Under the pieces are notes generated by a model. That model ran no database searches and was not told where the DNA came from. It saw only the letters and a list, made by a program, of their open reading frames with translations. A stretch of 64,000 nt of DNA from Planctomycetota bacterium (GTDB taxonomy: Bacteria > Planctomycetota > Phycisphaerae > Tepidisphaerales > Tepidisphaeraceae): positions 1 through 64,000 of the forward strand of contig JBCDCH010000012.1 of the NCBI GenBank assembly GCA_039182125.1. The letters are read 5' to 3'. Both the position numbers and the translations under genes were made by a program. Positions 1-64,000 of the stretch are shown here, one piece after another (the first letter of the stretch is position 1; each line of letters begins with the position of its first letter).

Positions 1-246
1 GGACTCGACGGCTCGTCTTACGGCGGTCTGAGCAACGCACTCGATGAAGGGTTAACGTTGTACTCCTACGACCAACGCGGCCACGGCGCGGCCGCGGATC
101 AGCCGCCGCGCGACGTCGACCCATTGCTCGAAGTCGCGCGGCGGCTGATCCGCGGCCGCGCCGTGGCCGCGTTGGTCGTAGGAGTACAACGTTAACCCTT
201 CATCGAGTGCGTTGCTCAGACCGCCGTAAGACGAGCCGTCGAGTCC
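1..246. repeat. Fold-back inverted repeat at the window edge (114-bp arms)
   Basis: Bases 1-114 are the exact reverse complement of 133-246 as far as I can read, with an 18-base spacer (115-132). Both arms carry the same piece of an alpha/beta hydrolase gene, so one arm is a mirror copy of real coding sequence. Such hairpins at a contig tip are typical of assembly or amplification chimeras. A genuine genomic palindrome this long would be unstable. I treat the sequence left of about position 132 as unreliable. Confidence 0.93.
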
Positions 247-366
247 AAGCATGTGCAAACCCAGCACGCTCGTGGCTGCGTCTGGCGAGCCGAAGCGCCG
301 CCAACGGGTTCGCAGCGCCTCCCCGTCGCCGGCAAGCTCGATCGGTGTGGTGACACGCTCGGTCAA
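52..366 (-). CDS. Alpha/beta hydrolase fragment, cut off by the fold-back
   Basis: The frame starts four bases inside the end of the CoA-transferase gene (ATGA overlap), so it is the last member of that operon. The first ~84 residues look like the N-terminus of an alpha/beta-fold hydrolase: a GLHMLGLDGSSYGGL segment that fits the region after the first core strand and oxyanion loop, followed by LYSYDQRGHG, the usual DxRGHG turn. The last ~20 residues are the reverse-complement mirror of the gene itself and are not real protein. The catalytic Ser, Asp and His, which lie further downstream in this family, are therefore absent here. The true gene continues beyond the window. The substrate is unknown; in this setting it may be an ester or thioester made by the acyl-CoA genes upstream. 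Confidence 0.6.
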   Translation of the reverse strand: MTERVTTPIELAGDGEALRTRWRRFGSPDAATSVLGLHMLGLDGSSYGGLSNALDEGLTLYSYDQRGHGAAADQPPRDFEQWVDVARRLIRGRAVAALVVGVQR

Positions 367-1577
367 GCCTTGCCCCCGATGGCTTCGCTCGCCGGCAATG
401 CGTTGAAGTCCGCGTCGTCGCCGAGCCAGTCATGGGCGACCGACGTCGCGTCGGCACCGAGCGCGGGTGGTGCCGTGGGCGCGATCGGCTCTTCGCCCGC
501 GAAGTGAATCGGGTTGCCGACCACCTCGACGTCCCGATGGTCGTTGGGCAACGTCTGGACCATCTCGCGGCCGGATGTCCGGGCACCGTCGAGCGCTTCG
601 GGGACGGAGCGGATCAGCGCGGCTGGCACGCCCGCCTCGACCAGCGCATCGACCCACTCGGCGGCAGTCCGCTCTTTGAACGCCGGCTCGAGCAATCCCC
701 ACAACGCTTCGCGGTTGGCGTGGCGGGCTTTGCCGTCGGCGAACCGTTCGTCGGCGACCCACTCCGCGTGGCCGAGCACGCTGCAAAGGCCTTGCCACAT
801 TTTCTCGGTGTTGGCGGTGACGACGAACTCGCGCCCGTCGCCGCCCATGAACGAGCGGTACGTCGGGATCGAGTCGTGTCCGGCACCCTGGCGCTGAGGC
901 GTCACGCCGCCGATGAGGGCGTAGGCACTTTGATACGAGAGCATCGCGAGCTGGCAGTCCAACATCGCGACATCAATCCACCGACCTTGACCCGTGCGCT
1001 CCCGATCGGCGAGGGCGGCGTTGATCGCGATCGTCGCGTAGAGCCCGGCCACCGTGTCACCCGCCGGGATGCCCAGCCGCGCGGCGGGGCGCCCCGGCTC
1101 ACCCGTGAGACTCATCACGCCGCTCATCGCCTGAACGATCATGTCGTACGCCGGCCGATCTCGCAGCGAGCCGTCTTGGCCAAAGCCGCTGATGGAGGCC
1201 CAGATCAGCCGAGGCTGTTCATGCCGCAACGCTTCGACGTCGAGCCCCAGACGCTTGAGCACGCCGGGCCGGTAGTTCTCGACAACGACGTCCGCATTGA
1301 GGATCAACTTTCGCACGAACGCCAAGCCATCGGCGTCCTTGAGGTTCACCGCGACCGACCGTTTGTTGCGGTTGTTCGCAATGAAGTACGCACTGTCGTC
1401 ACCGACGAAGTGGGGCGGGATGTGTCGACTGCTGTCGCCCGACGGGGACTCGACCTTGACCACGTCCGCGCCGAGATCGCCGAGAATTTGCGTGCAAAAC
1501 GGGCCGGACAGAAACGTCGTGAGATCGAGAACGCGATAGCCGGCCAGTGGCGATGATGGGCGAGGCGTGTTGGGCAT
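363..1577 (-). CDS. Class III CoA-transferase (CaiB/BaiF family)
   Basis: A 404-residue protein, the usual length for family III CoA-transferases, which move CoA from one acyl-CoA to another acid through an aspartyl-CoA intermediate in the cytoplasm. It opens with the family's YRVLDLTTFLSGPFCTQILGDLGADVVKV-type segment. Other hallmarks are NKRSVAVNLK (~71-80), a PAYDMIVQAMSG segment (~142-153) and IDVAMLDCQL (~201-210), where Asp207 aligns with the catalytic Asp of formyl-CoA transferase. The start is the ATG at 1577, 18 bases after the IclR gene ends. The genes for a thiolase and an OB-fold partner upstream suggest it activates the acid that this operon degrades. The exact acid cannot be told from sequence alone. 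Confidence 0.88.
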   Translation of the reverse strand: MPNTPRPSSPLAGYRVLDLTTFLSGPFCTQILGDLGADVVKVESPSGDSSRHIPPHFVGDDSAYFIANNRNKRSVAVNLKDADGLAFVRKLILNADVVVENYRPGVLKRLGLDVEALRHEQPRLIWASISGFGQDGSLRDRPAYDMIVQAMSGVMSLTGEPGRPAARLGIPAGDTVAGLYATIAINAALADRERTGQGRWIDVAMLDCQLAMLSYQSAYALIGGVTPQRQGAGHDSIPTYRSFMGGDGREFVVTANTEKMWQGLCSVLGHAEWVADERFADGKARHANREALWGLLEPAFKERTAAEWVDALVEAGVPAALIRSVPEALDGARTSGREMVQTLPNDHRDVEVVGNPIHFAGEEPIAPTAPPALGADATSVAHDWLGDDADFNALPASEAIGGKA

Positions 1578-1595
1578 GGGGCGTGTCGAGCGGCG

Positions 1596-2390
1596 TTATG
1601 CTGCGCCGCCGAGTTGTTGGGAGATGCGATGGGCGTAACGGGTGACGCGTGCGCCGAGTTCCTGGATGTTGTCCGTTGGCATGCGGTGCTCCGGCATCGT
1701 CAGACAAAGCGAGCCCATGACACCTTGCGATCCGTGAACGGCCGCCGCGATGCCGCACGCGCCGGGCAGTTTCTCGCCGTGGGTGACGGCGAAACCTCGT
1801 TGCAGCACGGCTTCGAGCGTCCGGTCAATTTCGCGGCGTGATGGCAGGGGGGCAGCGCTCGCCGGCGAAGGACACTCCTTACGCAGCACCGCAGCCCGCA
1901 CCGTACTCGGCAGATACGCGAGAATCGCTTGCCCCGACGCACCCCACAGCAGCGACACCGGCGTGTGCATGGCGACCTGATACGTCAAGCTCTGTTGTCC
2001 GTCGGCCCGGGCCTCGAAGCTCATGGCACCGGCGTCGGGTAGGTACAGTCCGAACAGGATCGTCTCGTCGAAATCCGCAGCCGCCTCTTGCGCGACGGAT
2101 GCCGCAAACGAAACCGGGTTCACCCGACCCGTCACCCGAGCCGCAACGCGGTAGAGCTGCGGGCCGACGCCGTATGTCCGTTGTCGTTCGTCGAACGTCG
2201 AAAAGCCTTCGCCGCGCAGCGTGCCGAGCAGACGGTGTGTCGTGGACGGGGAGAGCTCCAGCTTCCGCGCGAGATCACGCACGGACACCGGTTCCTCCGC
2301 GTCCGCGATCGCCGCCAACACACGCAACACGCGGCGTGCCGAACTGGTGCGCGGCTCGGCCGAAGCTGGTTGAGCGGCTACCTCGGTCAC
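1596..2390 (-). CDS. IclR-family transcriptional regulator
   Basis: About 264 residues. An N-terminal winged helix-turn-helix (residues ~20-80, with LARKLELSPSTTHRLLGTL as the recognition region) precedes the IclR effector-binding domain (~90-255), which includes the typical segment around GFAVTHGEKLPGACGIAAAV. I prefer the GTG at 2390 over an upstream ATG at 2420 because it overlaps the thiolase stop as GTGA, the coupling pattern used throughout this window. It lies in the middle of the acyl-CoA operon rather than divergent from it, so it probably autoregulates the whole unit. The ligand is probably an intermediate of the pathway (inference). Confidence 0.85.
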   Translation of the reverse strand: MTEVAAQPASAEPRTSSARRVLRVLAAIADAEEPVSVRDLARKLELSPSTTHRLLGTLRGEGFSTFDERQRTYGVGPQLYRVAARVTGRVNPVSFAASVAQEAAADFDETILFGLYLPDAGAMSFEARADGQQSLTYQVAMHTPVSLLWGASGQAILAYLPSTVRAAVLRKECPSPASAAPLPSRREIDRTLEAVLQRGFAVTHGEKLPGACGIAAAVHGSQGVMGSLCLTMPEHRMPTDNIQELGARVTRYAHRISQQLGGAA

Positions 2391-3547
2391 GCGACCGCCT
2401 CGTAAAGATGGACCGTGCATGCCCCGTGATCCATGCCGGAGATACCGCCGCCGGTGACGTGCGACAAGGCGATGCGTGCGTCCGGAACCTGCCGCTTACC
2501 AGCCCGGCCCGTCAGCTGCCAAAAGACTTCGACCGCTTGCGCCACGCCGGACGCGCCGACGGGATGGCCCTTGGCGAGCAGGCCGCCGCTGGGGTTCACG
2601 ACGACTTTGCCGCCGTAGGTGGTTTGTCCGCTACGGAGCAAGTCGGCCGCGCCACCTCTTTCGCAAAGGCCGAGCGCTTCGTAGTAAATCAGCTCGGCGA
2701 TCGTGAACGCGTCGTGTAGCTCGACCACGTCCAAATCGTCAGGCCCGACGCCGGCAGTTTCGTAGGCCTCACGCGCCGAGTCGTAGGTAATCTCCGGCGT
2801 GAGCATGTCGCGAAAACCGGACGTCGCCTGGCCCGAGTGCAATACCGATGCCGTGATGCGAATCCCGGGTCGACGCCGACGGCGGAAGTACGCCTCGGAC
2901 ACCAGAACGACCGCCGCGGCACCGTCGCCGGTGGGGCAGCATTGGAACAATGTGAGCGGATCCGCGATGGGCCGGGAGGCGAGAACTTCCTCGACGGTGG
3001 TGTGGCCCCGCAGTTGGGCGAACGGGTTCTCCGTCCCGTGCCGGCGTGCTTTCACGCTGACTTGTGCCAGAATCTCGGGCTGTTCGTTTCGTTCGTGCAG
3101 AAACCGCCGCGCTCGCATGGCGTATAGTGCGGGCATCACCATGCCACGGGCAACCTCGGGGTCTTCTTCGACAAGTGGCAACGTGCCTTTGCCGAACTGC
3201 GTGAGTTTGTCGACGCCGATCACGAGTACGACGTCGGCCCGGCCCGCCTGAATGTCTGCGGCCGCGAGGTGCAACGCCGTCGCGCCACCCGAGCAGGCGT
3301 TGTCGACATTGATCATCGGAATGGTGCCGAGTCCCACGGCTTTGCCGATGCGCTGTGCGGTGAGCATGCCGCCAAACGAGTGGCCGCAGTAAACACGCTG
3401 CACTTCCGGGACCTCGATATCCGATGACGCCAACGCTTCGCGTACTGCCGGCATCGCCAGGCCGGGATAGCTGGACTGAAAGTGCTTGCCCATCGGGATC
3501 ATGCCCGCGCCGATGATGACGGGGCCCGCGTTGCGGTCGGTACTCAT
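2387..3547 (-). CDS. Thiolase-like acyltransferase (SCP-x/lipid-transfer type)
   Basis: A 386-residue thiolase-superfamily protein. The nucleophile is Cys85 in NVDNACSGGATAL, His278 lies in VELHDAFTIAEL and His328 in NPSGGLLAKGHPVGASG. The C-terminal segment reads HVTGGGISGMDHGACTVHL instead of the CxGGGxG of classical acetoacetyl-CoA thiolases, which fits the SCP-x/lipid-transfer subgroup that works with OB-fold (DUF35) partners. The start is the ATG at 3547, which overlaps the end of the OB-fold gene by ATGA; an in-frame start further upstream would run deep into that gene. It probably cleaves a 3-ketoacyl-CoA with free CoA in the cytoplasm. Chain length and substrate are unknown. Confidence 0.87.
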   Translation of the reverse strand: MSTDRNAGPVIIGAGMIPMGKHFQSSYPGLAMPAVREALASSDIEVPEVQRVYCGHSFGGMLTAQRIGKAVGLGTIPMINVDNACSGGATALHLAAADIQAGRADVVLVIGVDKLTQFGKGTLPLVEEDPEVARGMVMPALYAMRARRFLHERNEQPEILAQVSVKARRHGTENPFAQLRGHTTVEEVLASRPIADPLTLFQCCPTGDGAAAVVLVSEAYFRRRRRPGIRITASVLHSGQATSGFRDMLTPEITYDSAREAYETAGVGPDDLDVVELHDAFTIAELIYYEALGLCERGGAADLLRSGQTTYGGKVVVNPSGGLLAKGHPVGASGVAQAVEVFWQLTGRAGKRQVPDARIALSHVTGGGISGMDHGACTVHLYEAVA

Positions 3548-3951
3548 GATGCCACCTCCGGCTCGACCCACCACTGTCCATCGCCGCACCGGAGCACGAC
3601 CTTGGTGTCGCAAGCAAGCTCGGCCCCTTCGTCATGCTTCACGACCGCCAGCACACGGAGTCCGCCCGGAAAGTCGACGTAGCCGAGTGTGTACGGCACG
3701 GGCCTCGTCGAAGACACGTGGATCGTCGAAAAGGAGTACAGCGTGCCAGTAGGTCCAACGCGAATTTCGCTTGTGGCGTCATCCCGATCGGCAGGGGGCG
3801 GGACTGGGAATGTCCACGCGCCGGTTTGGACTGACTGGCCGGCCAGCAGCAGAACATCACCGCCGTCTTCGACAAACTCGAGTGGCCTTTCAGGGGCCAG
3901 GTCGGGCAGCGGTTGCAGTTCAGTGTGGTGCGATGGTGGGTCGTCACTCAT
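3544..3951 (-). CDS. OB-fold (DUF35) acyl-CoA-associated protein lacking the zinc ribbon
   Basis: A 135-residue protein from the ATG at 3951. The C-terminal half (TLYSFSTIHVSS... YTLGYVDFPGGLRVLAVVKHDEG) has the strand pattern of the DUF35 OB-fold domain, which typically pairs with SCP-x thiolases or thiolase-like subunits of steroid hydratases. The N-terminal rubredoxin-like zinc ribbon that normally carries two CxxC pairs is replaced by GQSVQTGAWTFPVPPPADR, with no cysteine. Its position directly before the thiolase, with an ATGA overlap, supports a heteromeric complex. It is probably a non-catalytic or substrate-positioning subunit. It is the first gene of the minus-strand operon. Confidence 0.72.
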   Translation of the reverse strand: MSDDPPSHHTELQPLPDLAPERPLEFVEDGGDVLLLAGQSVQTGAWTFPVPPPADRDDATSEIRVGPTGTLYSFSTIHVSSTRPVPYTLGYVDFPGGLRVLAVVKHDEGAELACDTKVVLRCGDGQWWVEPEVAS

Positions 3952-4062
3952 TTGGTGTTGTTCCGTTCTTCGGGACAGCATTTCATTATATGGCACAGCA
4001 TGATGGCGAACAACGGCTGCCGTCCTGATCGGCATCATTTCAGCATCGAGTGGCAAAACAGC

Positions 4063-4090
4063 TTGACGCATTTTCGCCCTCCTGTAAGAT
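4063..4090 (+). promoter_or_regulatory. Sigma-70-type promoter of the first LacI operon
   Basis: TTGACG (4063-4068) and TAAGAT (4085-4090) are separated by 16 bases and lie about 48 bases before the LacI start codon at 4138. Transcription would begin near 4097. The surrounding ~60 bases are clearly more AT-rich than the flanking genes. I could not identify a convincing palindromic operator beside it. Confidence 0.55.
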
Positions 4091-4137
4091 ACATTGCTGT
4101 TTCATGGATTTTACACGCATTCTTGCATGGTCTTTAC

Positions 4138-5292
4138 ATGGCACGATGCTCGATACAAAACGTTGCGGACGCTGCCGGCGTGTCGACCGCCACGGTGTCG
4201 CGTGCTTTGAACGATTCGCCATCCGTCTCGCCCGAAACCATGCAACTCGTGCGATCGACGGCGAGTCGTTTGGGGTACAAGCGTCAACGCAGTCTTCAAC
4301 CCAGATCTGGCAGGAAGTCCCGGCAGGCGGCTCGAGGTATCTGCCTCGTGGCGGTTTCGGACCCGGGGGTCAACATATTCAAACTGCCGGTCATTCCCGA
4401 TCTGTTGGCGGGAATCGAGGAAGAGGCGGAGCGTCAGTCGTTGCCGTTGATGATCGCGGCGGTCTCTGGCGACGAAGTCCCACAGATCATGAGCGATCGT
4501 CGGGTGGTCGGTTGCCTCTATCTCGACGCAACCGCCAAGCAGCACAAAGCCTCTCCCGCGCTTGTCGAAGCGCTAAAGGCTCAAGAAGGTGTTTGGCTCA
4601 TGCGCCAGGGGTCGTCATTGAACCTGCCTTTCGATCGGGTTCTCTATGACAACCAGGCGGTAGGCGTACTGGCGGCCAATCACCTGATAGAGCGTGGCCA
4701 CCGCGAGATCGCGATCGTTGACCTTCAGCCCGAACACCCCGCACACGAAGCACGTCTGGCTAGTTTTGTCGCCGCCGTGCGGAATGCCGGCGGTCGGGTG
4801 ACGACTTACGGTCCCGCGGGCCAGAACACCGAAAACCGTTTGACGTTTGCCGCGGTCGATTCGGCACTGGACGCCCTGCAGGCGGCTGACCCGCAGCCGA
4901 CAGCTGTCTTCGCGCCGCGAGACCAACTGGCGCAGTTGACGGCGACGCGGCTTGAGCGTCGAGGAGTGCAGATCGGCGTGGACGTCGATTTCGTCTCGTG
5001 CGATTGCAGCCCGGATCTGGCGGACTGGCTGGGGGTTGGTCCGCCTTCGGTCTCCATCCACCTGCGTGAGGTGGGGCGGGTCGGCGTGAGACGATTGGTC
5101 GAGCGGCTGGCCGAACCGGGGCGTCCCCGTGTTCATTCCATGGTCGCTCCGTCACTGGTGATTCCGGAGGATTGGCCCGTATGGGCCAACGGACGGCCGG
5201 TGACTCACGATGCCGGCAGTGTTGCCGGTCGTTCGACATCTTCGGCGGCTACACACGTGGATCGCCCCCTTTCATCTTCCCGAGGAGAATAA
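4138..5292 (+). CDS. LacI-family transcriptional regulator (sugar operon 1)
   Basis: A 384-residue LacI-type repressor. Residues ~4-24 (SIQNVADAAGVSTATVSRAL) form the helix-turn-helix, then the hinge helix, then a periplasmic-binding-protein-like sensor domain from ~70 onward. The ATG at 4138 begins three residues before the helix-turn-helix and follows a good promoter, so the longer in-frame extension from 3913 is rejected. Its stop codon is one base before the GTG of the PEP-CTERM gene, so it leads the operon 4138-12367 and probably controls it in response to an oligosaccharide. The C-terminal tail after ~355 is low-complexity and may be disordered. Confidence 0.9.
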   Translation: MARCSIQNVADAAGVSTATVSRALNDSPSVSPETMQLVRSTASRLGYKRQRSLQPRSGRKSRQAARGICLVAVSDPGVNIFKLPVIPDLLAGIEEEAERQSLPLMIAAVSGDEVPQIMSDRRVVGCLYLDATAKQHKASPALVEALKAQEGVWLMRQGSSLNLPFDRVLYDNQAVGVLAANHLIERGHREIAIVDLQPEHPAHEARLASFVAAVRNAGGRVTTYGPAGQNTENRLTFAAVDSALDALQAADPQPTAVFAPRDQLAQLTATRLERRGVQIGVDVDFVSCDCSPDLADWLGVGPPSVSIHLREVGRVGVRRLVERLAEPGRPRVHSMVAPSLVIPEDWPVWANGRPVTHDAGSVAGRSTSSAATHVDRPLSSSRGE

Positions 5293-5293
5293 C

Positions 5294-6169
5294 GTGCACA
5301 AAACCACCATCACCCTCGCCGCCTTGGCGACCGCGTTCTGTGGCTATGCCCAGGCCGCCGTTGTGACCGACAACCTCGTCGACAACTTCCCGAACGCGAA
5401 CATTGTCGCATCCGGTAACTGGGCTTCCTCGACGAATGGCAGCCAGTTTGACGTGTCAGGCGACAATGACGCGGTGTTCCTCGGCGCGACCGGCTCGTCC
5501 ACCACGCTGACGCAAGCCTACACCTTCGGCAGCGGCACCGGGAACAACGGCGTCGAAGCGACGGTCGCCCGCGGCGGCGGCACGCAGCCAAGCTTCAGCA
5601 GCGTCACCGGTCTCGACGTCAGCGTCGAACTGTGGGCGCGCCCCACCGACCTGTTGGGCGCGGAGACGCTCTTCGAGTCAGGCGGCAGCGGCGCCGGCTA
5701 CACGATCGCGCTCAACGGCAGCACCCTTGTCGCCTTCGCGAAAGAGGGCAGCGCGGCCGAACCCCAGACGATCCTCAAGACCACACTGTCGGCACCAATG
5801 ATCAACGACTTCGTGCAAATCGTCTTCACGTCTTCGGGAACCGGCACGGCTGACCTGTACGTAAACGGCCAGTCCGTCGCGACCGACGTCACGGCCGCCT
5901 CGAGCATTTTCGGTACGGATCGCGCGACGCTCGGCGGTGCCCGTAATCCGGGCGGCGGCGGTGCCGGTGCGGACTTGGACGTCGCCACGACGACCTACAA
6001 CAACAGCCAGTTCTTCGGGGAAATTGGTTTGTTCCGGTTCTACGACGATGTGCTCACGGCCGCCGAAGTCGCCGACAACTACGCGGCGGTCGCCGCGATC
6101 CCTGAGCCGACTTCGGTTGCGGCCGTGGGTCTGCTGGGGCTCCAACTCCTGCGTCGCCGGCGAGTCTGA
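5294..6169 (+). CDS. PEP-CTERM exported protein with LamG/concanavalin-like fold
   Basis: A 291-residue secreted protein. It starts at a GTG (5294) with an AGGAG-like ribosome site, has a signal peptide (TTITLAALATAFCGYAQA) and ends in a PEP-CTERM tail: IPEPTSVAAVGLLGL, a short hydrophobic stretch, then an arginine cluster. That tail marks substrates of exosortase, which anchors or processes them at the cell surface. The middle (SVELWARPTDL, YTIALNGSTLVAF, ADLYVNGQSVATDV, IGLFRFYDDVLTAAEVADNY) is a LamG/jelly-roll domain, a fold common in carbohydrate binding. It probably binds glycan at the surface. It is the second gene of a module repeated at 58359-61221. Exosortase itself is not in this window. 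Confidence 0.88.
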   Translation: MHKTTITLAALATAFCGYAQAAVVTDNLVDNFPNANIVASGNWASSTNGSQFDVSGDNDAVFLGATGSSTTLTQAYTFGSGTGNNGVEATVARGGGTQPSFSSVTGLDVSVELWARPTDLLGAETLFESGGSGAGYTIALNGSTLVAFAKEGSAAEPQTILKTTLSAPMINDFVQIVFTSSGTGTADLYVNGQSVATDVTAASSIFGTDRATLGGARNPGGGGAGADLDVATTTYNNSQFFGEIGLFRFYDDVLTAAEVADNYAAVAAIPEPTSVAAVGLLGLQLLRRRRV

Positions 6170-6213
6170 AACCTCGGCTCGCGTCGATTTCAGAGGCAGC
6201 CGATTCCTTCTGT

Positions 6214-6251
6214 CGTGCCTCGACCGGCGCGGCAGAGCTTTGCGAGGCACG
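6214..6251 (+). promoter_or_regulatory. Intercistronic hairpin between PEP-CTERM and pseudopilin genes
   Basis: CGTGCCTCG (6214-6222) pairs perfectly with CGAGGCACG (6243-6251), giving a 9-bp stem with a 20-base loop in the 149-base gap between the two genes. No run of T follows, so it is unlikely to be a simple intrinsic terminator. A transcript-stabilising or attenuating role is plausible. A comparable hairpin is found at the same place in the second module (60269-60294). Confidence 0.5.
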
Positions 6252-6318
6252 CGAAGGAACCACTACGCCGTCACGATCTACCCGCCGCCATTCGATGGCT
6301 CTGCTTGAGGAGGCACCC

Positions 6319-7098
6319 ATGTTTCACTCTGATGACCGATCCGCTCTGACCCGGGGGTTCACACTCGTGGAACTCCTCGTGGTGATTGGGATCATCGCGC
6401 TGCTGATCAGCATCCTGTTGCCATCGCTGAGTCGGGCGCGCGGCAGTGCCATGAAGGCCGTGTGTGCCAGCAACCAACGGCAGCTTGGCATTGCGATCAC
6501 CCAGTACAGCCTTGAAAACATTCAGTTCATTCCCCCACTTTCGTGGCAGGAAAACGCACTGGGCGATCCGCGAATGCGTTACCCGTACGACGCCTATTTG
6601 GCTTTCGAGAGGAACCCATCCGACGGTTCCCCAGCGCTGATGTACGGACAAGGCGAGCTGCACCAAGCCGGCCTCATCGACGCGCCCGAGATTTTCTATT
6701 GCCCCAGCATGGTCGATGACGGCCATCGTTTCGAGAAGTTCGAGCAGGTGTGGCCGGTCGCGTTCGACTCCAACTGTCTCGGCCCGGACGGTACTCAGTT
6801 CGCCGATATTCGCACCGGCTATCAGTACCTGCCACCGCACGAGGTGACGGCCGACAAGAAGTTCATGCTGCAGAAGAAGCTGCGTATGAGCCTGCTTCCG
6901 TCGGACGGTTTGATGCTTCACGACATCACGCACAAGCTCGACAACGCCGGCCACGAAAATGTCTGGAACCGCCTTTGGGCCGACGGCAGTGTCTTGGCGA
7001 AACAAAGCGACGACATCGAAGAACTGATCGAAACGACCAGGCCGATCGACGACGTCACGCTCTACGAGCCCATCCGCGCCATGCTTACGGAGCGGTAA
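6319..7098 (+). CDS. Pseudopilin-like protein with prepilin N-terminus (DUF1559-like)
   Basis: A 259-residue protein. After a short charged leader the sequence [14 protein letters not shown] (~14-27) is a type IV prepilin cleavage site with the conserved Glu at +5 and a hydrophobic helix. The remainder is the globular domain typical of planctomycete prepilin-like proteins. Near the C-terminus NRLWADGSVL stands where relatives have the DGH motif; here His is replaced by Ser. The ATG at 6319 has AGGAGG seven bases upstream, so the ATG at 6295 is rejected. It is presumably cleaved by a prepilin peptidase and assembled with a type II secretion or pilus system. It is the third gene of the LacI/PEP-CTERM/pseudopilin module. 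Confidence 0.88.
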   Translation: MFHSDDRSALTRGFTLVELLVVIGIIALLISILLPSLSRARGSAMKAVCASNQRQLGIAITQYSLENIQFIPPLSWQENALGDPRMRYPYDAYLAFERNPSDGSPALMYGQGELHQAGLIDAPEIFYCPSMVDDGHRFEKFEQVWPVAFDSNCLGPDGTQFADIRTGYQYLPPHEVTADKKFMLQKKLRMSLLPSDGLMLHDITHKLDNAGHENVWNRLWADGSVLAKQSDDIEELIETTRPIDDVTLYEPIRAMLTER

Positions 7099-7149
7099 CG
7101 ACGTTGCCACTGCGCCTTGAAATTTCGCCCGACTCGTTCCAGGACACCC

Positions 7150-9078
7150 ATGCCCATCTATCGCCGCCATCTGCTACCGGCCAGCGCCGTGGTTGCCGTC
7201 CTCCTGTTTGCGAGCGCGGCCCCCGCCGAAGTGCTGTACCGACAGACGTTCACCAACAACGCCGATGGCGACGTCAATGCCGCCCTCGCCGACTACGACG
7301 TCGAGCACTTTCGCACTCTGAAGGCAAGAGACCGGGGCGGTGCGAAGGTCGTGCGTCCGGAGTCGAGTAAGCCCGACGGAGCGGTGGGGGACGTCAATGC
7401 AAGTAGTCCGCACCGCGATGACGCCAAGCCGGAGGCGGGTGTGGTCCGCATCGGTCTCAAGTCTGGCGACCGCGTTCTGATGGGCGTGCCGTTTGAGCCG
7501 GGTCTGGACCTTGCGGATGCGACTTCCCTGACATGGACCATGTACTTCGGCAACAGCAACAGTCCTCAGATCAGAGCGGCCGCGCGGCGTGGTGACCGTT
7601 GGTACGTTCAAGCCGAGGCCGAAGGTCTGGTGGGCGGCTCGGCCGCGCTGGAGGTCGACCTGCTTGACGATGAAGCATCGTGGATCCCGCTTGCGTTGGT
7701 CGAAGGTCAAAAGCTGGCATTCGACGGCGAGGCCGCGTCATGGTCGACGCTTTCCGGCCCGTTGACCGGACTCGGCTACTTCGCCGACAACGATGGCGAC
7801 GTCACTCAAACCATCCGTACCGACACGTGGACGCTCAACGGCGAAGGGGTAGCCGTCGAGCCGCTCCGGGCCGCGCGGGGTGGAGTTGAACCCGTCGAGA
7901 TCACGCACGGACCGTTGCCCCATGAACGCAGGATCGGACCGGAGGACGCTTACACAACGCTTGGCATTTACGGGCAAAGCCCCGAGAGCCCGGACGGCAC
8001 ACGCGTCCTTTACACCGTGCTCGATCGTTCCGAGCTCAGCGAACACGACGACCTGGCCCGCGGCGCGCTCTGGATTAGCGACGTGGACGGCAGCAATACT
8101 CGCAAGCTTCGCGACATCGAGTTTCCAATCCGTGTTCACAATGGTGTCTTCCAACAGTGGATCGACAACGACACGGTCGCCTACTCGGGCGGTCACCACT
8201 TCGCGGGTGACGTCTACTTGGTGAATGCCGACACGGGCGAGACGGAGCATGGCCCGTTCGAGGGGGCCATGCTCGGTGACAACTCCTACGACGGATATGT
8301 CCTCATCAGCGTCTGGGATGACGCGGGCAACGCCGCGCCGCAAGGTCTACACGAACTCGATAGCCGCACGGGTCGGGTCAAGATGCTCTTCACCACGAGC
8401 GAACTCGCCACGATCTACAACGAGCAATGGGACGATGGCAGCGACGACCCGCGCGGCTGGTTCATCGCACACCCGAAGTTTTCCACCGACGGCAGCCACA
8501 TCGCATTCACGGTCAGCACGAACAACATGCTCGACCGGAGCTACACGAGCTACGGCAACGTGAAGGGCAAGCAGCACCTCTTCACCGCCGTCCGTGACGG
8601 CAGTGACCTGCGGTACTGGGGCATCGACAAGCCGATGCACTTCGATTGGTTTGACGAAGACAAACTCTGGGGCGCGGACATCGGCGTCGGCCAAGCGATT
8701 AAGGAAGCCGACGCGTCTCATCTGATGCGTGTGTGGGATCGCGACAAGAACCTCGTCGAGACGGTGGCGGGCGTGGGTTGCCACGTCGCCCGCTCCGCCG
8801 ATGGGCGTTGGTACGCCGGCGAAAGTTGGTACCGCAGCAATCCGGTGGTCATGCGACTCTACCGTCATGGCGAAATGGAAGCGGCGGCGGTGCTGTTCGA
8901 ATCGCCGTACCCCGATATCGTTTGGGAGACACACCGCGCTCACATCAACCCGGCATTCAGCCACGACTCCAAGCGGCTGTACTACAAGCGCCCGGTCGGT
9001 CCCAATCTTGTCCAGGCTTTTGTCGTTGACGTGGACGACGTGGCAGCCGCGGGGAACCAGGCACAGGCGGGCCGGTGA
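7150..9078 (+). CDS. Exported TolB-like beta-propeller, possibly PL22-type lyase
   Basis: A 642-residue protein from the ATG at 7150, with a signal peptide (residues ~5-27) and then a ~200-residue N-terminal beta domain. The C-terminal two thirds are a TolB/WD40-like propeller with repeated blades (ALWISDVDGSNTRKL, HPKFSTDGSHIAFTV, NPAFSHDSKRLYY). The HRAHINPAFSHD blade and other histidine-rich blades recall oligogalacturonate lyases of family PL22, which split short uronate oligomers. I cannot align the metal-binding histidines with certainty, so a non-catalytic sugar-binding propeller is possible. It overlaps the symporter gene by four bases (GTGA), suggesting that its product is imported by that symporter. 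Confidence 0.65.
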   Translation: MPIYRRHLLPASAVVAVLLFASAAPAEVLYRQTFTNNADGDVNAALADYDVEHFRTLKARDRGGAKVVRPESSKPDGAVGDVNASSPHRDDAKPEAGVVRIGLKSGDRVLMGVPFEPGLDLADATSLTWTMYFGNSNSPQIRAAARRGDRWYVQAEAEGLVGGSAALEVDLLDDEASWIPLALVEGQKLAFDGEAASWSTLSGPLTGLGYFADNDGDVTQTIRTDTWTLNGEGVAVEPLRAARGGVEPVEITHGPLPHERRIGPEDAYTTLGIYGQSPESPDGTRVLYTVLDRSELSEHDDLARGALWISDVDGSNTRKLRDIEFPIRVHNGVFQQWIDNDTVAYSGGHHFAGDVYLVNADTGETEHGPFEGAMLGDNSYDGYVLISVWDDAGNAAPQGLHELDSRTGRVKMLFTTSELATIYNEQWDDGSDDPRGWFIAHPKFSTDGSHIAFTVSTNNMLDRSYTSYGNVKGKQHLFTAVRDGSDLRYWGIDKPMHFDWFDEDKLWGADIGVGQAIKEADASHLMRVWDRDKNLVETVAGVGCHVARSADGRWYAGESWYRSNPVVMRLYRHGEMEAAAVLFESPYPDIVWETHRAHINPAFSHDSKRLYYKRPVGPNLVQAFVVDVDDVAAAGNQAQAGR

Positions 9079-10835
9079 GCGGACTCGACTACGCCGTCAT
9101 CGGGTTTTATCTGCTGTTCATGCTCGGCATCGGCTGGGCGTTCCGCCCCTTCAACAGCGACAGCAGCGACTACTTCCGCGGCGGTGGCGCGATGCAGTGG
9201 TGGATGACCGGCGCGAGCACCTTCATGGTGACGTTCAGCGCCTGGACCTTTACCGGTGCCGCCGGCGAAATCTACAAGACAGGGACGCTCGTTCTGGCGC
9301 TCTACTTCTCGAACGCCATCGCGAACTTGGTCGTGCTCGCCTTCACGGCCAAAAGGTTCCGGCGCATGCGTGCCGTCACTTACACCGAGGCGGTGGGCGA
9401 TCGTTTTGGGCCGACTAACGAGCGGGTGTTTCTGCTCGTGCAGTTGCCCGTGTTCGTCATCGTCGGGGCGATCTGGCTCAACGCGATCGGCGTGTTCATG
9501 GCGGCAGCGTTCGGCAGTGACATTCGACTGACGATGGCCGTGCTGGGCGTGATCGTTCTCGTGATGAGCACGAGCGGCGGTGCGTGGGCCGTGGTGGCGA
9601 GCGACTTCGTGCAGATGCTCATCGTCGCCACCATCACCGTCGTCGTGGCGGTCCTGGTACTCCGTCTGCCGGAGGTCGGCGGCGTCAGCGGACTCGTCGC
9701 CAAGGTGCCCGCCGAGCACTTCGACTGGCAGGCCTTGCTTCGGCCACAGGTCATCGGCGTTTACGTCGCCGGCATGATCATCGGCCAGTGCGTGCAACAC
9801 AACGACATCGCCAACGGCGGCTCACGCTACCTCACCGTCAAGAACGGGCGTCACGCTCGACTCGCCGTGCTGATCCCGCTCACGGGGATGGTCGCGTTTC
9901 CGTTGATCTGGCTCGTCCCGCCGATGGCCGCCGCCATCGACTTGGATCTGGCCACGATGCTCCCCGGTTTGTCGAAGAATCCGGGAGAAGGCGCTTACGT
10001 CGCCATGGCGATGCGGGTGCTGCCGGCCGGACTACTTGGCCTGTTCGTCTGCGGCATCTTCGCGGCAACGATGAGTTCGATGGACAGCGGGCTCAACAAG
10101 GCCGCCGGCGTTTTTGTTCGCTCGTTCTACCTGCCGACACTTCGGCCCAACGCCACCGAGTCGCACCTGCTGCGTGTCGGCCGCGTCTTCACGGTGGTGC
10201 TCGGCGTTCTCATGATCAGCCTTGCGCTGGTCATTAGCCAGGTTCGCACGGTTGGCCTTTTCGACCTTGTCATCAGTTTTGCCTCGGTGGTGAGCCTTCC
10301 CATCGCCGTGCCGATGTTGTGGGGGTTGTTCGTTGGCCGCACACCGTCGTGGACCGCGTGGAGTACCGCGCTTGTCGGGTTTCTGGTCGCGCTGACCGTT
10401 CGCTATCTGGTTCCGCTCGACGCGGTTTCGGGGCTTCTCGGTTTGGCGGAGCCGCTTAATCCCGTCGAGCGTGGCGATTTGCTCTACGGGACCACGGTGC
10501 TGTGCGTGTTCGTCGCCGGGACCGTCTGGTTCTTCGCGACCCGTTTCACGGGCGTCGCCCCGACCGAAGTCGAACGGGCCGAGCGCTTTCTCACCAAAAC
10601 CCGCACGCCGCTCACCGCCGAGGAACAAGGCGTCGGCATCGACTCGGTGCAGTTCAAGGTCATGGGCGTACTCTGCCTCGTGTACGGCGGCTTTGTCATG
10701 TTGCTCGCCGTCGCCCCACAAGCTCCCGCGCAACGGCTTGCCTGCCTGTTTTGCGGCGGATTCGTTGTCTTGGTCGGTCTGCTCTTGACCCGCGCGAGCG
10801 CCCGAGCGCCCCGACACACCGTTGCCGCTTCCTGA
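9075..10835 (+). CDS. Sodium:solute symporter (SSS family)
   Basis: A 586-residue membrane protein starting at the GTG that overlaps the previous stop. It has about 13-14 hydrophobic segments and the typical SSS opening: DYAVIGFYLLFMLGIGWAF, the DYFRGGGAMQWWMTGASTF loop and FTGAAGEIYKTG. FAATMSSMDSGLNKAAGVF (~331-349) matches the conserved sodium-site region of the family. Relatives import sugars, uronates or amino acids using the sodium gradient. The gene order (propeller, symporter, sulfatase) suggests uptake of a sugar or small sulfated oligosaccharide across the inner membrane. The substrate is inference. Confidence 0.9.
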   Translation: MSGLDYAVIGFYLLFMLGIGWAFRPFNSDSSDYFRGGGAMQWWMTGASTFMVTFSAWTFTGAAGEIYKTGTLVLALYFSNAIANLVVLAFTAKRFRRMRAVTYTEAVGDRFGPTNERVFLLVQLPVFVIVGAIWLNAIGVFMAAAFGSDIRLTMAVLGVIVLVMSTSGGAWAVVASDFVQMLIVATITVVVAVLVLRLPEVGGVSGLVAKVPAEHFDWQALLRPQVIGVYVAGMIIGQCVQHNDIANGGSRYLTVKNGRHARLAVLIPLTGMVAFPLIWLVPPMAAAIDLDLATMLPGLSKNPGEGAYVAMAMRVLPAGLLGLFVCGIFAATMSSMDSGLNKAAGVFVRSFYLPTLRPNATESHLLRVGRVFTVVLGVLMISLALVISQVRTVGLFDLVISFASVVSLPIAVPMLWGLFVGRTPSWTAWSTALVGFLVALTVRYLVPLDAVSGLLGLAEPLNPVERGDLLYGTTVLCVFVAGTVWFFATRFTGVAPTEVERAERFLTKTRTPLTAEEQGVGIDSVQFKVMGVLCLVYGGFVMLLAVAPQAPAQRLACLFCGGFVVLVGLLLTRASARAPRHTVAAS

Positions 10836-10855
10836 ATGAAAGTTTTGACTCCCCC

Positions 10856-12367
10856 ATGCGCATCCTCTATCTCGACCTCGACGCACTGAACCCGTTGCAC
10901 CTCGGCTGTTATGGCTATCACCGCAACACGTCGCCTGCGATCGACGCCGTTGCCGCCGAGGGCGTGCGCTTCACCAACGTCTATTGCTCCGACGCGCCGT
11001 GCCTGCCCAGCCGGACGGCGCTCTACACCGGCCGGTTCGGCATCCATACCGGGGTCGTCGGGCACGGCGGGACGGCCGCCGACCCCAAACGGCAAGGTCG
11101 CTCGCGTGGCTTTCTGTCGACCTACGAGACCGACAGCTTCCCGCGGCAGCTCCAGCAACTCGGATTGCACACGGCCATGATCTCACCGTTCGGGCAGCGC
11201 CACGCGGCGCATCAGTACTACGCAGGGTTCAAGGAGATTCACAACACCGGCGGCATGGGCCAGGAGCCGGCCGAGGTTGTTCAGACCGTGGTCCGCGAAT
11301 GGCTCGATCGCAACGCCAGCAACGATGACTGGTATCTGCACATCAACTTCTGGGATATACACACGAACTACCGCGTTCCGATCGAGTACGGGAATCCGTT
11401 CGAGGGCGAGCCGGTAGCCGATTGGTTTACGGACGAGGTGATCGAGCGTCACGTTCGGCGTGGTGGGCCGCACAGTGCCCAGGACCTGAACATGTTCTAC
11501 GACAGTGATGTCGAGCGGTATCCACGCACGCCGCCACGGATCAACGATCGTGCTTCGTTAACCAAGTGGATCGACGGGTATGACACGGCCATCCGCTACG
11601 TGGACGATTGCATCGCCGAGATCGTCGCGAAGCTCAAGGCGGCCGGGGTCTACGACGACACCGCGATCATCATCAGCGCCGACCACGGTGAGAACCAAGG
11701 CGACCTCGGCATCTACGGCGAGCACGGCACCGCCGACCGTGGCACGTGTCACATCCCGATGATCGTGAAGTGGCCCGGTCACGACGCGACGGCAGGCCGG
11801 GTCGACGAGGCTCTCCGTTACCATCTCGACTGGGGGCCAACTTGCTTAAACCTCATGGGTGCTGGCGATAACTGTCCGGACGTGTGGGACGGCGTCGACT
11901 ACAGCAAGGCGATCACCGGCGGGGATGATGAAGGCCGGTCCGAGCTCATCATGGGCCAGTGTGCCCATGTCGTGCAGCGTTCGGTCCGGTTCAACGACGG
12001 GCCGCGGCAGTGGCTGTACATGCGAACCTACGACGACGGGTTACACCCTTTCGACAAGCACATGCTCTTCGACCTGGCAAGCGATCCGCACGAGCAACAC
12101 GACGTAGCGGACAAGCATCCAGACGTGCTACGCGAGGCAACCTGGCGGCTCATGAACTGGCACGACGACGCGATGGCAACGGTCGTTCGTGATTTCGACG
12201 ACGTGTCTGATCCGCTCTACACGGTTCTCGCCGAAGACGGCCCCTTGCATGCCCGGTACGACACAATCAGCGAAGCCCCCGTTGACCTTGATGCTTATCT
12301 CGTTCGGTTGGAAGCGACCGGCCGCGCCGAGGCTGCCGCCGATCTACGGCAACGTCGACAAAAGTAG
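10856..12367 (+). CDS. Sulfatase, no signal peptide
   Basis: A 503-residue type I sulfatase. The active-site motif C49-L-P-S-R53 (DAPCLPSRTALYTGRFG) carries the cysteine that is converted to formylglycine. Metal-binding acidic residues are in DLDALNP near the N-terminus and in IIISADHGENQGD. The ATG at 10856 places the core fold at residue 1 with no signal peptide, so the enzyme should work in the cytoplasm on imported sulfated sugars. It ends the plus-strand operon and meets the next operon tail to tail with a 51-base gap. No formylglycine-generating enzyme is seen in this window, so maturation must be encoded elsewhere. Confidence 0.92.
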   Translation: MRILYLDLDALNPLHLGCYGYHRNTSPAIDAVAAEGVRFTNVYCSDAPCLPSRTALYTGRFGIHTGVVGHGGTAADPKRQGRSRGFLSTYETDSFPRQLQQLGLHTAMISPFGQRHAAHQYYAGFKEIHNTGGMGQEPAEVVQTVVREWLDRNASNDDWYLHINFWDIHTNYRVPIEYGNPFEGEPVADWFTDEVIERHVRRGGPHSAQDLNMFYDSDVERYPRTPPRINDRASLTKWIDGYDTAIRYVDDCIAEIVAKLKAAGVYDDTAIIISADHGENQGDLGIYGEHGTADRGTCHIPMIVKWPGHDATAGRVDEALRYHLDWGPTCLNLMGAGDNCPDVWDGVDYSKAITGGDDEGRSELIMGQCAHVVQRSVRFNDGPRQWLYMRTYDDGLHPFDKHMLFDLASDPHEQHDVADKHPDVLREATWRLMNWHDDAMATVVRDFDDVSDPLYTVLAEDGPLHARYDTISEAPVDLDAYLVRLEATGRAEAAADLRQRRQK

Positions 12368-12418
12368 ACTGACCTTCACGAAGTCCAGCCGATCGGGGAT
12401 GTGGACGGAGCCGCTCGG

Positions 12419-15376
12419 CTATTCCAGTTCCGTGACCCAGCGGAGGCCGCCTGCGAGGTGGTCGAGGAAGTCACGTTCACTGAACGATTCGACGGTGTGG
12501 CCGCCGCCGGTGTACCACGCCCGGCCGCCGTCGTACTCGTGGTACCAGGCGATCGGGTGGTACTCGCCCATGTCGCCGCCCTCGTAGCTCGTTTCGTCGA
12601 GTGTCATCAGCACGTTCAACCCGTCGTGCATGTTCTTGAAGTTGTACCACTCGTCGGTCCGCTCCCAGGTTTCGTTGAGGTGTAGGGTCGACGGGTGGGT
12701 GCGATCGATGACGTGAATGGTGGCGGGCTGGACTTTCGGATGGCCGGCGAACTGACCTCCGACGAGTTGGCGGTACCAGTCCCAGTCGTACTCGGTGTCG
12801 GTGGCGGAGTGGATGCCCATGAATCCGCCGCCGCCCCGGATAAACGCCTCAAACTGTGCTTGTTCGTCGTCGTTCAGGATGTCGCCGGTGGTGTTGAAAA
12901 ATATCACCGCGTCGAACGATTCGAGGACACCCTCGCGGAACAGCGGTTCGCTGTCGTTGACGTGAAGCACGTCGATGCCGTTGTCCTGGCAAAGACGTTT
13001 GAGTGCTTTGACGCCTTCCGCGATGTTGTCGTGTCGGAAGCCTTTCGTTTCGGTGAGGATGGCGACGCGGGTGATTCTGTCCTCCAGTGCTTTGTAGGGT
13101 TGGCCGGGTATCTGGTTCATCGTGTACCACGCCTCGGGCGACCAGAGCTTTTGGCCGGCGACGCTGGTCAGATCGGCGCGAAGGTGGATGACGCGGTGGT
13201 GTTGCATGCCGTCGAGCGCGAGGCGGACGCTCATGCCGTCATCGGCAGGGGTGGCGGTGACGAGCAGACGTTGCAGCCCGAACTTGCGTCCGCCGTACTC
13301 GGCGGTGGGGCGGTAGTACCATTGCTGCACGGTGTAGTTCGTCGAGTCGGCGAGAGCTTCGGGCGCGACCGGTTCGGTGAATCGAACCTCCAATCCGTCA
13401 GGCGTGGCGGAGACGGTGTGGATCTCGAACGCCGTTTCACCGGTCGGATCCAGGCGCTGCATGCCTTGCTGTGTGCGCTTCCATGACCAGCTCAGACGTT
13501 CACCGATACCGCCGACGTAGATGCTTCCGTTCTCGCCGAGCGCGAGGCGATTGAGTCCAACTTCGAAGCCTTGGCTGTGACGCAGCGCGACGCCTTGGTA
13601 CACACCGTTGACCTCTTCGAGCACGACCCGCCGCAGGCCGCCCATCTTCACGTCGCTGACCAAAAGATGGCCGGCGAACGGACCATCTTGCAAAGTGATC
13701 GCGCCCGACGGGGAGTTGGCGATCTCGCCGTTGACCAGATGCACCGCCGCTGGCGTCGGGGTCTTGTCCGCGAAGTCCGACGGGGCTGATCCTTCGGGGT
13801 AAAGGTCGGTGATGTAGTTGCCGTTGTAGTGACCGTAGAAATGCCCGTCACGGATGTGATTGACCTTGTTCGACGGCATCCATGTGCCTTGGTTTTCGCA
13901 GACGAAGATCTGACCGTCGTGTACGAAGAAACCGTTGGGCGTGCGGAGGCCGCCGGCGATCCAGTCGATGCCACCGGTGTCGAGGTTGATCTTCATCACG
14001 CTGCCGCGGTGGGGGCCGTTGGCCCCGATGCCGAACGTCGCCCACTGGCTGATCTTGTGCGGCTCGAAGCCGACCGCCACCGACAGGCCCGCGTACAGGT
14101 GTCCGTCGTGATACACCGGGCCGAACGTGAAGTGGTGGTAGTTGTCGCTCTTCCAACCGTCGGCGATAACCTCGCGGGTTTCGTAGGTGCCGTCGGCATC
14201 GGTGTCGGCGAGTTTGACGATCGCGTCGCGGTCGGCGACGTAGAGGGCACCGTCGTGATACAGCACGCCCAGCGGGTTGACGAAGCCGTCGGCGATCTCG
14301 CGGACGCTGACCTCGATCGCGTTGGGCTCGACACCGTCAGCGTTCTTGTTCTTGTCTGCTTCCTCGCGTTGTTGAAGTTGCTCCGCGAGAAGTGCTTCGA
14401 GCTTCGCATCGTCCTCAGCCGTGCGCCACAGGTCGGTCGCCTCGAAGTCGACCGTGGACGGCAGGTAGATGTCGGCCGATCGGTCAACGCCTTCGAGGAG
14501 GTAGAGCTTGCCGTTGGGGCCGTCTAGCACGGGGCCGGCGTTGCGGGGGTTGAACACCGCCACGGCCATCTTGCCGCCGCCGAGGTACGCCATGCCGGCG
14601 ACCTTCGGCTCATACGCCTCGGGAAAAGTCTCCCGCGTGAACGGCGTGGTGATCGTGGTGAGTTTCCACATCGGATGCAGTGCGACGAGCGGTCGGCCGT
14701 CGCCGGGCTCGGGCAATCGGCCGGCCGGCACCATCCGCTTGGGGCCGGGCGAAACCACACGGGTCAGTCCGGCTTCGGTGCGAAAGCGCTGCGACGGGAT
14801 GGGCACGAAGCTTTTGCTGCTTGGCGGCTGCCACTTCAAGATCAAACCTTGCCCGCCGCCGGCCTGGAAGTACGACACCCGCAGTGGATGCGCCCCCGCT
14901 TGCAGCGCCACGGCACCGACCTTGCTCTCCATCGCGTGGGCAAAGCCTTGGTCGATGATCGTCTCTCCGTTGATCGTTAGGCGCGAGCCGTCGTCGCTGG
15001 TGAGAAGAAACTGATAGTCGCCGGGCTCGTCGATCAGGAGCTGCGCGGTGAACTCGGCAAGATAGAACTGGTCGTATCCGCCAACACCCTTGCCGTCGAT
15101 CGCGATCGTGTCGGTGACGATGCTGACGTTGGGCGTTTGCCCCTCGAGCAGGATCGGCAAGTACGCCCACGTGTCTTCGTCCGCGACCAGTGCGCTGGGG
15201 TCATCGTCCGGGGTCTTGTCGGGCAAACCCTCGAAGATTTCGAGCGAGATGCCGGGCTGAAAATCAACGTCCGGCGCGACCCGATCGTCGTCGATCGACT
15301 GGGCGAGCGCCGCTGTTCCGAGTTGCAACACCATCAACAACGCACAAAGAGTTTTGCAGATCGGCATGCGAGTCAT
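12419..15376 (-). CDS. Exported PA14 / sorbosone-dehydrogenase-like propeller / ThuA protein
   Basis: A 985-residue secreted protein with three parts after a signal peptide (1-25). Residues ~45-200 form a PA14-like domain (DQFYLAEFTAQLLIDEPGDYQFLLTSDDGS, WQPPSSKSFVPIP), often sugar binding. Residues ~225-690 form a propeller resembling the membrane-bound dehydrogenase/L-sorbosone dehydrogenase group (LGVLYHDGALYVADRDAIVKL, GHFYGHYNGNYI). Residues ~765-985 form a ThuA trehalose-utilisation domain (VAILTETKGFRHDNI, GGGFMGIHSATDTEYDWDWY, AWYTGGGHTVESF). There is no CxxCH heme motif. It probably acts on or binds a carbohydrate in the periplasm. Its own unit ends at 12419, and the nearest upstream gene on the same strand is transcribed towards KDPG metabolism. 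Confidence 0.82.
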   Translation of the reverse strand: MTRMPICKTLCALLMVLQLGTAALAQSIDDDRVAPDVDFQPGISLEIFEGLPDKTPDDDPSALVADEDTWAYLPILLEGQTPNVSIVTDTIAIDGKGVGGYDQFYLAEFTAQLLIDEPGDYQFLLTSDDGSRLTINGETIIDQGFAHAMESKVGAVALQAGAHPLRVSYFQAGGGQGLILKWQPPSSKSFVPIPSQRFRTEAGLTRVVSPGPKRMVPAGRLPEPGDGRPLVALHPMWKLTTITTPFTRETFPEAYEPKVAGMAYLGGGKMAVAVFNPRNAGPVLDGPNGKLYLLEGVDRSADIYLPSTVDFEATDLWRTAEDDAKLEALLAEQLQQREEADKNKNADGVEPNAIEVSVREIADGFVNPLGVLYHDGALYVADRDAIVKLADTDADGTYETREVIADGWKSDNYHHFTFGPVYHDGHLYAGLSVAVGFEPHKISQWATFGIGANGPHRGSVMKINLDTGGIDWIAGGLRTPNGFFVHDGQIFVCENQGTWMPSNKVNHIRDGHFYGHYNGNYITDLYPEGSAPSDFADKTPTPAAVHLVNGEIANSPSGAITLQDGPFAGHLLVSDVKMGGLRRVVLEEVNGVYQGVALRHSQGFEVGLNRLALGENGSIYVGGIGERLSWSWKRTQQGMQRLDPTGETAFEIHTVSATPDGLEVRFTEPVAPEALADSTNYTVQQWYYRPTAEYGGRKFGLQRLLVTATPADDGMSVRLALDGMQHHRVIHLRADLTSVAGQKLWSPEAWYTMNQIPGQPYKALEDRITRVAILTETKGFRHDNIAEGVKALKRLCQDNGIDVLHVNDSEPLFREGVLESFDAVIFFNTTGDILNDDEQAQFEAFIRGGGGFMGIHSATDTEYDWDWYRQLVGGQFAGHPKVQPATIHVIDRTHPSTLHLNETWERTDEWYNFKNMHDGLNVLMTLDETSYEGGDMGEYHPIAWYHEYDGGRAWYTGGGHTVESFSERDFLDHLAGGLRWVTELE

Positions 15377-15502
15377 TGTGATCTGGCCGAGAAATCACGC
15401 AATGCACAATGGCCAAATGCAAGCATTTCCTTTGCAAAACATTGGTTTCCGCCGAGACCGGTGTAGGTCGTTCGGTCTATGCGATCGCGCGGCACTTGCG
15501 GG

Positions 15503-16522
15503 TCAGCGTTGGACCCGTCCGCTCGCATCGCCGCTGGCCAACCGGGCAATTTCCTCAACGCCGACGAGGTTGGCGTCGCCCGGGATGGTGTGCTTCAGCG
15601 CGCTGGCCGCGACGGCCCACTCGATCGAACGCTGCGGGTCGAAGCCGTGGAGTTGGCCGTAAATCAACCCCGCTGCAAAGCTGTCGCCGCCGCCGACGCG
15701 GTCGACGATGTCGAGGTCGTACCGCTTGCTGAAGACGGCGTCGTCATCGGTGTAGAGCATCGCCGACCAACCGTTCCGGCTCGCGCTAATGCTCTCGCGG
15801 AGTGTGATGGCGACCTTGTCGAACCCAAACTTTTCGGTCAGCTGCCGAGCAACGTCGATGTAGCGTACGCGGTCGATCTCACCGGTCTCGACATCGGCGC
15901 CCTTGATCGCGAACACGCTCTCGGCGTCTTCCTCGTTGGCGATGCACACGTCGACGTACGGCATCAACTCGGTCATCGCGGCTTGCGCCTCGGCCTTGGT
16001 CCAGAGGTTCTTGCGGTAGTTCAGGTCAACGCTGACCGTGCAGCCGGCACGCTTGGCGGCTTCGCAGGCGACCTTTGTGACCGCGGCGGCCTTGGCACTC
16101 AGGGCCGGGGTGATGCCGGTCCAGTGGAACCACGTCACGCCGTCGAACACCGCATCCCAGTTGATCTCGCCTTCGGCCAGATCGCAGATCGCACTGTCGG
16201 CGCGGTCGTAGATGACCCGACTGGCACGTAGCCCTGCACCGGACTCGAGAAAGTACACGCCGATACGCCGGCCACCACGGGCGATGTGCCGGGTGTCGAC
16301 ACCGTGACCGCGCAGGTTGTTGATGGCTCGGGTGCCCCAATCGTTGTCCGGCAAGCGGGTGACGAACGCCGAATCAACACCGCAGAGCGCGAGGCTCGTC
16401 GCGACATTCGCCTCGCCGCCGCCGAAGGTGATGTCGAGATGATGCGCCTGCGCGAAGCGCTCGTGCCCCGGCGTGGCCAGACGCATCATGTACTCGCCGA
16501 AGGTGACAACTTGGTGACTCAT
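15503..16522 (-). CDS. kdgK: 2-dehydro-3-deoxygluconokinase (PfkB family)
   Basis: A 339-residue PfkB sugar kinase. The start ATG at 16522 overlaps the stop of the aldolase gene (ATGA), so an extension to 16672 is rejected. FGGGEANVATSLALCG (~29-44) binds the sugar. Near the C-terminus VDRVGGGDSFAAGL is the ATP/anion-hole motif with the catalytic Asp in GGGD. Similarity to KDG kinases, plus direct coupling to KDPG aldolase, supports phosphorylation of 2-keto-3-deoxygluconate to KDPG in the cytoplasm. This is the step that receives uronate from polysaccharide lyases. The chemistry is well supported; the physiological sugar is inferred from context. Confidence 0.9.
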   Translation of the reverse strand: MSHQVVTFGEYMMRLATPGHERFAQAHHLDITFGGGEANVATSLALCGVDSAFVTRLPDNDWGTRAINNLRGHGVDTRHIARGGRRIGVYFLESGAGLRASRVIYDRADSAICDLAEGEINWDAVFDGVTWFHWTGITPALSAKAAAVTKVACEAAKRAGCTVSVDLNYRKNLWTKAEAQAAMTELMPYVDVCIANEEDAESVFAIKGADVETGEIDRVRYIDVARQLTEKFGFDKVAITLRESISASRNGWSAMLYTDDDAVFSKRYDLDIVDRVGGGDSFAAGLIYGQLHGFDPQRSIEWAVAASALKHTIPGDANLVGVEEIARLASGDASGRVQR

Positions 16523-17196
16523 GCGGTGGGGTGTCCTTCTCGTGCCGACCGTAATGCGCGGGTGAGTGCCTGGGCGCGGCGTGTGATCTCTGCCCAGTTG
16601 CCGTCGGCGATTGCTTTCTTGTCGACCAGTTCGCTGCCAACCCCGACAGCGACCGCGCCGGCATCGATCCATTCGTGGACGTTGGTCGCACTCACCCCGC
16701 CGGTGGGCATCAGCGGAATATCCGGGTACGGCCCGCGCAGGTCTTTGAGATAAGCGGGGCCCATACGGGCGGCGGGGAAAATCTTGATGATGTCCGCGCC
16801 GGCTTCGTGGGCGGCGAACACCTCGCCGGGCGTAAGCGCGCCCGGCAGCATCGCGACGTCCCGCTCCGCCGCGACCTGCAACACGTCCGGCGCGGTGTGT
16901 GGCGAGACCAGGTAAGTCGCGCCGGCGTCCACGGCCCGATGGGCCTGCTCGGCGGTGATGACCGTCCCGGCTCCGAGCACCAGTTCGGCCGGCAGGTCGC
17001 CGGCTTCATGCAACGCCCGGACTCGGTCGATGGCGGATGCCGCGTCGGGGACGGTGAACGTGATCTCTGAAGCCAGAACCCCGCCGGCGGCGAGCGCGCG
17101 AACGACCTCCACCGCCGCATCCGCGGAAGCGGTGCGAACCACGGCGACGATGCCGGCCGATCGGAGCGCGGCCACGATGTCAAAGCGGTTGGGCAT
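16519..17196 (-). CDS. eda: KDPG aldolase (2-dehydro-3-deoxyphosphogluconate aldolase)
   Basis: A 225-residue TIM-barrel aldolase. Lys138 in GADIIKIFPA is the Schiff-base lysine, and Glu44 in ASEITFTVPDA matches the catalytic acid/base of the KDPG/KHG aldolase family. GAGTVITAEQA (~76-86) and MPTGGVS (~160-166) are the phosphate-binding loops. It cleaves KDPG to pyruvate and glyceraldehyde 3-phosphate. The ATG at 17196 is chosen because the fold begins there. It is the first gene of the pair with KDG kinase, after a 242-base upstream gap that should hold the promoter, although I see no strong -35/-10 pair in it. Confidence 0.92.
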   Translation of the reverse strand: MPNRFDIVAALRSAGIVAVVRTASADAAVEVVRALAAGGVLASEITFTVPDAASAIDRVRALHEAGDLPAELVLGAGTVITAEQAHRAVDAGATYLVSPHTAPDVLQVAAERDVAMLPGALTPGEVFAAHEAGADIIKIFPAARMGPAYLKDLRGPYPDIPLMPTGGVSATNVHEWIDAGAVAVGVGSELVDKKAIADGNWAEITRRAQALTRALRSAREGHPTA

Positions 17197-17438
17197 GCTG
17201 TGTGTGCAACATACCTCCCGCGAAAGCAAAGAGAAGTCGGCCTCGCCGAATCCGAACCGGTGACTCATTTTGCAGCGACGGGCGTTGCCGCAGCGAAGAT
17301 CAACCGCTGGAACAACTCTCACGCAACAGTAAAAGGGCCAAAGAAAATGCCGGCCGTCGAGGGCGGCGCGTGCTTATCTGTGAACACAAGGCCGTTGTAT
17401 GGGCCGGTTGCATCCGAACGCCGTCCTGCCCTAGCGCG

Positions 17439-18338
17439 TCATCGTTGATAGAACGAGATCACCTCGTCCACGCTTTGACAGAACAGCACCGTCGTGGCGA
17501 GGTTAAACGCCATCGTCCTCGCCCACCACAGCCCGGCTGCCCAACCTGTGGGCCTGATGCGTATCGTCGCCGCCGCCGCGCAGCCCTGGACCATAAAAAA
17601 CAGGATCTGCCAACCCTGTACACGCCCCGTGGCAACCCCAAAGACGTACTCGTGCATCAGTCCAGACACCGCGAAAACGATCAGAGTCGCAAACACCGGT
17701 CGCCTGGCGCCGCCAATCGGGCGAAAGATGTGTTCATCAAAGAAATCGCGAAAGGGCCGGTTCCATCGTCGCCAAAATTCGGCGGGTGTTCGTGCCGTGA
17801 ATAGATGATCGATCGGGTCCATCGCCGGACCTGCCGTCCGCCGATACAACGCCGCAAACCAGCGCCCGATCAGCATCATCGCTGTGGCGAAACCAACAAC
17901 TTTTGCGGTGTGTTCTATCGCGAAGGGTACGTCCGACCAATCGAATCGTAAGAGCAGGACGCACAGCGCGACCCACGCGATCATCAGCGGTGCCTCGACC
18001 GCGACGCGCCGCCAATCCGACCTCGCCGGACGATTGCGTGGAACTCGTTTCAGCACGAACCAGAACCAGTTCGGCAGATACAGAATCCAGTTCTTCACGC
18101 CCGAACCCGCCGCCAAAGCCGGGTTACGGTAGGCGTCGTAAGTCTTCCAAAGCAGCGTCACGGCGACCACGCAACTCAGAAACCGCAGCGCCGACATATT
18201 GAGCGGAATCCAGCACGGCGCAACGAGAATCACCCCAGAGCAGAGCAGCCACGCAATCATCCGGCCGCGTCGAACTACAAAAAGAAAACCCAATGCGGCC
18301 GCGTTCTGGGAGATGAATGCAAGCCAAAACCATATCAT
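17439..18338 (-). CDS. MBOAT/wax-synthase-like membrane acyltransferase
   Basis: A 299-residue membrane protein with about eight hydrophobic segments. TPAEFWRRWNRPFRDFFDEHIFRPIGG (~185-211) is the membrane-embedded loop typical of MBOAT-like O-acyltransferases and wax synthases. His229 in FAVSGLMHEYVFG is the conserved catalytic histidine. It is shorter than alginate-type MBOATs and closer in size to wax-synthase-domain proteins. The start ATG at 18338 begins directly with a hydrophobic helix. It is monocistronic, lying between the KDPG aldolase promoter and the cbb3 assembly genes, with no obvious functional link to either. The acyl acceptor is unknown (lipid alcohol, glycan or other). Confidence 0.72.
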   Translation of the reverse strand: MIWFWLAFISQNAAALGFLFVVRRGRMIAWLLCSGVILVAPCWIPLNMSALRFLSCVVAVTLLWKTYDAYRNPALAAGSGVKNWILYLPNWFWFVLKRVPRNRPARSDWRRVAVEAPLMIAWVALCVLLLRFDWSDVPFAIEHTAKVVGFATAMMLIGRWFAALYRRTAGPAMDPIDHLFTARTPAEFWRRWNRPFRDFFDEHIFRPIGGARRPVFATLIVFAVSGLMHEYVFGVATGRVQGWQILFFMVQGCAAAATIRIRPTGWAAGLWWARTMAFNLATTVLFCQSVDEVISFYQR

Positions 18339-18497
18339 TTAGAATCTCACACTACATCGGATTTCGTTCAGTTGCGATGTGCCGCGCAACGTCTCTCGGC
18401 TCAATTACCGGTCGCCATGTGGAGAAACCACTGGCAGTTAGACGCATACCAAAGGATTGAACATAACACCGATTATCGGGCGATCGCACCACCGATA

Positions 18498-18641
18498 TTA
18501 CTCCGTGTCGTCGATCAGCGGACGCAAGGCCGGGGTGTCGAGGTCGTCGAACTGGCCTTTATGAACGCTCCAGAAGAACGCCGCAAGCGCGCTGCCGGCC
18601 AGCAGGAACGCCACCGGGATCATGATGTACAGAATGCTCAT
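18498..18641 (-). CDS. ccoS: cbb3 oxidase maturation protein CcoS
   Basis: A 47-residue protein: a single N-terminal membrane helix (MSILYIMIPVAFLLAGSAL), then AAFFWSVHKGQFDDLDTPAL. The sequence FWxxxxGQFDDLDTPA is the signature of CcoS, which is needed for correct insertion of cofactors into cbb3 oxidase. Its ATG overlaps the stop of the copper ATPase gene (ATGA), so it is the last gene of the cco operon. About 150 bases between it and the next gene hold no other ORF I trust. The sequence ACCGATTATCGGGCGATCG just after the stop could form a weak hairpin. Confidence 0.93.
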   Translation of the reverse strand: MSILYIMIPVAFLLAGSALAAFFWSVHKGQFDDLDTPALRPLIDDTE

Positions 18642-21106
18642 GGCTTGTCCTTCCTTCGCGAAACACCGCCGGCCAATGCGAGGGCGACGACCGTCGCGGA
18701 ACTGATGGGCATGATGATCGCCGCGACCAGCGGCGTGATCAGGCCCGCCGCGGCGAGGCTCACGGCGATGATGTTGTAGGTCAGCGACACGCGCAGATTG
18801 CGGCGGATGTGTCGCATCGTCCGGCGGGCGTCTGCGGTGAGTTCGGCGAGTAACGACAAGCCCGGCCGGGCGGCGTACACGTCGGCGGCCAACAGCGAGG
18901 CCTCGGCCCCGCCGGCGACCGCGATACCGACGTCCGCGGCGGCCAACGCCGCCGCGTCGTTCACGCCGTCACCGACCATCACCACACGCTTGCCGGCGTC
19001 ACGCAACGCCTGCACGTGGTCGGCCTTCTCCTCGGGCGTCACGCCGCCACGGCTGCGGTCGATGCCGAGCCGTCGCGCGGTCGCTTCGACCACGGCCGGC
19101 ACGTCGCCGCTGAGTACCTCGATGTCCCAGCCGTTGTCACGCAGTGTCGCGATGGTGTCGGCGGCGTCGGGCCGGTCACAGTCGCCGAAGCCGATGACCA
19201 TCCGCACCTCCCCGCCGAGCGTTGCGACGACCGGCGTCAGGCCGTCGTCGGTGTAACGCCGGATGGTTGGCCAAACGTCGTCGAGGCTGACGCCATGGCG
19301 GGTGAGGAAGCCGACCGAACCGACGAGCAGCACGTCGTCGCCGACGCGGGCCTCGATGCCGCCGTTGCCCTTGTCGGTGGCGTCGAGCGCGGTGGTGGTC
19401 GGTTCGAGATCGCCCCACGCTTCGACGATCGCCTTGGCGAGATGGTGGCCGCTGTGACGCTCGGCGGCGGCGATCAGTGGGCGGAGGTTTTCGTCGCCTT
19501 CCCAACGGGCGAGTTCGATCTTCCCCTGCGTGAGTGTGCCGGTCTTATCGAGGACGAGCGTGCCGCCTTGGGAGAGTTGCTCGAGCGCGGCGGCTCCCTT
19601 GATCAGCAGATCCCGCCGGGCCGACCGTGCCAATGCGACCGCCAACGTCAACGGCGTCGCCAGGCCCAACGCACACGGACAAGCGACGATCAGCAACGCC
19701 ACCGCGTGGTCGATGCCCAGTGCCGGCGAAGCGAACACGCCCCAGCCGAGCCCGACCGACAGGCCCAGGAAAATCATCACCGTCGTGAACCAGCCCGCGA
19801 CGCGGTCGGCGAACTGCACCACCGGTGCTTTCGCGTCGACCGCCTGCTCGACCACGTTCATCAACCGCCCCACCCGCGTGTCGGCACCGACCGCGCCGAC
19901 TTGAACGACGCACCGCCGTTCGAGGTTCTTCGCGCCGGCCCACACCGCATTTTGTGCCTCGGCCGTGACGGGTTCGGACTCGCCGGTGAGCAGCGCCTGG
20001 TCGAAACTCGTCGTCCCGGCGACCTCGTCGATCACGCCGTCGCCCGGCACGATCGCGCCGGGAAGCACCTCGACACGCTGGCCGGCCACCAGCGCGTCGA
20101 CGGGGATCGCGTGGGTCTCGCCGGCATCGTCCACGACGCGGCAGGTGCTGGGCACCAACGCCCCCATCAGGCTCAACGTCTCGGCCGCGCGGCGTTGTTG
20201 GCGGTGTTGAATGAACCGGCCGCAAAGCAACAGGAACACCAAGACCGCGAGCGAGTCGAAGTAGATGTCCCCGCGGCCGAGCACCACGTTGGTCAAACCC
20301 GCGACGCCGCCGACGAGCAGCGCGATCGCGATGGGCAGGTCGAGGTTGGCCGTGCGGCTGCGGATCGCGGCGAGCGCACCCTTGAAGAACGTCCGCCCCG
20401 GCCAGGCGAGTGACACGACGCCGAAGCCGGTGCTCAGCCAGCGGAACAGTTCGCGGAACTCCGGGGCCATGTCGCCGCTGGCGGCAAAGTCACCGCCGTA
20501 GAGCGCGAAGGCGAGAAGCATGATGTTCCCCGCACAGACAGCGGCGATGCCGATGTCGATGAGCCGGCGGCGCTCCTCGCGCTTGATCATCGCGTCGCGC
20601 TCACTGCGGCGCGGCGGGTGGGCCGTGTAACCGAGTCGGGCCAAGGCCGTGGCGATGGCGCTGGCTTTGGTTTGGTCGGCGTGCCAGGTGATGCGGGCGG
20701 TGCGCTGGTGCAGCGAGAGGCGGGCGTCGATGACGCCGGGGCAGAGCTTGGGGAGTTTCTCGACGAGCCAGACGCACGCGGCACAGGTCACGCCTTCGAG
20801 CAGCAGGTCGCACTGCCGGCGGTTGTTGTCGAGCTCGCGGACGTGGGCGTCGGTGAAGGCGTCGGCGTCGAACGCCGCCGCGCCGGTCGTGTCGGACTTA
20901 GCCTGTTTGCCCGTGGTGCCGACGGCATCGCGGAGTTCGTAGTACTTGTCGAGGCCGCTCTCGTGGATGGCCATGTACACCGCGCGGCAGCCGGCACAGC
21001 AGAACTGGTGCTCGGTGCCGATCGTGCGCATGCCCGTCGGGACGTGCAGGCCGCAGTGGGTACACGTCACCTCGGCGGGCGCGGCGGGTTCGACGGCGAC
21101 GGTCAT
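18638..21106 (-). CDS. ccoI: Copper-transporting P-type ATPase for cbb3 assembly (CcoI/FixI)
   Basis: An 822-residue P1B-type ATPase. It begins with a cysteine-rich zinc-finger-like region (CTHCG ~15-19, FCCAGC ~36-40), then a heavy-metal domain with CAACVW, the membrane metal site CPC in IVACPCALGLATP, the phosphorylation site DKTGTLTQG and the hinge GDGVNDAAALAAADVG. This is the CcoI/FixI layout, in which the ATPase moves copper for the CuB centre of cbb3 oxidase. The ATG at 21106 overlaps the previous stop (ATGA), which excludes a longer start at 21127. Its place between the TauE/SafE gene and ccoS is the classical operon position. Confidence 0.95.
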   Translation of the reverse strand: MTVAVEPAAPAEVTCTHCGLHVPTGMRTIGTEHQFCCAGCRAVYMAIHESGLDKYYELRDAVGTTGKQAKSDTTGAAAFDADAFTDAHVRELDNNRRQCDLLLEGVTCAACVWLVEKLPKLCPGVIDARLSLHQRTARITWHADQTKASAIATALARLGYTAHPPRRSERDAMIKREERRRLIDIGIAAVCAGNIMLLAFALYGGDFAASGDMAPEFRELFRWLSTGFGVVSLAWPGRTFFKGALAAIRSRTANLDLPIAIALLVGGVAGLTNVVLGRGDIYFDSLAVLVFLLLCGRFIQHRQQRRAAETLSLMGALVPSTCRVVDDAGETHAIPVDALVAGQRVEVLPGAIVPGDGVIDEVAGTTSFDQALLTGESEPVTAEAQNAVWAGAKNLERRCVVQVGAVGADTRVGRLMNVVEQAVDAKAPVVQFADRVAGWFTTVMIFLGLSVGLGWGVFASPALGIDHAVALLIVACPCALGLATPLTLAVALARSARRDLLIKGAAALEQLSQGGTLVLDKTGTLTQGKIELARWEGDENLRPLIAAAERHSGHHLAKAIVEAWGDLEPTTTALDATDKGNGGIEARVGDDVLLVGSVGFLTRHGVSLDDVWPTIRRYTDDGLTPVVATLGGEVRMVIGFGDCDRPDAADTIATLRDNGWDIEVLSGDVPAVVEATARRLGIDRSRGGVTPEEKADHVQALRDAGKRVVMVGDGVNDAAALAAADVGIAVAGGAEASLLAADVYAARPGLSLLAELTADARRTMRHIRRNLRVSLTYNIIAVSLAAAGLITPLVAAIIMPISSATVVALALAGGVSRRKDKP

Positions 21107-21909
21107 TCGCTTGCCTCCGTCGCACAACAGAGTGGCACGTCATCGGCGTCGGGGACGACGATCTCGGAGGTGGCTTCGGTCGGCGTGACGCCGGCCGCGA
21201 TCGCTTGCGCGTCGAGGCCCGACCGCCCCACCAATGTCCAGATGCCCACGGCGATGAGCAGCAGCGCGGTGACCGTCGGCAGGCGTTTGCCCGTCGCGCC
21301 GAGCAACGTCTGCAACCCGACGCCGAGCCCGACCAACGCCGGCAGCGTCCCGGCCCAGAACGCGGCCATCACGACCATCGCGCCCAACACGCTGCCGGTG
21401 CCCGCGGCGGTGACGACGAACGCGTACAACCAGCCGCACGGCAGCAACGGCGTCGACAGCCCGATGAGCGAAGCGCGCCGCAGCGGCGGCAGACGCAAGG
21501 CTTTGCCCTGCATCTTCGCGGCGAACGGTGCGAGCCTTTCACCGAGCCTGCTGCCGCAGCGGATCGAGGTCTGCGAATGAATGAGGATGCCAATGCCGAA
21601 GAGGATCATCGCGGCGGCAGCGACGATCAGTGCCACGCGCGAGAGACCAACGAGCGTACCGCCCAGATCGAGCAGCGAGCCGACCGCGCCGGCGGCGACG
21701 CTGAGTGTGAGGTAGCCGATCAGGCGTCCGCCGTGATACGCGGCCTGGAGCGTGACCTTGCCCGGGCCGTGACGATGGGCGAGGTTGCCCTCGGTCGGGC
21801 CGCCGGGGTGCGGCGCGATCGCGAAGGCCATGAGCCCGCCGCACATGCCCGCGCAGTGCAGCCCGCCGACGACGGACGCGACGAAGACGCTGACGATCAG
21901 GCCGGTCAC
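21103..21909 (-). CDS. TauE/SafE-like (UreH-type) membrane protein of the cco operon
   Basis: A 268-residue protein with about six to seven hydrophobic helices. It opens with VASVVGGLHCAGMCGGLMAFA, the GxxHCxGMCGG motif of the UreH/TauE-SafE-like proteins found next to ccoI in many cbb3 loci. LLPCGWLYAF in the middle is a second conserved Cys motif. It starts at a GTG overlapping the ccoH stop (GTGA). Members near ccoGHIS are thought to assist copper or thiol handling during oxidase assembly; this is an inference from genomic context rather than established biochemistry. The C-terminus ends in PLCCATEASE with a CC pair, a possible metal site. Confidence 0.82.
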   Translation of the reverse strand: MTGLIVSVFVASVVGGLHCAGMCGGLMAFAIAPHPGGPTEGNLAHRHGPGKVTLQAAYHGGRLIGYLTLSVAAGAVGSLLDLGGTLVGLSRVALIVAAAAMILFGIGILIHSQTSIRCGSRLGERLAPFAAKMQGKALRLPPLRRASLIGLSTPLLPCGWLYAFVVTAAGTGSVLGAMVVMAAFWAGTLPALVGLGVGLQTLLGATGKRLPTVTALLLIAVGIWTLVGRSGLDAQAIAAGVTPTEATSEIVVPDADDVPLCCATEASE

Positions 21910-22082
21910 TTGCGGGCCTCCTCCTTGAGCATGTCCATGCGTTGTTGGTACTCCGGCTCGACGGTCGGGCCGCGATCGCTCAGCGCCGCACGGGTCGCGA
22001 AGACCAGCACCGTCATGTGCAGCCCGAACAGCGCGACGGGTACAACGAAGAACAATAGCGCTTTGCGTTTGGACGTTTTCAT
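21906..22082 (-). CDS. ccoH: Very short CcoH/FixH-like protein
   Basis: A 58-residue protein: a basic N-terminus (MKTSKRKALL), one membrane helix (FFVVPVALFGLHMTVLVFAT), then a short charged tail ending EYQQRMDMLKEEARK. It occupies exactly the place of ccoH/fixH, overlapping ccoG by ATGA and the TauE/SafE gene by GTGA. Typical FixH proteins are about 150 residues, with an extra periplasmic beta domain that is absent here. The assignment rests on position, membrane topology and the VEPEYYxK-like tail. It could also be an unrelated small membrane protein recruited to the operon. Confidence 0.72.
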   Translation of the reverse strand: MKTSKRKALLFFVVPVALFGLHMTVLVFATRAALSDRGPTVEPEYQQRMDMLKEEARK

Positions 22083-23656
22083 GGTGAAACTCCCGTGTTC
22101 TGCGGGGCGAGGATGCGAATGCGGCGGGACGCGGAGGCGCCTTGGTCGTCGGTGACGGTCACCTCGGCACGGAACTGGCCGCCGGTGAAGACCGACGGGT
22201 CGGCCACGACGTTGATCCCGTGAGTTCGCGTCTCGCCGGCTTCGAGCGTCAGTGGCTCGACCTGCTGGATGGTCAGGCGCGGATCGTCGACGGCGATCGT
22301 GTAACTGCGCGGCTCGTCGGTGCGGTTGACGACCTTGACCCGCAACGTGTTCACGATCGAGCCGTCATCAAGCACGCTGTACGGTGCGCCCAGTGAGCGC
22401 AGGACCGTGAGGTTGATCGACTGGCGGGAGCCGAAGTTGAGCAGGAACAGGCCGGAGATGATCAGCAACGCGGCGGGATACAGAATCACCCGCGGGCGGA
22501 GCTTGAACCAACCGGCGGCTTCACCTTCACGCTTGGCACCGGTGGCGTAACCGATGAGGTTCGGCTCGCGCTTGAGCTTGCCCATCACGTCGTTGCATGC
22601 GTCGATGCATTGCGTGCAGTGCGTGCATTCCATCTGCAACCCGTCACGGATGTCGATGCCCATCGGGCAGACCTGCACGCACATCGTGCAATCGACGCAT
22701 TCGCCTTTCTCTTTCCCCTTCCCGCGCGGCGCGCCGCGCTTGGTGTCATAGCTGACGATCAGCGAGTTGCGGTCGAGCATGACCGACTGGAAGCGCCCGT
22801 AGGGACAGGCGATTTGGCAGAGCTGTTCGCGGAAAAACAGGAAGTTGAACATCATCGCGCCGGTGACGAAGAGCACGACGGAAAAGCCGAAGAAGTGATC
22901 GAACGGCGAGCCGACGACCCACTGCGTAAGCCGGTCGGTACCGACGAAGTAGGCGAGGAACGTGTTGGCAATGAAGAAGCAGAAGACGAAGTAGATGGGA
23001 TAAGCCAAGGCACGGGTGCCGGTGCGCTTGGGCTTGCCGCCACGGCCAGCGACGCCGCCGAGCAAACGGTCGATCGGCCGGAAGACGTACTCGAGGTAGA
23101 CGGTCTGCGGACACGCCCACCCGCACCAGACGCGGCCGAACACCGCGGTGAGAAAGAAGATACCGATCCCCACGCCGAGCATGAGCAGCGCGAGCAGCAG
23201 CGTGTCGGTCGGCAGGAACGTCATGCCCAGCAAGTGGAGCTTGCGGCCTGGGATGTCGGCCAGCAACGCCGGCTGTCCGCCGATGCGGACCCACGGGAGG
23301 ATGACGAAGACCGCGATCAGCGCGTAAGCGACGACGCGGCGTTGCTTCCACCAGAAGCCCTTGGAGAGCTTCGGGTACATCCATCGGCGTGAGCCGTCGG
23401 CTTCGAGGGTGGCCAGTACGCGCTGTGCCGGTGCGAGTGGTGGCAGCGACTGATCAGTCGCAGTGCTAGCGGCGCGACCCCCGACCGAGGGACCGTTTCC
23501 GCACGAGGCGTCGTGAGCGGTCGCGGTGTCGGTCGGGTCACTGGCGGGCGGGCGGGCGTCGCCGGAGCAACAGCCACCGTTACATCCCGCACAGCGGTCA
23601 CGCCGTTGAGTTCCGTTCGTCTCGTCGTCGAGTTGCGAGAGCGTTTGAAGGATCAT
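22079..23656 (-). CDS. ccoG: cbb3 oxidase accessory ferredoxin CcoG (RdxA/FixG)
   Basis: A 525-residue membrane protein with about five helices. Motifs are RVWCGWACPQTVYLEYVFRP (~170-189), LCQIACPYGRFQSVMLDR (~280-297), and two [4Fe-4S] ferredoxin clusters ECVDCTMCVQVCPMGID and ECTHCTQCIDACNDV. It ends in an immunoglobulin-like periplasmic domain (VLRVKVVNRTDEPRSYTIAV). This is the CcoG layout; CcoG is thought to reduce copper(II) during cbb3 assembly. The N-terminal ~80 residues are a variable cysteine-rich extension (CAGCNGGCCSG) that is unusual and might bind metal. It starts 12 bases after ccoP ends. Confidence 0.95.
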   Translation of the reverse strand: MILQTLSQLDDETNGTQRRDRCAGCNGGCCSGDARPPASDPTDTATAHDASCGNGPSVGGRAASTATDQSLPPLAPAQRVLATLEADGSRRWMYPKLSKGFWWKQRRVVAYALIAVFVILPWVRIGGQPALLADIPGRKLHLLGMTFLPTDTLLLALLMLGVGIGIFFLTAVFGRVWCGWACPQTVYLEYVFRPIDRLLGGVAGRGGKPKRTGTRALAYPIYFVFCFFIANTFLAYFVGTDRLTQWVVGSPFDHFFGFSVVLFVTGAMMFNFLFFREQLCQIACPYGRFQSVMLDRNSLIVSYDTKRGAPRGKGKEKGECVDCTMCVQVCPMGIDIRDGLQMECTHCTQCIDACNDVMGKLKREPNLIGYATGAKREGEAAGWFKLRPRVILYPAALLIISGLFLLNFGSRQSINLTVLRSLGAPYSVLDDGSIVNTLRVKVVNRTDEPRSYTIAVDDPRLTIQQVEPLTLEAGETRTHGINVVADPSVFTGGQFRAEVTVTDDQGASASRRIRILAPQNTGVSP

Positions 23657-23668
23657 GGCAAACTCCCA

Positions 23669-24331
23669 TCACCATTCGGGACGGAACGTGCCTTCGGGCG
23701 CTTTGCCGCCGGGGACGTTCTTGTCCTTAAGACTCGCGGCATAACCGGAGACGAGCACCAGGTCGTTGGGCGAGAGTCGGCCCTGCCACGCGGGCATGGC
23801 ATTGTTGTTCCGGCCATTGGCGATCACGTCGTAGATGTCTTCGAGCTTCTCGACGTTCTTCCAGACCCCGTCGGTGAGGTTGGGTCCGACGAGTCCGCCC
23901 ATGCCGTCCTGGCCGTGACAGCTGATGCAGTTGGCAGCGAAGATGGCCTCGCCGCGCGACACCAGCGAGCCGGTGCTGGCGATCATGAGGATCGTCTCGT
24001 TGTCGTTGGGTAGCTCGCCCATCATCGCGAAATCCCGCGCCATCTGCTCGGCGACGGCGACTTGGTAGCTGTTGCGCGTGCCCCACTTCTCCTGCATGAC
24101 CAGCGACACGAAGCCGTAGGCGATGCCGAAGATGCAGGTTGCGATGAAGATCGCCATCCACCAGCCGGGCATCGGGTTGTCGAACTCGGTGATGCCGTCG
24201 TAGGCGTGGCCGGTGAGCGGGTCGTTGGGGACGGTGCCGCCGTCACCGGGATCGAGACTCGGCGCGACTTCGGGGGAAGCGACGTGCTCGGTGGTCTCTT
24301 GCGTTTTGGTTTCGTCGGTTGCGACACTCAT
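23669..24331 (-). CDS. ccoP: cbb3 oxidase subunit CcoP with only one heme c site
   Basis: A 220-residue protein: a soluble N-terminal stretch, DNPMPGWWMAIFIATCIFGIAY (~51-72), which is the conserved CcoP membrane helix, then a cytochrome c domain. Only one CxxCH is present (C135-I-S-C-H139), with Met in NNAMPAWQG as likely axial ligand. Typical CcoP has two heme c groups and ~290-320 residues, so one cytochrome domain is missing. The reading frame is intact with no sign of frameshift. It lies between ccoQ and ccoG. It should pass electrons from a periplasmic donor to CcoO with one relay fewer than usual. Confidence 0.92.
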   Translation of the reverse strand: MSVATDETKTQETTEHVASPEVAPSLDPGDGGTVPNDPLTGHAYDGITEFDNPMPGWWMAIFIATCIFGIAYGFVSLVMQEKWGTRNSYQVAVAEQMARDFAMMGELPNDNETILMIASTGSLVSRGEAIFAANCISCHGQDGMGGLVGPNLTDGVWKNVEKLEDIYDVIANGRNNNAMPAWQGRLSPNDLVLVSGYAASLKDKNVPGGKAPEGTFRPEW

Positions 24332-24332
24332 G

Positions 24333-24504
24333 TCAGTTCGCCTCCGTTCGGTCGGCCTTTTCGTCGAGGGCGAGGCACGCCCAGCGGTCGATTTGCTTGC
24401 GGGGTTTGAGCAGGATCCATGCGGCCGAGCCGACGAACACGCTCACGAAGATGACCAACGCCGCGGTGCCGAAGACGGCGACGTCGATGCCATAGAGGGC
24501 GTCC

Positions 24505-24512
<8 letters not shown>
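24333..24512 (-). CDS. ccoQ: cbb3 oxidase small subunit CcoQ-like protein
   Basis: A 59-residue protein starting at a GTG whose first eight bases overlap the end of ccoNO (GTGATTAA). One membrane helix (VAVFGTAALVIFVSVFVGSAAWIL) is followed by KPRKQIDRWACLALDEKAD. The short tail after the helix resembles the region that joins CcoQ to the rest of the complex (…A..PLDD/E). It fits the expected order N-O-Q-P. CcoQ stabilises the oxidase and is poorly conserved, so position is the strongest evidence. Confidence 0.82.
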
Positions 24513-26988
<2,476 letters not shown>

Positions 26989-27342
26989 GACGCCTCCAAA
27001 ATCGAACGAACAACTTCTTCAAGACCGCCGGTGATGGTGTGACGCATGCGCCGGGCGAGGCCTCAAGATATATCGACAATTAGAGCAAATCATCCGATTA
27101 ATCTCGCATTCGCCCGTCCCTTTCGGCGGGCGGTTCGCGCAAGTCACTTCTTTCACAAGGCTTACTGCTGTCAACGCCGTAAATATTTTCCGATGTCTGC
27201 GTCGTTTTACCGCACCCCGAGCTGTTGATAACTCATTTCTTGTGAGGTGTTTAACACAGATTCGTGGGGTGTGGTTGGATGCCGCAGCGACAACCAGCGA
27301 GGTACTGGACTTTGAACTTTTATATGCCGATGATCTTATCCG
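26989..27342. promoter_or_regulatory. Divergent AT-richer control region between cbb3 operon and beta-barrel gene
   Basis: These 354 bases hold no convincing gene and separate two divergent units. Features I can see: a strong hairpin CGCCCG...CGGGCG near 27113-27134; TGTGAGGTGTTTAACACA (27241-27258), a loose inverted repeat resembling a CRP/FNR-superfamily site; GTTGATAACTCATTT, which contains only one good FNR half-site; and CTTATC/GATAAG (27335-27350) flanking the beta-barrel start codon. Oxygen-responsive control of cbb3 genes is common, but none of these matches is good enough to claim a regulator. Confidence 0.4.
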
Positions 27343-28233
27343 ATGATAAGCAAAACCTGTACTGCCGTCATGATCCTTTCGGGCACTCTCGCCGCTCCCA
27401 CGCTCGCCGATCCGTTCGTGCTTTTCGGTGACGCCGACGTCGAAGCCGCGGCCCTGACCCGCTCCACCCGCGCCGAGCCGCCGATCACCCAGCCGTTCTT
27501 CTCCGAGGACGCAATGATCACCACCGACATCCGGCCCGTGTACGTCTACCACGACTTCCCCAACTCCAGCGTCATCGATGGCGGTCGGGCCAACGTCATC
27601 GCGGCCCAGGTCCGTGTCGCACTTACCGACAACATTCAGTTCGTCGCTTACAAGGACGGTTACGCCGACGTCGACACCGGTGCGGTCAAGGGTGACGGCA
27701 TCATGGACCTCGCCGCTGGCATCAAGTGGGCTTTCCTCCAGGACTGGGACAACCAACTGCACCTCGCCGTCGGCGTCGGATACGAAGCCTCGATCGGTGA
27801 CGACGAGGTGCTCCAGGACGACGACGACATCCGCATCTTCCTCGCCGGCAACAAGAGCTTCGACAAGCTGCACTTCTCCGGCACCGTGAACTACTTCGTC
27901 CCCGTCGATGGCGAAGACCCACTGGGCGACAGCCAACTGCTCACATGGAACCTTCACGCCGACTACGCAGTCACTGATTGGTTTGCACCGATCATCGAGT
28001 TCAACGGATATCACGTCATCGATGAAGGTGACAACCAACCCTTGCCGTTCATGGGCGTTGATGTTGCCAACCTCGGTGGCGGACAGGGCGAAGACGTCGT
28101 CACCGTCGCCCCCGGCGTGGCCATCCGCCCCACCGAGAACCTCAGCTTCCGCGCCGCCTGGGAAGCGCCGATCACCCGCAACGACGACCTGTTCGGCTAC
28201 CGCTGGACCTTCTCGGCCGTTATCCGCTTCTGA
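27343..28233 (+). CDS. Probable outer-membrane beta-barrel protein
   Basis: A 296-residue protein with a signal peptide (MISKTCTAVMILSGTLAAPTLA) and then alternating amphipathic strands with acidic turns. It ends in FSAVIRF, a C-terminal Phe as in outer-membrane barrels. Segments such as VYVYHDF, VRVALTDNIQFVAYKDGYADV, LDLAAGIKWAFL-like and LHADYAVTDWFAPIIEFNGYH resemble the 'transporter' outer-membrane family without known substrate. Cysteine is nearly absent after the signal. It begins at an ATG with no clear ribosome site, inside a CTTATC/GATAAG repeat. A terminator-like hairpin follows. It sits divergently from the oxidase operon and just before a YHYH protein; a joint role in metal or redox chemistry is only a guess. 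Confidence 0.72.
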   Translation: MISKTCTAVMILSGTLAAPTLADPFVLFGDADVEAAALTRSTRAEPPITQPFFSEDAMITTDIRPVYVYHDFPNSSVIDGGRANVIAAQVRVALTDNIQFVAYKDGYADVDTGAVKGDGIMDLAAGIKWAFLQDWDNQLHLAVGVGYEASIGDDEVLQDDDDIRIFLAGNKSFDKLHFSGTVNYFVPVDGEDPLGDSQLLTWNLHADYAVTDWFAPIIEFNGYHVIDEGDNQPLPFMGVDVANLGGGQGEDVVTVAPGVAIRPTENLSFRAAWEAPITRNDDLFGYRWTFSAVIRF

Positions 28234-28256
28234 CACGCAATCTGCTTTCTGATCAG

Positions 28257-28310
28257 CCCGGATCTGCCTTGATGCATTCAACGCGTCTCGGCCGATCCGG
28301 GTTTATCGTT
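28257..28310 (+). terminator. Possible intrinsic terminator after the beta-barrel gene
   Basis: CCCGGATC (28257-28264) pairs with GATCCGGG (28294-28301), followed by TTTATCGTTT. The stem is perfect over 8 bp but the 29-base loop is long, so termination may be partial. It separates the beta-barrel gene from the YHYH gene, which may still be read through. Confidence 0.45.
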
Positions 28311-28370
28311 TCCATTTGGCTTTCCGTTGCGGCAAACTTCTCCGCGATGCCGTGCAACAAGGAGACCTCC

Positions 28371-29360
28371 ATGAACAACCATCGACGCATCGCTTTCGCC
28401 CTTGCGACATTGGTCATCCCGGTCATAAGTGTCGCTCATCCCGACCACGGGAACGACATAAATCCCACACTCCTTGCATCCACGCTCGAAGACGTTCCGG
28501 TTGTCTCGATCGACGTCCGCGACGGCTTTCGATACATCCGGTCCAACGGCATCCCTGCTCATGAGGTCGGTCAGTTCCCCAACGCCGCGAACCCCAACGC
28601 TATCTCGCCGCAAAGGCACATGTTCAAGATGACCACCGACCCGCAACCGGCGGAACGGCGCGCGGCGCGACGTGAGCGTGGTGGCCGGCCGTCGCGTCCG
28701 GTGCTGTTCGGCGTTGCACTCAACGGCGTGCCGTTCGACCCGGCCACCGCCGAGATCTGGCGTAACGGCACACTGGTGCGCGGCGGCCCGCCCCAACCCG
28801 GCGACGAGCGCTACGAAGCCATCGGCCCCGACGGCGGCACGCTCGGACTCGACGCCAACAACGCCCACGTCCAACCCACCGGCACCTACCACTACCACGG
28901 ACTGCCCACCGGCCTGATCGAGAAGCTTGGCGGACGCGGCAACACCATGCTGCTCATCGGCTGGGCTGCCGACGGCTATCCGATCTACGCCCCCTGGGCA
29001 CACGAAGACCCGGACGACCCGCGAAGCAACCTCGTCGACATGAAGTCCAGCTACCGGCTCAAGGAAAGTCCGCGCCCCGAAGGCGGACCGCCCGGGGACC
29101 ATGACGGCACTTTCACCAGCGACTTCGAGTACGTTGAAGGCAGCGGCGACCTTGATCGCTTCAACGGTCGCGTCGGCGTCACGCCCGAGTTCCCCGACGG
29201 CACGTTTTACTACGTGCTTACCGAGGACTTCCCGTTCATCCCGCGCGAGCATTACGGCACGCCCGACCCGTCATTCAGCAAGGAAACCGGCGGCGATCGG
29301 ATGGGCGGCCCGCCCCGTCGTGAACGTGGCAACCGCCGTCCGCCCCGTGGTGCCCGCTGA
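28371..29360 (+). CDS. Exported YHYH-domain protein
   Basis: A 329-residue secreted protein with a signal peptide (residues ~5-22). The hallmark is GTYHYHGLP with YHYH at 173-176, surrounded by the family's typical context: LFGVALNGVPFDP (~112-124), AHVQPTGTYHYHG and MLLIGWAADGYPIYAPW. YHYH proteins are found in many bacteria, often near oxidases and metal proteins, and their function is not established; the histidines suggest metal binding. The tail is rich in Gly, Pro and Arg and looks disordered. AAGGAG sits upstream of the ATG at 28371, so the earlier start at 28269 is rejected. Confidence 0.85.
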   Translation: MNNHRRIAFALATLVIPVISVAHPDHGNDINPTLLASTLEDVPVVSIDVRDGFRYIRSNGIPAHEVGQFPNAANPNAISPQRHMFKMTTDPQPAERRAARRERGGRPSRPVLFGVALNGVPFDPATAEIWRNGTLVRGGPPQPGDERYEAIGPDGGTLGLDANNAHVQPTGTYHYHGLPTGLIEKLGGRGNTMLLIGWAADGYPIYAPWAHEDPDDPRSNLVDMKSSYRLKESPRPEGGPPGDHDGTFTSDFEYVEGSGDLDRFNGRVGVTPEFPDGTFYYVLTEDFPFIPREHYGTPDPSFSKETGGDRMGGPPRRERGNRRPPRGAR

Positions 29361-29386
29361 CTTAATCCGGTGAATGCGGCCCGCCG

Positions 29387-30700
29387 TCAGCCACCGAACT
29401 TTCGCTGACACCCCATGAGCGTGAGCCGGTAAACGAGAAGCATGCCGAGCAACACGGCCACCAGCCAAACACCACGCCAGAAGATGTGATCCACGCGTTG
29501 CTCGGCGGCTTCGTTGACATCGTCGAGACGCACGCGCCAGGCTTGGCTGCCGACCAGTGCGTCGCTGTTTTGTACCACCTTGTTCAGCTCCGAGAGGGCT
29601 TGCGTGAGTTCGGTCGCAGCCGCCGTGTACTGCTCGATGCGGACCGGTTCAGGCCTGTCGAGCATGTGAGTGGCAAGTTGATCGGCGGAGTCGAGCGTCC
29701 CTTGCATCGTCGCCATCGTGCGGTTCAGGCTTGTGATCATCTCGCTGCCGTTTTCGCTGATCATGCGGACTTCGTGGAGCACCGGCTCGGCGGATTTGAG
29801 CGTCCGCTCCACCTCCGAAAGCGTGAGCCGCAGCTCCACTTGTTGACGCGTCATTTCCGCCGGCAGTTCATCCAGAGCACGCTCGGCGACATCGACCAGA
29901 CGTTCCGTGCCCACGGCCGCCTGGACGAGATCGCGGACTTCTTCTCGCGCGAGCATCTCGTCGGCCGCCGCCTGCAACTGCCAGTTCAAGAGTGTCGGCT
30001 GGCGCTTGGCGATGAAAAACGCCCGTTCACCGAGCAGGCGAAACTCATTCGCCGTGCGGTCGAGATCATTCACCGCCGAAAGCAGCCCCGAAGCCGACTT
30101 CATCTCCGCCATCATCGACGACTTGCCATGGCCACGCATGACATCCTCGAAGCGAACCATCGAGACATAGTGCGCTTCGGGGTGCTCCGTTTGCCAGTCA
30201 ACGATGGCATGGTCGAGCATCGCGAGCTGCTCGACGGGCTGAATCCGCGCGGCGAGGTCCCAGATCTCGCGACGCATCTCGTCGAACGCCAAGGCCAGAT
30301 GCATTCCCGACGGACCGAACTGTTCGACGGCCTGACGCCGCTCGCCCCACATCTGATCCTGCAACGACACCATCATGAGCATGTCGAGCATCTTGGCGTA
30401 CGGATCGTCGGTGGTGGCGATGTCGTAGATGTTGGTCGCGGCCGAAACCTTGAGCCGACTGACAGCGGCACGTGCTTCGGGTGTGGTTTGGTGCTGCGCT
30501 ACCTCGTCACAAGCGGCGGCGATGGCAGCCGTGTAGCGATCCGCGTAGGCCATGCAAGTACGATCCAGTTCGTCGAGGGTCAGCATCTTGTCGACCGCGC
30601 CCTCGACCCGGCTCGCGACCGTTGCCGACCGCCCTGAACTACGTACACCTTGCGCACACGCCAGTCCCGAGCAGAGAAAAACGATCAACAGCCACCGCAT
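29387..30700 (-). CDS. Unrecognised exported protein with long helices and a C-terminal membrane anchor
   Basis: I do not recognise this protein. It has ~437 residues from the ATG at 30700 (TTG and GTG lie just upstream in frame, so the start is uncertain). A signal peptide (RWLLIVFLCSGLACA) is followed by a mostly helical, Glu/Arg-rich region. Residues ~290-385 contain heptad-like stretches (VELRLTLSEVERTLKSAEPVLHEV, ITSLNRTMATMQGTLDSADQLA) reminiscent of methyl-accepting or apolipoprotein-like coiled coils. A single membrane helix (GVWLVAVLLGMLLVYRLTLM) and a short basic tail close it. It would sit in the inner membrane with a periplasmic helical domain. It follows xdhB at a 27-base distance on the same strand only in the upstream sense, so a functional link to purine breakdown is doubtful. 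Confidence 0.6.
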   Translation of the reverse strand: MRWLLIVFLCSGLACAQGVRSSGRSATVASRVEGAVDKMLTLDELDRTCMAYADRYTAAIAAACDEVAQHQTTPEARAAVSRLKVSAATNIYDIATTDDPYAKMLDMLMMVSLQDQMWGERRQAVEQFGPSGMHLALAFDEMRREIWDLAARIQPVEQLAMLDHAIVDWQTEHPEAHYVSMVRFEDVMRGHGKSSMMAEMKSASGLLSAVNDLDRTANEFRLLGERAFFIAKRQPTLLNWQLQAAADEMLAREEVRDLVQAAVGTERLVDVAERALDELPAEMTRQQVELRLTLSEVERTLKSAEPVLHEVRMISENGSEMITSLNRTMATMQGTLDSADQLATHMLDRPEPVRIEQYTAAATELTQALSELNKVVQNSDALVGSQAWRVRLDDVNEAAEQRVDHIFWRGVWLVAVLLGMLLVYRLTLMGCQRKFGG

Positions 30701-30727
30701 CACCAAGCTGTAGCGAGAGTCGGGCTG

Positions 30728-33046
30728 TCACGCATCGGCCAAACGGCTTACATCGTGCTCGGCGAGCGCGAGCAAGAGACGTTCACCCGTTGCAGGCAGG
30801 TCGATCCGTGCATTGCTACCGGTCGACGCGATAGCATCCTTCGCCGCGAGCCAGACGCTGAGCCCGAGCAACAACGGCGGCTCGCCGACCGCCTTGCTCC
30901 GCCGCAGCGACACGACGTTATTCGGGTTGTCGAGGAAGCGCACGTTGAGCTCCATCGGCACGTCGCTGATCGCGGGGATCTTGTACGTCGTCGGCGAGTA
31001 GCTCTTGAGCGAGCCGTCGGTGCCGTAGACGAGCTGCTCGGTCGTACACCAACCCATGCCCTGCACGAAGCCGCCGATGACCTGGCCGCGGTCGATGCCG
31101 GGGTTGATGCTCTCGCCGACGTCCATGATCAGGTCGACGCGGTCGACGACCATCTCGCCGGTTAAGCGGTCGATGGTGACCTCGCTGGCGGCAACGCCGT
31201 TGGTGAAGTAGAGGAACGGATGGCCCTTGCCGGTCTCGCGGTTGAAGTCAACGCCGGGCGTGGCGTAGAACCCACGCTCGCCGAGGCTGATGCGTTGCTC
31301 GTAGGCGGCGCGGGCCACATCACCAAATGCAATGCGGCTGTCGGGGCGGCGGGAGTCGATGGCGTGGCCATCGGCGAAGGCGATCGCAGCGGGTTCGGCG
31401 GCGAACCCGTCGTCGGCCTCAGCGAACATCGCTGCGGCGACCGGCTGCAGTCGTTCCCGTAACCGGACACACGCATCCGTCGCCGCGGCACCGTTCAGGT
31501 CCGTTCCCGCACTCGCCGCAGTCGGCGACGTGTTGTTGTTCTTGTCCGTGCTCGTCGCGGTCACCAACACATCGTCGAACGACACGCCGAGTTCATCGGC
31601 AACGATCTGCCGGATGCGCGTGTTGACGCCCTGACCCATCTCGGTCGCGCCGGTGCTGACGATCACGCTGCCGTCGAGGTAGATGTTGACCAGCGCGTTG
31701 GCCTGGTTGAGCGTGCGACGGGTGAACGAGATGCCGAACTTCACCGGCGAGACGGCCAAGCCCTTCACGTGCGTCGGCGACTCGGCGTTGAACCGCTCGA
31801 TCTCGGCCCTGCGGGCGTCGTAGTCGGACTCAGCACGAACGGCGTCGAACAGCTCGGGCAGGACGTTGTTCTGAACGAACATGCCGTAGGGCGTGACGTT
31901 GCGATCGCCTCTGTAAACATTGGCGTTTCGCACGTCGAGCGCGTCGATGCCGAGGTGGCGGGCGATGTCGTGGAGGATGTGCTCGGTCGACGCGACACCC
32001 TGCGGCCCGCCGAAGCCACGGAAGGCCGTGTTGCTCGGCAGGTTGGTCCGACACAGCCGACCGACCACACGCATGTTCGGCAGGTAGTACGCGTTGTCGG
32101 TGTGCAGCATCGCCCGCTCCAGCACGGCAAGCGAGAGGTCCGTGCTACAGCCGGCGTTGGCGAATAGCTCCACATCGAGCGCGGTGATCCGGCCGTCATC
32201 GGTGAAGCCGACGCGGTAGTTCGACTTGAACGGATGACGCTTGCCGGTGTAGCGCATGTCGTCGTCCTTGCCGTAGACGAAGCGAACGGGCTTGCCGGTT
32301 TGCCGCGCGAGCAGTGCCGCCATCATCGCCGGCGGCGCGGCCTGCGTCTCCTTCCCGCCGAACGCCCCGCCCATCCGCTTGCACGTGCAGACGACGTGAT
32401 TGAACGGGATGCCCAGCACCTCGGCGACGAGCATCTGCACCTCGGTCGTGTGCTGGGTCGAGGAGTGGATGTGCATCTGCCGTTGCTCGCCGGGGACGGC
32501 GAGGCAGGCCTGGCTTTCGAGATAGAACTGCTCTTGGCCGCCGATGTCGACGGTGCCTTCGAGGACGTGGCCGGCCTCGGCGAACCCAGCGTCGAGGTCG
32601 CCGCACTGGATGGTGCGCGGCTCGCTCAACCAGCTCTTGGCGGCAATGGCTTCGTCGATCGTCAGGATCGGATCCTCTGCGTCGACCTCCACAATCGCCG
32701 CTGCCACGGCGGCTTCCAGCGCGTCTTGCGTCTCCGCGGCGATCAGCGCGAGGGGTTGCCCGAGAAATGAAATCTCGTCCCGCACGATCAGCCATTCGTC
32801 ATGCAGCACCGGCCCGAACGCAGCCATCTCTGGCAGGTCGACGGCGGTCAGCACCGCGACGACGCCGGGCGTGTTCCGGGCGGCGGTGACGTCCAGTTTG
32901 CATATCGTGCCCTTGGCCACCGGGGCTGGCAGGATGCCGGCGATCAACTCGCCAGCCAACGGTGCCGCGTCATCGATGAACTGCGACTTGCCCGTGACGT
33001 GCGTCACCGCCGAGTCATGCGCGATGTCCTTACCGACGGCCGGCAT
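30728..33046 (-). CDS. xdhB: Xanthine dehydrogenase molybdenum subunit
   Basis: A 772-residue molybdopterin-binding subunit. CKRMGGAFGGKETQAAP (~205-221) and TAFRGFGGPQGV (~305-316) line the cofactor pocket; the Arg in FRGFGG matches the purine-binding arginine. Near the C-terminus SKAVGEPPLLLGLSVW holds the catalytic Glu of AVGEPP. Length and motifs match the XdhB type of Rhodobacter. It oxidises hypoxanthine and xanthine to urate in the cytoplasm together with XdhA. The stop of xdhA and the start of xdhB overlap by one base (TGATG). The chaperone gene xdhC is nearby on the other strand. Confidence 0.95.
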   Translation of the reverse strand: MPAVGKDIAHDSAVTHVTGKSQFIDDAAPLAGELIAGILPAPVAKGTICKLDVTAARNTPGVVAVLTAVDLPEMAAFGPVLHDEWLIVRDEISFLGQPLALIAAETQDALEAAVAAAIVEVDAEDPILTIDEAIAAKSWLSEPRTIQCGDLDAGFAEAGHVLEGTVDIGGQEQFYLESQACLAVPGEQRQMHIHSSTQHTTEVQMLVAEVLGIPFNHVVCTCKRMGGAFGGKETQAAPPAMMAALLARQTGKPVRFVYGKDDDMRYTGKRHPFKSNYRVGFTDDGRITALDVELFANAGCSTDLSLAVLERAMLHTDNAYYLPNMRVVGRLCRTNLPSNTAFRGFGGPQGVASTEHILHDIARHLGIDALDVRNANVYRGDRNVTPYGMFVQNNVLPELFDAVRAESDYDARRAEIERFNAESPTHVKGLAVSPVKFGISFTRRTLNQANALVNIYLDGSVIVSTGATEMGQGVNTRIRQIVADELGVSFDDVLVTATSTDKNNNTSPTAASAGTDLNGAAATDACVRLRERLQPVAAAMFAEADDGFAAEPAAIAFADGHAIDSRRPDSRIAFGDVARAAYEQRISLGERGFYATPGVDFNRETGKGHPFLYFTNGVAASEVTIDRLTGEMVVDRVDLIMDVGESINPGIDRGQVIGGFVQGMGWCTTEQLVYGTDGSLKSYSPTTYKIPAISDVPMELNVRFLDNPNNVVSLRRSKAVGEPPLLLGLSVWLAAKDAIASTGSNARIDLPATGERLLLALAEHDVSRLADA

Positions 33047-34461
33047 CAGGCGTACTCCTTCGCGAGCGGCAGGTCGTGGAAGAGTTTGCTGAACATGCGC
33101 TGAACGACGGTGCGGCGGTAGGTCTCGCTGCCGCGGACGTCGGTCATCGGCGTGACTTCGTCGCGGGCCACCTCGCCGGCGGCTTCGAAGGTCTCGAGCG
33201 TCGCCGACTTGCCGATCAGTGCGGCCTCGGTCTCCCGCAGCCGCAGGATCGTCGGCCCGACGCCGCCGAAGGCGATGCGGATGTCGTCGATCGTGTCGCC
33301 GTCGAGCGTGATGCGAAACGCCGCGGAAACACTGGAGATATCGAGGTCCTTGCGACGCGAGACCTTGTAGCAGCGGAGCGTTTGATCGGCGGTGAGCAAC
33401 GGAATGCGGACGGCGGTGACGAGTTCGCCGGGCCGTAGATCGCAGACGCGATAGTCGGTGTGGAAGTCCTCGACCGAAACGCTGCGACGGCCGGTCGGTC
33501 CGGCGATTTCGACGATCGCTTCGAGCGCGACCAGCGGCCCGGCGGTGTCGCCGATGGGCGAGGCGGTGACGAGGTTCCCCGCAAGCGTCGCCCCGTTCTT
33601 GATCGGCGGCGAGCCGAACCAGGCGAGGTACTCGCTGAAGTTGGGCAGGTGCTCGGCGGTGATGAGTTCGAGTTCGGTCAACGTTGCTGCGGCCCCGACG
33701 ACAAGTTGGTTACCCTCGACAGAGATGCCACCCAGTTCGTCGATGCCCGCGATGCTCAGCGCGGTCTTCACCCGCTGATACCGCTTGTTTTCGAGGACGC
33801 CCCAATCGGTGCCGCCAGCGATGATCGTCGCATCGTCGTGCTCGGCGAGGAAGGCAGTCGCGTCCTCGATGGTCGTTGGTTTGCAAGCACGGCGGCTGCC
33901 ATCGGTCAGGTCGAAGCCGTCCGTCGGCAATGCGTCGACCACCGCATCGGGCGGGTACATCTCGTCGAGCGTTCGCAGCTGCTCCCGATCGACGGCCATC
34001 CCCGCTCGCACGATTGAGTCGTACCCTGTGCATCGGCAGAGGTTGCCGACCAAGCCACGCCTCAGCGCGTGTGCATCGCACGGCTGCCGCAGCGTGTCGG
34101 TCATCGCCACGACAAAGCCCGGCGTGCAGAAGCCGCACTGCGTGCCCTGGCATTTGACCAGAGCGTCCTGAATCGGACTGAGTTCATCGCCGGGCGTGAG
34201 GCCTTCGACGGTGACGATGTGCGTCGCGTCGAGTTGCAGCATCAACGCGATACAGGACGTCACCGTCGTGTACCGCATCTCGCCATCGACCGGCCGGCCG
34301 ATGAACACACTGCACGACCCACAGTCCCCCTCGGCACAAACAACCTTCGTCCCCGGCAGCCCGCGTCGTTTGCGGAGGAACGTCGCCAGCGGCAGGAACA
34401 CGTCAGCCCCGCGCACCTCGACGGGTCGGCCGTTGATCATGAGTCGGAGGTGGTCACGCAT
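33046..34461 (-). CDS. xdhA: Xanthine dehydrogenase iron-sulfur/FAD subunit
   Basis: A 471-residue subunit. The N-terminal [2Fe-2S] domain has C42, C47 and C50 in VCAEGDCGSCSVFIG. The second cluster domain has CQGTQCGFCTPGFV and LVGNLCRCTGYD. From ~190 an FAD-binding domain of the CoxM/XdhA type follows (DATIIAGGTDWGVLENKR, PIKNGATLAGNLVTASPIGD). It passes electrons from the molybdenum site to NAD. I prefer the ATG at 34461, eight bases inside the end of the guanine deaminase gene, over a TTG at 34470. The whole layout matches two-subunit bacterial XDH. Confidence 0.95.
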   Translation of the reverse strand: MRDHLRLMINGRPVEVRGADVFLPLATFLRKRRGLPGTKVVCAEGDCGSCSVFIGRPVDGEMRYTTVTSCIALMLQLDATHIVTVEGLTPGDELSPIQDALVKCQGTQCGFCTPGFVVAMTDTLRQPCDAHALRRGLVGNLCRCTGYDSIVRAGMAVDREQLRTLDEMYPPDAVVDALPTDGFDLTDGSRRACKPTTIEDATAFLAEHDDATIIAGGTDWGVLENKRYQRVKTALSIAGIDELGGISVEGNQLVVGAAATLTELELITAEHLPNFSEYLAWFGSPPIKNGATLAGNLVTASPIGDTAGPLVALEAIVEIAGPTGRRSVSVEDFHTDYRVCDLRPGELVTAVRIPLLTADQTLRCYKVSRRKDLDISSVSAAFRITLDGDTIDDIRIAFGGVGPTILRLRETEAALIGKSATLETFEAAGEVARDEVTPMTDVRGSETYRRTVVQRMFSKLFHDLPLAKEYA

Positions 34462-35689
34462 CTCGGTCAAACTTCGTTTCTCCGTTGATCGTCACGCGGT
34501 TAACCGTCGAGGCCGGGTCATCCATGTCGGCTGGCAAAAGCGAACTGATCACCGAGTCGGTGTCAGCACCGGAGCCCGCGACCTCGATGAACGACATCGG
34601 GCGCCCGACCTCCAGTCGCCCCACGCCATCGACCAATCCTAACAAGTCGGCCGGGGCGCGTGTTGCACGAAACAGCGCTTCCGCATGGTTCGCATGTGGC
34701 GAGTCGTGGACGGTCAAGAACCGTTTCATTTCCGCCAACATCGACACAGTCGGCGAGGCACCGACGTCGGTCGCGATGGCGTACGGCAAGCCGCGGCGTT
34801 TCACTTCGTCCAGCGGCATCACGTTGCTACCGAGCTTGAGGTTGCTTGTGGGACAGTGGGCGATCGTGCTGCCGGTGTCGGTGAGGATGCCCCACTCGGG
34901 CTCGGTCATCTCGATGCAATGCGCAACGATGCAGTCGTGCTCCAGCAGGCCGTCACGGCGGTAGACGTCGGTGTAGCTGTCGGCGTCGGGGTACAGCTCG
35001 CGCTCGACGAACTGCTTTTCGGCGACCTGTTCGTTGAGGTGCGTCTGCGTGCGGAGGCCGAAGCGTTCGGCGAGGGCAGCGCCGCGGCGGCGCAGGTCGC
35101 TGCTCGTCGCGACGGCGAAGCGGTCGGTGATGATGAGCCGGCGACCGAAACGCTTGGCGATGCGCTCGACATCGGCGTCGAGGTTGGCCTCGTCAGTGCG
35201 CAGATCCTCCGGGCAGTTCTGATTCATCAGCACCAGGCCGACGCTCCACGTCTCGGGCAGAATCTCCAGTGCGACCTCCGTCGCAGCGGCGGACGAGGTC
35301 ATGTAAGCCGCGCCGCCGACGACGCCATGGGCGAGCGTGTCGGCGAGAAACTCGCGCGTGACCGCCTCGGTGACGGCGCGGTCGTTGCAATTGATCTCCG
35401 CTGGAAAGACGTTTTTCTTCAACCCGGCGAGCAACTGACCCTCCGGTGCGTCGGCCGGCACGCCCTTTACGAAGTCGCCACGGATCGGGTGCTGGGGGAT
35501 GTGGATATGGATGTCGAGCAGTGGCGGGAGCATGACGCCGTTGCTGCTTCGGTGCGGGACGTCAATGGGAGGGCCGACGTGGGTAAGCCGGCCGTGTTCG
35601 TCGGCGACGAGCATGCCGTCGGCGTAAAAGGTGACGGTGCCGTCGGCTTCGGGGACAAGCAGCGGGCCGCGAACGGCTTCAGGGTTCAT
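34454..35689 (-). CDS. guaD: Guanine deaminase
   Basis: A 411-residue amidohydrolase. LPPLLDIHIHIPQHPIRGD gives the metal-binding His61 and His63; the PQHP continuation is characteristic of guanine deaminases. Further ligands are likely in LRTQTHLNEQ (His), AHCIEMTEPE (His) and ATDVGASPTVSML (Asp). It converts guanine to xanthine, feeding xanthine dehydrogenase directly downstream. The ATG at 35689 overlaps the allantoinase stop (ATGA). A cytosine-deaminase-like activity is a less likely alternative given the neighbours. Confidence 0.9.
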   Translation of the reverse strand: MNPEAVRGPLLVPEADGTVTFYADGMLVADEHGRLTHVGPPIDVPHRSSNGVMLPPLLDIHIHIPQHPIRGDFVKGVPADAPEGQLLAGLKKNVFPAEINCNDRAVTEAVTREFLADTLAHGVVGGAAYMTSSAAATEVALEILPETWSVGLVLMNQNCPEDLRTDEANLDADVERIAKRFGRRLIITDRFAVATSSDLRRRGAALAERFGLRTQTHLNEQVAEKQFVERELYPDADSYTDVYRRDGLLEHDCIVAHCIEMTEPEWGILTDTGSTIAHCPTSNLKLGSNVMPLDEVKRRGLPYAIATDVGASPTVSMLAEMKRFLTVHDSPHANHAEALFRATRAPADLLGLVDGVGRLEVGRPMSFIEVAGSGADTDSVISSLLPADMDDPASTVNRVTINGETKFDRDA

Positions 35690-37020
35690 GACAACCTCCA
35701 CGGTGTAAGCAGCTTGCCGCACGGGTCGGCGATGATGTTGCCGTCGAGATACATGGTGACGCCACGGAGGATCGTGCGGCGGGTGAGTCCTGCGAACGTG
35801 CGGTCGACGTAGGGGTTGGCACGATGCCGGTCGAGCAACATTCCGGCCGTGAGTTCGTACGGCTCGGACAGGTCAACTAGCGCAAGGTCGGCGTCGAAAC
35901 CATCAGCGATTTGGCCTTTGTTTTCAATGCGAAAGCGGTCGGCAACGTTGGCCGCGGTAAGGTTCGCAATGGCGTCGAGCTTGAGCGCCGGCTCGCCGCT
36001 GAGCAACACCGATCGCGTCGATTGCACGCCGGCGATCCCACCCCACACCTTGAACGGATCGTCGGCGTCTTTCATGGCCGGCGGACAGGGCGAATGGTCA
36101 GAAGCGACGAACGCGAAACGATCGCCGCCGAGGTCCTCCCAAAGCTGGGCGGCCGCGTCGGCGTTACGCAGCGGCGGTGCGCACTTGAGCGATGCACCGC
36201 GCTCGACCAGATCGTCCTCGGTGAACGCGAGGTAGTGCGGGCAGGTTTCGCAAGTGACATCGACGCCATCGGCGCGCGCTTGCTGCACCAACTCGATGGC
36301 ATATGGCACGCTCACATGCACGATGTGCAGCCGGCAGCCGGTGTCCTTCGCAAGCGCGAGCGCTTCCTGTACCGCGACCACTTCCAGCAGTGGTGGACGG
36401 CTTTTCAAATAGGTTTCCCAATCGCGTTGCGGTGCCGCATCCGCGCGCTCACGCAGCGCGACCGCCGTCTCCTGCCGTTCGGCGTGGACCGCGACGAGCG
36501 CGTCGTGTTCGGCGGCGATCTCCATTCCTTTCCGCAGGGTGTCAAGATCGGCGTAGGCGAAGTCATCGATGCCAGTGTCGCACATGAACGCCTTGAAGCC
36601 GACGACGCCGCGCTCGATCAAGGCGGGCATGTTGTCGAGATTGTTCGGCGTGAGCCCGCCCCAGAGGCCGAAGTCTGCGACGCTCTTCTCCGCGGCCAGT
36701 GCGGCTTTTGCGTCAAACGCATCGACGTCGAGCACCGGCGTGGAGTTGAGCGGCATGTCGAAGAACACCGTCCCCCCGCCAGCTGTCAGCGCCGCGCTAC
36801 CGGTAGCGAAGCCTTCCCATTCCGTGCGCCCTGGCTCGTTGAAGTGGACGTGCGGGTCGATCAGTCCGGGGAAGACATGGAGTCCGGTCGCGTCGATCTC
36901 ATCACGCGCATCGGCCGAGTCGAAGCCAACGATACGACCGCCGTCGATCGCGAGATCGGCCTCGCGCACGCCGGTTGGCGTGACGAGTTGGCCGCCGCGA
37001 ATGAGCAAATCGATTGGCAT
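35686..37020 (-). CDS. allB: Allantoinase
   Basis: A 444-residue cyclic amidohydrolase. FPGLIDPHVHFNEPGRTEWEG (~50-70) holds His57 and His59 and is the classic AllB signature. Lys143 in VGFKAFMCDTG is the carbamylated metal-bridging lysine. Other ligands are likely in VHAERQE, LHIVHVS and ASDHSPCPP. It opens the allantoin ring to allantoate in the cytoplasm. The start overlaps the HIU hydrolase stop by one base (TGATG). Dihydropyrimidinase is a relative, but the NEPGRTEWEGF motif and the urate genes upstream favour allantoinase. Confidence 0.94.
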   Translation of the reverse strand: MPIDLLIRGGQLVTPTGVREADLAIDGGRIVGFDSADARDEIDATGLHVFPGLIDPHVHFNEPGRTEWEGFATGSAALTAGGGTVFFDMPLNSTPVLDVDAFDAKAALAAEKSVADFGLWGGLTPNNLDNMPALIERGVVGFKAFMCDTGIDDFAYADLDTLRKGMEIAAEHDALVAVHAERQETAVALRERADAAPQRDWETYLKSRPPLLEVVAVQEALALAKDTGCRLHIVHVSVPYAIELVQQARADGVDVTCETCPHYLAFTEDDLVERGASLKCAPPLRNADAAAQLWEDLGGDRFAFVASDHSPCPPAMKDADDPFKVWGGIAGVQSTRSVLLSGEPALKLDAIANLTAANVADRFRIENKGQIADGFDADLALVDLSEPYELTAGMLLDRHRANPYVDRTFAGLTRRTILRGVTMYLDGNIIADPCGKLLTPWRLS

Positions 37021-37367
37021 CAGCTACCCCGGTAAGTCGAATACGACCACGGCGACACCAGCAGCGGCACATGGTAGTGAGCATCGGGATCGTCCACGAC
37101 AAACAGGATCGGCACGCGGTCGAGAAAACGTCCCGCGTCGGCATGGCCGCGGCTACGAAAATAGTCGGCGACGTGAAACAACAGCCGATACGTTCCCGGT
37201 CCAAGCTGGGTCAACAGCGGACCATCGGCGCGGCCGTCGTCGTTGAGCGTCACGTCGGCGAGCCGCTCGCGCTCGCTGCCGCCGACGCGTTCAAGCGTCA
37301 CACGCATGCCGGGTGCCGGCGTGCCGTGGGCGGTGTCGAGGACGTGGGTGGTGAGCTTGCCGGGCAT
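37020..37367 (-). CDS. pucM: 5-hydroxyisourate hydrolase (transthyretin-like)
   Basis: A 115-residue transthyretin-related protein. His8 in [11 protein letters not shown], an Arg in the central strands and the C-terminal YRGS (112-115) are the active-site signature of 5-hydroxyisourate hydrolases. The C-terminus is the family's defining tetrapeptide. It converts 5-hydroxyisourate, the product of uricase, to OHCU. The ATG at 37367 is chosen because the conserved domain begins there; the gene starts two bases after uricase ends. Confidence 0.95.
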
Positions 37368-37369
37368 GG

Positions 37370-38221
37370 TCAATCCCCCCGCGTCACGGTGCCGGTGATC
37401 AGGCCATATGGCTCGTCGGTCGCCATGAAAATCTCGTTGTCGTTGGTCAGACCGAACGGATCGAGGTTCATCGGAATGCGGTGCTGATTGGGCATCTCGA
37501 GGCCGATCTCCTCGATCGCCGGGCACGCGTCGAGCACATCGCGGCCCATCTGCAGCAGCGTCTGCTGCACCGCGAGGCTGTGGTGGCCAGCGAATACTTT
37601 CAGTAAAGCCCGCTTGGCGTTTTCGTACGTCGTGCCGAACTCGACGTGATGGTCGGCGATCCGCCAGGTCGCGTCGACGGTCGTGGCGAAGATGCGATCG
37701 TGGGCGTCGGCAAGGGTGCGGTAGCGATCGTCGACGAACGTGTGAAACTCCGACGCTGTGGTCTTGAGCACGAGCAGGCCAGCGACGCCGCCCATGACGA
37801 TCGGGTCGCCCCCTGTTTCGTCATCGCCGCTGAGCACAACGGTGCAGGTGCGCGTGTCGCTGCCGCCGTTGGTGAAGGCGTGATCGTGATCGTCGATGCG
37901 TGTCCAGTTGGACTGCTCGATCGACACCGTTGCGTCGGTGACCTGGTCGTAGGTGTCGACGAAGTGACGAGCGAGGATGATCGCGAACGCCTCGGGCTCG
38001 GTGAAGTCGTGTTCCTTGGCGAGGACGTAGACGGTGTTCTTGATCGAGTCGGTCGCGACGACGGCGCTGTTGTCGCCGGTCTCGTAGCTGGCGTCGAACG
38101 CGCCCTCCAGGCTGACCTCGACGGCGAACTCGAGCAGGTCGTGACGCGACCCGTTGCGGATCACCTTGGTCATGCGGACCCGGCTCTTGCCGTAGCTGTT
38201 GCTCGTGAGTTGGTGCGGCAT
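37370..38221 (-). CDS. pucL: Urate oxidase (uricase)
   Basis: A 283-residue cofactor-free uricase with two tunnelling-fold repeats. [12 protein letters not shown] (~9-20) contains the catalytic Lys12; [16 protein letters not shown] contains the Thr of the catalytic dyad and the urate-binding Asp. The second half has [28 protein letters not shown] and [11 protein letters not shown], where the His and Asn contact substrate and oxygen. It oxidises urate to 5-hydroxyisourate with release of hydrogen peroxide. No catalase gene lies in this cluster. Its start overlaps the previous stop by one base; a GTG three bases upstream is an alternative. Confidence 0.95.
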
Positions 38222-39906
38222 CACTCAAGGGTCCACACCAGATCGGCCAAACGCAAGCGGGCAATCTTCGCAATCTCCGCCAGTGCCGTTCGACGCTCCG
38301 TCTCGGCGTCGTTGGCGAGGCGTTCAGGGAACGCGTCGAGGATGGCGTCCTTCCGATTCTCGCGGGCGCAGATGACGAACGGGAAGCCGAACTTGTTGCG
38401 ATAGTCGGCGTTGAACCGGTCGAAGGCGTCGGCCTCGTCGGCGGTGAGTTGGTCGAGGCCGGCGGCTTTCTGCTCGTCGGTGCTCTCGGCGGTGAGTCGG
38501 CCGGCCTTGGCGAGCTTGCCGACGAGGTCGGGGTGGGCGCAGATGAGATCGAGCTGTTCGTCCTGCGTCGCGGCGTCGACGACGGCGATCATCTTCGCGT
38601 GCAGGTCATCGACGTTCGCGAACGGTCGCGTGTCCCACGCACGCTCGGCGATCCATGGCGAGTGCTCGAAGATGCCGCCAAGCGTCTGCGTGAAACGCTC
38701 GCGGGTCATGCCGTTGAGCTGCGCGATCGTCGGCCGACGCACGGCCCGCTCGACCACCGCCGCGGCTTCGGCAATGTCCTCGACGCGCGAAAACTCGGCG
38801 GGGTTGTGACTGATCCCGTCGCGGCTCGGTACGAACAGCATCGCCGTCGGCAAGTGCGGCGCGAGAACGGCCGCGTCGTGCAACGCGCCACTCATCACGC
38901 GGGGCAGGTCGCCCGCGAGCTGGTCAACCAACGCCGGGTGCATCGGCCGTGCAGGAATCGCCTCGGTCTGCTCGATCGCGATGAAGGTGCGCCGGGCGTT
39001 GGCGATGTCGGTGAGCCGCGTGCGCAGTTGCTTGTCGCCGGTTTCGAGTTGCGCGTCGTCCGGGGCGCGAAAGTCGATCGTGAACTCGACGCGGTCGGGG
39101 ATGACATTCACCGCATTGGGTTTCACCTCGAACCGCCCCACCGTCATCACGGCCTGCTCGGACAAAGTCGGTGCAAGCTGTTCCAACGCGTTGACCATCT
39201 CCGACGCGGCGCAGAGCGCATCGCGACGATCGGACATCGCCGTCGCACCGGCGTGGTTCGCCTCGCCCTCGAGGCTGACGCGGTACTGGAAGCGGCCGGC
39301 GATGGACTCGACGATGGCGATGCGCTGATCGCGCCGCCACATGCCCGGCCCCTGCTCGACGTGTAGCTCGATGAGGCCAAGGTGGTCGTGCAGCTTCGTC
39401 AGCTCTCCGGCGTACGGCTTGCACGCGTCGACGTACGTTTCGCCGGCGGCGTTACGGTAGAGGCAGAGGTTGTCGGCGGTGAGCTCGCCGACGAGTGCGC
39501 GACTGCCAAGCATGCCCATGCCGAAGGTCGGGCCTTCTTCCTCGGCGAAGACGACGAGCTCAACGGGGACGGCGACGTCGTCGTCAGCCGCTGCACGGAG
39601 CAGTTCGAGGCCGACGACCACACCGGCGACGCCGTCGTAGTCGCCGCCATGGGGGACGGTGTCGAGGTGGGAGCCGACTAGCCAAGCCGGTTCGTCCGGC
39701 TCGAGCTTGCCGCAGCGGCAAAAAAGGTTGCCGGCCGAGTCGCGGCGGACGACGCAGCCGAGCTTGGTCGCTTCGTTGGCGATGTACGCGACGGCGTCGC
39801 CCCACTCTTTCGAGAACGTCGGCCGGGTCGCACCCGCACCGGGGGTTTGTGTGATGGCCGCGATCGTCTCGATGTCGCGGCGGAGTCTGTCGGTTTGGAT
39901 CGGCAT
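38221..39906 (-). CDS. allC-uraD: Fused allantoate amidohydrolase and OHCU decarboxylase
   Basis: A 561-residue bifunctional enzyme. Residues 1-~392 are an M20-family amidohydrolase of the allantoate/ureidoglycolate type: metal ligands are likely H80 and D91 (GSHLDTVPHGGDYDG), E123 (AEEEGPTFG), H182 (IELHVEQGP) and H367 (DGISHNPAEFS). Residues ~395-561 are the OHCU decarboxylase UraD, with H415 in IFEHSPWIAERAW and the HPDL motif (458-461). The decarboxylase makes S-allantoin from OHCU; the amidohydrolase works two steps later on allantoate. The frame is continuous with no stop between the domains. The start is the ATG at 39906, after a palindromic repeat. Confidence 0.92.
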   Translation of the reverse strand: MPIQTDRLRRDIETIAAITQTPGAGATRPTFSKEWGDAVAYIANEATKLGCVVRRDSAGNLFCRCGKLEPDEPAWLVGSHLDTVPHGGDYDGVAGVVVGLELLRAAADDDVAVPVELVVFAEEEGPTFGMGMLGSRALVGELTADNLCLYRNAAGETYVDACKPYAGELTKLHDHLGLIELHVEQGPGMWRRDQRIAIVESIAGRFQYRVSLEGEANHAGATAMSDRRDALCAASEMVNALEQLAPTLSEQAVMTVGRFEVKPNAVNVIPDRVEFTIDFRAPDDAQLETGDKQLRTRLTDIANARRTFIAIEQTEAIPARPMHPALVDQLAGDLPRVMSGALHDAAVLAPHLPTAMLFVPSRDGISHNPAEFSRVEDIAEAAAVVERAVRRPTIAQLNGMTRERFTQTLGGIFEHSPWIAERAWDTRPFANVDDLHAKMIAVVDAATQDEQLDLICAHPDLVGKLAKAGRLTAESTDEQKAAGLDQLTADEADAFDRFNADYRNKFGFPFVICARENRKDAILDAFPERLANDAETERRTALAEIAKIARLRLADLVWTLE

Positions 39907-39914
39907 ATCGCGGA

Positions 39915-39943
39915 TGTCATCCTGAGCGCAGCGAAGGATGACA
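39915..39943. repeat. REP-like palindrome in the purine operon
   Basis: TGTCATCCT (39915-39923) and AGGATGACA (39935-39943) are perfect inverted arms around the 11-base loop GAGCGCAGCGA. It lies in the 44-base gap between the IlvC-like and allC-uraD genes. The sequence type (TCATCCTGAGCGCAGCGAAGGATGA) resembles small palindromic units that are scattered in many bacterial genomes. It may also act as a partial terminator or processing site within the operon. I saw no second copy in this window. Confidence 0.6.
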
Positions 39944-39950
39944 AGAGGGT

Positions 39951-40919
39951 TCACTTTCCGAACTGCTCGCGCCACTTCTCGCCGGTCTTCTCCATCGTGC
40001 TCTCCGCGTGTGTCCGGCGCAGGCGGTGCAACTGCGGCATGCCCAACGCCCACTCCTGCATCCAGTCCCGCGCGAACACGCCGGCTTCGGTCTCGTCGAA
40101 GATCTTCTTGATCTCCTCCTCGTTGATCACGCGCGGGCCGCGCGTGCGGATGGCGAACTCGGCGGTGCGACTGCAGCCGTTGGTGAGATACTCCTCGATG
40201 CCGGCCTCGTCCATGACGTCGATGACGCTGCGGATCGAGCGGATGGCCTTGGCGTAGGCGAAGCTCGGCGGGTAGCCGGCGTCGACCATGGTGTCGAAGC
40301 ACGCCCGCATGAGCGCGATGGTGCCGCCGTAGAGGATTTGCTCCTCAAAGTTGTCGCCCTCGGTCTCGTGCTGGAAGGTCATCTCGACGACGCCGGCGCG
40401 GGTGGAGCCGACGGCCTTGCTGACCGCGAGGACGATCGGCAGCGCGTCGCCGGTGTAGTCCTGATCAACCGACACGCAGCCGTAGACGCCCTCGCCGTCG
40501 AGGTACTTCTGGCGGACGAACTTGCCGGGCGCGTTGGGGACGAACAGCACGACGTTCACGTCCGTCGGCGGCGTGATCTGGCCGTAGAGCACGGAGAAAC
40601 CGTGGCAGAAGCAGAGCGTTTGCCCGGACTTGAGGTGCGGCTTGATCTCGGCCTCGTACACCTTCGGCTGCACCGGGTCGGCCAGCTCGATGAGAATCAC
40701 GTCGGCGTGCCGAACCGCGTCGGAGATCGGCATGGCGGTGAACCCGTCGGCCGTCGCCGCATCACGCGAACCGGTCGTGCCGATGATGACGTTGCAGCCG
40801 GAGTCCTTCGCGTTGGCGGCCTGCGCTTTGCCCTGAATCCCGTAGCCGAGCACGGCCACGGTCTTGCCATCGAGCACGGAAAGGTCGACGTCGTCGTCTC
40901 GGTAGATTTTTTCTAGCAT
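39951..40919 (-). CDS. Ketol-acid reductoisomerase-like oxidoreductase with altered active site
   Basis: A 322-residue protein that aligns along most of its length with class I ketol-acid reductoisomerase (IlvC). The Rossmann motif is VLGYGIQGKAQAANAKDSG (~24-42), followed by CFCHGFSVLYGQI with His106. Of the metal ligands, Asp189 and Glu193 (ETEGDNFEEQ) and Ser250 (NGCSRTAEF) are kept. By alignment from memory the active-site Lys is Asn129 (VPNAPGK) and the two second-domain glutamates are Lys224 and Ser228 (AYAKAIRSIR). It is therefore unlikely to make branched-chain amino acid precursors. It lies inside the ureide operon, between the GntR regulator and allC-uraD. NAD(P)-linked oxidation or reduction of a ureide such as ureidoglycolate is a plausible role. 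Confidence 0.75.
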   Translation of the reverse strand: MLEKIYRDDDVDLSVLDGKTVAVLGYGIQGKAQAANAKDSGCNVIIGTTGSRDAATADGFTAMPISDAVRHADVILIELADPVQPKVYEAEIKPHLKSGQTLCFCHGFSVLYGQITPPTDVNVVLFVPNAPGKFVRQKYLDGEGVYGCVSVDQDYTGDALPIVLAVSKAVGSTRAGVVEMTFQHETEGDNFEEQILYGGTIALMRACFDTMVDAGYPPSFAYAKAIRSIRSVIDVMDEAGIEEYLTNGCSRTAEFAIRTRGPRVINEEEIKKIFDETEAGVFARDWMQEWALGMPQLHRLRRTHAESTMEKTGEKWREQFGK

Positions 40920-40929
40920 AGCTGCTCGC

Positions 40930-41736
40930 TCAAAGGTCCAAGAGGAATGCGACTTCTTTGTTTTGATCCTCTGCCGCATCAAGGTGGCGTTCCATCTCGG
41001 CCTCGGCTCGTGCTTCGTCACCATCTACGATGGCTTGATAGATTGCCTGGTGTTCTGCGTGGATTCCCGCACCTCGGTCTTTCGTCTGATGCTGCTGCCG
41101 AAGATAAGTCGTTACTTCCGATGCCCGTCGTCCACCAACAACCGTCTGCTCAAGGGTGATTTCCACCAGTAAGGCAAGCACTTCGGACGAGAGGCGAGCA
41201 ATCTCGGTATGAAACGCGATGTCAACTTCGATGTAGCTGCCAGCGCCGCCCGGGCCGTCTAGGGCAAAATCTAGACAAGACCAGACCTCCTCCATGCGTT
41301 GTCGGGCGATCGGTGATGAGCGGCACGCGAAGGCCGCTTTCTTCGCCCGGTTAGGCTCGATCATGCGTCGCGCATCAAATATCTGCTCTCTGTCTTTCGA
41401 AGTCAGCCGCCGCGGTCTTGCGCTACCGCCACTGCTGCGCTCGATTAAGCGACGGCCGGACAAAATAGTCAAAGCCTCGCGAAGTGGCCGTCTGGAAAAC
41501 TCGTCGGCAGATCGACGCCCCCGTTCAGGTGGGAGCCTGTCGAGATCTGCTCGAAGTTGCGTTCGATAGTGCTTTTTCAGCAGCTTTTCAAGCAGTGCGG
41601 CTTCAGACAACGGGCTTCCACAACGCCAATGCCCTTCAAAAATGCTCCTCTTGAGGTACCGGGCGTAGGCTTCTGCAGGTGTTTTCGGGGCGATGTTGGG
41701 CGCATGGATTGGCCCTGAAGGCGTCAGTAGCGACAT
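40930..41736 (-). CDS. GntR-family (FadR/FCD) regulator with an insertion in the DNA-binding domain
   Basis: A 268-residue regulator with the FCD ligand domain in its C-terminal half (FDARRMIEPNRAKKAAF, DIAFHTEIARLSSEVL, EHQAIYQAIVDGDEARAEAEMERHL). The N-terminal winged helix-turn-helix is recognisable at GHWRCGSPLSEAALLEKL and SRRPLREALTILSGRRLIERS. Between the two halves, where relatives run on directly (…LAERFGVSRTPVREAL), there is a basic insertion of about 25 residues. The reading frame is clean. Encoded between the ureidoglycine hydrolase and IlvC-like genes, it probably controls this operon; FCD-domain regulators often sense small carboxylic acids. A TGAGGA ribosome site precedes the ATG at 41736. 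Confidence 0.8.
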   Translation of the reverse strand: MSLLTPSGPIHAPNIAPKTPAEAYARYLKRSIFEGHWRCGSPLSEAALLEKLLKKHYRTQLRADLDRLPPERGRRSADEFSRRPLREALTILSGRRLIERSSGGSARPRRLTSKDREQIFDARRMIEPNRAKKAAFACRSSPIARQRMEEVWSCLDFALDGPGGAGSYIEVDIAFHTEIARLSSEVLALLVEITLEQTVVGGRRASEVTTYLRQQHQTKDRGAGIHAEHQAIYQAIVDGDEARAEAEMERHLDAAEDQNKEVAFLLDL

Positions 41737-41751
41737 TTCCTCAGATTAGTC

Positions 41752-42162
41752 TCAGCCAACTCGGGGAACAAGAAGAATGTGGACGGCGCTAATCTTGGGG
41801 ATTGTGCACAATGCAACGCGATTTTGCTTCCAGCAAGCGGGGCAATTCTCTACCGTTGAGCACACCGCCTCCATTCCCCGAACGGAGTGAACATGCAGTG
41901 CAAGCAAATCCTGGTTACCGAGGTCGCGAAGTGCCGCAACGTCGGGGTCGCAATTGGCCGCCCGACTTGGCCTTCCGATCAAACCATCACTTTTCTTGGT
42001 GCTCTTGTGCGCATCAAGGGAGACGGTGCTATCACAAAGGGTAGAGCAATGCTGCTCGAGGGCGTTCTTATCGAAGCCTCCGGCCTTGAAGTTGATGGTT
42101 ATCACCAACTCATCGTGACCAATATCGAGAGCTCCATCGTTCCCTCGGGGTGATACGGTCAA
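41752..42162 (-). CDS. Doubtful hypothetical ORF (competes with an ORF on the other strand)
   Basis: A possible 136-residue protein starting at a TTG that overlaps the ureidoglycine hydrolase stop (TTGA), a coupling style common in this window. I recognise no domain, and it has several scattered cysteines. Its codon use is less GC-rich at third positions than neighbouring genes. On the opposite strand, 41893-42153 encodes an 86-residue frame from ATG (MQCKQILVTEVAKCRN...) that looks equally or more protein-like. At most one is real. The ~420-base stretch between the GntR and ureidoglycine hydrolase genes may equally be non-coding or acquired DNA. Confidence 0.25.
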   Translation of the reverse strand: MTVSPRGNDGALDIGHDELVITINFKAGGFDKNALEQHCSTLCDSTVSLDAHKSTKKSDGLIGRPSRAANCDPDVAALRDLGNQDLLALHVHSVRGMEAVCSTVENCPACWKQNRVALCTIPKISAVHILLVPRVG

Positions 42163-42893
42163 CGGTACAGAAGTCGGACTTCCCGATTTACGTTTTTGTA
42201 GTACAGGTACCGCGTCGGCGTTGGGCCGGTGGCGTAGTAGCTTTGCGGGCAGAACGGGGCCATGTAGATGTAGTCGTGCTGTTCAACTTCCATCCAGTCG
42301 CCGTCGAGGTAGTACATGCCTTTGCCGTCGAGGAGGTAGAGGCCGTGCTCCATGACGTGGGTTTCGACAATGGGCAGGCCGTGGCCGGGGGAGAAGGTGA
42401 AGATGTTCATCGCCATGTCGAAGGCGAAGTCGGGCGGGATGAGCTCCTGCAGCAGCGCGTCGGGGTTGCCTTCCCAGACGGTCTTCTCGACGTCGTCGAC
42501 ATGGCCGGCGAGCGCGGCGAAGGGTTCGATGTTGGGCGCGGGTTCGTAACGTTTGCGGAGGACGAGCAACTGTGTGTCGATTTCGGCCTCGAACTCGACC
42601 GGCGTATCCGGGCCGATGAGGCCGAAACTGCCAGGGCGGAGGTCGCCGCTGCCGGCCATGGCGTAGTAGAACGTCTCGATGCCCGGCTCGTCGGCGAAGC
42701 GTCCGCTCGTCCCGGCCGGCATGTCGATCAGGTACTGGACAAACTCCGCCCCAAGCGCCGGCGATGCGAGCACCCGCACTACCGCCTCGGGAAACCCCGG
42801 CAACCGTGACGGCGGAAACCCTTCCAACGGCATTAGCGCGTACCGACGCCCGACACGGGTTCGAGCATACACAAGTGATTCGATCGGACGCAT
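42159..42893 (-). CDS. allE: (S)-ureidoglycine aminohydrolase
   Basis: A 244-residue bicupin. The C-terminal cupin has GLPIVETHVMEHGLYLLDGKGMYYLDG, whose Glu and His residues, with a later Gln in FCPQSYYA, match the manganese ligands of ureidoglycine aminohydrolase. The N-terminal cupin (PAGTSGRFADEPGIETFYYAMAGSGDL) lacks a full metal set, as usual for this family. It releases ammonia from ureidoglycine, the product of allantoate amidohydrolase, to give ureidoglycolate. The ATG at 42893 is selected because the family's YARTRVGRRYALMPLEG opening follows; a longer upstream frame overlaps xdhC antisense. It is the first gene of the minus-strand purine operon, divergent from xdhC. Confidence 0.92.
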   Translation of the reverse strand: MRPIESLVYARTRVGRRYALMPLEGFPPSRLPGFPEAVVRVLASPALGAEFVQYLIDMPAGTSGRFADEPGIETFYYAMAGSGDLRPGSFGLIGPDTPVEFEAEIDTQLLVLRKRYEPAPNIEPFAALAGHVDDVEKTVWEGNPDALLQELIPPDFAFDMAMNIFTFSPGHGLPIVETHVMEHGLYLLDGKGMYYLDGDWMEVEQHDYIYMAPFCPQSYYATGPTPTRYLYYKNVNREVRLLYR

Positions 42894-42965
42894 GGACCAG
42901 GCACGGTAACGAGCGTGCGGCGAAGTTTGAAGTGGGAAGGCGGAGGGTTGAAGTAGGATGCGAGC

Positions 42966-43880
42966 GTGTTGGAGCTTTTGGACGAGATCGTAACACGGAC
43001 GGCGGCGGGTGAGGTCGTCGGCGTCTGCATGGTCGCGTCGACGCGGGGCAGCACGCCGCAGAAGGCCGGGGCGTTGATGCTCGTGCTCGAAAGCGGCCAG
43101 ACGCTCGGCACGCTCGGCGGTGGCTGCGTCGAGGCCGAGGTCCGCACGCGGGCCCAGGAACTCATGCACCGCCGCGAGAGCAAGACGCTGGAGTTCAAGC
43201 TCGACGGCGACGTCGGCAGCGGCTGGGACGACGGGCTGGTCTGCGGCGGAACGATGCGAATCGCGGTGGAAACGGTGACGGAAGCAGCGGTGTTTCGCAG
43301 TGTTGCGGAGGCGGTGAAGCGCGCCGAGCCGGCAACCCTGACGGTGGTCGACGCCGAGCACACGTTCGAGCCAAGACCGAGCTTGGTGATCGCAGGGGCC
43401 GGGCACGTCGGGCAAGCCCTCGCCGCGATCGCGGGGCCTGCCGGCTTCGACGTCACCGTCGTCGACGACCGCCCGGGCTGTGCAAGTGAGCAACGCTTTC
43501 CCGACGCCACACGCATCGTCGGCGACATCGAGTGCGAACTGCGAGGCCTGCCGATTCACGCCAACACGTTCGTCGTCATCGTCACCCGCGGCCATCGCCA
43601 CGACGCCGACGCCCTCGCCGCAGTCGTCGACAAACCCGCCAAGTACGTCGGACTCATCGGTTCGAAGCGGAAGATCCTCACCATTCTGCGACAACTCCAC
43701 GGCAACGGCGTCGACGCCGACACGCTCGCCAAGGTCCACGCCCCGATCGGGCTGAGCATCGGAGCGATCACGCCTGAAGAAATTGCCATCAGCATCGCCG
43801 CCGAACTCGTCGCCATCCGCCGAGCCCCAACGGACATCGGCCGTCCGCTGAAACTCGATCCCAAGCTCGCAACACGTTAA
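42966..43880 (+). CDS. xdhC: XdhC-family molybdenum-cofactor chaperone
   Basis: A 304-residue protein. The N-terminal XdhC/CoxI domain has CMVASTRGSTPQKAGALMLV and LGTLGGGCVEAEV (the GGGCVE motif). A C-terminal Rossmann domain follows (LVIAGAGHVGQALA ~141-154, IVTRGHRHDADAL, YVGLIGSKRK). XdhC proteins bind, sulfurate and insert the molybdenum cofactor into xanthine dehydrogenase. It starts at a GTG (42966), 72 bases from the divergent ureidoglycine hydrolase gene, so both probably share a control region. It is the only plus-strand gene of the purine cluster. Confidence 0.93.
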   Translation: MLELLDEIVTRTAAGEVVGVCMVASTRGSTPQKAGALMLVLESGQTLGTLGGGCVEAEVRTRAQELMHRRESKTLEFKLDGDVGSGWDDGLVCGGTMRIAVETVTEAAVFRSVAEAVKRAEPATLTVVDAEHTFEPRPSLVIAGAGHVGQALAAIAGPAGFDVTVVDDRPGCASEQRFPDATRIVGDIECELRGLPIHANTFVVIVTRGHRHDADALAAVVDKPAKYVGLIGSKRKILTILRQLHGNGVDADTLAKVHAPIGLSIGAITPEEIAISIAAELVAIRRAPTDIGRPLKLDPKLATR

Positions 43881-43886
43881 CTCAAC

Positions 43887-43918
43887 AAAAACGCCGCTTC
43901 CCGAGGTGGGAAACGGCG
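43887..43918 (-). terminator. Intrinsic terminator downstream of the tRNA-Cys fragment
   Basis: CGCCGCTTCCC (43892-43902) pairs with GGGAAACGGCG (43908-43918) with one C/A mismatch and a 5-base loop. Read on the minus strand it is followed by TTTTTG (43891-43886), so it terminates leftward transcription, as expected for a tRNA gene on the minus strand. It could also stop xdhC transcription from the other side. Confidence 0.7.
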
Positions 43919-43931
43919 AGGATAGGGTCAA

Positions 43932-43977
43932 GGCCGGAGTGGGATTCGAACCCACGAATCACGGATTTGCAATCCGT
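43932..43977 (-). pseudogene. 3' half of a tRNA-Cys(GCA) gene
   Basis: On the minus strand the sequence gives an intact anticodon arm (ACGGA-TTGCAAA-TCCGT, anticodon GCA), a 5-base variable loop, a perfect T arm (GTGGG-TTCGAAT-CCCAC) and the acceptor 3' strand TCCGGCC followed by T, the usual discriminator of tRNA-Cys. The D arm and the acceptor 5' strand (expected GGCCGGA) are missing: upstream sequence on the minus strand, from 43978 rightward, does not fold or pair. The gene is therefore cut between the D arm and the anticodon arm. The retained part is the segment that integrases commonly use as attachment site. Confidence 0.8.
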
Positions 43978-44237
43978 TCCGATGACGGCACAACCGAATA
44001 TGAGTACGAGACTTGTGACAGATTCTGTGTCAAACAGGTCGCGTCGGATGCTGACCTTGCCAAGACTGCCGTGGCGTGGCCGAGCCTCCCGCAGCACATC
44101 CGGACGGTGGTGCTTGTACTCATCGCGACGGTGAAGCCACCGCGATGATCCCGCCAACGACACCGGACAGTTTGACAAGAGCACAGTCCGTCATCGACGC
44201 GATCTCCTTGTGCGCCGTCTCGGCTAAATTGGCAAGT
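43978..44237. other. Gene-free stretch with a strong hairpin
   Basis: I see no credible gene in these 260 bases between the tRNA fragment and the sulfatase gene. CATCGCG-AC-GGTG (44121-44133) pairs with CACCGCGATG (44138-44147), leaving AC bulged and a 4-base loop. No T run follows in either direction. It may stabilise the 3' end of the long minus-strand operon. The translated stretch GVGFEPTNHGFAIRS just left of it is only the tRNA fragment read as protein. Confidence 0.5.
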
Positions 44238-45557
44238 TCAGACTTTGCGGGTGTCCGCCGGGTACGTCGCTTCCATCGGCGTGAGCACGAGATCGTCGGG
44301 CAACGGCAAATCGCCTCCGTGACGCAACGGGTCGTTTGTGCGTGCCATCCGTGCAGCCAATCGTTCACGGAAGTCTGCCGCGACGGACTCGAAACTCTCG
44401 TCATTAAGGACATTGCGCAGGCAGTATGGATCGTTAACCAGGTCGTACAGCGACTCCGCCGGCGGTGGGTTGTCTGCCCAACCACGTTCGATCATCGCCT
44501 GACGAGTTGGCCCGGGATCACAGTTGGGCAGGACGCGACGCGCCAACTTGCCGAAGTGACGGATGTACAGGTAGTCACCGACCCGTACCGACCGCATCGG
44601 CTCGGCCGCCGCGTGGAAGTTCACCTCACCGAATGTCGCATCGTGCAGACGATCCACCTCCCCACGCAACAGCGGCAACAGCGAACGGCCGTCGAGATCG
44701 TCCGGCATCTCTTGCCCGAGCAGATGCAACACGGTCGGTACCACGTCCAAGTGCGTGACCGTCGCGCCGGTCCGCCGACCGCCTCCGATCCCGGGCCCAC
44801 GCAACATGAGCAACACCCCGGTCCCCCCCGGCGTAAGTCGACTCTTGTAGTTCGGGAACGGCACGCCGTGATCAGTGGTGCAAATCAGAAGCGTGCTCTC
44901 AAAGTCAACCGCGTCCAAGACCCGGCCCACGCATTCATCCAACCGATCCAGCGCGACGTTGTAGTCGGCGATGTCCTGTCGCACTTCGGGCAGATCCGGA
45001 AGGTCTGGCGGCACGATCACGTCCACCGGATTGCCAAGCGGCGAGGCTTCGGCGTTGAATCGCTGGTCGGTCCGTCCCGCGGTGCGGTGGGTCGTGAAGA
45101 GGCCGCACGCGAGGAAGAACGGCTTGTCGTGTTCACGCCGAAGGTAGTCCGATGCCGCATCGGCGATCGCCGGGTCGGCGTCGGCAACGTCGTCCACACC
45201 AGGTTCGGCCAGCACCTCGTCGTAGGGCATGTCCGCCTCGGCCGTGCCCTTGAACTCATGCTGTACACCGGACAATGCGGTTGCGTAGCCAAGATCGCGT
45301 AGCAGACTCGCAAGGTGTCGACTCGGGTCGCGCAGTCGCGCGCCGCGGTGGGCCAGACCGATCATTCCGTTCTTGCGCGGCATCTGGCCGGTCAGTAGGC
45401 ACGCACGACTCGGCGAGCACGTCGGGCTCGGCGTGTGTGCGTCTTCGAACAGGACGCCGTCGGTGGCGAGTCGTGTGAAGTTGGGCGTCGGATGCGGATG
45501 ACCGTACGGTTCGATCCAGCGACCGGTGTCGTGGCTGTGCAGGTAGACGATGTTCAT
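44238..45557 (-). CDS. Sulfatase, no signal peptide (rhamnoside operon)
   Basis: A 439-residue type I sulfatase. C47-S-P-S-R51 in TPSPTCSPSRACLLTGQMP is the formylglycine motif. The first residues MNIVYLHSHDTGRW give the metal-binding Asp/His, and LLICTTDHGVPFPNYKS the second metal pair. There is no signal peptide, so it should act in the cytoplasm on imported sulfated oligosaccharides. The ATG at 45557 overlaps the GH78 stop (ATGA), which excludes the longer upstream start. It is the last gene of the 57221-44238 operon. The C-terminus (~400-439) is short compared with polysaccharide sulfatases, as expected for enzymes acting on small sugars. Confidence 0.93.
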   Translation of the reverse strand: MNIVYLHSHDTGRWIEPYGHPHPTPNFTRLATDGVLFEDAHTPSPTCSPSRACLLTGQMPRKNGMIGLAHRGARLRDPSRHLASLLRDLGYATALSGVQHEFKGTAEADMPYDEVLAEPGVDDVADADPAIADAASDYLRREHDKPFFLACGLFTTHRTAGRTDQRFNAEASPLGNPVDVIVPPDLPDLPEVRQDIADYNVALDRLDECVGRVLDAVDFESTLLICTTDHGVPFPNYKSRLTPGGTGVLLMLRGPGIGGGRRTGATVTHLDVVPTVLHLLGQEMPDDLDGRSLLPLLRGEVDRLHDATFGEVNFHAAAEPMRSVRVGDYLYIRHFGKLARRVLPNCDPGPTRQAMIERGWADNPPPAESLYDLVNDPYCLRNVLNDESFESVAADFRERLAARMARTNDPLRHGGDLPLPDDLVLTPMEATYPADTRKV

Positions 45558-48316
45558 GAGCGGTTGGTGGTGATGTGGTGAGTACCGGCTGCGAGCTGCG
45601 TGACGGAGAAGTCGAAGCCGGCCGGGGTAGAAACATCGGCGACAGTGCCCGTTGGTAGCGTGATGGTCCAATGCAATCGGTTGTCGGTAAGTCGCCAGCT
45701 GCTCTCGATCCGACCGCGGGGACCGTCGTGGTGCGCCCGTGTCCATGTGATCGGGCCAACGCCATGCGGCCGCATGAGCAGGCGGTCCAAGCCCACTGCG
45801 CCCGGGTGCGGATCAATACCAGCGATGCAATGCCAGAACGTTTCGCAGATCGACGCGAGCGGTGGATGGTTCCGCGAGCGTTCGCGGTGTGCCATGCTTC
45901 CGGGTGGGACCAGGTATTCGTAGAGCGTGGTGGCGCCATCGTGCTTCAGCGACCAAAGCAAACTCGGGAAGCGGTCATTCACCAACATCGCGACAGCCTC
46001 CTCGGCGGGCGCATGGCGGAGCATCGCGTCTGCGATCCGGCGGTGGCCAAAGAAGCCGCCGACATTCAGTCCGCGCTGTTCGGCGATCCCGCGCCGCAGT
46101 GGCCCGGCGTCCTCGGTCAGCCCGAGCTGCAACGCCGCGGCGTCGGCAGTCGGATGGTGATAGTCGCCGAAGCGACGTTGGTAAGAAGCGGCGACTTCGA
46201 CCCGAGTCGCTTCATAGCCATGCGGATCATCCAGTATTCCACCGAGCCGGATCGCCGCGTCCAGCAGGTCGATCAGCACCAGCGTCTGGTACACCGACTT
46301 GTCACAAACAGGGATCGGCTCGCCATCGTCGTGCACTTCCAGAGCCGCATGATCACCCCACGCGGCCGGCGGCATGACGCCGTCATCGAGCTTCTCCAAA
46401 GCCTGATCCAGCACCCGCCGCAGCGTCGGCCAGCAACGTCGGGCCGGCCGACTGTCCCCCCGGTACCGCCACAACCGCAGGGGCACTTGACCCACCAACG
46501 ACTGCCAGCCGAGATCATCGACCGGTGGGTGCAGCCGCCGGCCGACCGAGATGCAGAACGGCGTCCCGTCCGGCTGCAGCGTGTCGAGCGTGTCGGTCAG
46601 GCTCTTCTCGTACATCGCCGCCGCGTCGTAGTTGAGCAGGCCGAAGTCGCAGGCGATCTCCAAGTCCGCGTGCCAGGCGCAGCGTTCGCGATGCGGGCAG
46701 TCGGTCAGCAGTCCGTGGGCGTTGCCAAGGTAGCTGCGTCGGCTCGCGATGAACAGGTCGTTCAGACCGTCCGCGCTGCAAGCGAAGTCGCCGACGAACG
46801 TGAGGTCGTTGTGGATGACGTGGGCGATGAGCTCGACGCCGTCGGCATCGTCGAGGCCGCTGAGCTGGACGTAGCGAAAGCCGTGATAGGTGAAGGCCGC
46901 TTCGTGGCAGTCCGGACGAGTGACGGTGAAGCGGTCGAGCTGTGCGACGCGTGTGGCGCGGACGCCAGTGGAGAGGTCATCGACGCGACCGTCCGCGTGC
47001 AGCGTCTCGGCGTGACGCAGCAGCAGCGTCCGGCCGACGAGCGCCAAGTCGTTCATCGCCACACTCACACGGCCCACGAGATTCACACCAAAGTCGTAGA
47101 CGAACACGCCGGGATACGGTTCGGTCCGACCGACGCTACGGACGGTCGCAACCTTGCGGCATGGGGGGATCGGGCTGGGCTCGACAGCCACGTCCTCCGC
47201 ACTCACCTTCACCGCCGACCAGTCGTGGAGCTGGTTGTCGTGTCGACCGTCGAAGTCCTCACCGGCGTAGACGTTGCTGCGTGTGATCGGACTGGTGGCA
47301 GCCTGCCACGATTCATCGCTGCAGACGCGGCGTTTCGTGCCATCGGTGTGGACAATCTCCAGCACAGCGCGAAGACGTGGCGGCCCATGCCACGGCCGGA
47401 TCATCGGCCACCACGCTCGGTCCTGACCATACCAGCCGTCGGCCAGTTCGAACCCCAATACGAATGGCCCCTCCGATCGACTCTGCCACCACTGCGTCAG
47501 GTCCAGCGTCGTCGAGTAAGCCCGCCGCTTGTAGTTGCTCGGCGGCGGATCGAGCGTCGGAAGCGATTCGGTGAACCCGTCGAGCATCGGCCGCGCCCAG
47601 CCGAGCGCGGCGTAGTGCAACGTCATCGAGCGAACCGGTTTCTCCACGTTGACGTGCTTTCTCAGGCGCACGACCGGCCGCGTCTTCGGATAACACCGCG
47701 GCGGACGCGCGAATTCACCGACGACCGCCATGCCATGCCCGTTCGGTAACGGACCGTCCGCTTCCAGCTCCGGCAACGCCCCGGTCGACAGCGGATGCGC
47801 GGCCGTATCCACGATGTCTGCATGCCACTCTGCATCCGTGCCAATAAGCAACCGCTCGCCGTTGCTCAACCAAAGGTCCAGTCCGCACGCGACCTCGAAC
47901 GGCCCTGGCGTCGCCATGAAGTCGTGCACCGGCTCGGCACCGGGCAATCCCTCGCCCGCGACCGGCTTTCGGGCCTCGAGCCAAATCACATTCTCGCCCG
48001 GGCCCAAGAACGTCGCCGCCTCCCCCTCGACGCTCGGCAGACCGCCCGGCGAAGTCTGGTAGCCAAAGCGCGGCAAGCCGTGAGTGTTCGCTTTCCATTC
48101 CACTTGCCCGGCGGACGTGTCACTTACCGCAATGACAACGCGACCGTCTACGACGATCACGCCCGGCGGCAGCGTGAATCGCCGCACCAGCCGCACGACC
48201 TCGCCCTCGCCCGGCTCCACACACAGCCAACGGCCAACCTCGCCCGCATCATAAACACCGTCGTTCTCGACCGACGCGTGTCCACCGATCCACCGGCTCT
48301 TAGCCCAGTCAGTCAA
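45554..48316 (-). CDS. GH78-family alpha-L-rhamnosidase
   Basis: A 920-residue glycoside hydrolase. N-terminal beta domains (~1-400) include the rhamnosidase segment VRLRKHVNVEKPVRSMTLHYAALGWARPMLDG. The (alpha/alpha)6 barrel follows, with HGLLTDCPHRERCAWHADLEIACDFGLLNYD at ~537-567, the GH78 signature (DCPqRdErxgW in most relatives) that carries the general acid. The C-terminal beta domain is complete (GHRRIADAML, PLASICETFWHCIAGIDPH). No signal peptide is seen, so it is probably cytoplasmic and removes terminal rhamnose from imported oligomers. It starts at a TTG overlapping the mutarotase stop by eight bases; this weak start may lower its translation. Confidence 0.88.
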   Translation of the reverse strand: MTDWAKSRWIGGHASVENDGVYDAGEVGRWLCVEPGEGEVVRLVRRFTLPPGVIVVDGRVVIAVSDTSAGQVEWKANTHGLPRFGYQTSPGGLPSVEGEAATFLGPGENVIWLEARKPVAGEGLPGAEPVHDFMATPGPFEVACGLDLWLSNGERLLIGTDAEWHADIVDTAAHPLSTGALPELEADGPLPNGHGMAVVGEFARPPRCYPKTRPVVRLRKHVNVEKPVRSMTLHYAALGWARPMLDGFTESLPTLDPPPSNYKRRAYSTTLDLTQWWQSRSEGPFVLGFELADGWYGQDRAWWPMIRPWHGPPRLRAVLEIVHTDGTKRRVCSDESWQAATSPITRSNVYAGEDFDGRHDNQLHDWSAVKVSAEDVAVEPSPIPPCRKVATVRSVGRTEPYPGVFVYDFGVNLVGRVSVAMNDLALVGRTLLLRHAETLHADGRVDDLSTGVRATRVAQLDRFTVTRPDCHEAAFTYHGFRYVQLSGLDDADGVELIAHVIHNDLTFVGDFACSADGLNDLFIASRRSYLGNAHGLLTDCPHRERCAWHADLEIACDFGLLNYDAAAMYEKSLTDTLDTLQPDGTPFCISVGRRLHPPVDDLGWQSLVGQVPLRLWRYRGDSRPARRCWPTLRRVLDQALEKLDDGVMPPAAWGDHAALEVHDDGEPIPVCDKSVYQTLVLIDLLDAAIRLGGILDDPHGYEATRVEVAASYQRRFGDYHHPTADAAALQLGLTEDAGPLRRGIAEQRGLNVGGFFGHRRIADAMLRHAPAEEAVAMLVNDRFPSLLWSLKHDGATTLYEYLVPPGSMAHRERSRNHPPLASICETFWHCIAGIDPHPGAVGLDRLLMRPHGVGPITWTRAHHDGPRGRIESSWRLTDNRLHWTITLPTGTVADVSTPAGFDFSVTQLAAGTHHITTNRS

Positions 48317-48635
48317 GGTGAAACACCTCTGTGAGCGGCGTCATCGCCTTGTCCGCCGCACCCTCGTCCAGTGGTTCGAAGTAGTCGATCATCGCCGCCT
48401 GCCAGCGGGCGTTGATCGCCTCGTCCTGCATGCCCGCGACGGCCGCGGCGAAGTCCGGCGTCTCGACGTAGCCGATGAGCAGCCCGTCGTCGCGCAGGAA
48501 AAGCGTGTAATTGTGCCAGCCGTGGCGGCTCAGTGCGTCGCGCATCTCCTGCCACACCTCGGTGTGGGCAGCGCGATAGGCGCCAACTCTGTCGGGGCGG
48601 ACGTTGAGTGTAAAGCAGACGCGTTGGCGGTTCAT
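48309..48635 (-). CDS. rhaM: L-rhamnose mutarotase (RhaM-like)
   Basis: A 108-residue dimeric alpha-beta-barrel protein. VCFTLNVRPDRVGAYRAAHTEVWQEMRDALSRHGWHNYTLFLRDDGLLIGYVE carries the family's conserved His (AAHTEVW), the GWHNYTLF strand and the acidic tail FEPLDEGA. It interconverts the alpha and beta anomers of L-rhamnose (or a related 6-deoxyhexose). Its place directly beside GH78 supports rhamnose as the released sugar. It starts at 48635, overlapping the DUF1961 stop (ATGA). The enzymes for rhamnose isomerisation and phosphorylation are not in this window. Confidence 0.88.
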   Translation of the reverse strand: MNRQRVCFTLNVRPDRVGAYRAAHTEVWQEMRDALSRHGWHNYTLFLRDDGLLIGYVETPDFAAAVAGMQDEAINARWQAAMIDYFEPLDEGAADKAMTPLTEVFHLD

Positions 48636-49771
48636 GGGCGTAGCTCGGTGATGGTCAGGTCGTCGTAGCGGGCACGGGTCCATTGCATTTGCCGCAAGCC
48701 GAAGCGTCCGCCGGTCGGATCGCCGAGCGATGCAGACATCACCACGCGCTCGTCGGCAAGAAGCCACATCGCGTCCCGGTCGCGGATCAGCCGCATGCGA
48801 ACCGGTGCATCGCCGATCGGGAAGGCGGGCGCAATCGCCCGCAGGATCAGGCCAGAGTTCTCGCGCAGGTTCAGCATCCCGCGACCCGGTTCGTGCGGCG
48901 GTTGGGCGAAGTAGGAGACGTGCATCGAGTCCAACGGGCCCGCGGTGTAGTCGTTGAAAGTCCCGTCGCGCTGCGGCAGGCGCGGGTCCATCAGATCGGT
49001 GATGCCGACAAGACGGGGGCGGGCGTCGAAGAAGATGATCGCGAGGCCGGTTTCGCTTCGGAGGGTGAAGGTCCAGTCGACGACATAGGTGCCGGGCAGA
49101 GTCGGCGGGAGCCAAATGGTGCCGTGGCCGTGATCGGGCCGCTGGGCGTCGGGCTTGGTGGACTCGATGAGTAGTTCACCGTCGGCCGCGTTCAGCTTTA
49201 GCGGCCCTTCGATCACCCAATCTCCGGGCGTTTGGTCCAAGCTGTTGGCGTAAAGCACCTCGCCGAGTCGGTGGGTCAGGTCCGGAACCGGTGGCTGTTC
49301 GACACCGAGAATGCCGCGCAGCTGTGACCCGGCGGGTGACGGTTCCAAGGTCGCGGACCAACCATCAGGTAAATCGCCAACCACGTCCGCTCCATCCGCT
49401 GTCACGGCTTTCCAGGCGTCGGTATCCCCGCCGTGAACCAGCACGCCGCCGACGCGCATGTGAATGCTGCCCTCTTCGGCGTCCCAAGACCACGCGAACG
49501 TCACCGGCTCATCGGCCGGTAGCACCGGGAGCATCACCAACGACGGCGGGCCGGCCACTCCCTCGGCCCACTGCCACTCGACGACCAAGTGCCGACGATC
49601 GTACCGCAAGACCGCCCGCCCCACCCCCGGTCGCTCGGCCAGCGTGTGACGCGCCGTTTCCAACTCGCCCGCTTGCAATGGCTCATCGAGACGCAGCGTG
49701 ACGTGAAACTCATCTCCTCGCGTCACCGTCGAGAACAACAGCACGACCAGCATCGCACACGTCCATCTCAT
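48632..49771 (-). CDS. Exported DUF1961-family protein
   Basis: A 379-residue secreted protein with a signal peptide (MRWTCAMLVVLLFSTVTRG). Residues ~165-379 (LGEVLYANSLDQTPGDWVIEGPLKLNAADGELLIES, DWTFTLRSETGLAIIFFDA, GRFGLRQMQWTRARYDDLTI) form a concanavalin-like jelly-roll of the DUF1961 type, usual in planctomycete and Bacteroidetes polysaccharide loci. The first ~150 residues form an extra beta domain. Function is not established; glycan binding or a lyase/hydrolase activity is likely. It is coupled by ATGA overlaps to both neighbours, so it is a regular member of the rhamnoside operon. Confidence 0.78.
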   Translation of the reverse strand: MRWTCAMLVVLLFSTVTRGDEFHVTLRLDEPLQAGELETARHTLAERPGVGRAVLRYDRRHLVVEWQWAEGVAGPPSLVMLPVLPADEPVTFAWSWDAEEGSIHMRVGGVLVHGGDTDAWKAVTADGADVVGDLPDGWSATLEPSPAGSQLRGILGVEQPPVPDLTHRLGEVLYANSLDQTPGDWVIEGPLKLNAADGELLIESTKPDAQRPDHGHGTIWLPPTLPGTYVVDWTFTLRSETGLAIIFFDARPRLVGITDLMDPRLPQRDGTFNDYTAGPLDSMHVSYFAQPPHEPGRGMLNLRENSGLILRAIAPAFPIGDAPVRMRLIRDRDAMWLLADERVVMSASLGDPTGGRFGLRQMQWTRARYDDLTITELRP

Positions 49772-51171
49772 CGTTGCACCTCCATCACAAACGGCACCGC
49801 AGGTAAGCCGGTCTTGTTGAAGAGCGTCGGCGTCGGGTTGTTTGCATACGCGTACCGGACGGTCGCGGCTTCGCCGTTGAAGGCGACCCGAACCGTGTTG
49901 TCACGAAGCGTCGCATCGACGACATGGACCTGGCCTTCGCTATCGATGATCTCAAACGCACCACATCCGCGGAGTTCAAGACCCTCGCCGATATGCTCGA
50001 AGTCGATGATGATCGCACCGCCTTCTCGACGCGCCGTGATCGGTCGTGGCGACAGCGGCCGGTCGGTGTCGTAGGCCCGCGCCAGCGCCACGTCGGCAAG
50101 CCGACGGCCAAGCGTTCGCTTGTTCGTCGGGTGAATGTCATCCGGATCGCCGAGATCGATCGCCACGGCCATGCCTACCCCTGCCAATTCATCGGCAAGG
50201 TTTCGCTGCACCTCACGGAACATCGCCCAGTCGTCTTTGGGCGGCTCGAAGTTCGGTAGTTGCGTCGTCACCACTGGCAACGCCTCATCGCGAAAGTTCG
50301 ATCGCCACGCGTCGACGATTGACGGGAACAGATCCGCGTACCGCGCCGGCATCAGCGCGTTGCTCTCGCCCTGGTACCACAACACGCCCGCAATGCTCAG
50401 CGGCTCAAACGGATGTTGCATCGCGTGGTAGATGCCCGACGGCTCGAATCGCTTGCGCCGACTGCGGATCGTCTTGCTCTCGGCGAGTTTGGGCTCGTTG
50501 ATCTGCATCCACCGCTTCCACCACGCGCGGACCTGCGGTCCGGCCGGGGAGGCGTCGATCGCGTCGGCGGGGAGCCAAGCTTCGATCATCGTTCCGCCGT
50601 AGGCCGCTTGCACGATGCCGACCGGTCGACCGGTTGCCTCGTGCAGCGTCACGGCAAAGTGATACGCGACGGCGGAGCGATGCTTGATCAGCGCCGGATC
50701 AGCCACCACCCACTCACCCATGCCGGTCGCTTGCGGCTCGGCGGCGGTCGCCTGCTTGATGTTGAACATCCGCACACCGGGCACCGTCGCCCCCGCCTCG
50801 ACCGCTGGCCACTCGGCCGACTTGAACAGCGGAAAGTTCATGTTGCTCTGCCCCGCGCAGAACCACACGTCTCCCGCCACCACGTTCGAAAGCCGCACTG
50901 CCGTCGTTCCCTCGGCCGCGAGTTCGTGTTCGATACCGAGCGCGGGTGCCGGCAGTTCCGCCTCGAACTTCCCGTCGTCGCCGCAGATCGCACGAGCCGA
51001 TGCGCCGCCGAGGTACAGCCGCACGACCTGCCCCGGTTCGTCCCAGCCCCAGACGTGCACCGGCTTGTCATGCTGCACGACCATGTGGTCGCCGAACGGC
51101 GTCCCCAGCACGAGGTCCGCCAACGCCGCCGATGGCGACAACAGCAACGCAATCAGAAACCAACATTTCAT
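49768..51171 (-). CDS. Exported sialate-O-acetylesterase-like SGNH esterase
   Basis: A 467-residue secreted esterase with a signal peptide (MKCWFLIALLLSPSAALA). A short N-terminal beta domain (FGDHMVVQHDKPVHVWGWDEPG) precedes the SGNH core, with the nucleophile Ser in WFCAGQSNMNFPL (~103-115), GVLWYQGESNA in the middle and the catalytic Asp/His in DPDDIHPTNK (~350-359). Family members remove O-acetyl groups from sialic acid or, in polysaccharide loci, from xylan, pectin or rhamnose-rich glycans. Its operon position between the ABC transporter and DUF1961 favours deacetylation of a rhamnose-containing polymer. Confidence 0.88.
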   Translation of the reverse strand: MKCWFLIALLLSPSAALADLVLGTPFGDHMVVQHDKPVHVWGWDEPGQVVRLYLGGASARAICGDDGKFEAELPAPALGIEHELAAEGTTAVRLSNVVAGDVWFCAGQSNMNFPLFKSAEWPAVEAGATVPGVRMFNIKQATAAEPQATGMGEWVVADPALIKHRSAVAYHFAVTLHEATGRPVGIVQAAYGGTMIEAWLPADAIDASPAGPQVRAWWKRWMQINEPKLAESKTIRSRRKRFEPSGIYHAMQHPFEPLSIAGVLWYQGESNALMPARYADLFPSIVDAWRSNFRDEALPVVTTQLPNFEPPKDDWAMFREVQRNLADELAGVGMAVAIDLGDPDDIHPTNKRTLGRRLADVALARAYDTDRPLSPRPITARREGGAIIIDFEHIGEGLELRGCGAFEIIDSEGQVHVVDATLRDNTVRVAFNGEAATVRYAYANNPTPTLFNKTGLPAVPFVMEVQR

Positions 51172-52073
51172 GCGGAAGCTCCGGTCAGGGTGGCACGTTC
51201 AACAACGTCCGGCAGCGGCCGCAACGCGTCGTCGGAAAGGTCCTCGACGCGCAGCGGCGTCAGTTTGCGGTCGGGGTCAGGGTTCGGCACCGCCGAGAGC
51301 AGCACCCGGGTGTACGGATGACGCGGCTCGCGGAAGATGTCCTCGGCCCGCCCCGCCTCGACGATCCGTCCGCGGTGCATCACGATCAGCCGGTCGCACA
51401 CCTGCCGCACCACCGACAGGTCGTGCGACACGAAGAGATACGTCAGCCCCATCTCCGCCTGCAACTCCGCGAGCAGGTCCAGCACCTGCGCCTGCACTGT
51501 CACGTCCAGCGCGCTGACCGACTCATCCGCGACGACGAGCGCCGGGCTGAGGATCAGAGCGCGGGCGATGCCGATGCGCTGACGTTGACCGCCTGAGAAA
51601 GCGTGGGGATACCGCAGCAACGCGGAGGTTGGCAGACCGACCCGCTCAAGCATCGCCGCGGCCCGGTCCCGGCGCTCGGCCTTTCCGCAAACCCGATGCA
51701 CCAGCAATGGCTCGGTGATCAGCTCCTGCACTGTCATCCGCGGGTTCAGCGACGAGTACGGGTCCTGGAAGATCATCTGCATCCGGCGGCGCAGCGGGAT
51801 GAGCCTGGTGTCATCGATTTGGTCGAGGCGATGCTCCGCGTCGCCATCGCGGAAGATGACTTGTCCGGCGGTCGGTTGCAGCGCGCGGAGGATGCAACGG
51901 GCGAGGGTCGTCTTGCCACTGCCGGACTCGCCGACGATGCCGAGCGTTTCGCCGGCAGCAATGTCGAGATCGGCCGAGTCAACGGCGACGAACTCCTTGA
52001 ACCGCCGCCGCCAGCCGGGCAGCGCGGTGCGGAAGACTTTGCTCAGACCGCGGACTTCGAGCATCGGCTTCAT
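51168..52073 (-). CDS. Oligopeptide-type ABC transporter ATPase (OppF-like)
   Basis: A 301-residue ABC ATPase. Walker A GESGSGKTT (~48-56), Q-loop MIFQDPYSSLNPRM (~98-111), signature FSGGQRQRIGIARAL (~159-173) and Walker B LVVADESVSALD (~180-191), then the H-loop VSHDL. The C-terminal extension HPYTRVLLSAVPNPDP is typical of the OppD/F (nickel/peptide) subfamily. It pairs with the OppD-like protein to power the fused permease. Opp-type transporters in planctomycete glycan loci often carry oligosaccharides rather than peptides, which fits here. Confidence 0.9.
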   Translation of the reverse strand: MKPMLEVRGLSKVFRTALPGWRRRFKEFVAVDSADLDIAAGETLGIVGESGSGKTTLARCILRALQPTAGQVIFRDGDAEHRLDQIDDTRLIPLRRRMQMIFQDPYSSLNPRMTVQELITEPLLVHRVCGKAERRDRAAAMLERVGLPTSALLRYPHAFSGGQRQRIGIARALILSPALVVADESVSALDVTVQAQVLDLLAELQAEMGLTYLFVSHDLSVVRQVCDRLIVMHRGRIVEAGRAEDIFREPRHPYTRVLLSAVPNPDPDRKLTPLRVEDLSDDALRPLPDVVERATLTGASA

Positions 52074-52906
52074 GACGCGACCCTCGCGGTTGGTGTGTCG
52101 AGCCGGGGGATGCTGTCGATGAGCTTGCGGGTGTAGTCGTGTTGCGGGTGGAGGATCACCTGCCGCACGTTGCCGCGCTCGACGATCTCACCCTGCCGCA
52201 TGACGGAGACTTCGTCAGCAACCTGCGCGACGACGCCGAGATCGTGGGTAATGAACAGCACGCTCGTTCCGTTTTGCTCCTGCAGCCCGTTGAGCAACTC
52301 GAGGATTTGGGCCTGAACGGTCACGTCGAGCGCGGTGGTGGGCTCGTCGGCGATAATGACTTCGGGCCGTGCTGCCAGCGCCATCGCAATGACCACGCGC
52401 TGTCGCATGCCGCCGGACAGTTCGAACGGGTACGCCTTCATCCGTTCGTCCGGGTCGGGCATGCCGACCTGCGCGAGCATCTCAATGCAGCGGTCCCAAG
52501 CGGCTCGGCGACCGATCTTCTTGTGCAGTCGCAGCGCTTCGACCAGCTGGCTGCCGACCGTGTGCACCGGTGAGAGCGCGGTCATCGGCTCCTGGAAGAT
52601 CATGCCGATCCGTCCGCCGCGGACGTCGTAGATCAGCGGGTCCTTCTCACGCAGCGCCGTGATGTCAATCGGCGGAGCGTCCTTCGGGAACAACGTGATG
52701 CTGCCACCGACGATGCGACCGGGCGATTGGATCAAACGCATCAGGCTGTAACTCGTGACGCTCTTTCCGCTACCGGACTCGCCGACCAGGGCGAGCGTCT
52801 TTCCCCGCGGGAGGTCGAAGCTCACGCCACGCACCGCCTCGGTCACGCCGGTGGCCGAGGTGAAGGACACGCGCAGATCCCGTACTTCGAGAGCATTTTC
52901 GTTCAT
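52070..52906 (-). CDS. Oligopeptide-type ABC transporter ATPase (OppD-like)
   Basis: A 278-residue ABC ATPase. Walker A GESGSGKSV (~42-50), Q-loop MIFQEPMTALSPVHTVG (~104-120), signature LSGGMRQRVVIAMAL (~161-175), Walker B VIIADEPTTALD (~181-192) and H-loop ITHDLGVVAQVAD. It ends at HPQHDYTRKLIDSIPRL, the Opp-family tail. It lacks the extra C-terminal cysteines found in some OppD iron-sulfur variants. The start at 52906 overlaps the permease stop by one base (TGATG). It works as a heterodimer with the next gene. Confidence 0.9.
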   Translation of the reverse strand: MNENALEVRDLRVSFTSATGVTEAVRGVSFDLPRGKTLALVGESGSGKSVTSYSLMRLIQSPGRIVGGSITLFPKDAPPIDITALREKDPLIYDVRGGRIGMIFQEPMTALSPVHTVGSQLVEALRLHKKIGRRAAWDRCIEMLAQVGMPDPDERMKAYPFELSGGMRQRVVIAMALAARPEVIIADEPTTALDVTVQAQILELLNGLQEQNGTSVLFITHDLGVVAQVADEVSVMRQGEIVERGNVRQVILHPQHDYTRKLIDSIPRLDTPTARVAS

Positions 52907-54012
52907 CACGCCCCCTCCCCGTGCGGGTCGGCGGCGTCGCGGATGCCGTCGCCCAGGAAGTTGAACGCGAGCACCGCCAGCACGATGAACACCACCGGCG
53001 AAAGCAGCCACGGATAGAACCGCACCGCCTTCACGTCCAAGCAATCCTGCAACATCACGCCCCAGGAAACCACCGGCGGCCGCAGGCCGAGCCCGAGAAA
53101 CGACAGCGAAGTCTCACCGAGGATCATCACCGGAATCGTCAATGTGACCGCAACAATCAGGTGGGAGGTGAAACCGGGGATCAGATGGCGGAACAACACG
53201 CGGCAATGGCTCATGCCCAGCAGCCGCGCGGCCACGGCGTAGTCCTCTTCCCGAAGCGCGAGGATCTTGCCGCGCACCACCCGCGCCAGCGGCGGCCAGT
53301 TGAGCAGCGACAACGCCACGGTAATCGCGAAGAACACGCTCACGCTCGACCACTCCGGCGGAAACACCGCCGCCAACGCCAGCCAAAGCGGCAACTGCGG
53401 CAACGCGCTGACGATTTCGATGACGCGTTGGATGAAGGTGTCGATCCGTCCCCCGGCATAGCCGGAGAGTCCGCCGATGCTGATGCCCAGCACGAACGTC
53501 AAAGCAACGCCGACCAAGCCAATGCTCAGGCTGATACGAGACCCAACGACGATGCGGCTGAAGACATCGCGACCGTACTTGTCCGCACCGAGTACCAGCA
53601 GCGGCGCGTCGGACGACGTACCGAGCAGGCGGTGCTTCATCGGAATAAATCCCGCAAGGTAGTACGGCTCCGAAGCCACCAACAACCTTACTGGCAGCGT
53701 TGATTCGGCATCTGCTTGATACGTCCGTTGCAGCGTGACCGGGTCGACGTGTTTCACAAGCGCCGTCGCATGCAGGCCGTCCGACCACGACCAAGTGATC
53801 GGCGTCGGCGGTGCGTAGGCGTAGTCGATGTGGTAGGCGTTGGGGTCATTAACGCTGACGAACTCGGCGAAGATCGCGACGAGGTAGAGCACCGACAGCA
53901 CGCCGACCGAGGCGACCGCGAGCTTGTGGCGGAAGAACCGCCGCACGAACAGGCGGCGCGGCGACAGCACCGCTGGGTCGGAATTCGTGATCGTCTTGGC
54001 GGGCGCTTCCAT
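52906..54012 (-). CDS. ABC transporter permease (OppC-like)
   Basis: A 368-residue permease with an N-terminal helix (LAVASVGVLSVLYLVAIFAEF), a ~100-residue periplasmic insertion (FVSVNDP...FIPMKHRLLGTSSDAPLLVLGADKYGRDVFSRIVVGSRISL) and then five transmembrane helices. The EAA loop for ATPase contact is REEDYAVAARLLGMSHCRVLFRHLIPG. LGADKYGRDVFSR is characteristic of OppC/DppC proteins. It starts directly at the end of the fusion gene (TGATG overlap). The long periplasmic loop is larger than in Escherichia coli OppC and may contact the tethered binding domain. Confidence 0.9.
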   Translation of the reverse strand: MEAPAKTITNSDPAVLSPRRLFVRRFFRHKLAVASVGVLSVLYLVAIFAEFVSVNDPNAYHIDYAYAPPTPITWSWSDGLHATALVKHVDPVTLQRTYQADAESTLPVRLLVASEPYYLAGFIPMKHRLLGTSSDAPLLVLGADKYGRDVFSRIVVGSRISLSIGLVGVALTFVLGISIGGLSGYAGGRIDTFIQRVIEIVSALPQLPLWLALAAVFPPEWSSVSVFFAITVALSLLNWPPLARVVRGKILALREEDYAVAARLLGMSHCRVLFRHLIPGFTSHLIVAVTLTIPVMILGETSLSFLGLGLRPPVVSWGVMLQDCLDVKAVRFYPWLLSPVVFIVLAVLAFNFLGDGIRDAADPHGEGA

Positions 54013-57000
54013 CACCGGCTTCCCCCGTCGAAGCGAATCCGCGGGTCCAGCGCCAGCAACAGCAGGTCGCTCACCAAGGTTCCGACGATGCCGAGCAGCG
54101 AAAGCAACATCAGCAGCGACCCCGCGAGGCTCGTGTCTTGGTTGAGCAGTGCGCCCAGCAACATCGGTCCGATCGTCGGCAGACTCAGCACGATCGCCAC
54201 GATCGCTCCGCCGCTAATCAACTGCGGAAACAGCACGCCGACCCGCGAGACGAAGGGGTTGATCGCGAGCCGCAGTGGGTACTTCCAGACGAGCTTGGTT
54301 GGCCGGACGCCCTTGGCGCGGGCGGTGGTGACGTACGGCTTCTTCAGCTCGTCGAGCATGTTGGCCCGCATGACACGGATCATCCCGCCGGTCCCGCCGA
54401 GGCCGAGCACGACGATCGGGATCCAGATGTGCTTGGCCAGGTCCCACACCTTCGCCGCATCCCACTCCGGCTGGGCGGCGTACTCCGCGCTGAACAAGCC
54501 ACTTGCCCCGACCAACGCCATCAGCACCAACGCCAGCAGGAACGGCGGCACGCACATGCCCAGAAAACTGACGATCGTGACGACGTAGTCGGTGATCGTG
54601 TACTGCCGGACCGCGCTGAACACGCCGACCGGGATCGCGATGAGCCACGTCATCAGGATGGTGCCGAGCGCGATGGCGACGGTGAGCAGCAACCGATCAC
54701 CGATCATGTCGTTCACCGGCCAACCCGTCTCCATGCTCCGGCCGAGGTCGCCCTGCAGCAGCCCCGCATCGGCAGCATCGAAACTCGTGAACCATGTCAG
54801 CCCTACCCAACGGCAGTACCGCTGCCACACCGGGTCATCCAAGTGGTGCAAGCCCCGGAGCTCTTCAATCTGACGCTGTGCGGTCGGGTCGCCGCTGGCC
54901 TCGAGTTGGGCCAGCTGCGTGACGAGGAAGTTGCCGGGAGGGAGCTGAATGATCGTGTAAATCACCACCGACAAGACCGCGAGCGTCGGCACCATGATGA
55001 GCAGTCTTTTGCCGATGAACGGATAACGGATCGCCGCGTAGAGCAAGCCGATCAGGCCGATGCCGACGAATCCGCGGAGGACCCAGGAGGTGTCGTCGGC
55101 ACTACCTGTCGGCGTCGATCCGGACGCGACGGCGACGTTGATTAGCGAGTCCCGCGCGGCGGCAATCGCGCCCGGGGTGTCGCGTCTCGACTCGAAGTAC
55201 CACGTCTCCAACCCGGCGTTGCCCGGTGTGCCGAGGTAGACGCTGTCCACCGCCACCCGCGGGACGTTTCGCAAGTCGACATCGACCACCGCCGGCTGAG
55301 GCGGGGCCGTCGCGATGTTGATTGTCCAGAGATTCTCCGCAGCGATGGCGGCGATCTTGTTGAAGTGTTCAACGCGGGCCGCCGGATCAGATTCGGCCAA
55401 TGCCTCGTCATAGAACCGCATTGCTTCACGGACCGGATGGCCGGTTGGCGGCTTGATGCCGACACCGTCCGCCTCACCGCGAAGCCCACCAGCCTCGTAC
55501 CACTGGCCCCAGCCAACCGCCCAAAAGCTTGCCGTCCCGACCGGTACGAAGTGCCGCGGACTCAGTAAAGGCCGAAAGTCGCTCTCGCCGGTCCAGGCCA
55601 TGAAGTCGCTGCTGCCTGCGTCCCGCCCCATCATGAAAAGTGCGCGGGCTCTTTCACGCGGGATCGCACGCACTCCGATCTTCGCCCAATCGTCCACGAC
55701 GAACTGCACCGGTCCGGGACCCGTGAACGAGGTGTAGTCGATGAAGAATGTGAGCGTTCGACCGTCCAGCTGCCGCCACCCGTCGCCATCGCGGCGAACG
55801 AAACCGAGTTCATCCAACAGCTTTGCGGCACGAATCGGGTCGTGATCGGTAGACGCATTGCGCAGTTCATCGACGTCGAACCCGGCATCGACCGGCGGAG
55901 CAATCTGAGCCGGCTGGGCCTGACCCGCATACTCGGCGTCGACGATCCGGTCCCGGTCGATGGCCAACGACAACGCCTGTCGAAACTTCGCCTCGCCCAG
56001 CAACGCTGCCTTCGCCGCCGAGGCCGGATCGTCTTTCGACACGGCCCGGTTCAGATTCGGGTTAAGCACCCAGGCCGACCCCGCCCCACTGACCCAGGAG
56101 TACACCTGAAAACCGCCGGCCTCACGCTGGGTCATCAAGTCGGTGATCGTGTCGAACCGCAGATGCCGGGCCTGCATGCTTACTCGTCCGTTGCTCGCTG
56201 CGAGTGCCAGTAGTCCTCCGGAACGAACGTCGAACTGCACCCGATCCACATACGGCAACTGCCGACCCTCCATGTCGACCGCGAAGTAAAACGGATTGCG
56301 CACGAACACATGCGGCGCTCCGGTACTTGGCGAGCGATAGATCCACGGCCAGAGCCGCGGGTGATCGGGGTTGTCCCATCGTTTGAGCGATTTGTAGGTC
56401 GTGGCGGGACTGGGCTGGCGGGTCCGCTGCTGGGCACCGGCGATGGCCGTTTCGTCGCCGAGTGTCGGGTGAAACTGTCGAAGGTAATGGGCTGGTGATC
56501 CGAACAGGTCGTAGGCAAAGATGCTCGCCAATCGCTGCGGGAACAAGCCGTTGGGCTTGGCGAACGTGATGCGCAGTCGATACTCGTCGAGAGCCTCCAA
56601 CGTCGCCGGCTCCCCGAGGTGCATCAGCCAGTCCGGCGGCTGGCCGATCACCGCCGGGTCGCCGACCTCGTGTTCCCACCAGTACATCGCGTCGGCCGTG
56701 GTGAACGGAGTCCCGTCCGACCAGCGGTGTCCGGGGCGCAGATGCAGGACGAAGGAGCGACCATCGTCGGAGACGTCCAACTTTCGGGCGAGGTGCGGAA
56801 CGAGCGGGTCACCGGTCGGGCTGAACCGCATCGGCGTCGCCATGGACAGGCGGTTGCCAATGATGCCGACATCGCCCTCGCCTGTGGCCAACCGCAGCAA
56901 CGTCCCGCCGTATTGGCCGATCCCATCCACGCCGCGCAACACCAATGGCGTCCGCGGCACGCGCTCCGTCAACGGTGGCAAGATCCCGTCGGACACCAAC

Positions 57001-57221
57001 GGTTCCAGAAGAGAGGGTTCCTTCTCGGACAATGCAATGTCCGCCTCCACCACCAACACCCCCGGCTCGATCGATTCGACCGCTGGCAGCGCGGCAACAC
57101 GCGCCCCAGACGAGCCCCATGCAAACAGAAACGAGAGCCCCCAGACCAACACCGCCACTCCGAGCACCGCCATGATCGGCGTAAGCATCAGTTTGAGCAG
57201 CGGCAAGACTCTGCGGAACAT
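54012..57221 (-). CDS. Substrate-binding protein fused to OppB-like permease
   Basis: A 1069-residue fusion. A membrane helix near the N-terminus (~13-36) is followed by an extracytoplasmic peptide/oligosaccharide-binding domain of the SBP_bac_5 type (~90-690): SATPMRFSPTGDPLVPHLARKLDVSDDGRSFVLHLRPGHRWSDGTPFTTADAMYWWE is its classic opening, and ALSLAIDRDRIVD follows. From ~695 an OppB-type permease begins, with KRLLIMVPTLAVLSVVIYTI, six helices and the EAA loop ANMLDELKKPYVTTARAKGVRPTKLVWKYPLR. It thus carries its own tethered binding protein, present once per complex, instead of a free one. The frame is continuous through the joint. It is the first gene of the minus operon after the shared LacI operator region. 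Confidence 0.9.
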   Translation of the reverse strand: MFRRVLPLLKLMLTPIMAVLGVAVLVWGLSFLFAWGSSGARVAALPAVESIEPGVLVVEADIALSEKEPSLLEPLVSDGILPPLTERVPRTPLVLRGVDGIGQYGGTLLRLATGEGDVGIIGNRLSMATPMRFSPTGDPLVPHLARKLDVSDDGRSFVLHLRPGHRWSDGTPFTTADAMYWWEHEVGDPAVIGQPPDWLMHLGEPATLEALDEYRLRITFAKPNGLFPQRLASIFAYDLFGSPAHYLRQFHPTLGDETAIAGAQQRTRQPSPATTYKSLKRWDNPDHPRLWPWIYRSPSTGAPHVFVRNPFYFAVDMEGRQLPYVDRVQFDVRSGGLLALAASNGRVSMQARHLRFDTITDLMTQREAGGFQVYSWVSGAGSAWVLNPNLNRAVSKDDPASAAKAALLGEAKFRQALSLAIDRDRIVDAEYAGQAQPAQIAPPVDAGFDVDELRNASTDHDPIRAAKLLDELGFVRRDGDGWRQLDGRTLTFFIDYTSFTGPGPVQFVVDDWAKIGVRAIPRERARALFMMGRDAGSSDFMAWTGESDFRPLLSPRHFVPVGTASFWAVGWGQWYEAGGLRGEADGVGIKPPTGHPVREAMRFYDEALAESDPAARVEHFNKIAAIAAENLWTINIATAPPQPAVVDVDLRNVPRVAVDSVYLGTPGNAGLETWYFESRRDTPGAIAAARDSLINVAVASGSTPTGSADDTSWVLRGFVGIGLIGLLYAAIRYPFIGKRLLIMVPTLAVLSVVIYTIIQLPPGNFLVTQLAQLEASGDPTAQRQIEELRGLHHLDDPVWQRYCRWVGLTWFTSFDAADAGLLQGDLGRSMETGWPVNDMIGDRLLLTVAIALGTILMTWLIAIPVGVFSAVRQYTITDYVVTIVSFLGMCVPPFLLALVLMALVGASGLFSAEYAAQPEWDAAKVWDLAKHIWIPIVVLGLGGTGGMIRVMRANMLDELKKPYVTTARAKGVRPTKLVWKYPLRLAINPFVSRVGVLFPQLISGGAIVAIVLSLPTIGPMLLGALLNQDTSLAGSLLMLLSLLGIVGTLVSDLLLLALDPRIRFDGGSR

Positions 57222-57310
57222 GAACGACCTCTAATCAAACCGGCCAACGTGTCGCCAGATCCTCCTCCGGCGCAACGACAACCTACCGCAGATCCGCCGC
57301 CTGTCGAGCT

Positions 57311-57344
57311 TTGTCATTGACAATAACGTTTTTTCATTTACATT
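57311..57344. promoter_or_regulatory. LacI operator palindrome with overlapping promoter (divergent)
   Basis: TTGTCATTGACAA (57311-57323) is a perfect 13-base palindrome centred on one base, TTGTCA-T-TGACAA. Its right half TTGACA doubles as a -35 box, with TACATT (57339-57344) 16 bases further as -10, reading towards the lyase gene. The site lies in the ~130-base gap between the divergent ABC/GH78/sulfatase operon and the lyase gene. The identical 13-mer recurs before the LacI gene at 58303. Odd-centred or even-centred palindromes of this size are typical LacI-family operators. Confidence 0.8.
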
Positions 57345-57350
57345 TGTCGG

Positions 57351-58289
57351 ATGGCCATTGCTCCGATGTGCATCGTCGCGATCCTTGCGGCGCAAAGCCT
57401 CGCCACACAGCCGACGACCGGCCCGGCGACCCGTCCCGACGAGGGATTTACGCCCATTCATCTCGACTTCGATGCCGACGCGTCATTGGAGTTGAATGCC
57501 GTCCAGGGCGGCGGTACGGCAAGGTACCACTTCTACGTTGAGGGCGGCCAGCGCTTCGACATGCCGGCGATGGGGCAGAGCGTCGAGCCACAACTCTCGA
57601 CCGAACAGGCCGTAAGCGGGAACACCTCGCTCAAGCTCACCACCCTCGGCAGCAACGGCAAGGATCGCGACCGTGTCGAACTACGGCTCAAACACGGCAA
57701 AGGTGACCCCAATCTTGGTCGCGAACCATTCCGCTTTGGCCAGGACCGCTGGTATGGCTTGAAGATCTTCATTGACCCCAACAGTGCGCCGGCTCGGCCG
57801 GGTGGCCGGTGGGTTCATGTGCATCAACTCTGGCAGCCTCACAACGTTGAAACGGCTAGGTTGGCCGGCTGGGGCATCCCACTGGCGGTGGGTTTCAAGC
57901 CCGTCGCCGCTGACGAGGCCGTGAAGTTCCAGCTCGCGGCCGTGGCAAAGAGCGACGGCCGGCGCGAGCAGTTCACCCTCGGCAACCTCGAGCCGGGCAG
58001 GTGGCACGAACTGACCTTCAACGTCATGCTCTCGCACAGCCAGGACGACATCGACGGCCACTTCCGCGTCTGGCTCGACGGGCAGCAAACCGTCGACGCC
58101 ACGGTCGACATCGGCAACGCCCCCGGCGTCGACGAGTCGATCGGTTTCGAGTCACTAGACGCGATGGATGTCCGCTTCGGCCTATACCGCAAGCAGCAGG
58201 CCGGCGACCAGACGCTCTACCTCGACGACGTCTGGTTCGATGACCACCCGCCACGACCCATGCCGACCAGCCGCCCGGCGACCGAGTGA
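57351..58289 (+). CDS. Exported polysaccharide lyase-like protein
   Basis: A 312-residue secreted protein; the signal peptide may start at 57351 or at the ATG 57366 (MCIVAILAAQSLA). The mature part is a jelly-roll of the heparin-lyase-I/PL20-like type: NTSLKLTTLGSNGKDRDRVELRL, FRFGQDRWYGLKIFID (the typical GQDxWYGxKIFIDP), HVHQLWQPHN and FGLYRKQQAGDQTLYLDDVWFD. Such lyases cut uronate-containing chains by beta-elimination. The family assignment is firm as a fold and tentative as an activity; the catalytic residues cannot be set without a structure alignment. It lies next to the operator and LacI gene and would supply oligomers for the transporter. Confidence 0.72.
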   Translation: MAIAPMCIVAILAAQSLATQPTTGPATRPDEGFTPIHLDFDADASLELNAVQGGGTARYHFYVEGGQRFDMPAMGQSVEPQLSTEQAVSGNTSLKLTTLGSNGKDRDRVELRLKHGKGDPNLGREPFRFGQDRWYGLKIFIDPNSAPARPGGRWVHVHQLWQPHNVETARLAGWGIPLAVGFKPVAADEAVKFQLAAVAKSDGRREQFTLGNLEPGRWHELTFNVMLSHSQDDIDGHFRVWLDGQQTVDATVDIGNAPGVDESIGFESLDAMDVRFGLYRKQQAGDQTLYLDDVWFDDHPPRPMPTSRPATE

Positions 58290-58302
58290 ATAGTTTTCAA
58301 TG

Positions 58303-58315
58303 TTGTCATTGACAA
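58303..58315. promoter_or_regulatory. LacI operator palindrome in front of the second LacI gene
   Basis: TTGTCATTGACAA, identical to the site at 57311. The right half TTGACA (58309-58314) can serve as -35 with TACGTT (58331-58336) 16 bases later, a weak -10. It ends ~44 bases before the LacI start codon. Strong evidence for autoregulation by the gene product at 58359. Confidence 0.8.
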
Positions 58316-58358
58316 TATTCGCGGTCGTGTTACGTTGACCCGAAGGAGGTCGCAACGC

Positions 58359-59348
58359 ATGTCCATCACAGAGGTCGCCAAAGTCGCCGGGGTATCGCAC
58401 GCCACGGTCTCCAACGTCATCAACAATCGACCGTCGGTGAGCCCGAAGACGGTCAAAGCGGTCCGGCAAGCAATGGCGCAGATTGGATACACGCCCCGCC
58501 CGGTTGAGAGCCGGCCCGGCCGTCGTCCACGCAGTGCCGACGGTGTGTTCACCGGTCGCGTCTCGATGGTTTGGCCGCGACGTGAGGGTTACAACAACCC
58601 CGTCGCCTTGGGCATCATGCAGGGCATCGGCACTGAACTCGACGCGCTCGGCCTGGACCTAACCGTCTCCTTCGCCGACGCGGAGAACGTGGGTCAGGTG
58701 GTCGATCGTGCCGACGGGCTTCTCGCGCTCGGCTTTCTGGAAAAGGGCATGATCGACTCGCTGCGTGGCAAGCCGATCGTGTGGATCGGGTCCCACGGTC
58801 CGTTGGACTGGGGCGACCGTGTCCGCTGTGACCACGGGCAGATTGCCCGGGAATCCGTCGCTTACCTCGTCGACCAAGGCTGCGATTCGGCGATCTACGT
58901 GAATCTTGACACACCCCACCCTGCCTTTCAGCAGCGTGGCGCTTCGTTCCGCCTCGAGTGCGAACGGCTAGGCGTCCCGGTCCAAGTCGTGCAGATCAAA
59001 GGCGGCGACCCAGCCACCGATGCAGTGAAACAGTTGAGCCGACTCAAGCCTACCAGTCGAGCCGGGATGTTCGTCGCTTGTGATCGGCACCTCGCTGCAC
59101 TGGATCGCGCCTGCCGGCTCACTGGGGTGACGACGTTGGCCGACCACCCGGCCATCGGCTGTGACAATGACACTTCCGCCCTGGCGGGTCTGATCCCGAC
59201 ACCGGCCACGTTCGATCTGCGGGCTGAACAACTCGGTCGTCTGGCCGTCCACCGACTCTCCGAGCGGATGCGCGGTAATGGCGGCGCCGGCCAAGTCACC
59301 ATCACACAATCGGCCCAGCTCATCGAGCCACCGACCCATTCCGCGTAG
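58359..59348 (+). CDS. LacI-family transcriptional regulator (rhamnoside locus)
   Basis: A 329-residue LacI-type repressor. SITEVAKVAGVSHATVSNVI (2-21) is the helix-turn-helix; the sensor domain starts near 65. The ATG at 58359 has AAGGAGGT eight bases upstream, a stronger start than the in-frame TTG at 58335. It sits between the lyase gene and the PEP-CTERM gene, and a TTGTCATTGACAA palindrome lies before it and in the divergent control region. It probably represses both arms of the rhamnoside locus until an oligosaccharide inducer binds. It is the first gene of the second LacI/PEP-CTERM/pseudopilin module. Confidence 0.92.
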   Translation: MSITEVAKVAGVSHATVSNVINNRPSVSPKTVKAVRQAMAQIGYTPRPVESRPGRRPRSADGVFTGRVSMVWPRREGYNNPVALGIMQGIGTELDALGLDLTVSFADAENVGQVVDRADGLLALGFLEKGMIDSLRGKPIVWIGSHGPLDWGDRVRCDHGQIARESVAYLVDQGCDSAIYVNLDTPHPAFQQRGASFRLECERLGVPVQVVQIKGGDPATDAVKQLSRLKPTSRAGMFVACDRHLAALDRACRLTGVTTLADHPAIGCDNDTSALAGLIPTPATFDLRAEQLGRLAVHRLSERMRGNGGAGQVTITQSAQLIEPPTHSA

Positions 59349-59419
59349 TGATTCGCGAATAACGAGGAACACATTCATCCCGCCGATCCCGGTCGGCCCC
59401 ACCTTTCCGAGGAGAAAAC

Positions 59420-60250
59420 ATGAGGAAACAAACCATCATCACCGGCGCAGCAGTCGTCGCCGCCAGCCTCTGCGTCAGTGCTACCGACGCGGCGACCGTG
59501 ACCGGCGACACCTACGTCGAGATCGGCGACCTGTTCAACGCCAATGCGCCGACACAGACCCGTAACACGCAGCCATTCATCAGCGTGATCGATGATGATT
59601 CGACTCCGAACAACGCCACCGGCACCCTCGACCGTGTCGGCGTGTTGTACTTCGATCTAACGAGTGAGAGCGGCACCGGTGTCAGCAGCGGGTCGAGCCT
59701 CTCACTCACGCTCATCGAAGATGCCACCGGAGGTGCGTCTGTCGACAACCCGCTGACGCTGAGTCTCTGGGGCGTTGCCGACGGCGCGGCCGAAGACAAC
59801 TTCACGAACAGTGGCTACGCGGTAACCAACACCAATGCGCTCCTGAACGCCATCGACGCCGGTGGCAACCGCGTCCGTGAGAGCAACACATTCGACCTTG
59901 ATCCCGGTGCGGGAACCTCGTTCCGCGAGCTGGCGTCGATCGAGTTCACCAGTTTGGCCGGACTGACCGACGGTTCGACCATCACCTTTGCCAGCGCGGA
60001 TCTCGACACGTTTGTCTCGAGCGTGACAAATGGGACGGATACCGATCTGGCCTTCCTGCTGACACTCAACAGTGGCACTTCGGCCAACGGAAACGGAAAC
60101 GGTCTGTCAAACAACCAGCTCCGCTTCGACTCGCTCGAAACCGCCGGGGGAACCCCCGCCACGCTTGCAGTGGTTGTTCCCGAACCTGCCAGTGCGCTGA
60201 CCGTGCTCGGCGGGCTCAGCTTGCTTGGCATGCGTCGACGCCGGGCCTGA
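59420..60250 (+). CDS. PEP-CTERM exported protein (second module)
   Basis: A 276-residue secreted protein with a signal peptide (MRKQTIITGAAVVAASLCVSATDA) and a C-terminal PEP-CTERM tail (VVPEPASALTVLGG, hydrophobic stretch, then MRRRRA). The mature part (GDTYVEIGDLF, LDRVGVLYFDLTSESGTGVSSGSSLSLTLI) is Thr/Ser/Asp-rich and resembles the beta-sandwich domain of DNRLRE-like surface proteins. There is an AGGAG ribosome site at 59408-59413. It matches the position of the LamG PEP-CTERM protein in module 1, although the mature domain is different. It probably anchors at the surface via exosortase and helps hold or display the target glycan. Confidence 0.85.
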   Translation: MRKQTIITGAAVVAASLCVSATDAATVTGDTYVEIGDLFNANAPTQTRNTQPFISVIDDDSTPNNATGTLDRVGVLYFDLTSESGTGVSSGSSLSLTLIEDATGGASVDNPLTLSLWGVADGAAEDNFTNSGYAVTNTNALLNAIDAGGNRVRESNTFDLDPGAGTSFRELASIEFTSLAGLTDGSTITFASADLDTFVSSVTNGTDTDLAFLLTLNSGTSANGNGNGLSNNQLRFDSLETAGGTPATLAVVVPEPASALTVLGGLSLLGMRRRRA

Positions 60251-60268
60251 TTCAATGACTTTGTCCCG

Positions 60269-60294
60269 TGGCCGGGGCCTGACCGTCCCGGCCA
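60269..60294 (+). promoter_or_regulatory. Intercistronic hairpin in the second module
   Basis: TGGCCGGG (60269-60276) pairs perfectly with CCCGGCCA (60287-60294) around a 10-base loop. It lies between the PEP-CTERM and pseudopilin genes, the same location as the hairpin at 6214-6251 in module 1. There is no T run. It may protect the PEP-CTERM transcript from 3' decay, letting it accumulate above the downstream genes. Confidence 0.5.
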
Positions 60295-60333
60295 TGTCTT
60301 GCGCCCAAACACACCCCGATGAGAAGGACGCCC

Positions 60334-61221
60334 ATGTTTGCTCGAAAAGTACGCCCCGACGCCGGCTTCACGCTGGTGGAGCTTCTGGTCGTCATCGCGA
60401 TCATCTCGGTGCTGATCGCCATCTTGTTGCCGAGTTTGGCCAGGGCCCGTGCTTCGGCCCAGTCGGTCGCGTGTCTGAGCAGTCTTCGGCAGATCGGCTT
60501 CGCCGGGCTGATGTACGCGAACGACAACAACGGGACCGTGCGTGGCTGGGGATTGGTCTCCGCCGCTGATCAGGCCGCCGGCGTGGGTCCACAGAACAAT
60601 CGCTGGTGGTTCGGCCTCTCGCCCTACCTGTGGGACGCGCCGACCGATCTCACCACCGCCGGCAATCGAATCGTCGAGAGCCGGTGGATGTCGGAGTCGA
60701 TGCAGAAACTCAACTGCCCGGCGACCGACAACGGAGATGGCTTCGGCCTGCTCGCGGCCGATGAGGACAACCCCGGCACGTTCGAGAAGGTGGCCGGCGT
60801 GACCTACGCGGTTAACGACGTCTTCAGCAAGTATGACGATGCCGCGAATCGCCCCAGCCCGACGGTTCGCATCGTCAATGTCAAAGACTCGACCGACACG
60901 ATCTACATGACCGACGGCTACGCCGTGCTGCGACCAAGCAACTTCAGCCCGCCCAACTGGGACCTTCCCGCCGCAAACTGGGCGGGGCGTGAACCCCTTG
61001 AGTATGCCCCCGGCATGTACAACGGCTTCGATGCGCAAGGCAATCCGAGCTACCCCGGTCCAAGCGCCGCCGCCGACTTCATGTACTTCCCCCACCCGGG
61101 GGTCCGGACCAACAGCGCGTTTCTCGATGGCCACGCTGAAACGCTCGACGCCACGATCGGCAACGGCATTCGCCGCACACAGCTCGACCCGTGGAACGGT
61201 GCCGCGAACGACGAAGACTAA
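60334..61221 (+). CDS. Pseudopilin-like protein with prepilin N-terminus (second module)
   Basis: A 295-residue DUF1559-type protein. [14 protein letters not shown] (~10-23) is the prepilin peptidase site and start of the membrane helix, with Glu at +5. [12 protein letters not shown]-like and MYANDNNG segments follow, and the C-terminal [11 protein letters not shown] carries the DGH motif characteristic of the family (replaced by DGS in the first module's protein). The ATG at 60334 has AAGGA upstream; an ATG at 60319 is the alternative. It directly precedes the GH78 gene by three bases, so both are probably translated together. Confidence 0.9.
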
Positions 61222-61224
61222 CTC

Positions 61225-63324
61225 GTGACGCCGGTCTGGGGCCATGACGACATCGGGCGCGTTCGGCTTTTCCGCCGACATGTCAAACTCAAAACACCGG
61301 GCCAATTCCGACTTTTCGCAGAGGGTGTCTACCACGTCTGGCTCAACGGCGAGTTTCTCGGCCGCGGGCCGGTGCCACATCATCCGGACGAGTTGTTGTA
61401 TGACACGTACGACCTGCCGGCCGGTGACCATGTCGTCACTGTCCTTGTGTATGTGCCGGGCGTATCGACGCTGAGCTACGTGCCAACAGGTCGGCCGGGG
61501 TTGTGGTCGGAGATACTCGTCGACGGCGAAGCCACGCCGGGAACGTGGAAAACGACTGGACGAACCGGCTATGGGTCTGACGTTCCCCGCCGCACGTTGC
61601 TGCTCGGCCATGTCGAACACTTGGACCTTGCGGCTCACCCGGTCGGCTGGGAAGAACCGACCTTCAACGACACGACTTGGTCGACTGCGGAACCAATCGA
61701 ACCGCCGCCGTATCTCAGGCCCCCCGAGTCGCGACCGGTGCCGATGCTGCGACACGAGTCGGTGTGGGCCAATCACATCGGCACGTTCGCATTGACCAAG
61801 CCGCCTCTCCCGCTCGCACCCGGCTCGGGTACCATCGACAAAGCAGGCGTCGATGGTACCGCCGCCTATGGCAACGACTTGATGGACGCTGGCTGGACAC
61901 CGACCGAATCGACCGACGGCAACGTCGCGTTGGTCTACGACCTCGGTGCCGAGCACGTTGGCGAACCATTGCTGGAGCTGACCAGTGCCAGCCCAGGCAC
62001 CATCGACTTCGGCTTCGCCGAACTGCTCGACGACCACGGCCGGCCCGCGTTGATGATGAAAGGCGGAAGCTACGCCAATCGCATCGAAACTCCCGGCGGC
62101 AACGTGAACTTCGCCGGCATTGGCTACTCCGGCATACGGTATCTCGCGGTGATGCTCCGCGAGTTCGACGGACCGGTCGACGTGCGCCGCGTGGGTGTTC
62201 GCGCGTCGACGCTGGCACTGCGCTTCTCGACGCCGCCGCGGTCGGGGCATGCCGATCTGGACTGCGTCGTTGAGCTTTGTGCTCGGACGGTTCGTGTGGG
62301 CGTGCAGGAGAGCTTGATCGACTGCCCAACGCGTGAACAAGCGATGTATCTCGGCGATGGCCACTTGATCGCGCGCTGGTTGCTACGTCTGACCGGGGAC
62401 GCGTCGCACTGGAAACGCCTGGTTCGTGCCCAGTTCCATCGCCCCGCCGCCAACGGTCTGATCCGCACCGTCGTGTTCTCGGCCGCGCCGGTGATGCTGC
62501 TCGACTACAACCTGCTCGGCATTATCGGCACACGCGACTACCTCGCCCACACCGGCGACCTCAATACTGTCCGCACTTTGCTGCCGACGGCATGCGACGT
62601 CTATGGCTGGTTTGAAAGACAGCTGGATAACGACGGCCTGCTGCGCGTGGACTTGTCGAGCTTCGACCGTGGACAAGTCCGCGAGGAAACCTACGACCCG
62701 GCGCTGCCCGATGGCGAGGCCCACCGCAATCTGTTCATCGATCACGCCGGCATGGGCTGGCACAATGTGGGCGAACCCGGCATCGACCGCACGGGCACCA
62801 ATACCGCGATCAACGCGTTGCTCTCGATGGCCGAGTGTGCGCTGGCGGACATGGGTGAGGAATCGACACTACGGCGGCGGTCCGAACGTCGACGGTCGAC
62901 GGCACGGGCGGCGTTCTACGACGGGATACTGTTCCGTGACGGAGCGGGCTCCGATCAGATCAGTCAGCAGACTAATGTCTGGGCCACGCTGGCCGGGTGG
63001 ATGACACCGACCGAAGCGGCAACCGCGCTTGAGCCGCTGTTTGCCGATCCGAGCGAGAAGGTGGCGCGGTGCGGGCCATACTTCTGGGCGTATGCGATCC
63101 TCGCCCTGCGCTACGCCGGTCTCGAATCTCTCGCGCGACGGGAGGTGGTTCGTCTCTGGCAACCGATGCTCGACGCCGACGCAACCACGTTGTGGGAGAC
63201 CTTCAACGGCGACGCCTACGACTCGCGCTGCCACCCGTGGAGTGCCGCCCCGCTCGACTTGGTCTATTCGCCAAACTCCCACGCCTTGACCAAGACGCCA
63301 TCGGGATCGAGCAGCCGAACGTAG
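61225..63324 (+). CDS. GH78-like rhamnosidase, truncated C-terminus
   Basis: A 699-residue GH78-related protein starting at a GTG three bases after the pseudopilin stop. N-terminal beta domains include VKLKTPGQFRLFAEGVYHVWLNGEFLGRGP. The catalytic-barrel signature VQESLIDCPTREQAMYLGDGHL (~354-375) corresponds to the DCPxRE motif of rhamnosidases. The barrel is complete up to SRCHPWSAAPLDLVYS, where relatives continue with a C-terminal beta domain; here the frame instead runs into the opposite-strand sulfatase gene for about 60 bases and ends. No signal peptide is visible. Loss of the last domain could mean it is decaying, or that the domain is dispensable. Confidence 0.8.
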   Translation: MTPVWGHDDIGRVRLFRRHVKLKTPGQFRLFAEGVYHVWLNGEFLGRGPVPHHPDELLYDTYDLPAGDHVVTVLVYVPGVSTLSYVPTGRPGLWSEILVDGEATPGTWKTTGRTGYGSDVPRRTLLLGHVEHLDLAAHPVGWEEPTFNDTTWSTAEPIEPPPYLRPPESRPVPMLRHESVWANHIGTFALTKPPLPLAPGSGTIDKAGVDGTAAYGNDLMDAGWTPTESTDGNVALVYDLGAEHVGEPLLELTSASPGTIDFGFAELLDDHGRPALMMKGGSYANRIETPGGNVNFAGIGYSGIRYLAVMLREFDGPVDVRRVGVRASTLALRFSTPPRSGHADLDCVVELCARTVRVGVQESLIDCPTREQAMYLGDGHLIARWLLRLTGDASHWKRLVRAQFHRPAANGLIRTVVFSAAPVMLLDYNLLGIIGTRDYLAHTGDLNTVRTLLPTACDVYGWFERQLDNDGLLRVDLSSFDRGQVREETYDPALPDGEAHRNLFIDHAGMGWHNVGEPGIDRTGTNTAINALLSMAECALADMGEESTLRRRSERRRSTARAAFYDGILFRDGAGSDQISQQTNVWATLAGWMTPTEAATALEPLFADPSEKVARCGPYFWAYAILALRYAGLESLARREVVRLWQPMLDADATTLWETFNGDAYDSRCHPWSAAPLDLVYSPNSHALTKTPSGSSSRT

Positions 63325-64000
63325 TCGATCTCGACATCGCCTGTCGCATTGATCGGGTCGATCCGCAGCCCGGTCAGCGGCGTCTTCGGGTCGATCGACA
63401 CACGGATGCGTTGGTCCACGTCGTAAACGAACCCAATGCGGGCATCGCGGTTGAAGTTCGGCCGATTCGTAGTTGCCAAGTATACATCGCCAACACCGCC
63501 GGCACTCGCTTTGAGCCGAGTCTCAACCACGTGTGGGCCGACCACGGCGGGAACGTCCGTTGCCACGAGGTACGGATCAGGACCGACGCACTCAAGCATT
63601 AGTCGACCGCCCTGCAACTTGCCACGCAGGTGCTTGCGTGTCACCCGGCCGCAGAGCGTTAGCAACGCCGGCTGGTTCTTCGAGAGATCGTTGGTTTCAC
63701 CGATGTCTTCGACCAAGTCATACAGCTCATACCGGTCACCGCCATCGGGCAGGTCGGCGTAGAAACGGATGATCTTGTGATCACCGACGCGCAGGCTGGA
63801 CGACGGCTGATACCCGGACCGCTGCCCCCAGCCGTGCGGGAAATGTACAAAGATCGACCGATCTGCCAGCGGCTCCACGACGTCGCCACCGCGCAAAACC
63901 GGCCCTAAGTCATGTCCGTCGAACGCGACGTCTGCCTCTAAAACCGCGAGACCGATGACCGTTGGGAACACGTCGAGGCTTCCGATCAATTGTGCGCTTT
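63264..64000 (-). CDS. Sulfatase, C-terminal part, continuing beyond the window
   Basis: The open frame runs off the right edge of the window. SAQLIGSLDVFPTVIGLAVLEADVAFDGHDLGPVLRGGD is the C-terminal sulfatase core segment, followed by SIFVHFPHGWGQRSGYQPSSSLRVGDHKIIRFYADLPDGGDRYELYDLVEDIGETNDLSKNQPALL, which is the standard tail of type I sulfatases. An extra ~110-residue beta domain follows. The active-site Cys lies outside the window. It converges on and overlaps the 3' end of the GH78 gene by about 60 bases. Its location fits removal of sulfate esters from the same polymer. Signal peptide and start cannot be judged. Confidence 0.85.
   Translation of the reverse strand, partial: SAQLIGSLDVFPTVIGLAVLEADVAFDGHDLGPVLRGGDVVEPLADRSIFVHFPHGWGQRSGYQPSSSLRVGDHKIIRFYADLPDGGDRYELYDLVEDIGETNDLSKNQPALLTLCGRVTRKHLRGKLQGGRLMLECVGPDPYLVATDVPAVVGPHVVETRLKASAGGVGDVYLATTNRPNFNRDARIGFVYDVDQRIRVSIDPKTPLTGLRIDPINATGDVEIDYVRLLDPDGVLVKAWEFGE

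Follow-up and report, generated by a model that had tools for sequence, protein, structure and literature searches.

A ketol-acid reductoisomerase-like family with a replaced metal site in bacterial purine operons, a candidate (S)-ureidoglycolate dehydrogenase

Class I ketol-acid reductoisomerases (KARIs) hold one magnesium ion, Mg(I), by D191/E195 and another, Mg(II), by D191/E227/E231 (Sac-KARI numbering, PMC5940873). Their alkyl shift is Mg-dependent, and the reductase, which can be measured apart from the isomerase, accepts various 2-keto acids (PMC5940873). In E. coli, ureidoglycolate is oxidised to oxalurate, from which AllFGH and carbamate kinase lead to oxamate and carbamoyl phosphate (PMC11326118). 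Here we describe a KARI-like protein encoded in a planctomycete purine operon, which may connect these two systems.

The gene lies at 39951..40919 on the reverse strand of the window, by which we mean the whole stretch of 64,000 nucleotides analysed, and reads from an ATG at 40919 into a product of 322 aa. The protein is a descendant of KARI: it matches PF07991 (KARI_N, 184 bits) and PF01450 (KARI_C, 107 bits) far over cutoff, can be aligned over its full length with class I KARIs of solved structure (best E 2.5e-88), and passes the ilvC model TIGR00465 (290.7 vs 226 bits), with PRK05479 within 1 bit. Only KARI models were matched in the Pfam and NCBIfam scan, with no match to the AllD model. 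In the alignment to the solved KARIs, Asn129 occupies the position of the catalytic Lys (K130 of the P. aeruginosa enzyme), and Lys224 and Ser228 stand where the two Glu ligands of Mg(II) would be; the Mg(I) ligands Asp189 and Glu193 are retained, as are His106, Ser250 and the nucleotide-binding region. The same three losses and the same retained residues, together with the nucleotide-binding loop, had been read by hand in the initial annotation, and the alignment agrees with it at every one of them. Further changes specific to the clade are L to N190, G to E192, C to Y197, H to R227, K to R230 and D to R251. The nucleotide-binding loop varies between members, and cofactor preference is not readable from it. 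An AlphaFold2 model of the monomer (mean pLDDT 67.7) is confident in the Rossmann domain only, and much of the C-domain scores under 50, which is what an intertwined dimer would lead one to expect.

The gene is embedded in a reverse-strand series of purine genes. The stop codon of a GntR/FCD-type transcriptional regulator (40930..41736, Pfam GntR and FCD) falls 10 bp ahead of its start, and beyond the regulator lies AllE, (S)-ureidoglycine aminohydrolase (42159..42893; TIGR03214 over cutoff, 242.9 vs 200 bits). Downstream is a fusion of AllC (allantoate amidohydrolase) with UraD (OHCU decarboxylase) at 38221..39906, which carries Peptidase_M20 and OHCU_decarbox domains and has allantoate amidohydrolase and TIGR03164 (UHCUDC) as its best NCBIfam models. 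It is followed by urate oxidase (37370..38224, TIGR03383), hydroxyisourate hydrolase UraH (37020..37367, TIGR02962, with the second Met of the ORF taken as start) and allantoinase AllB (35686..37020, TIGR03178), each over cutoff, then by a guanine deaminase-like amidohydrolase (34454..35722; Amidohydro_1, best NCBIfam model guanine deaminase, under cutoff), the FeS/FAD small subunit of xanthine dehydrogenase (33046..34470; best model TIGR02963, 419 vs a cutoff of 467 bits) and its molybdopterin subunit (30728..33046; TIGR02965 over cutoff). Divergent from allE, on the forward strand, is an XdhC-like maturation factor (42966..43880), named by eye, whose tblastn homologues flank several KARI-like operons. 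The setting described initially, with the GntR regulator upstream and AllC-UraD downstream, is thus confirmed, with AllE beyond the regulator. Beside the purine operon, at 44238-51171 on the reverse strand, we noted by eye sulfatase, alpha-L-rhamnosidase-like, L-rhamnose mutarotase-like and sialate esterase-like genes, possibly a rhamnose or sulfated polysaccharide cluster.

The window genome (4.13 Mb, scored 100% complete) was searched with KARI_C, which identified two places: the KARI-like gene and, on a different contig (G000:C30:29150), a complete ilvC with all canonical residues, the K/E/E set included. A second ilvC, on which the initial annotation had made its proposal depend, is therefore present in the same genome.

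Our peptide-pattern scan of 84,980 species genomes brought up 22 KARI-like loci. Of these, 21 have 71-76% identity and a Bacillota locus has 59%; below that nothing appears until 44%, the level at which ordinary ilvC starts. Whole-genome searches added two planctomycetes and a second Bacillota genome. The family is found in Planctomycetota, Verrucomicrobiota, Spirochaetota and Bacillota, and it is rare, being encoded in 8 of the 397 sampled genomes of the window's class and in 1/392 sampled genomes of its phylum, the window genome included. Maximum-likelihood analysis groups all 25 KARI-like sequences into a single clade with support of 100/100, set apart by a stem of 2.0 changes per site; where exactly it attaches is unsure because a divergent archaeal row (L070) raises a long-branch flag. 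The phylogenetic placement that had been proposed as a check hence yields a separate, fully supported clade. Nine changed positions are invariant across the 25 sequences (N129, N190, E192, Y197, K224, R227, S228, R230 and R251), so that the equivalents of Sac-KARI E227 and E231 are K224 and S228 in every member, and the Mg(I) ligands Asp189 and Glu193 are invariant as well. K/E/E at positions 129/224/228 was found in 15 of the 16 canonical rows, the exception being L070, where position 129 is Arg and position 228 Ser. This Bathyarchaeota homologue (L070:2114-3106(+)), in which the catalytic Lys is replaced by Arg alongside other active-site changes, lies beside a P-type ATPase-like gene and is a second divergent KARI, unrelated to the clade described here. 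A degenerate pseudogene, or chance, is ruled out for the KARI-like protein by its strong conservation. Among open-licence papers, a search for links between KARI (ilvC) and allantoin, allantoate or ureidoglycolate retrieved nothing on this family.

AllE and/or AllC is encoded on the same strand in all 25 loci outside the window, usually within 100 bp. AllE lies at most 140 bp from the KARI-like gene in 21 of them and AllC at most 0.8 kb away in 23; the two loci with no nearby AllC are L019, where the contig stops just past the gene, and L007, on a short contig with no AllC on it. The commonest gene order is allE-KARI-allC-uraD-uox-uraH-allB, and not one of the ten other operon genes, allantoin genes included, was found at any of the 52 canonical ilvC loci of the same scan (mostly Bacillaceae). 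The linkage, which the initial annotation had suggested surveying, is accordingly conserved across four phyla. Across phyla, with the Bacillota excluded, the KARI-like protein is 71-76% identical, typically about 72%, compared with 41-63% for AllE and 40-60% for AllC. In six Phycisphaerae operons (L003, L006, L008, L010, L096 and L097) an adenine deaminase-like gene, recognised by eye, stands directly upstream of allE, and adenine entry may belong to the same unit there.

To see how ureidoglycolate could be consumed, 23 KARI-like-bearing genomes were searched for known enzymes. AllA was not detected in any of them, and no AllD was found over cutoff (496 bits), the best hits of that family being distant at 154 bits in the window genome and 308 bits in any genome (spirochaete G019, where by eye the neighbours are not purine genes); single absences are weak since many of these genomes are incomplete MAGs, but the window genome is scored complete. 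AllG was found in 1/23 genomes, the same spirochaete, and urease alpha in 6/23, with neither in the window genome. Carbamate kinase is over cutoff in every one of the six spirochaetes and in the two Bacillota members; the planctomycete and verrucomicrobial KARI-like genomes, the window genome included, gave no such hit. In G019, AllG adjoins a CoA-ligase-like protein consistent with AllF, and in G020 carbamate kinase shares a contig with the KARI-like operon. In a spirochaete AllG cluster (L103:2399-6654(-)) a putative cyclase-family gene (PF04199) adjoins AllG and could act in oxamate or oxalurate metabolism. A PucG-like aminotransferase was rejected as a general source of oxalurate, with good matches in only 5/26 KARI-like genomes and none in the window genome. 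It is conceivable that an M20-family ureidoglycolate amidohydrolase elsewhere in the genome consumes ureidoglycolate.

The explanation that we favour, with a probability of roughly 0.6, is that the KARI-like protein is an NAD(P)-dependent (S)-ureidoglycolate dehydrogenase that arose from class I KARI with loss of alkyl migration. AllC would convert allantoate to ureidoglycine and AllE ureidoglycine to (S)-ureidoglycolate, from whose C2 the KARI-like enzyme would take a hydride to give oxalurate, in reverse of the 2-keto-acid reduction by KARI. Without the Lys and the two Mg(II) Glu ligands, the isomerase is predicted to be lost and hydride transfer retained, and Lys224, Arg227 and Arg251 may take the place of Mg(II) in holding the substrate carboxylate. 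By our own derivation, (S)-ureidoglycolate is spatially congruent at C2 with (2R)-2,3-dihydroxyisovalerate, the product of KARI, so that its oxidation would be the geometric reverse of the second KARI half-reaction. Oxalurate is an N-substituted oxamate, as is the KARI inhibitor IpOHA. Oxalurate is the most economical product given the E. coli branch and the downstream genes of Bacillota and a spirochaete; substrate, product and direction are all argued from genomic context and chemistry. The position beside the ureidoglycolate-forming enzyme, with AllA and close AllD undetected, supports a dehydrogenase, as does the retention of canonical ilvC. Against it, the fate of oxalurate is unexplained in the window genome, which is devoid of AllG, carbamate kinase and urease alpha, and gcvPA-gcvPB next to the genes of one Bacillota locus (L023) would fit glycine as the end product. 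The initial annotation had offered a ureide-handling oxidoreductase or, more narrowly, a new ureidoglycolate dehydrogenase: the former is strongly supported by the changed residues, the canonical ilvC and the four-phylum linkage, and the latter is the best-supported function, with no user of oxalurate recognised in the window genome.

In the Bacillota, one genome (G922) encodes the KARI-like protein, AllC, AllE, an ATCase-like transcarbamylase and carbamate kinase (TIGR00746 over cutoff) on one contig, where AllE stands next to the transcarbamylase, and in the other KARI-like Bacillota genome AllE adjoins a 79%-identical transcarbamylase on another contig. Two genomes of the Bacillota sample (G887 and G1076) combine the transcarbamylase with AllE and a protein resembling AllA, and the stretches read from them contain no KARI-like gene; the KARI-like search range covered G887, with no listed match, and G1076 may lie outside the sample. 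These transcarbamylases (L098:7249-8262(-), L132:8349-9431(+), L144:9848-10858(+) and L145:9761-10762(+)), for which linkage was seen to AllE and to carbamate kinase or AllC, resemble pseudo-ATCase subgroup 2 (PMC4016543) and carry HSLP, with G-C-S/R replacing the ATCase RxQ motif; the family is a candidate single-gene oxamate transcarbamylase. Since allantoate is phosphorolysed by a related pseudo-ATCase of Rubrobacter (PMC4016543), the transcarbamylase by itself is no proof of oxalurate, and its pairing with carbamate kinase is weakened as such proof too. The Rubrobacter subgroup has the motifs HPLA and AIA/AIS/SIA, unlike the Bacillota proteins, and AllC is encoded in both KARI-like Bacillota genomes, so that oxamate stays plausible. 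Transcarbamylase with carbamate kinase in the Bacillota, and AllG in the one spirochaete, thus suggest an oxamate branch in these lineages.

Other functions have to be weighed against the same observations. The broad reductase activity of KARI on 2-keto acids (PMC5940873) would suit a reductase of glyoxylate, hydroxypyruvate or tartronate semialdehyde that handles the carbon left after ureidoglycolate breakdown, and an AGXT2-like aminotransferase was seen by eye in the region of a verrucomicrobial locus (L016); this is unlikely nonetheless, as the lyase AllA was found in 0/23 genomes and urease alpha in only 6/23, and the gene is placed between allE and allC rather than among glyoxylate genes. 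We also find doubtful, and slightly more so, a reductive branch in which the enzyme would act on an N-carbamoyl imine arising from either ureidoglycolate or ureidoglycine. Its reduction would give N-carbamoylglycine, to be split to glycine by a carbamoylase or transcarbamylase; in the Bacillota this split would yield carbamoyl phosphate and ATP, and the glycine would feed glycine cleavage. That KARIs can reduce an imine-type substrate is illustrated by Streptomyces IlvC, which shows P5C reductase activity in vivo (PMC4353338). At L023, gcvPA-gcvPB is next downstream, with RidA-like repeats farther downstream (by eye), and the branch needs no AllFGH, carbamate kinase or urease, which most KARI-like genomes do not have. 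It does not, however, need the conserved linkage to AllE, the product of which is a defined hydroxy acid; spending reductant is unusual in aerobes, and to our knowledge purine breakdown offers no precedent for such a branch. If it were true, the allantoin route would end in glycine, not in glyoxylate or oxamate.

The loss of catalytic residues and the tight linkage to allE and allC could also describe a degenerate, non-catalytic regulator or scaffold for AllE and AllC, yet this is very improbable for a protein more conserved across phyla than either of them (Bacillota aside) and in which the His, Asp and Glu are invariant and the nucleotide-binding loop is kept. Hardly credible at all is a functional second branched-chain reductoisomerase placed in the operon by chance: its passing of a standard ilvC model is outweighed by the replacement of the Lys and both Mg(II) Glu in 25/25 members, by the canonical ilvC, and by the lack of any linkage to ilv genes at the loci seen.

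Should the ureidoglycolate dehydrogenase assignment be true, it would fill a hole in the purine catabolism of those Planctomycetota, Verrucomicrobiota, Spirochaetota and Bacillota for which metagenomes are the main source of knowledge, add a second, unrelated family performing the AllD reaction, and provide a clear example from nature in which removal of one metal site turned a two-metal isomeroreductase into a plain dehydrogenase. Because the clade passes the standard ilvC model, its members would be named ketol-acid reductoisomerases, and the signature N129, K224, S228 and R251 would then let existing annotations be corrected.

Compared with the AllD-AllFGH-carbamate kinase branch of E. coli, some KARI-like genomes are similar in having AllG or a transcarbamylase with carbamate kinase, whereas most planctomycete members, the window genome included, do not have the genes of that branch. 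Ureidoglycolate lyase (AllA/DAL3, EC 4.3.2.3) acts on the same intermediate but belongs to a urea-releasing lyase family. AllD belongs to the L-sulfolactate dehydrogenase-like family; the proposed NAD(P)-dependent reaction from (S)-ureidoglycolate to oxalurate, alongside AllC and AllE, is the same, but fold and family are unrelated to those of the KARI-like protein. The promiscuous IlvC of Streptomyces likewise puts the KARI scaffold to work on another 2-oxo or imine substrate, although this is a side activity of true KARIs and not that of a clade with a rebuilt metal site in a catabolic operon (PMC4353338). With class I KARI (IlvC, EC 1.1.1.86) the protein shares about 40% identity over its full length, the two-domain architecture, the nucleotide-binding loop, His106, the Mg(I) ligands Asp189/Glu193 and Ser250; it differs in having Asn for the catalytic Lys and Lys and Ser for the Mg(II) Glu ligands, in N190/E192/Y197/R227/R230/R251, in forming a separate clade on a long stem, and in being linked to allE and allC instead of ilv genes.

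Follow-up and report, generated by a model that had tools for sequence, protein, structure and literature searches.

A tRNA-Cys gene fragment in the genome of a Planctomycetota bacterium is best explained, with a probability of about 0.88, as the attR of an integrated island, with the adjoining DNA as the severed C-terminus of an integrase whose gene spans attP. The fragment lies in a 64,000-nt stretch of contig C12 (the window, which here means this whole stretch), in a draft genome of 131 contigs and 4.13 Mb (G000). The scar, the three tRNA-Cys copies in this genome, the tail motif beside the scar, the agreement of reading frames in relatives and the unsplit genes in virus-like contigs are direct observations, and the self-splitting arrangement is widespread in Planctomycetota.

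Read directly and folded, the minus strand at window positions 43931-43980 corresponds to the 3'-terminal 50 nt of a tRNA-Cys(GCA) gene, retaining the anticodon arm with GCA, the variable loop, the T arm and the acceptor 3' strand, and lacking the D arm and the acceptor 5' strand. The intrinsic terminator of the one-time gene is also preserved (43892-43918, minus strand), and folds into an 11-pair stem with a 5-nt loop and a T-rich tail. Sequence and folding thus agree with the first-pass annotation, made from the sequence alone, as to which parts of the gene were kept and lost; the fragment that it had placed at 43932-43977 is real, and its ends are corrected to 43931-43980 by the match to tRNA nucleotides 25-74. 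A search of the source genome itself aligned 43930-43980 over 51/51 bp (E 4.4e-20) with an intact tRNA-Cys gene on contig C50 (G000:C50:26924-26997), to which the attR core is 100% identical. A third, degenerate copy, 81% identical, lies at G000:C12:67692-67758, 23.8 kb to the right of the fragment and 3.7 kb past the end of the window. Neither ARAGORN nor Rfam at the gathering threshold called a tRNA in the window; with no sign of an intron, a split form or an intact 5' half, an intact or split tRNA at 43931-43980 was rejected. On C50, a decayed tyrosine integrase reads into the intact tRNA-Cys; on C12, the degenerate copy forms a decayed second scar, with a 1-nt insertion in its core and an island-side flank homologous to that of the fragment. 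The cut falls in the anticodon-stem region, matching relatives. Taken together, the sequences support the earlier proposal of an attachment-site scar, and the fragment is probably the attR of an integrated island.

The first-pass annotation had recognized this scar correctly, and overlooked that the sequence just after it encodes what appears to be a severed integrase C-terminus. An open frame on the plus strand (43852-44148, 98 codons and a stop) runs through the tRNA fragment into this segment, its island-derived part being 43981-44148, and includes at 44044-44142 (plus strand) a conserved tail motif of ~35 residues, L..AWP.LP..IR (fuller pattern D..LA...AWP.LP..IR), matched by the A3 profile with E 7.2e-12. 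The motif has no match in Pfam, NCBIfam or PHROGs. A decayed homologue of the tail accompanies the second scar on C12, placing the motif at both scars. In a genome of the same class (G029), the integrase next to the intact tRNA-Cys terminates in GRSGIRTHDKRICNPP; on another contig, a tRNA-Cys fragment starts with the GRSGIRTHDKRICNPP peptide in the same frame and then runs into the tail motif. The layout and frame of 43852-44148 are repeated in G029 and for 16/17 tails of single-contig genomes. An initial search of 101 relatives gave tail matches in 13 genomes; a 6-row profile found the motif in 192/298 genomes of the class at E<=0.01, and a 33-row profile found it in 30/148 genomes of the phylum at E<=1e-5, 21 of these 30 lying outside the class. 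The tail is common to integrases of several subfamilies with several tRNA targets. When the profile was run against viral contigs, 132 pattern matches were obtained, of which 0 were confirmed.

Pairing of island ends was examined in the listed single-contig genomes, from which every motif match at E<=1e-5 was taken, giving 17 tails in 10 genomes (three other single-contig genomes contain no tail, and 3/17 of the tested tails are also rows of the profile). The T-loop motif TTCGAA was rejected as a general test for a tRNA fragment, being found upstream in only 8/32 tail matches and downstream in 0/32; it fails because many islands leave a 5' half, and the partner tRNA was instead used for a direct comparison. 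For each tail, the island side was scanned over up to 60-150 kb for similarity to the preceding 400 nt. Of the 17 tails, 16 have a direct repeat (18-78 bp) at a distance of 6.2-60.9 kb, the shortest cores being 18, 20 and 23 bp (G013, G263 and G167). In 16/16 islands, the tail frame, when followed across the core, stays open over 414-592 codons upstream, compared with 0-132 codons in the other two frames, and this open region contains the integrase; by chance, frames would agree in one of three cases per island. In 15/16 islands, the far copy of the repeat is an entire tRNA gene oriented as expected, the targets being Arg(tct) and Thr(tgt), twice each, and Arg(cct), Ser(tga), Ser(cga), Lys(ctt), Val(cac), Val(gac), Asn(gtt), Gly(tcc), SeC(tca), Met(cat) and Leu(caa), once each. 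The one tail lacking a partner repeat (G059:3368739) is partial and lies inside another island, and is counted against the preferred reading. Four extra tails were taken from multi-contig genomes; three agree (G184, Lys; G275, Gly; and G092), and the fourth, in G188, lacks a partner over 15 kb of contig, which is likewise counted against. In the source genome, the core of the second scar has a 1-nt insertion, also counted against, and the C50 remnant is frameshifted; pairing of the C50 integrase with either scar by frame was dropped for this reason.

The sixteenth of the paired islands (G295:C1:2472368, L150) is reversed, with tRNA-Ser(tga) on the tail side and a 44-bp partial copy on the integrase side. 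The island in G092 (L106, G092:C3:86900-106800) combines a 71-bp perfect core repeat with a split integrase and a tail, without a tRNA detected by ARAGORN, and its target may be another type of gene. Islands of this class also occupy the unusual target tRNA-SeC(tca), at G167:C1:794013 (L141) and at loci L190, L206 and L209.

Split and whole forms of the gene were compared across an integrase alignment that yielded 80 named genome loci, all named as Planctomycetota groups except one 'Candidatus Zipacnadia'. A tRNA gene stands at the end of the integrase frame in 66 of these (we read 60 as antisense and 6 as sense relative to the integrase), another 8/80 have no tRNA or tail, and 6/80 run to the contig end; integrase and tail share one frame in 0/80. 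Among 60 virus-like loci, the gene is whole in 3, ends at a tRNA in 4, reaches the contig end in 8 and has neither tRNA nor tail in 37, and 8/60 have no integrase frame passing the cut-off. Two further scans (+13 and +47 loci, partly on the same contigs) added one more whole gene (L300), for a total of four virus-like contigs with an unsplit integrase-core-tail ORF; at L305 the tail lies in a separate ORF. Phage-type genes for a primase or helicase, a match resembling a sigma factor, and a small terminase lie next to the whole genes of L243 and L259. The MAG contigs L112 and L114 also carry whole or nearly whole genes (2/8 long ORFs examined). Searches with the whole integrase gave 44 weak partial matches among plasmids, 0 of them covering 80% of the query, and no match among phages. 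In the integrated form, the catalytic domain lies wholly on the attL side: PF00589 is present in 10/10 attL ORFs scanned, whose frames read on into the tRNA and host DNA, and the attL integrases persist with arbitrary new C-termini. Apart from one chance match below the cut-off, domain matches were limited to PF00589 and SAM-like N-terminal domains. At L115 (G109:C39), the integrase frame is fused to the tail and most of the catalytic domain is gone, apparently through an internal deletion.

Estimated by a crude Nei-Gojobori calculation over 68-69 codons, dN/dS was 0.23-0.69 in 10/10 pairs (not independent of one another) of five related tails, and at the sequence level the tail appears to be under purifying selection. 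An AlphaFold2 model of the whole protein of a relative (L259) comprises an integrase body with pLDDT mostly above 90, a disordered linker (residues 383-493), whose DNA holds the core and the arm sites, and a tail hairpin of two helices (495-502 and 509-521) with pLDDT about 84; the motif is thus predicted to form a two-helix hairpin in this relative. The best solved match of the L259 model in Foldseek was lambda integrase (E 1e-10). A candidate integrase arm-type site, TGTGACAGATTCTGTGTCAA, is located at 44014-44033 of the window (plus strand), sharing 16/20 bases with the integrase side on C50 and with the second scar. Besides the core, short direct repeats of ~18-27 bp occur on both sides of the core in most islands, and these repeats, like the candidate arm site, all lie inside the coding frame. 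Four islands of G059:C1, with tails at 32807, 678129, 2572580 and 3326745, carry closely similar tails in four different tRNA genes; the tail at 2572580 is joined to an integrase from a different subfamily, a sign that islands may exchange tails.

In the mechanism that we propose, the integrase gene would hold attP near its 3' end and encode a catalytic domain, a long linker and a conserved helical tail, the linker DNA containing both the tRNA core and the arm-type site. As long as the element is circular, the gene would be whole and the full protein made. Recombination with the tRNA gene would then cut the integrase gene inside the core, so that the catalytic part stays by the restored tRNA with a replacement C-terminus that is read, in antisense, from the tRNA and the host DNA, and the tail is left by the tRNA fragment at the opposite end, as at 43981-44148 of the window. 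Because the same exchange alters the enzyme of the myxophage Mx8, we infer by analogy that the tail may favour integration or restrain excision, and that its removal would make insertion self-limiting. A bolder extension, to which we would give a little under even odds, is that self-splitting integrases of bacteria extend across this phylum, with the hairpin as an exchangeable integration-promoting domain whose loss locks the island until a whole integrase or a compatible tail arrives; were this true, thousands of unannotated small ORFs beside tRNA pieces would be severed tails.

The tail might instead be a by-product of read-through, the integrase frame crossing attP as we propose, with a tail that has no role and an integration event that has no regulatory effect. 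We regard this as unlikely, while giving it real weight: the survival of attL integrases with arbitrary new C-termini speaks for it, and the role of the tail is drawn by analogy from Mx8. It accords poorly, however, with the retention of the motif across the phylum (30/148 genomes at E<=1e-5) and in the class (192/298 at E<=0.01), with the signs of purifying selection on the tail, and with its predicted fold. Far less probable is an ordinary tRNA-targeting scar adjoined by an unrelated small gene or a chance frame that was never part of an integrase. The scar alone would be accounted for in this way, and the tail is a separate small ORF when integrated, but the frames agree in 16/16 testable islands, unsplit single ORFs exist in 4 virus-like contigs and also in the MAG contigs L112 and L114 (2/8 long ORFs), one tail recurs across several integrase subfamilies and tRNA targets, and tail dN/dS is below 1.

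Explanations that dispense with an island altogether are given still lower odds. Duplication or rearrangement of the host tRNA locus could have produced a tRNA-Cys pseudogene beside a native rhamnoside locus, and the uniform base composition across the boundary and the failure to find an empty site are in keeping with this; yet the two scars have homologous island-side flanks and both carry the tail motif, the cut in the anticodon-stem region is the same as in relatives, and an integrase remnant lies at the intact tRNA-Cys copy, all of which make such an origin highly implausible. An assembly artefact at 43978-43980 is the least credible account; the genome is a 131-contig draft, but the open frame crosses the junction unbroken, and the same type of junction recurs in complete single-contig genomes.

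The proposed attP-spanning integrase can be compared with several known systems. The closest functional precedent is intP of myxophage Mx8 (and also Mx9), in which attP lies inside the integrase coding sequence; upon integration, the gene receives a new 3' end, its catalytic part stays by the host site, and the exchange alters the enzyme (PMC6070905). Similarly, attP lies inside the integrase frame in the planctomycete islands (16/16 testable islands of relatives and four unsplit ORFs; the window keeps the tail half only), and the catalytic part is intact after integration with a host-encoded C-terminus gained (10/10 attL ORFs with PF00589). Compared by arrangement, the planctomycete system differs from these individual myxophages in its conserved tail, which is shared phylum-wide by several integrase subfamilies with many tRNA types. 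The SSV-type (type I, 'suicidal') archaeal integrases, whose gene is split by integration into parts at opposite ends of the element (PMC8371274), are the closest in principle and share this division, but fail two tested features: their catalytic domain is in the severed Int(C), whereas here the whole PF00589 domain remains in one piece and a short tail is lost, and they match Pfam PF16795 (Phage_integr_3), for which no match was found here. In the integration-dependent immunity of mycobacteriophage BPs, attP also lies inside a gene, and integration shortens the C-terminus of its protein and in this way switches state (PMC4557955), a likewise altered C-terminus, although the BPs gene encodes a repressor rather than an integrase. 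Islander describes islands bounded by an intact tRNA and a displaced fragment, notes tandem islands, and allows for integrases extending across attP, as in Mx8 and SSV (PMC4383910). The present intact tRNA gene and displaced partial copy (51/51 bp) conform to this pattern; the available text of that paper describes no detached tail motif, whereas here the motif marks the fragment end without needing a tRNA match.

No description of the planctomycete arrangement was found in our literature search, which covered an open-access library. According to a recent review, integrases that disrupt their own gene are confined to archaea (PMC8371274). The planctomycete integrases would be a bacterial counterpart, spanning one phylum and many tRNA isotypes, in which virus-like contigs carry the gene whole and chromosomes carry it split. 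The tail motif provides a simple marker for far island ends in fragmented planctomycete genomes, a large number of odd small ORFs, translated out of pieces of tRNA genes, would be explained as severed tails, and control of direction by a one-shot integrase becomes testable in bacteria.

In the source genome, the chromosomal flank left of the scar carries an xdhC-like gene (42966-43880, plus strand; Pfam XdhC_C 1.4e-43, XdhC_CoxI 8.2e-19). To the right, the cargo of the older island extends from 44149 to the window end at 64000 and on to C12:67691, with Pfam matches to sulfatases, alpha-L-rhamnosidases, a SASA esterase, a peptide-type ABC transporter, a polysaccharide lyase, a LacI regulator and an oxidoreductase between the scars, and no integrase. 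After the second scar, near the end of C12, follows hsdR (L004:8043-11144, equal to C12:68042-71143). On C50, the intact tRNA-Cys comes after a gene of ABC-F type, a name based on its sequence and not on family searching. Past the 3' end of the tRNA, the decayed integrase, hsdM and an AAA_13 gene (the latter two at L005:15341-16108 and 13680-15344) follow until the contig stops; the AAA_13 gene resembles the ATPase of PrrC-type anticodon nucleases. The location between two scars supports placing the rhamnosidase/sulfatase locus inside an old island. GC content is even across the scar boundary (0.62-0.67 on either side), and the comparison of composition proposed in the first-pass annotation thus speaks neither way. 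An empty site was not found: in the loci compared from relatives, a sample with no second genome of the genus, neither xdhC nor the ABC-F gene lies as close as 1.5 kb to tRNA-Cys.

The simplest history would be successive insertion of two islands at the same tRNA-Cys, the older with the rhamnoside locus and the younger with restriction genes, with C12 and C50 as presumed neighbours. No overlap between the ends of the two contigs was found, so that they could not be joined in this way and the fragment and the intact tRNA remain on different contigs, where an integrase-driven tRNA island would have them similarly oriented on one replicon at a distance of 2-200 kb, and hsdS (PF01420, Methylase_S) is absent from the whole draft genome and offers no bridge between them; the missing overlap is counted against the preferred reading, as are the failure to find an empty site, the loss of any integrase from the rhamnoside island and the state of the C50 integrase remnant, which is frameshifted and internally deleted. 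This decayed remnant, which the PF00589 search did not match, is the only integrase at the intact tRNA-Cys, and no integrase remnant was found left of the second scar. A PF00589 search of the genome gave 9 integrase-domain matches, 0 of them on C12 or C50, and the rhamnoside island therefore has no integrase of its own. The earlier suggestion that the rhamnoside locus could be mobile holds as to its position between two scars, but not as to its present state: the locus is a stranded island, not presently mobile. Elsewhere in the genome, at G000:C55:25211-25698 (L127, L128), an integrase domain is divided over two frames, possibly representing a frameshifted copy.
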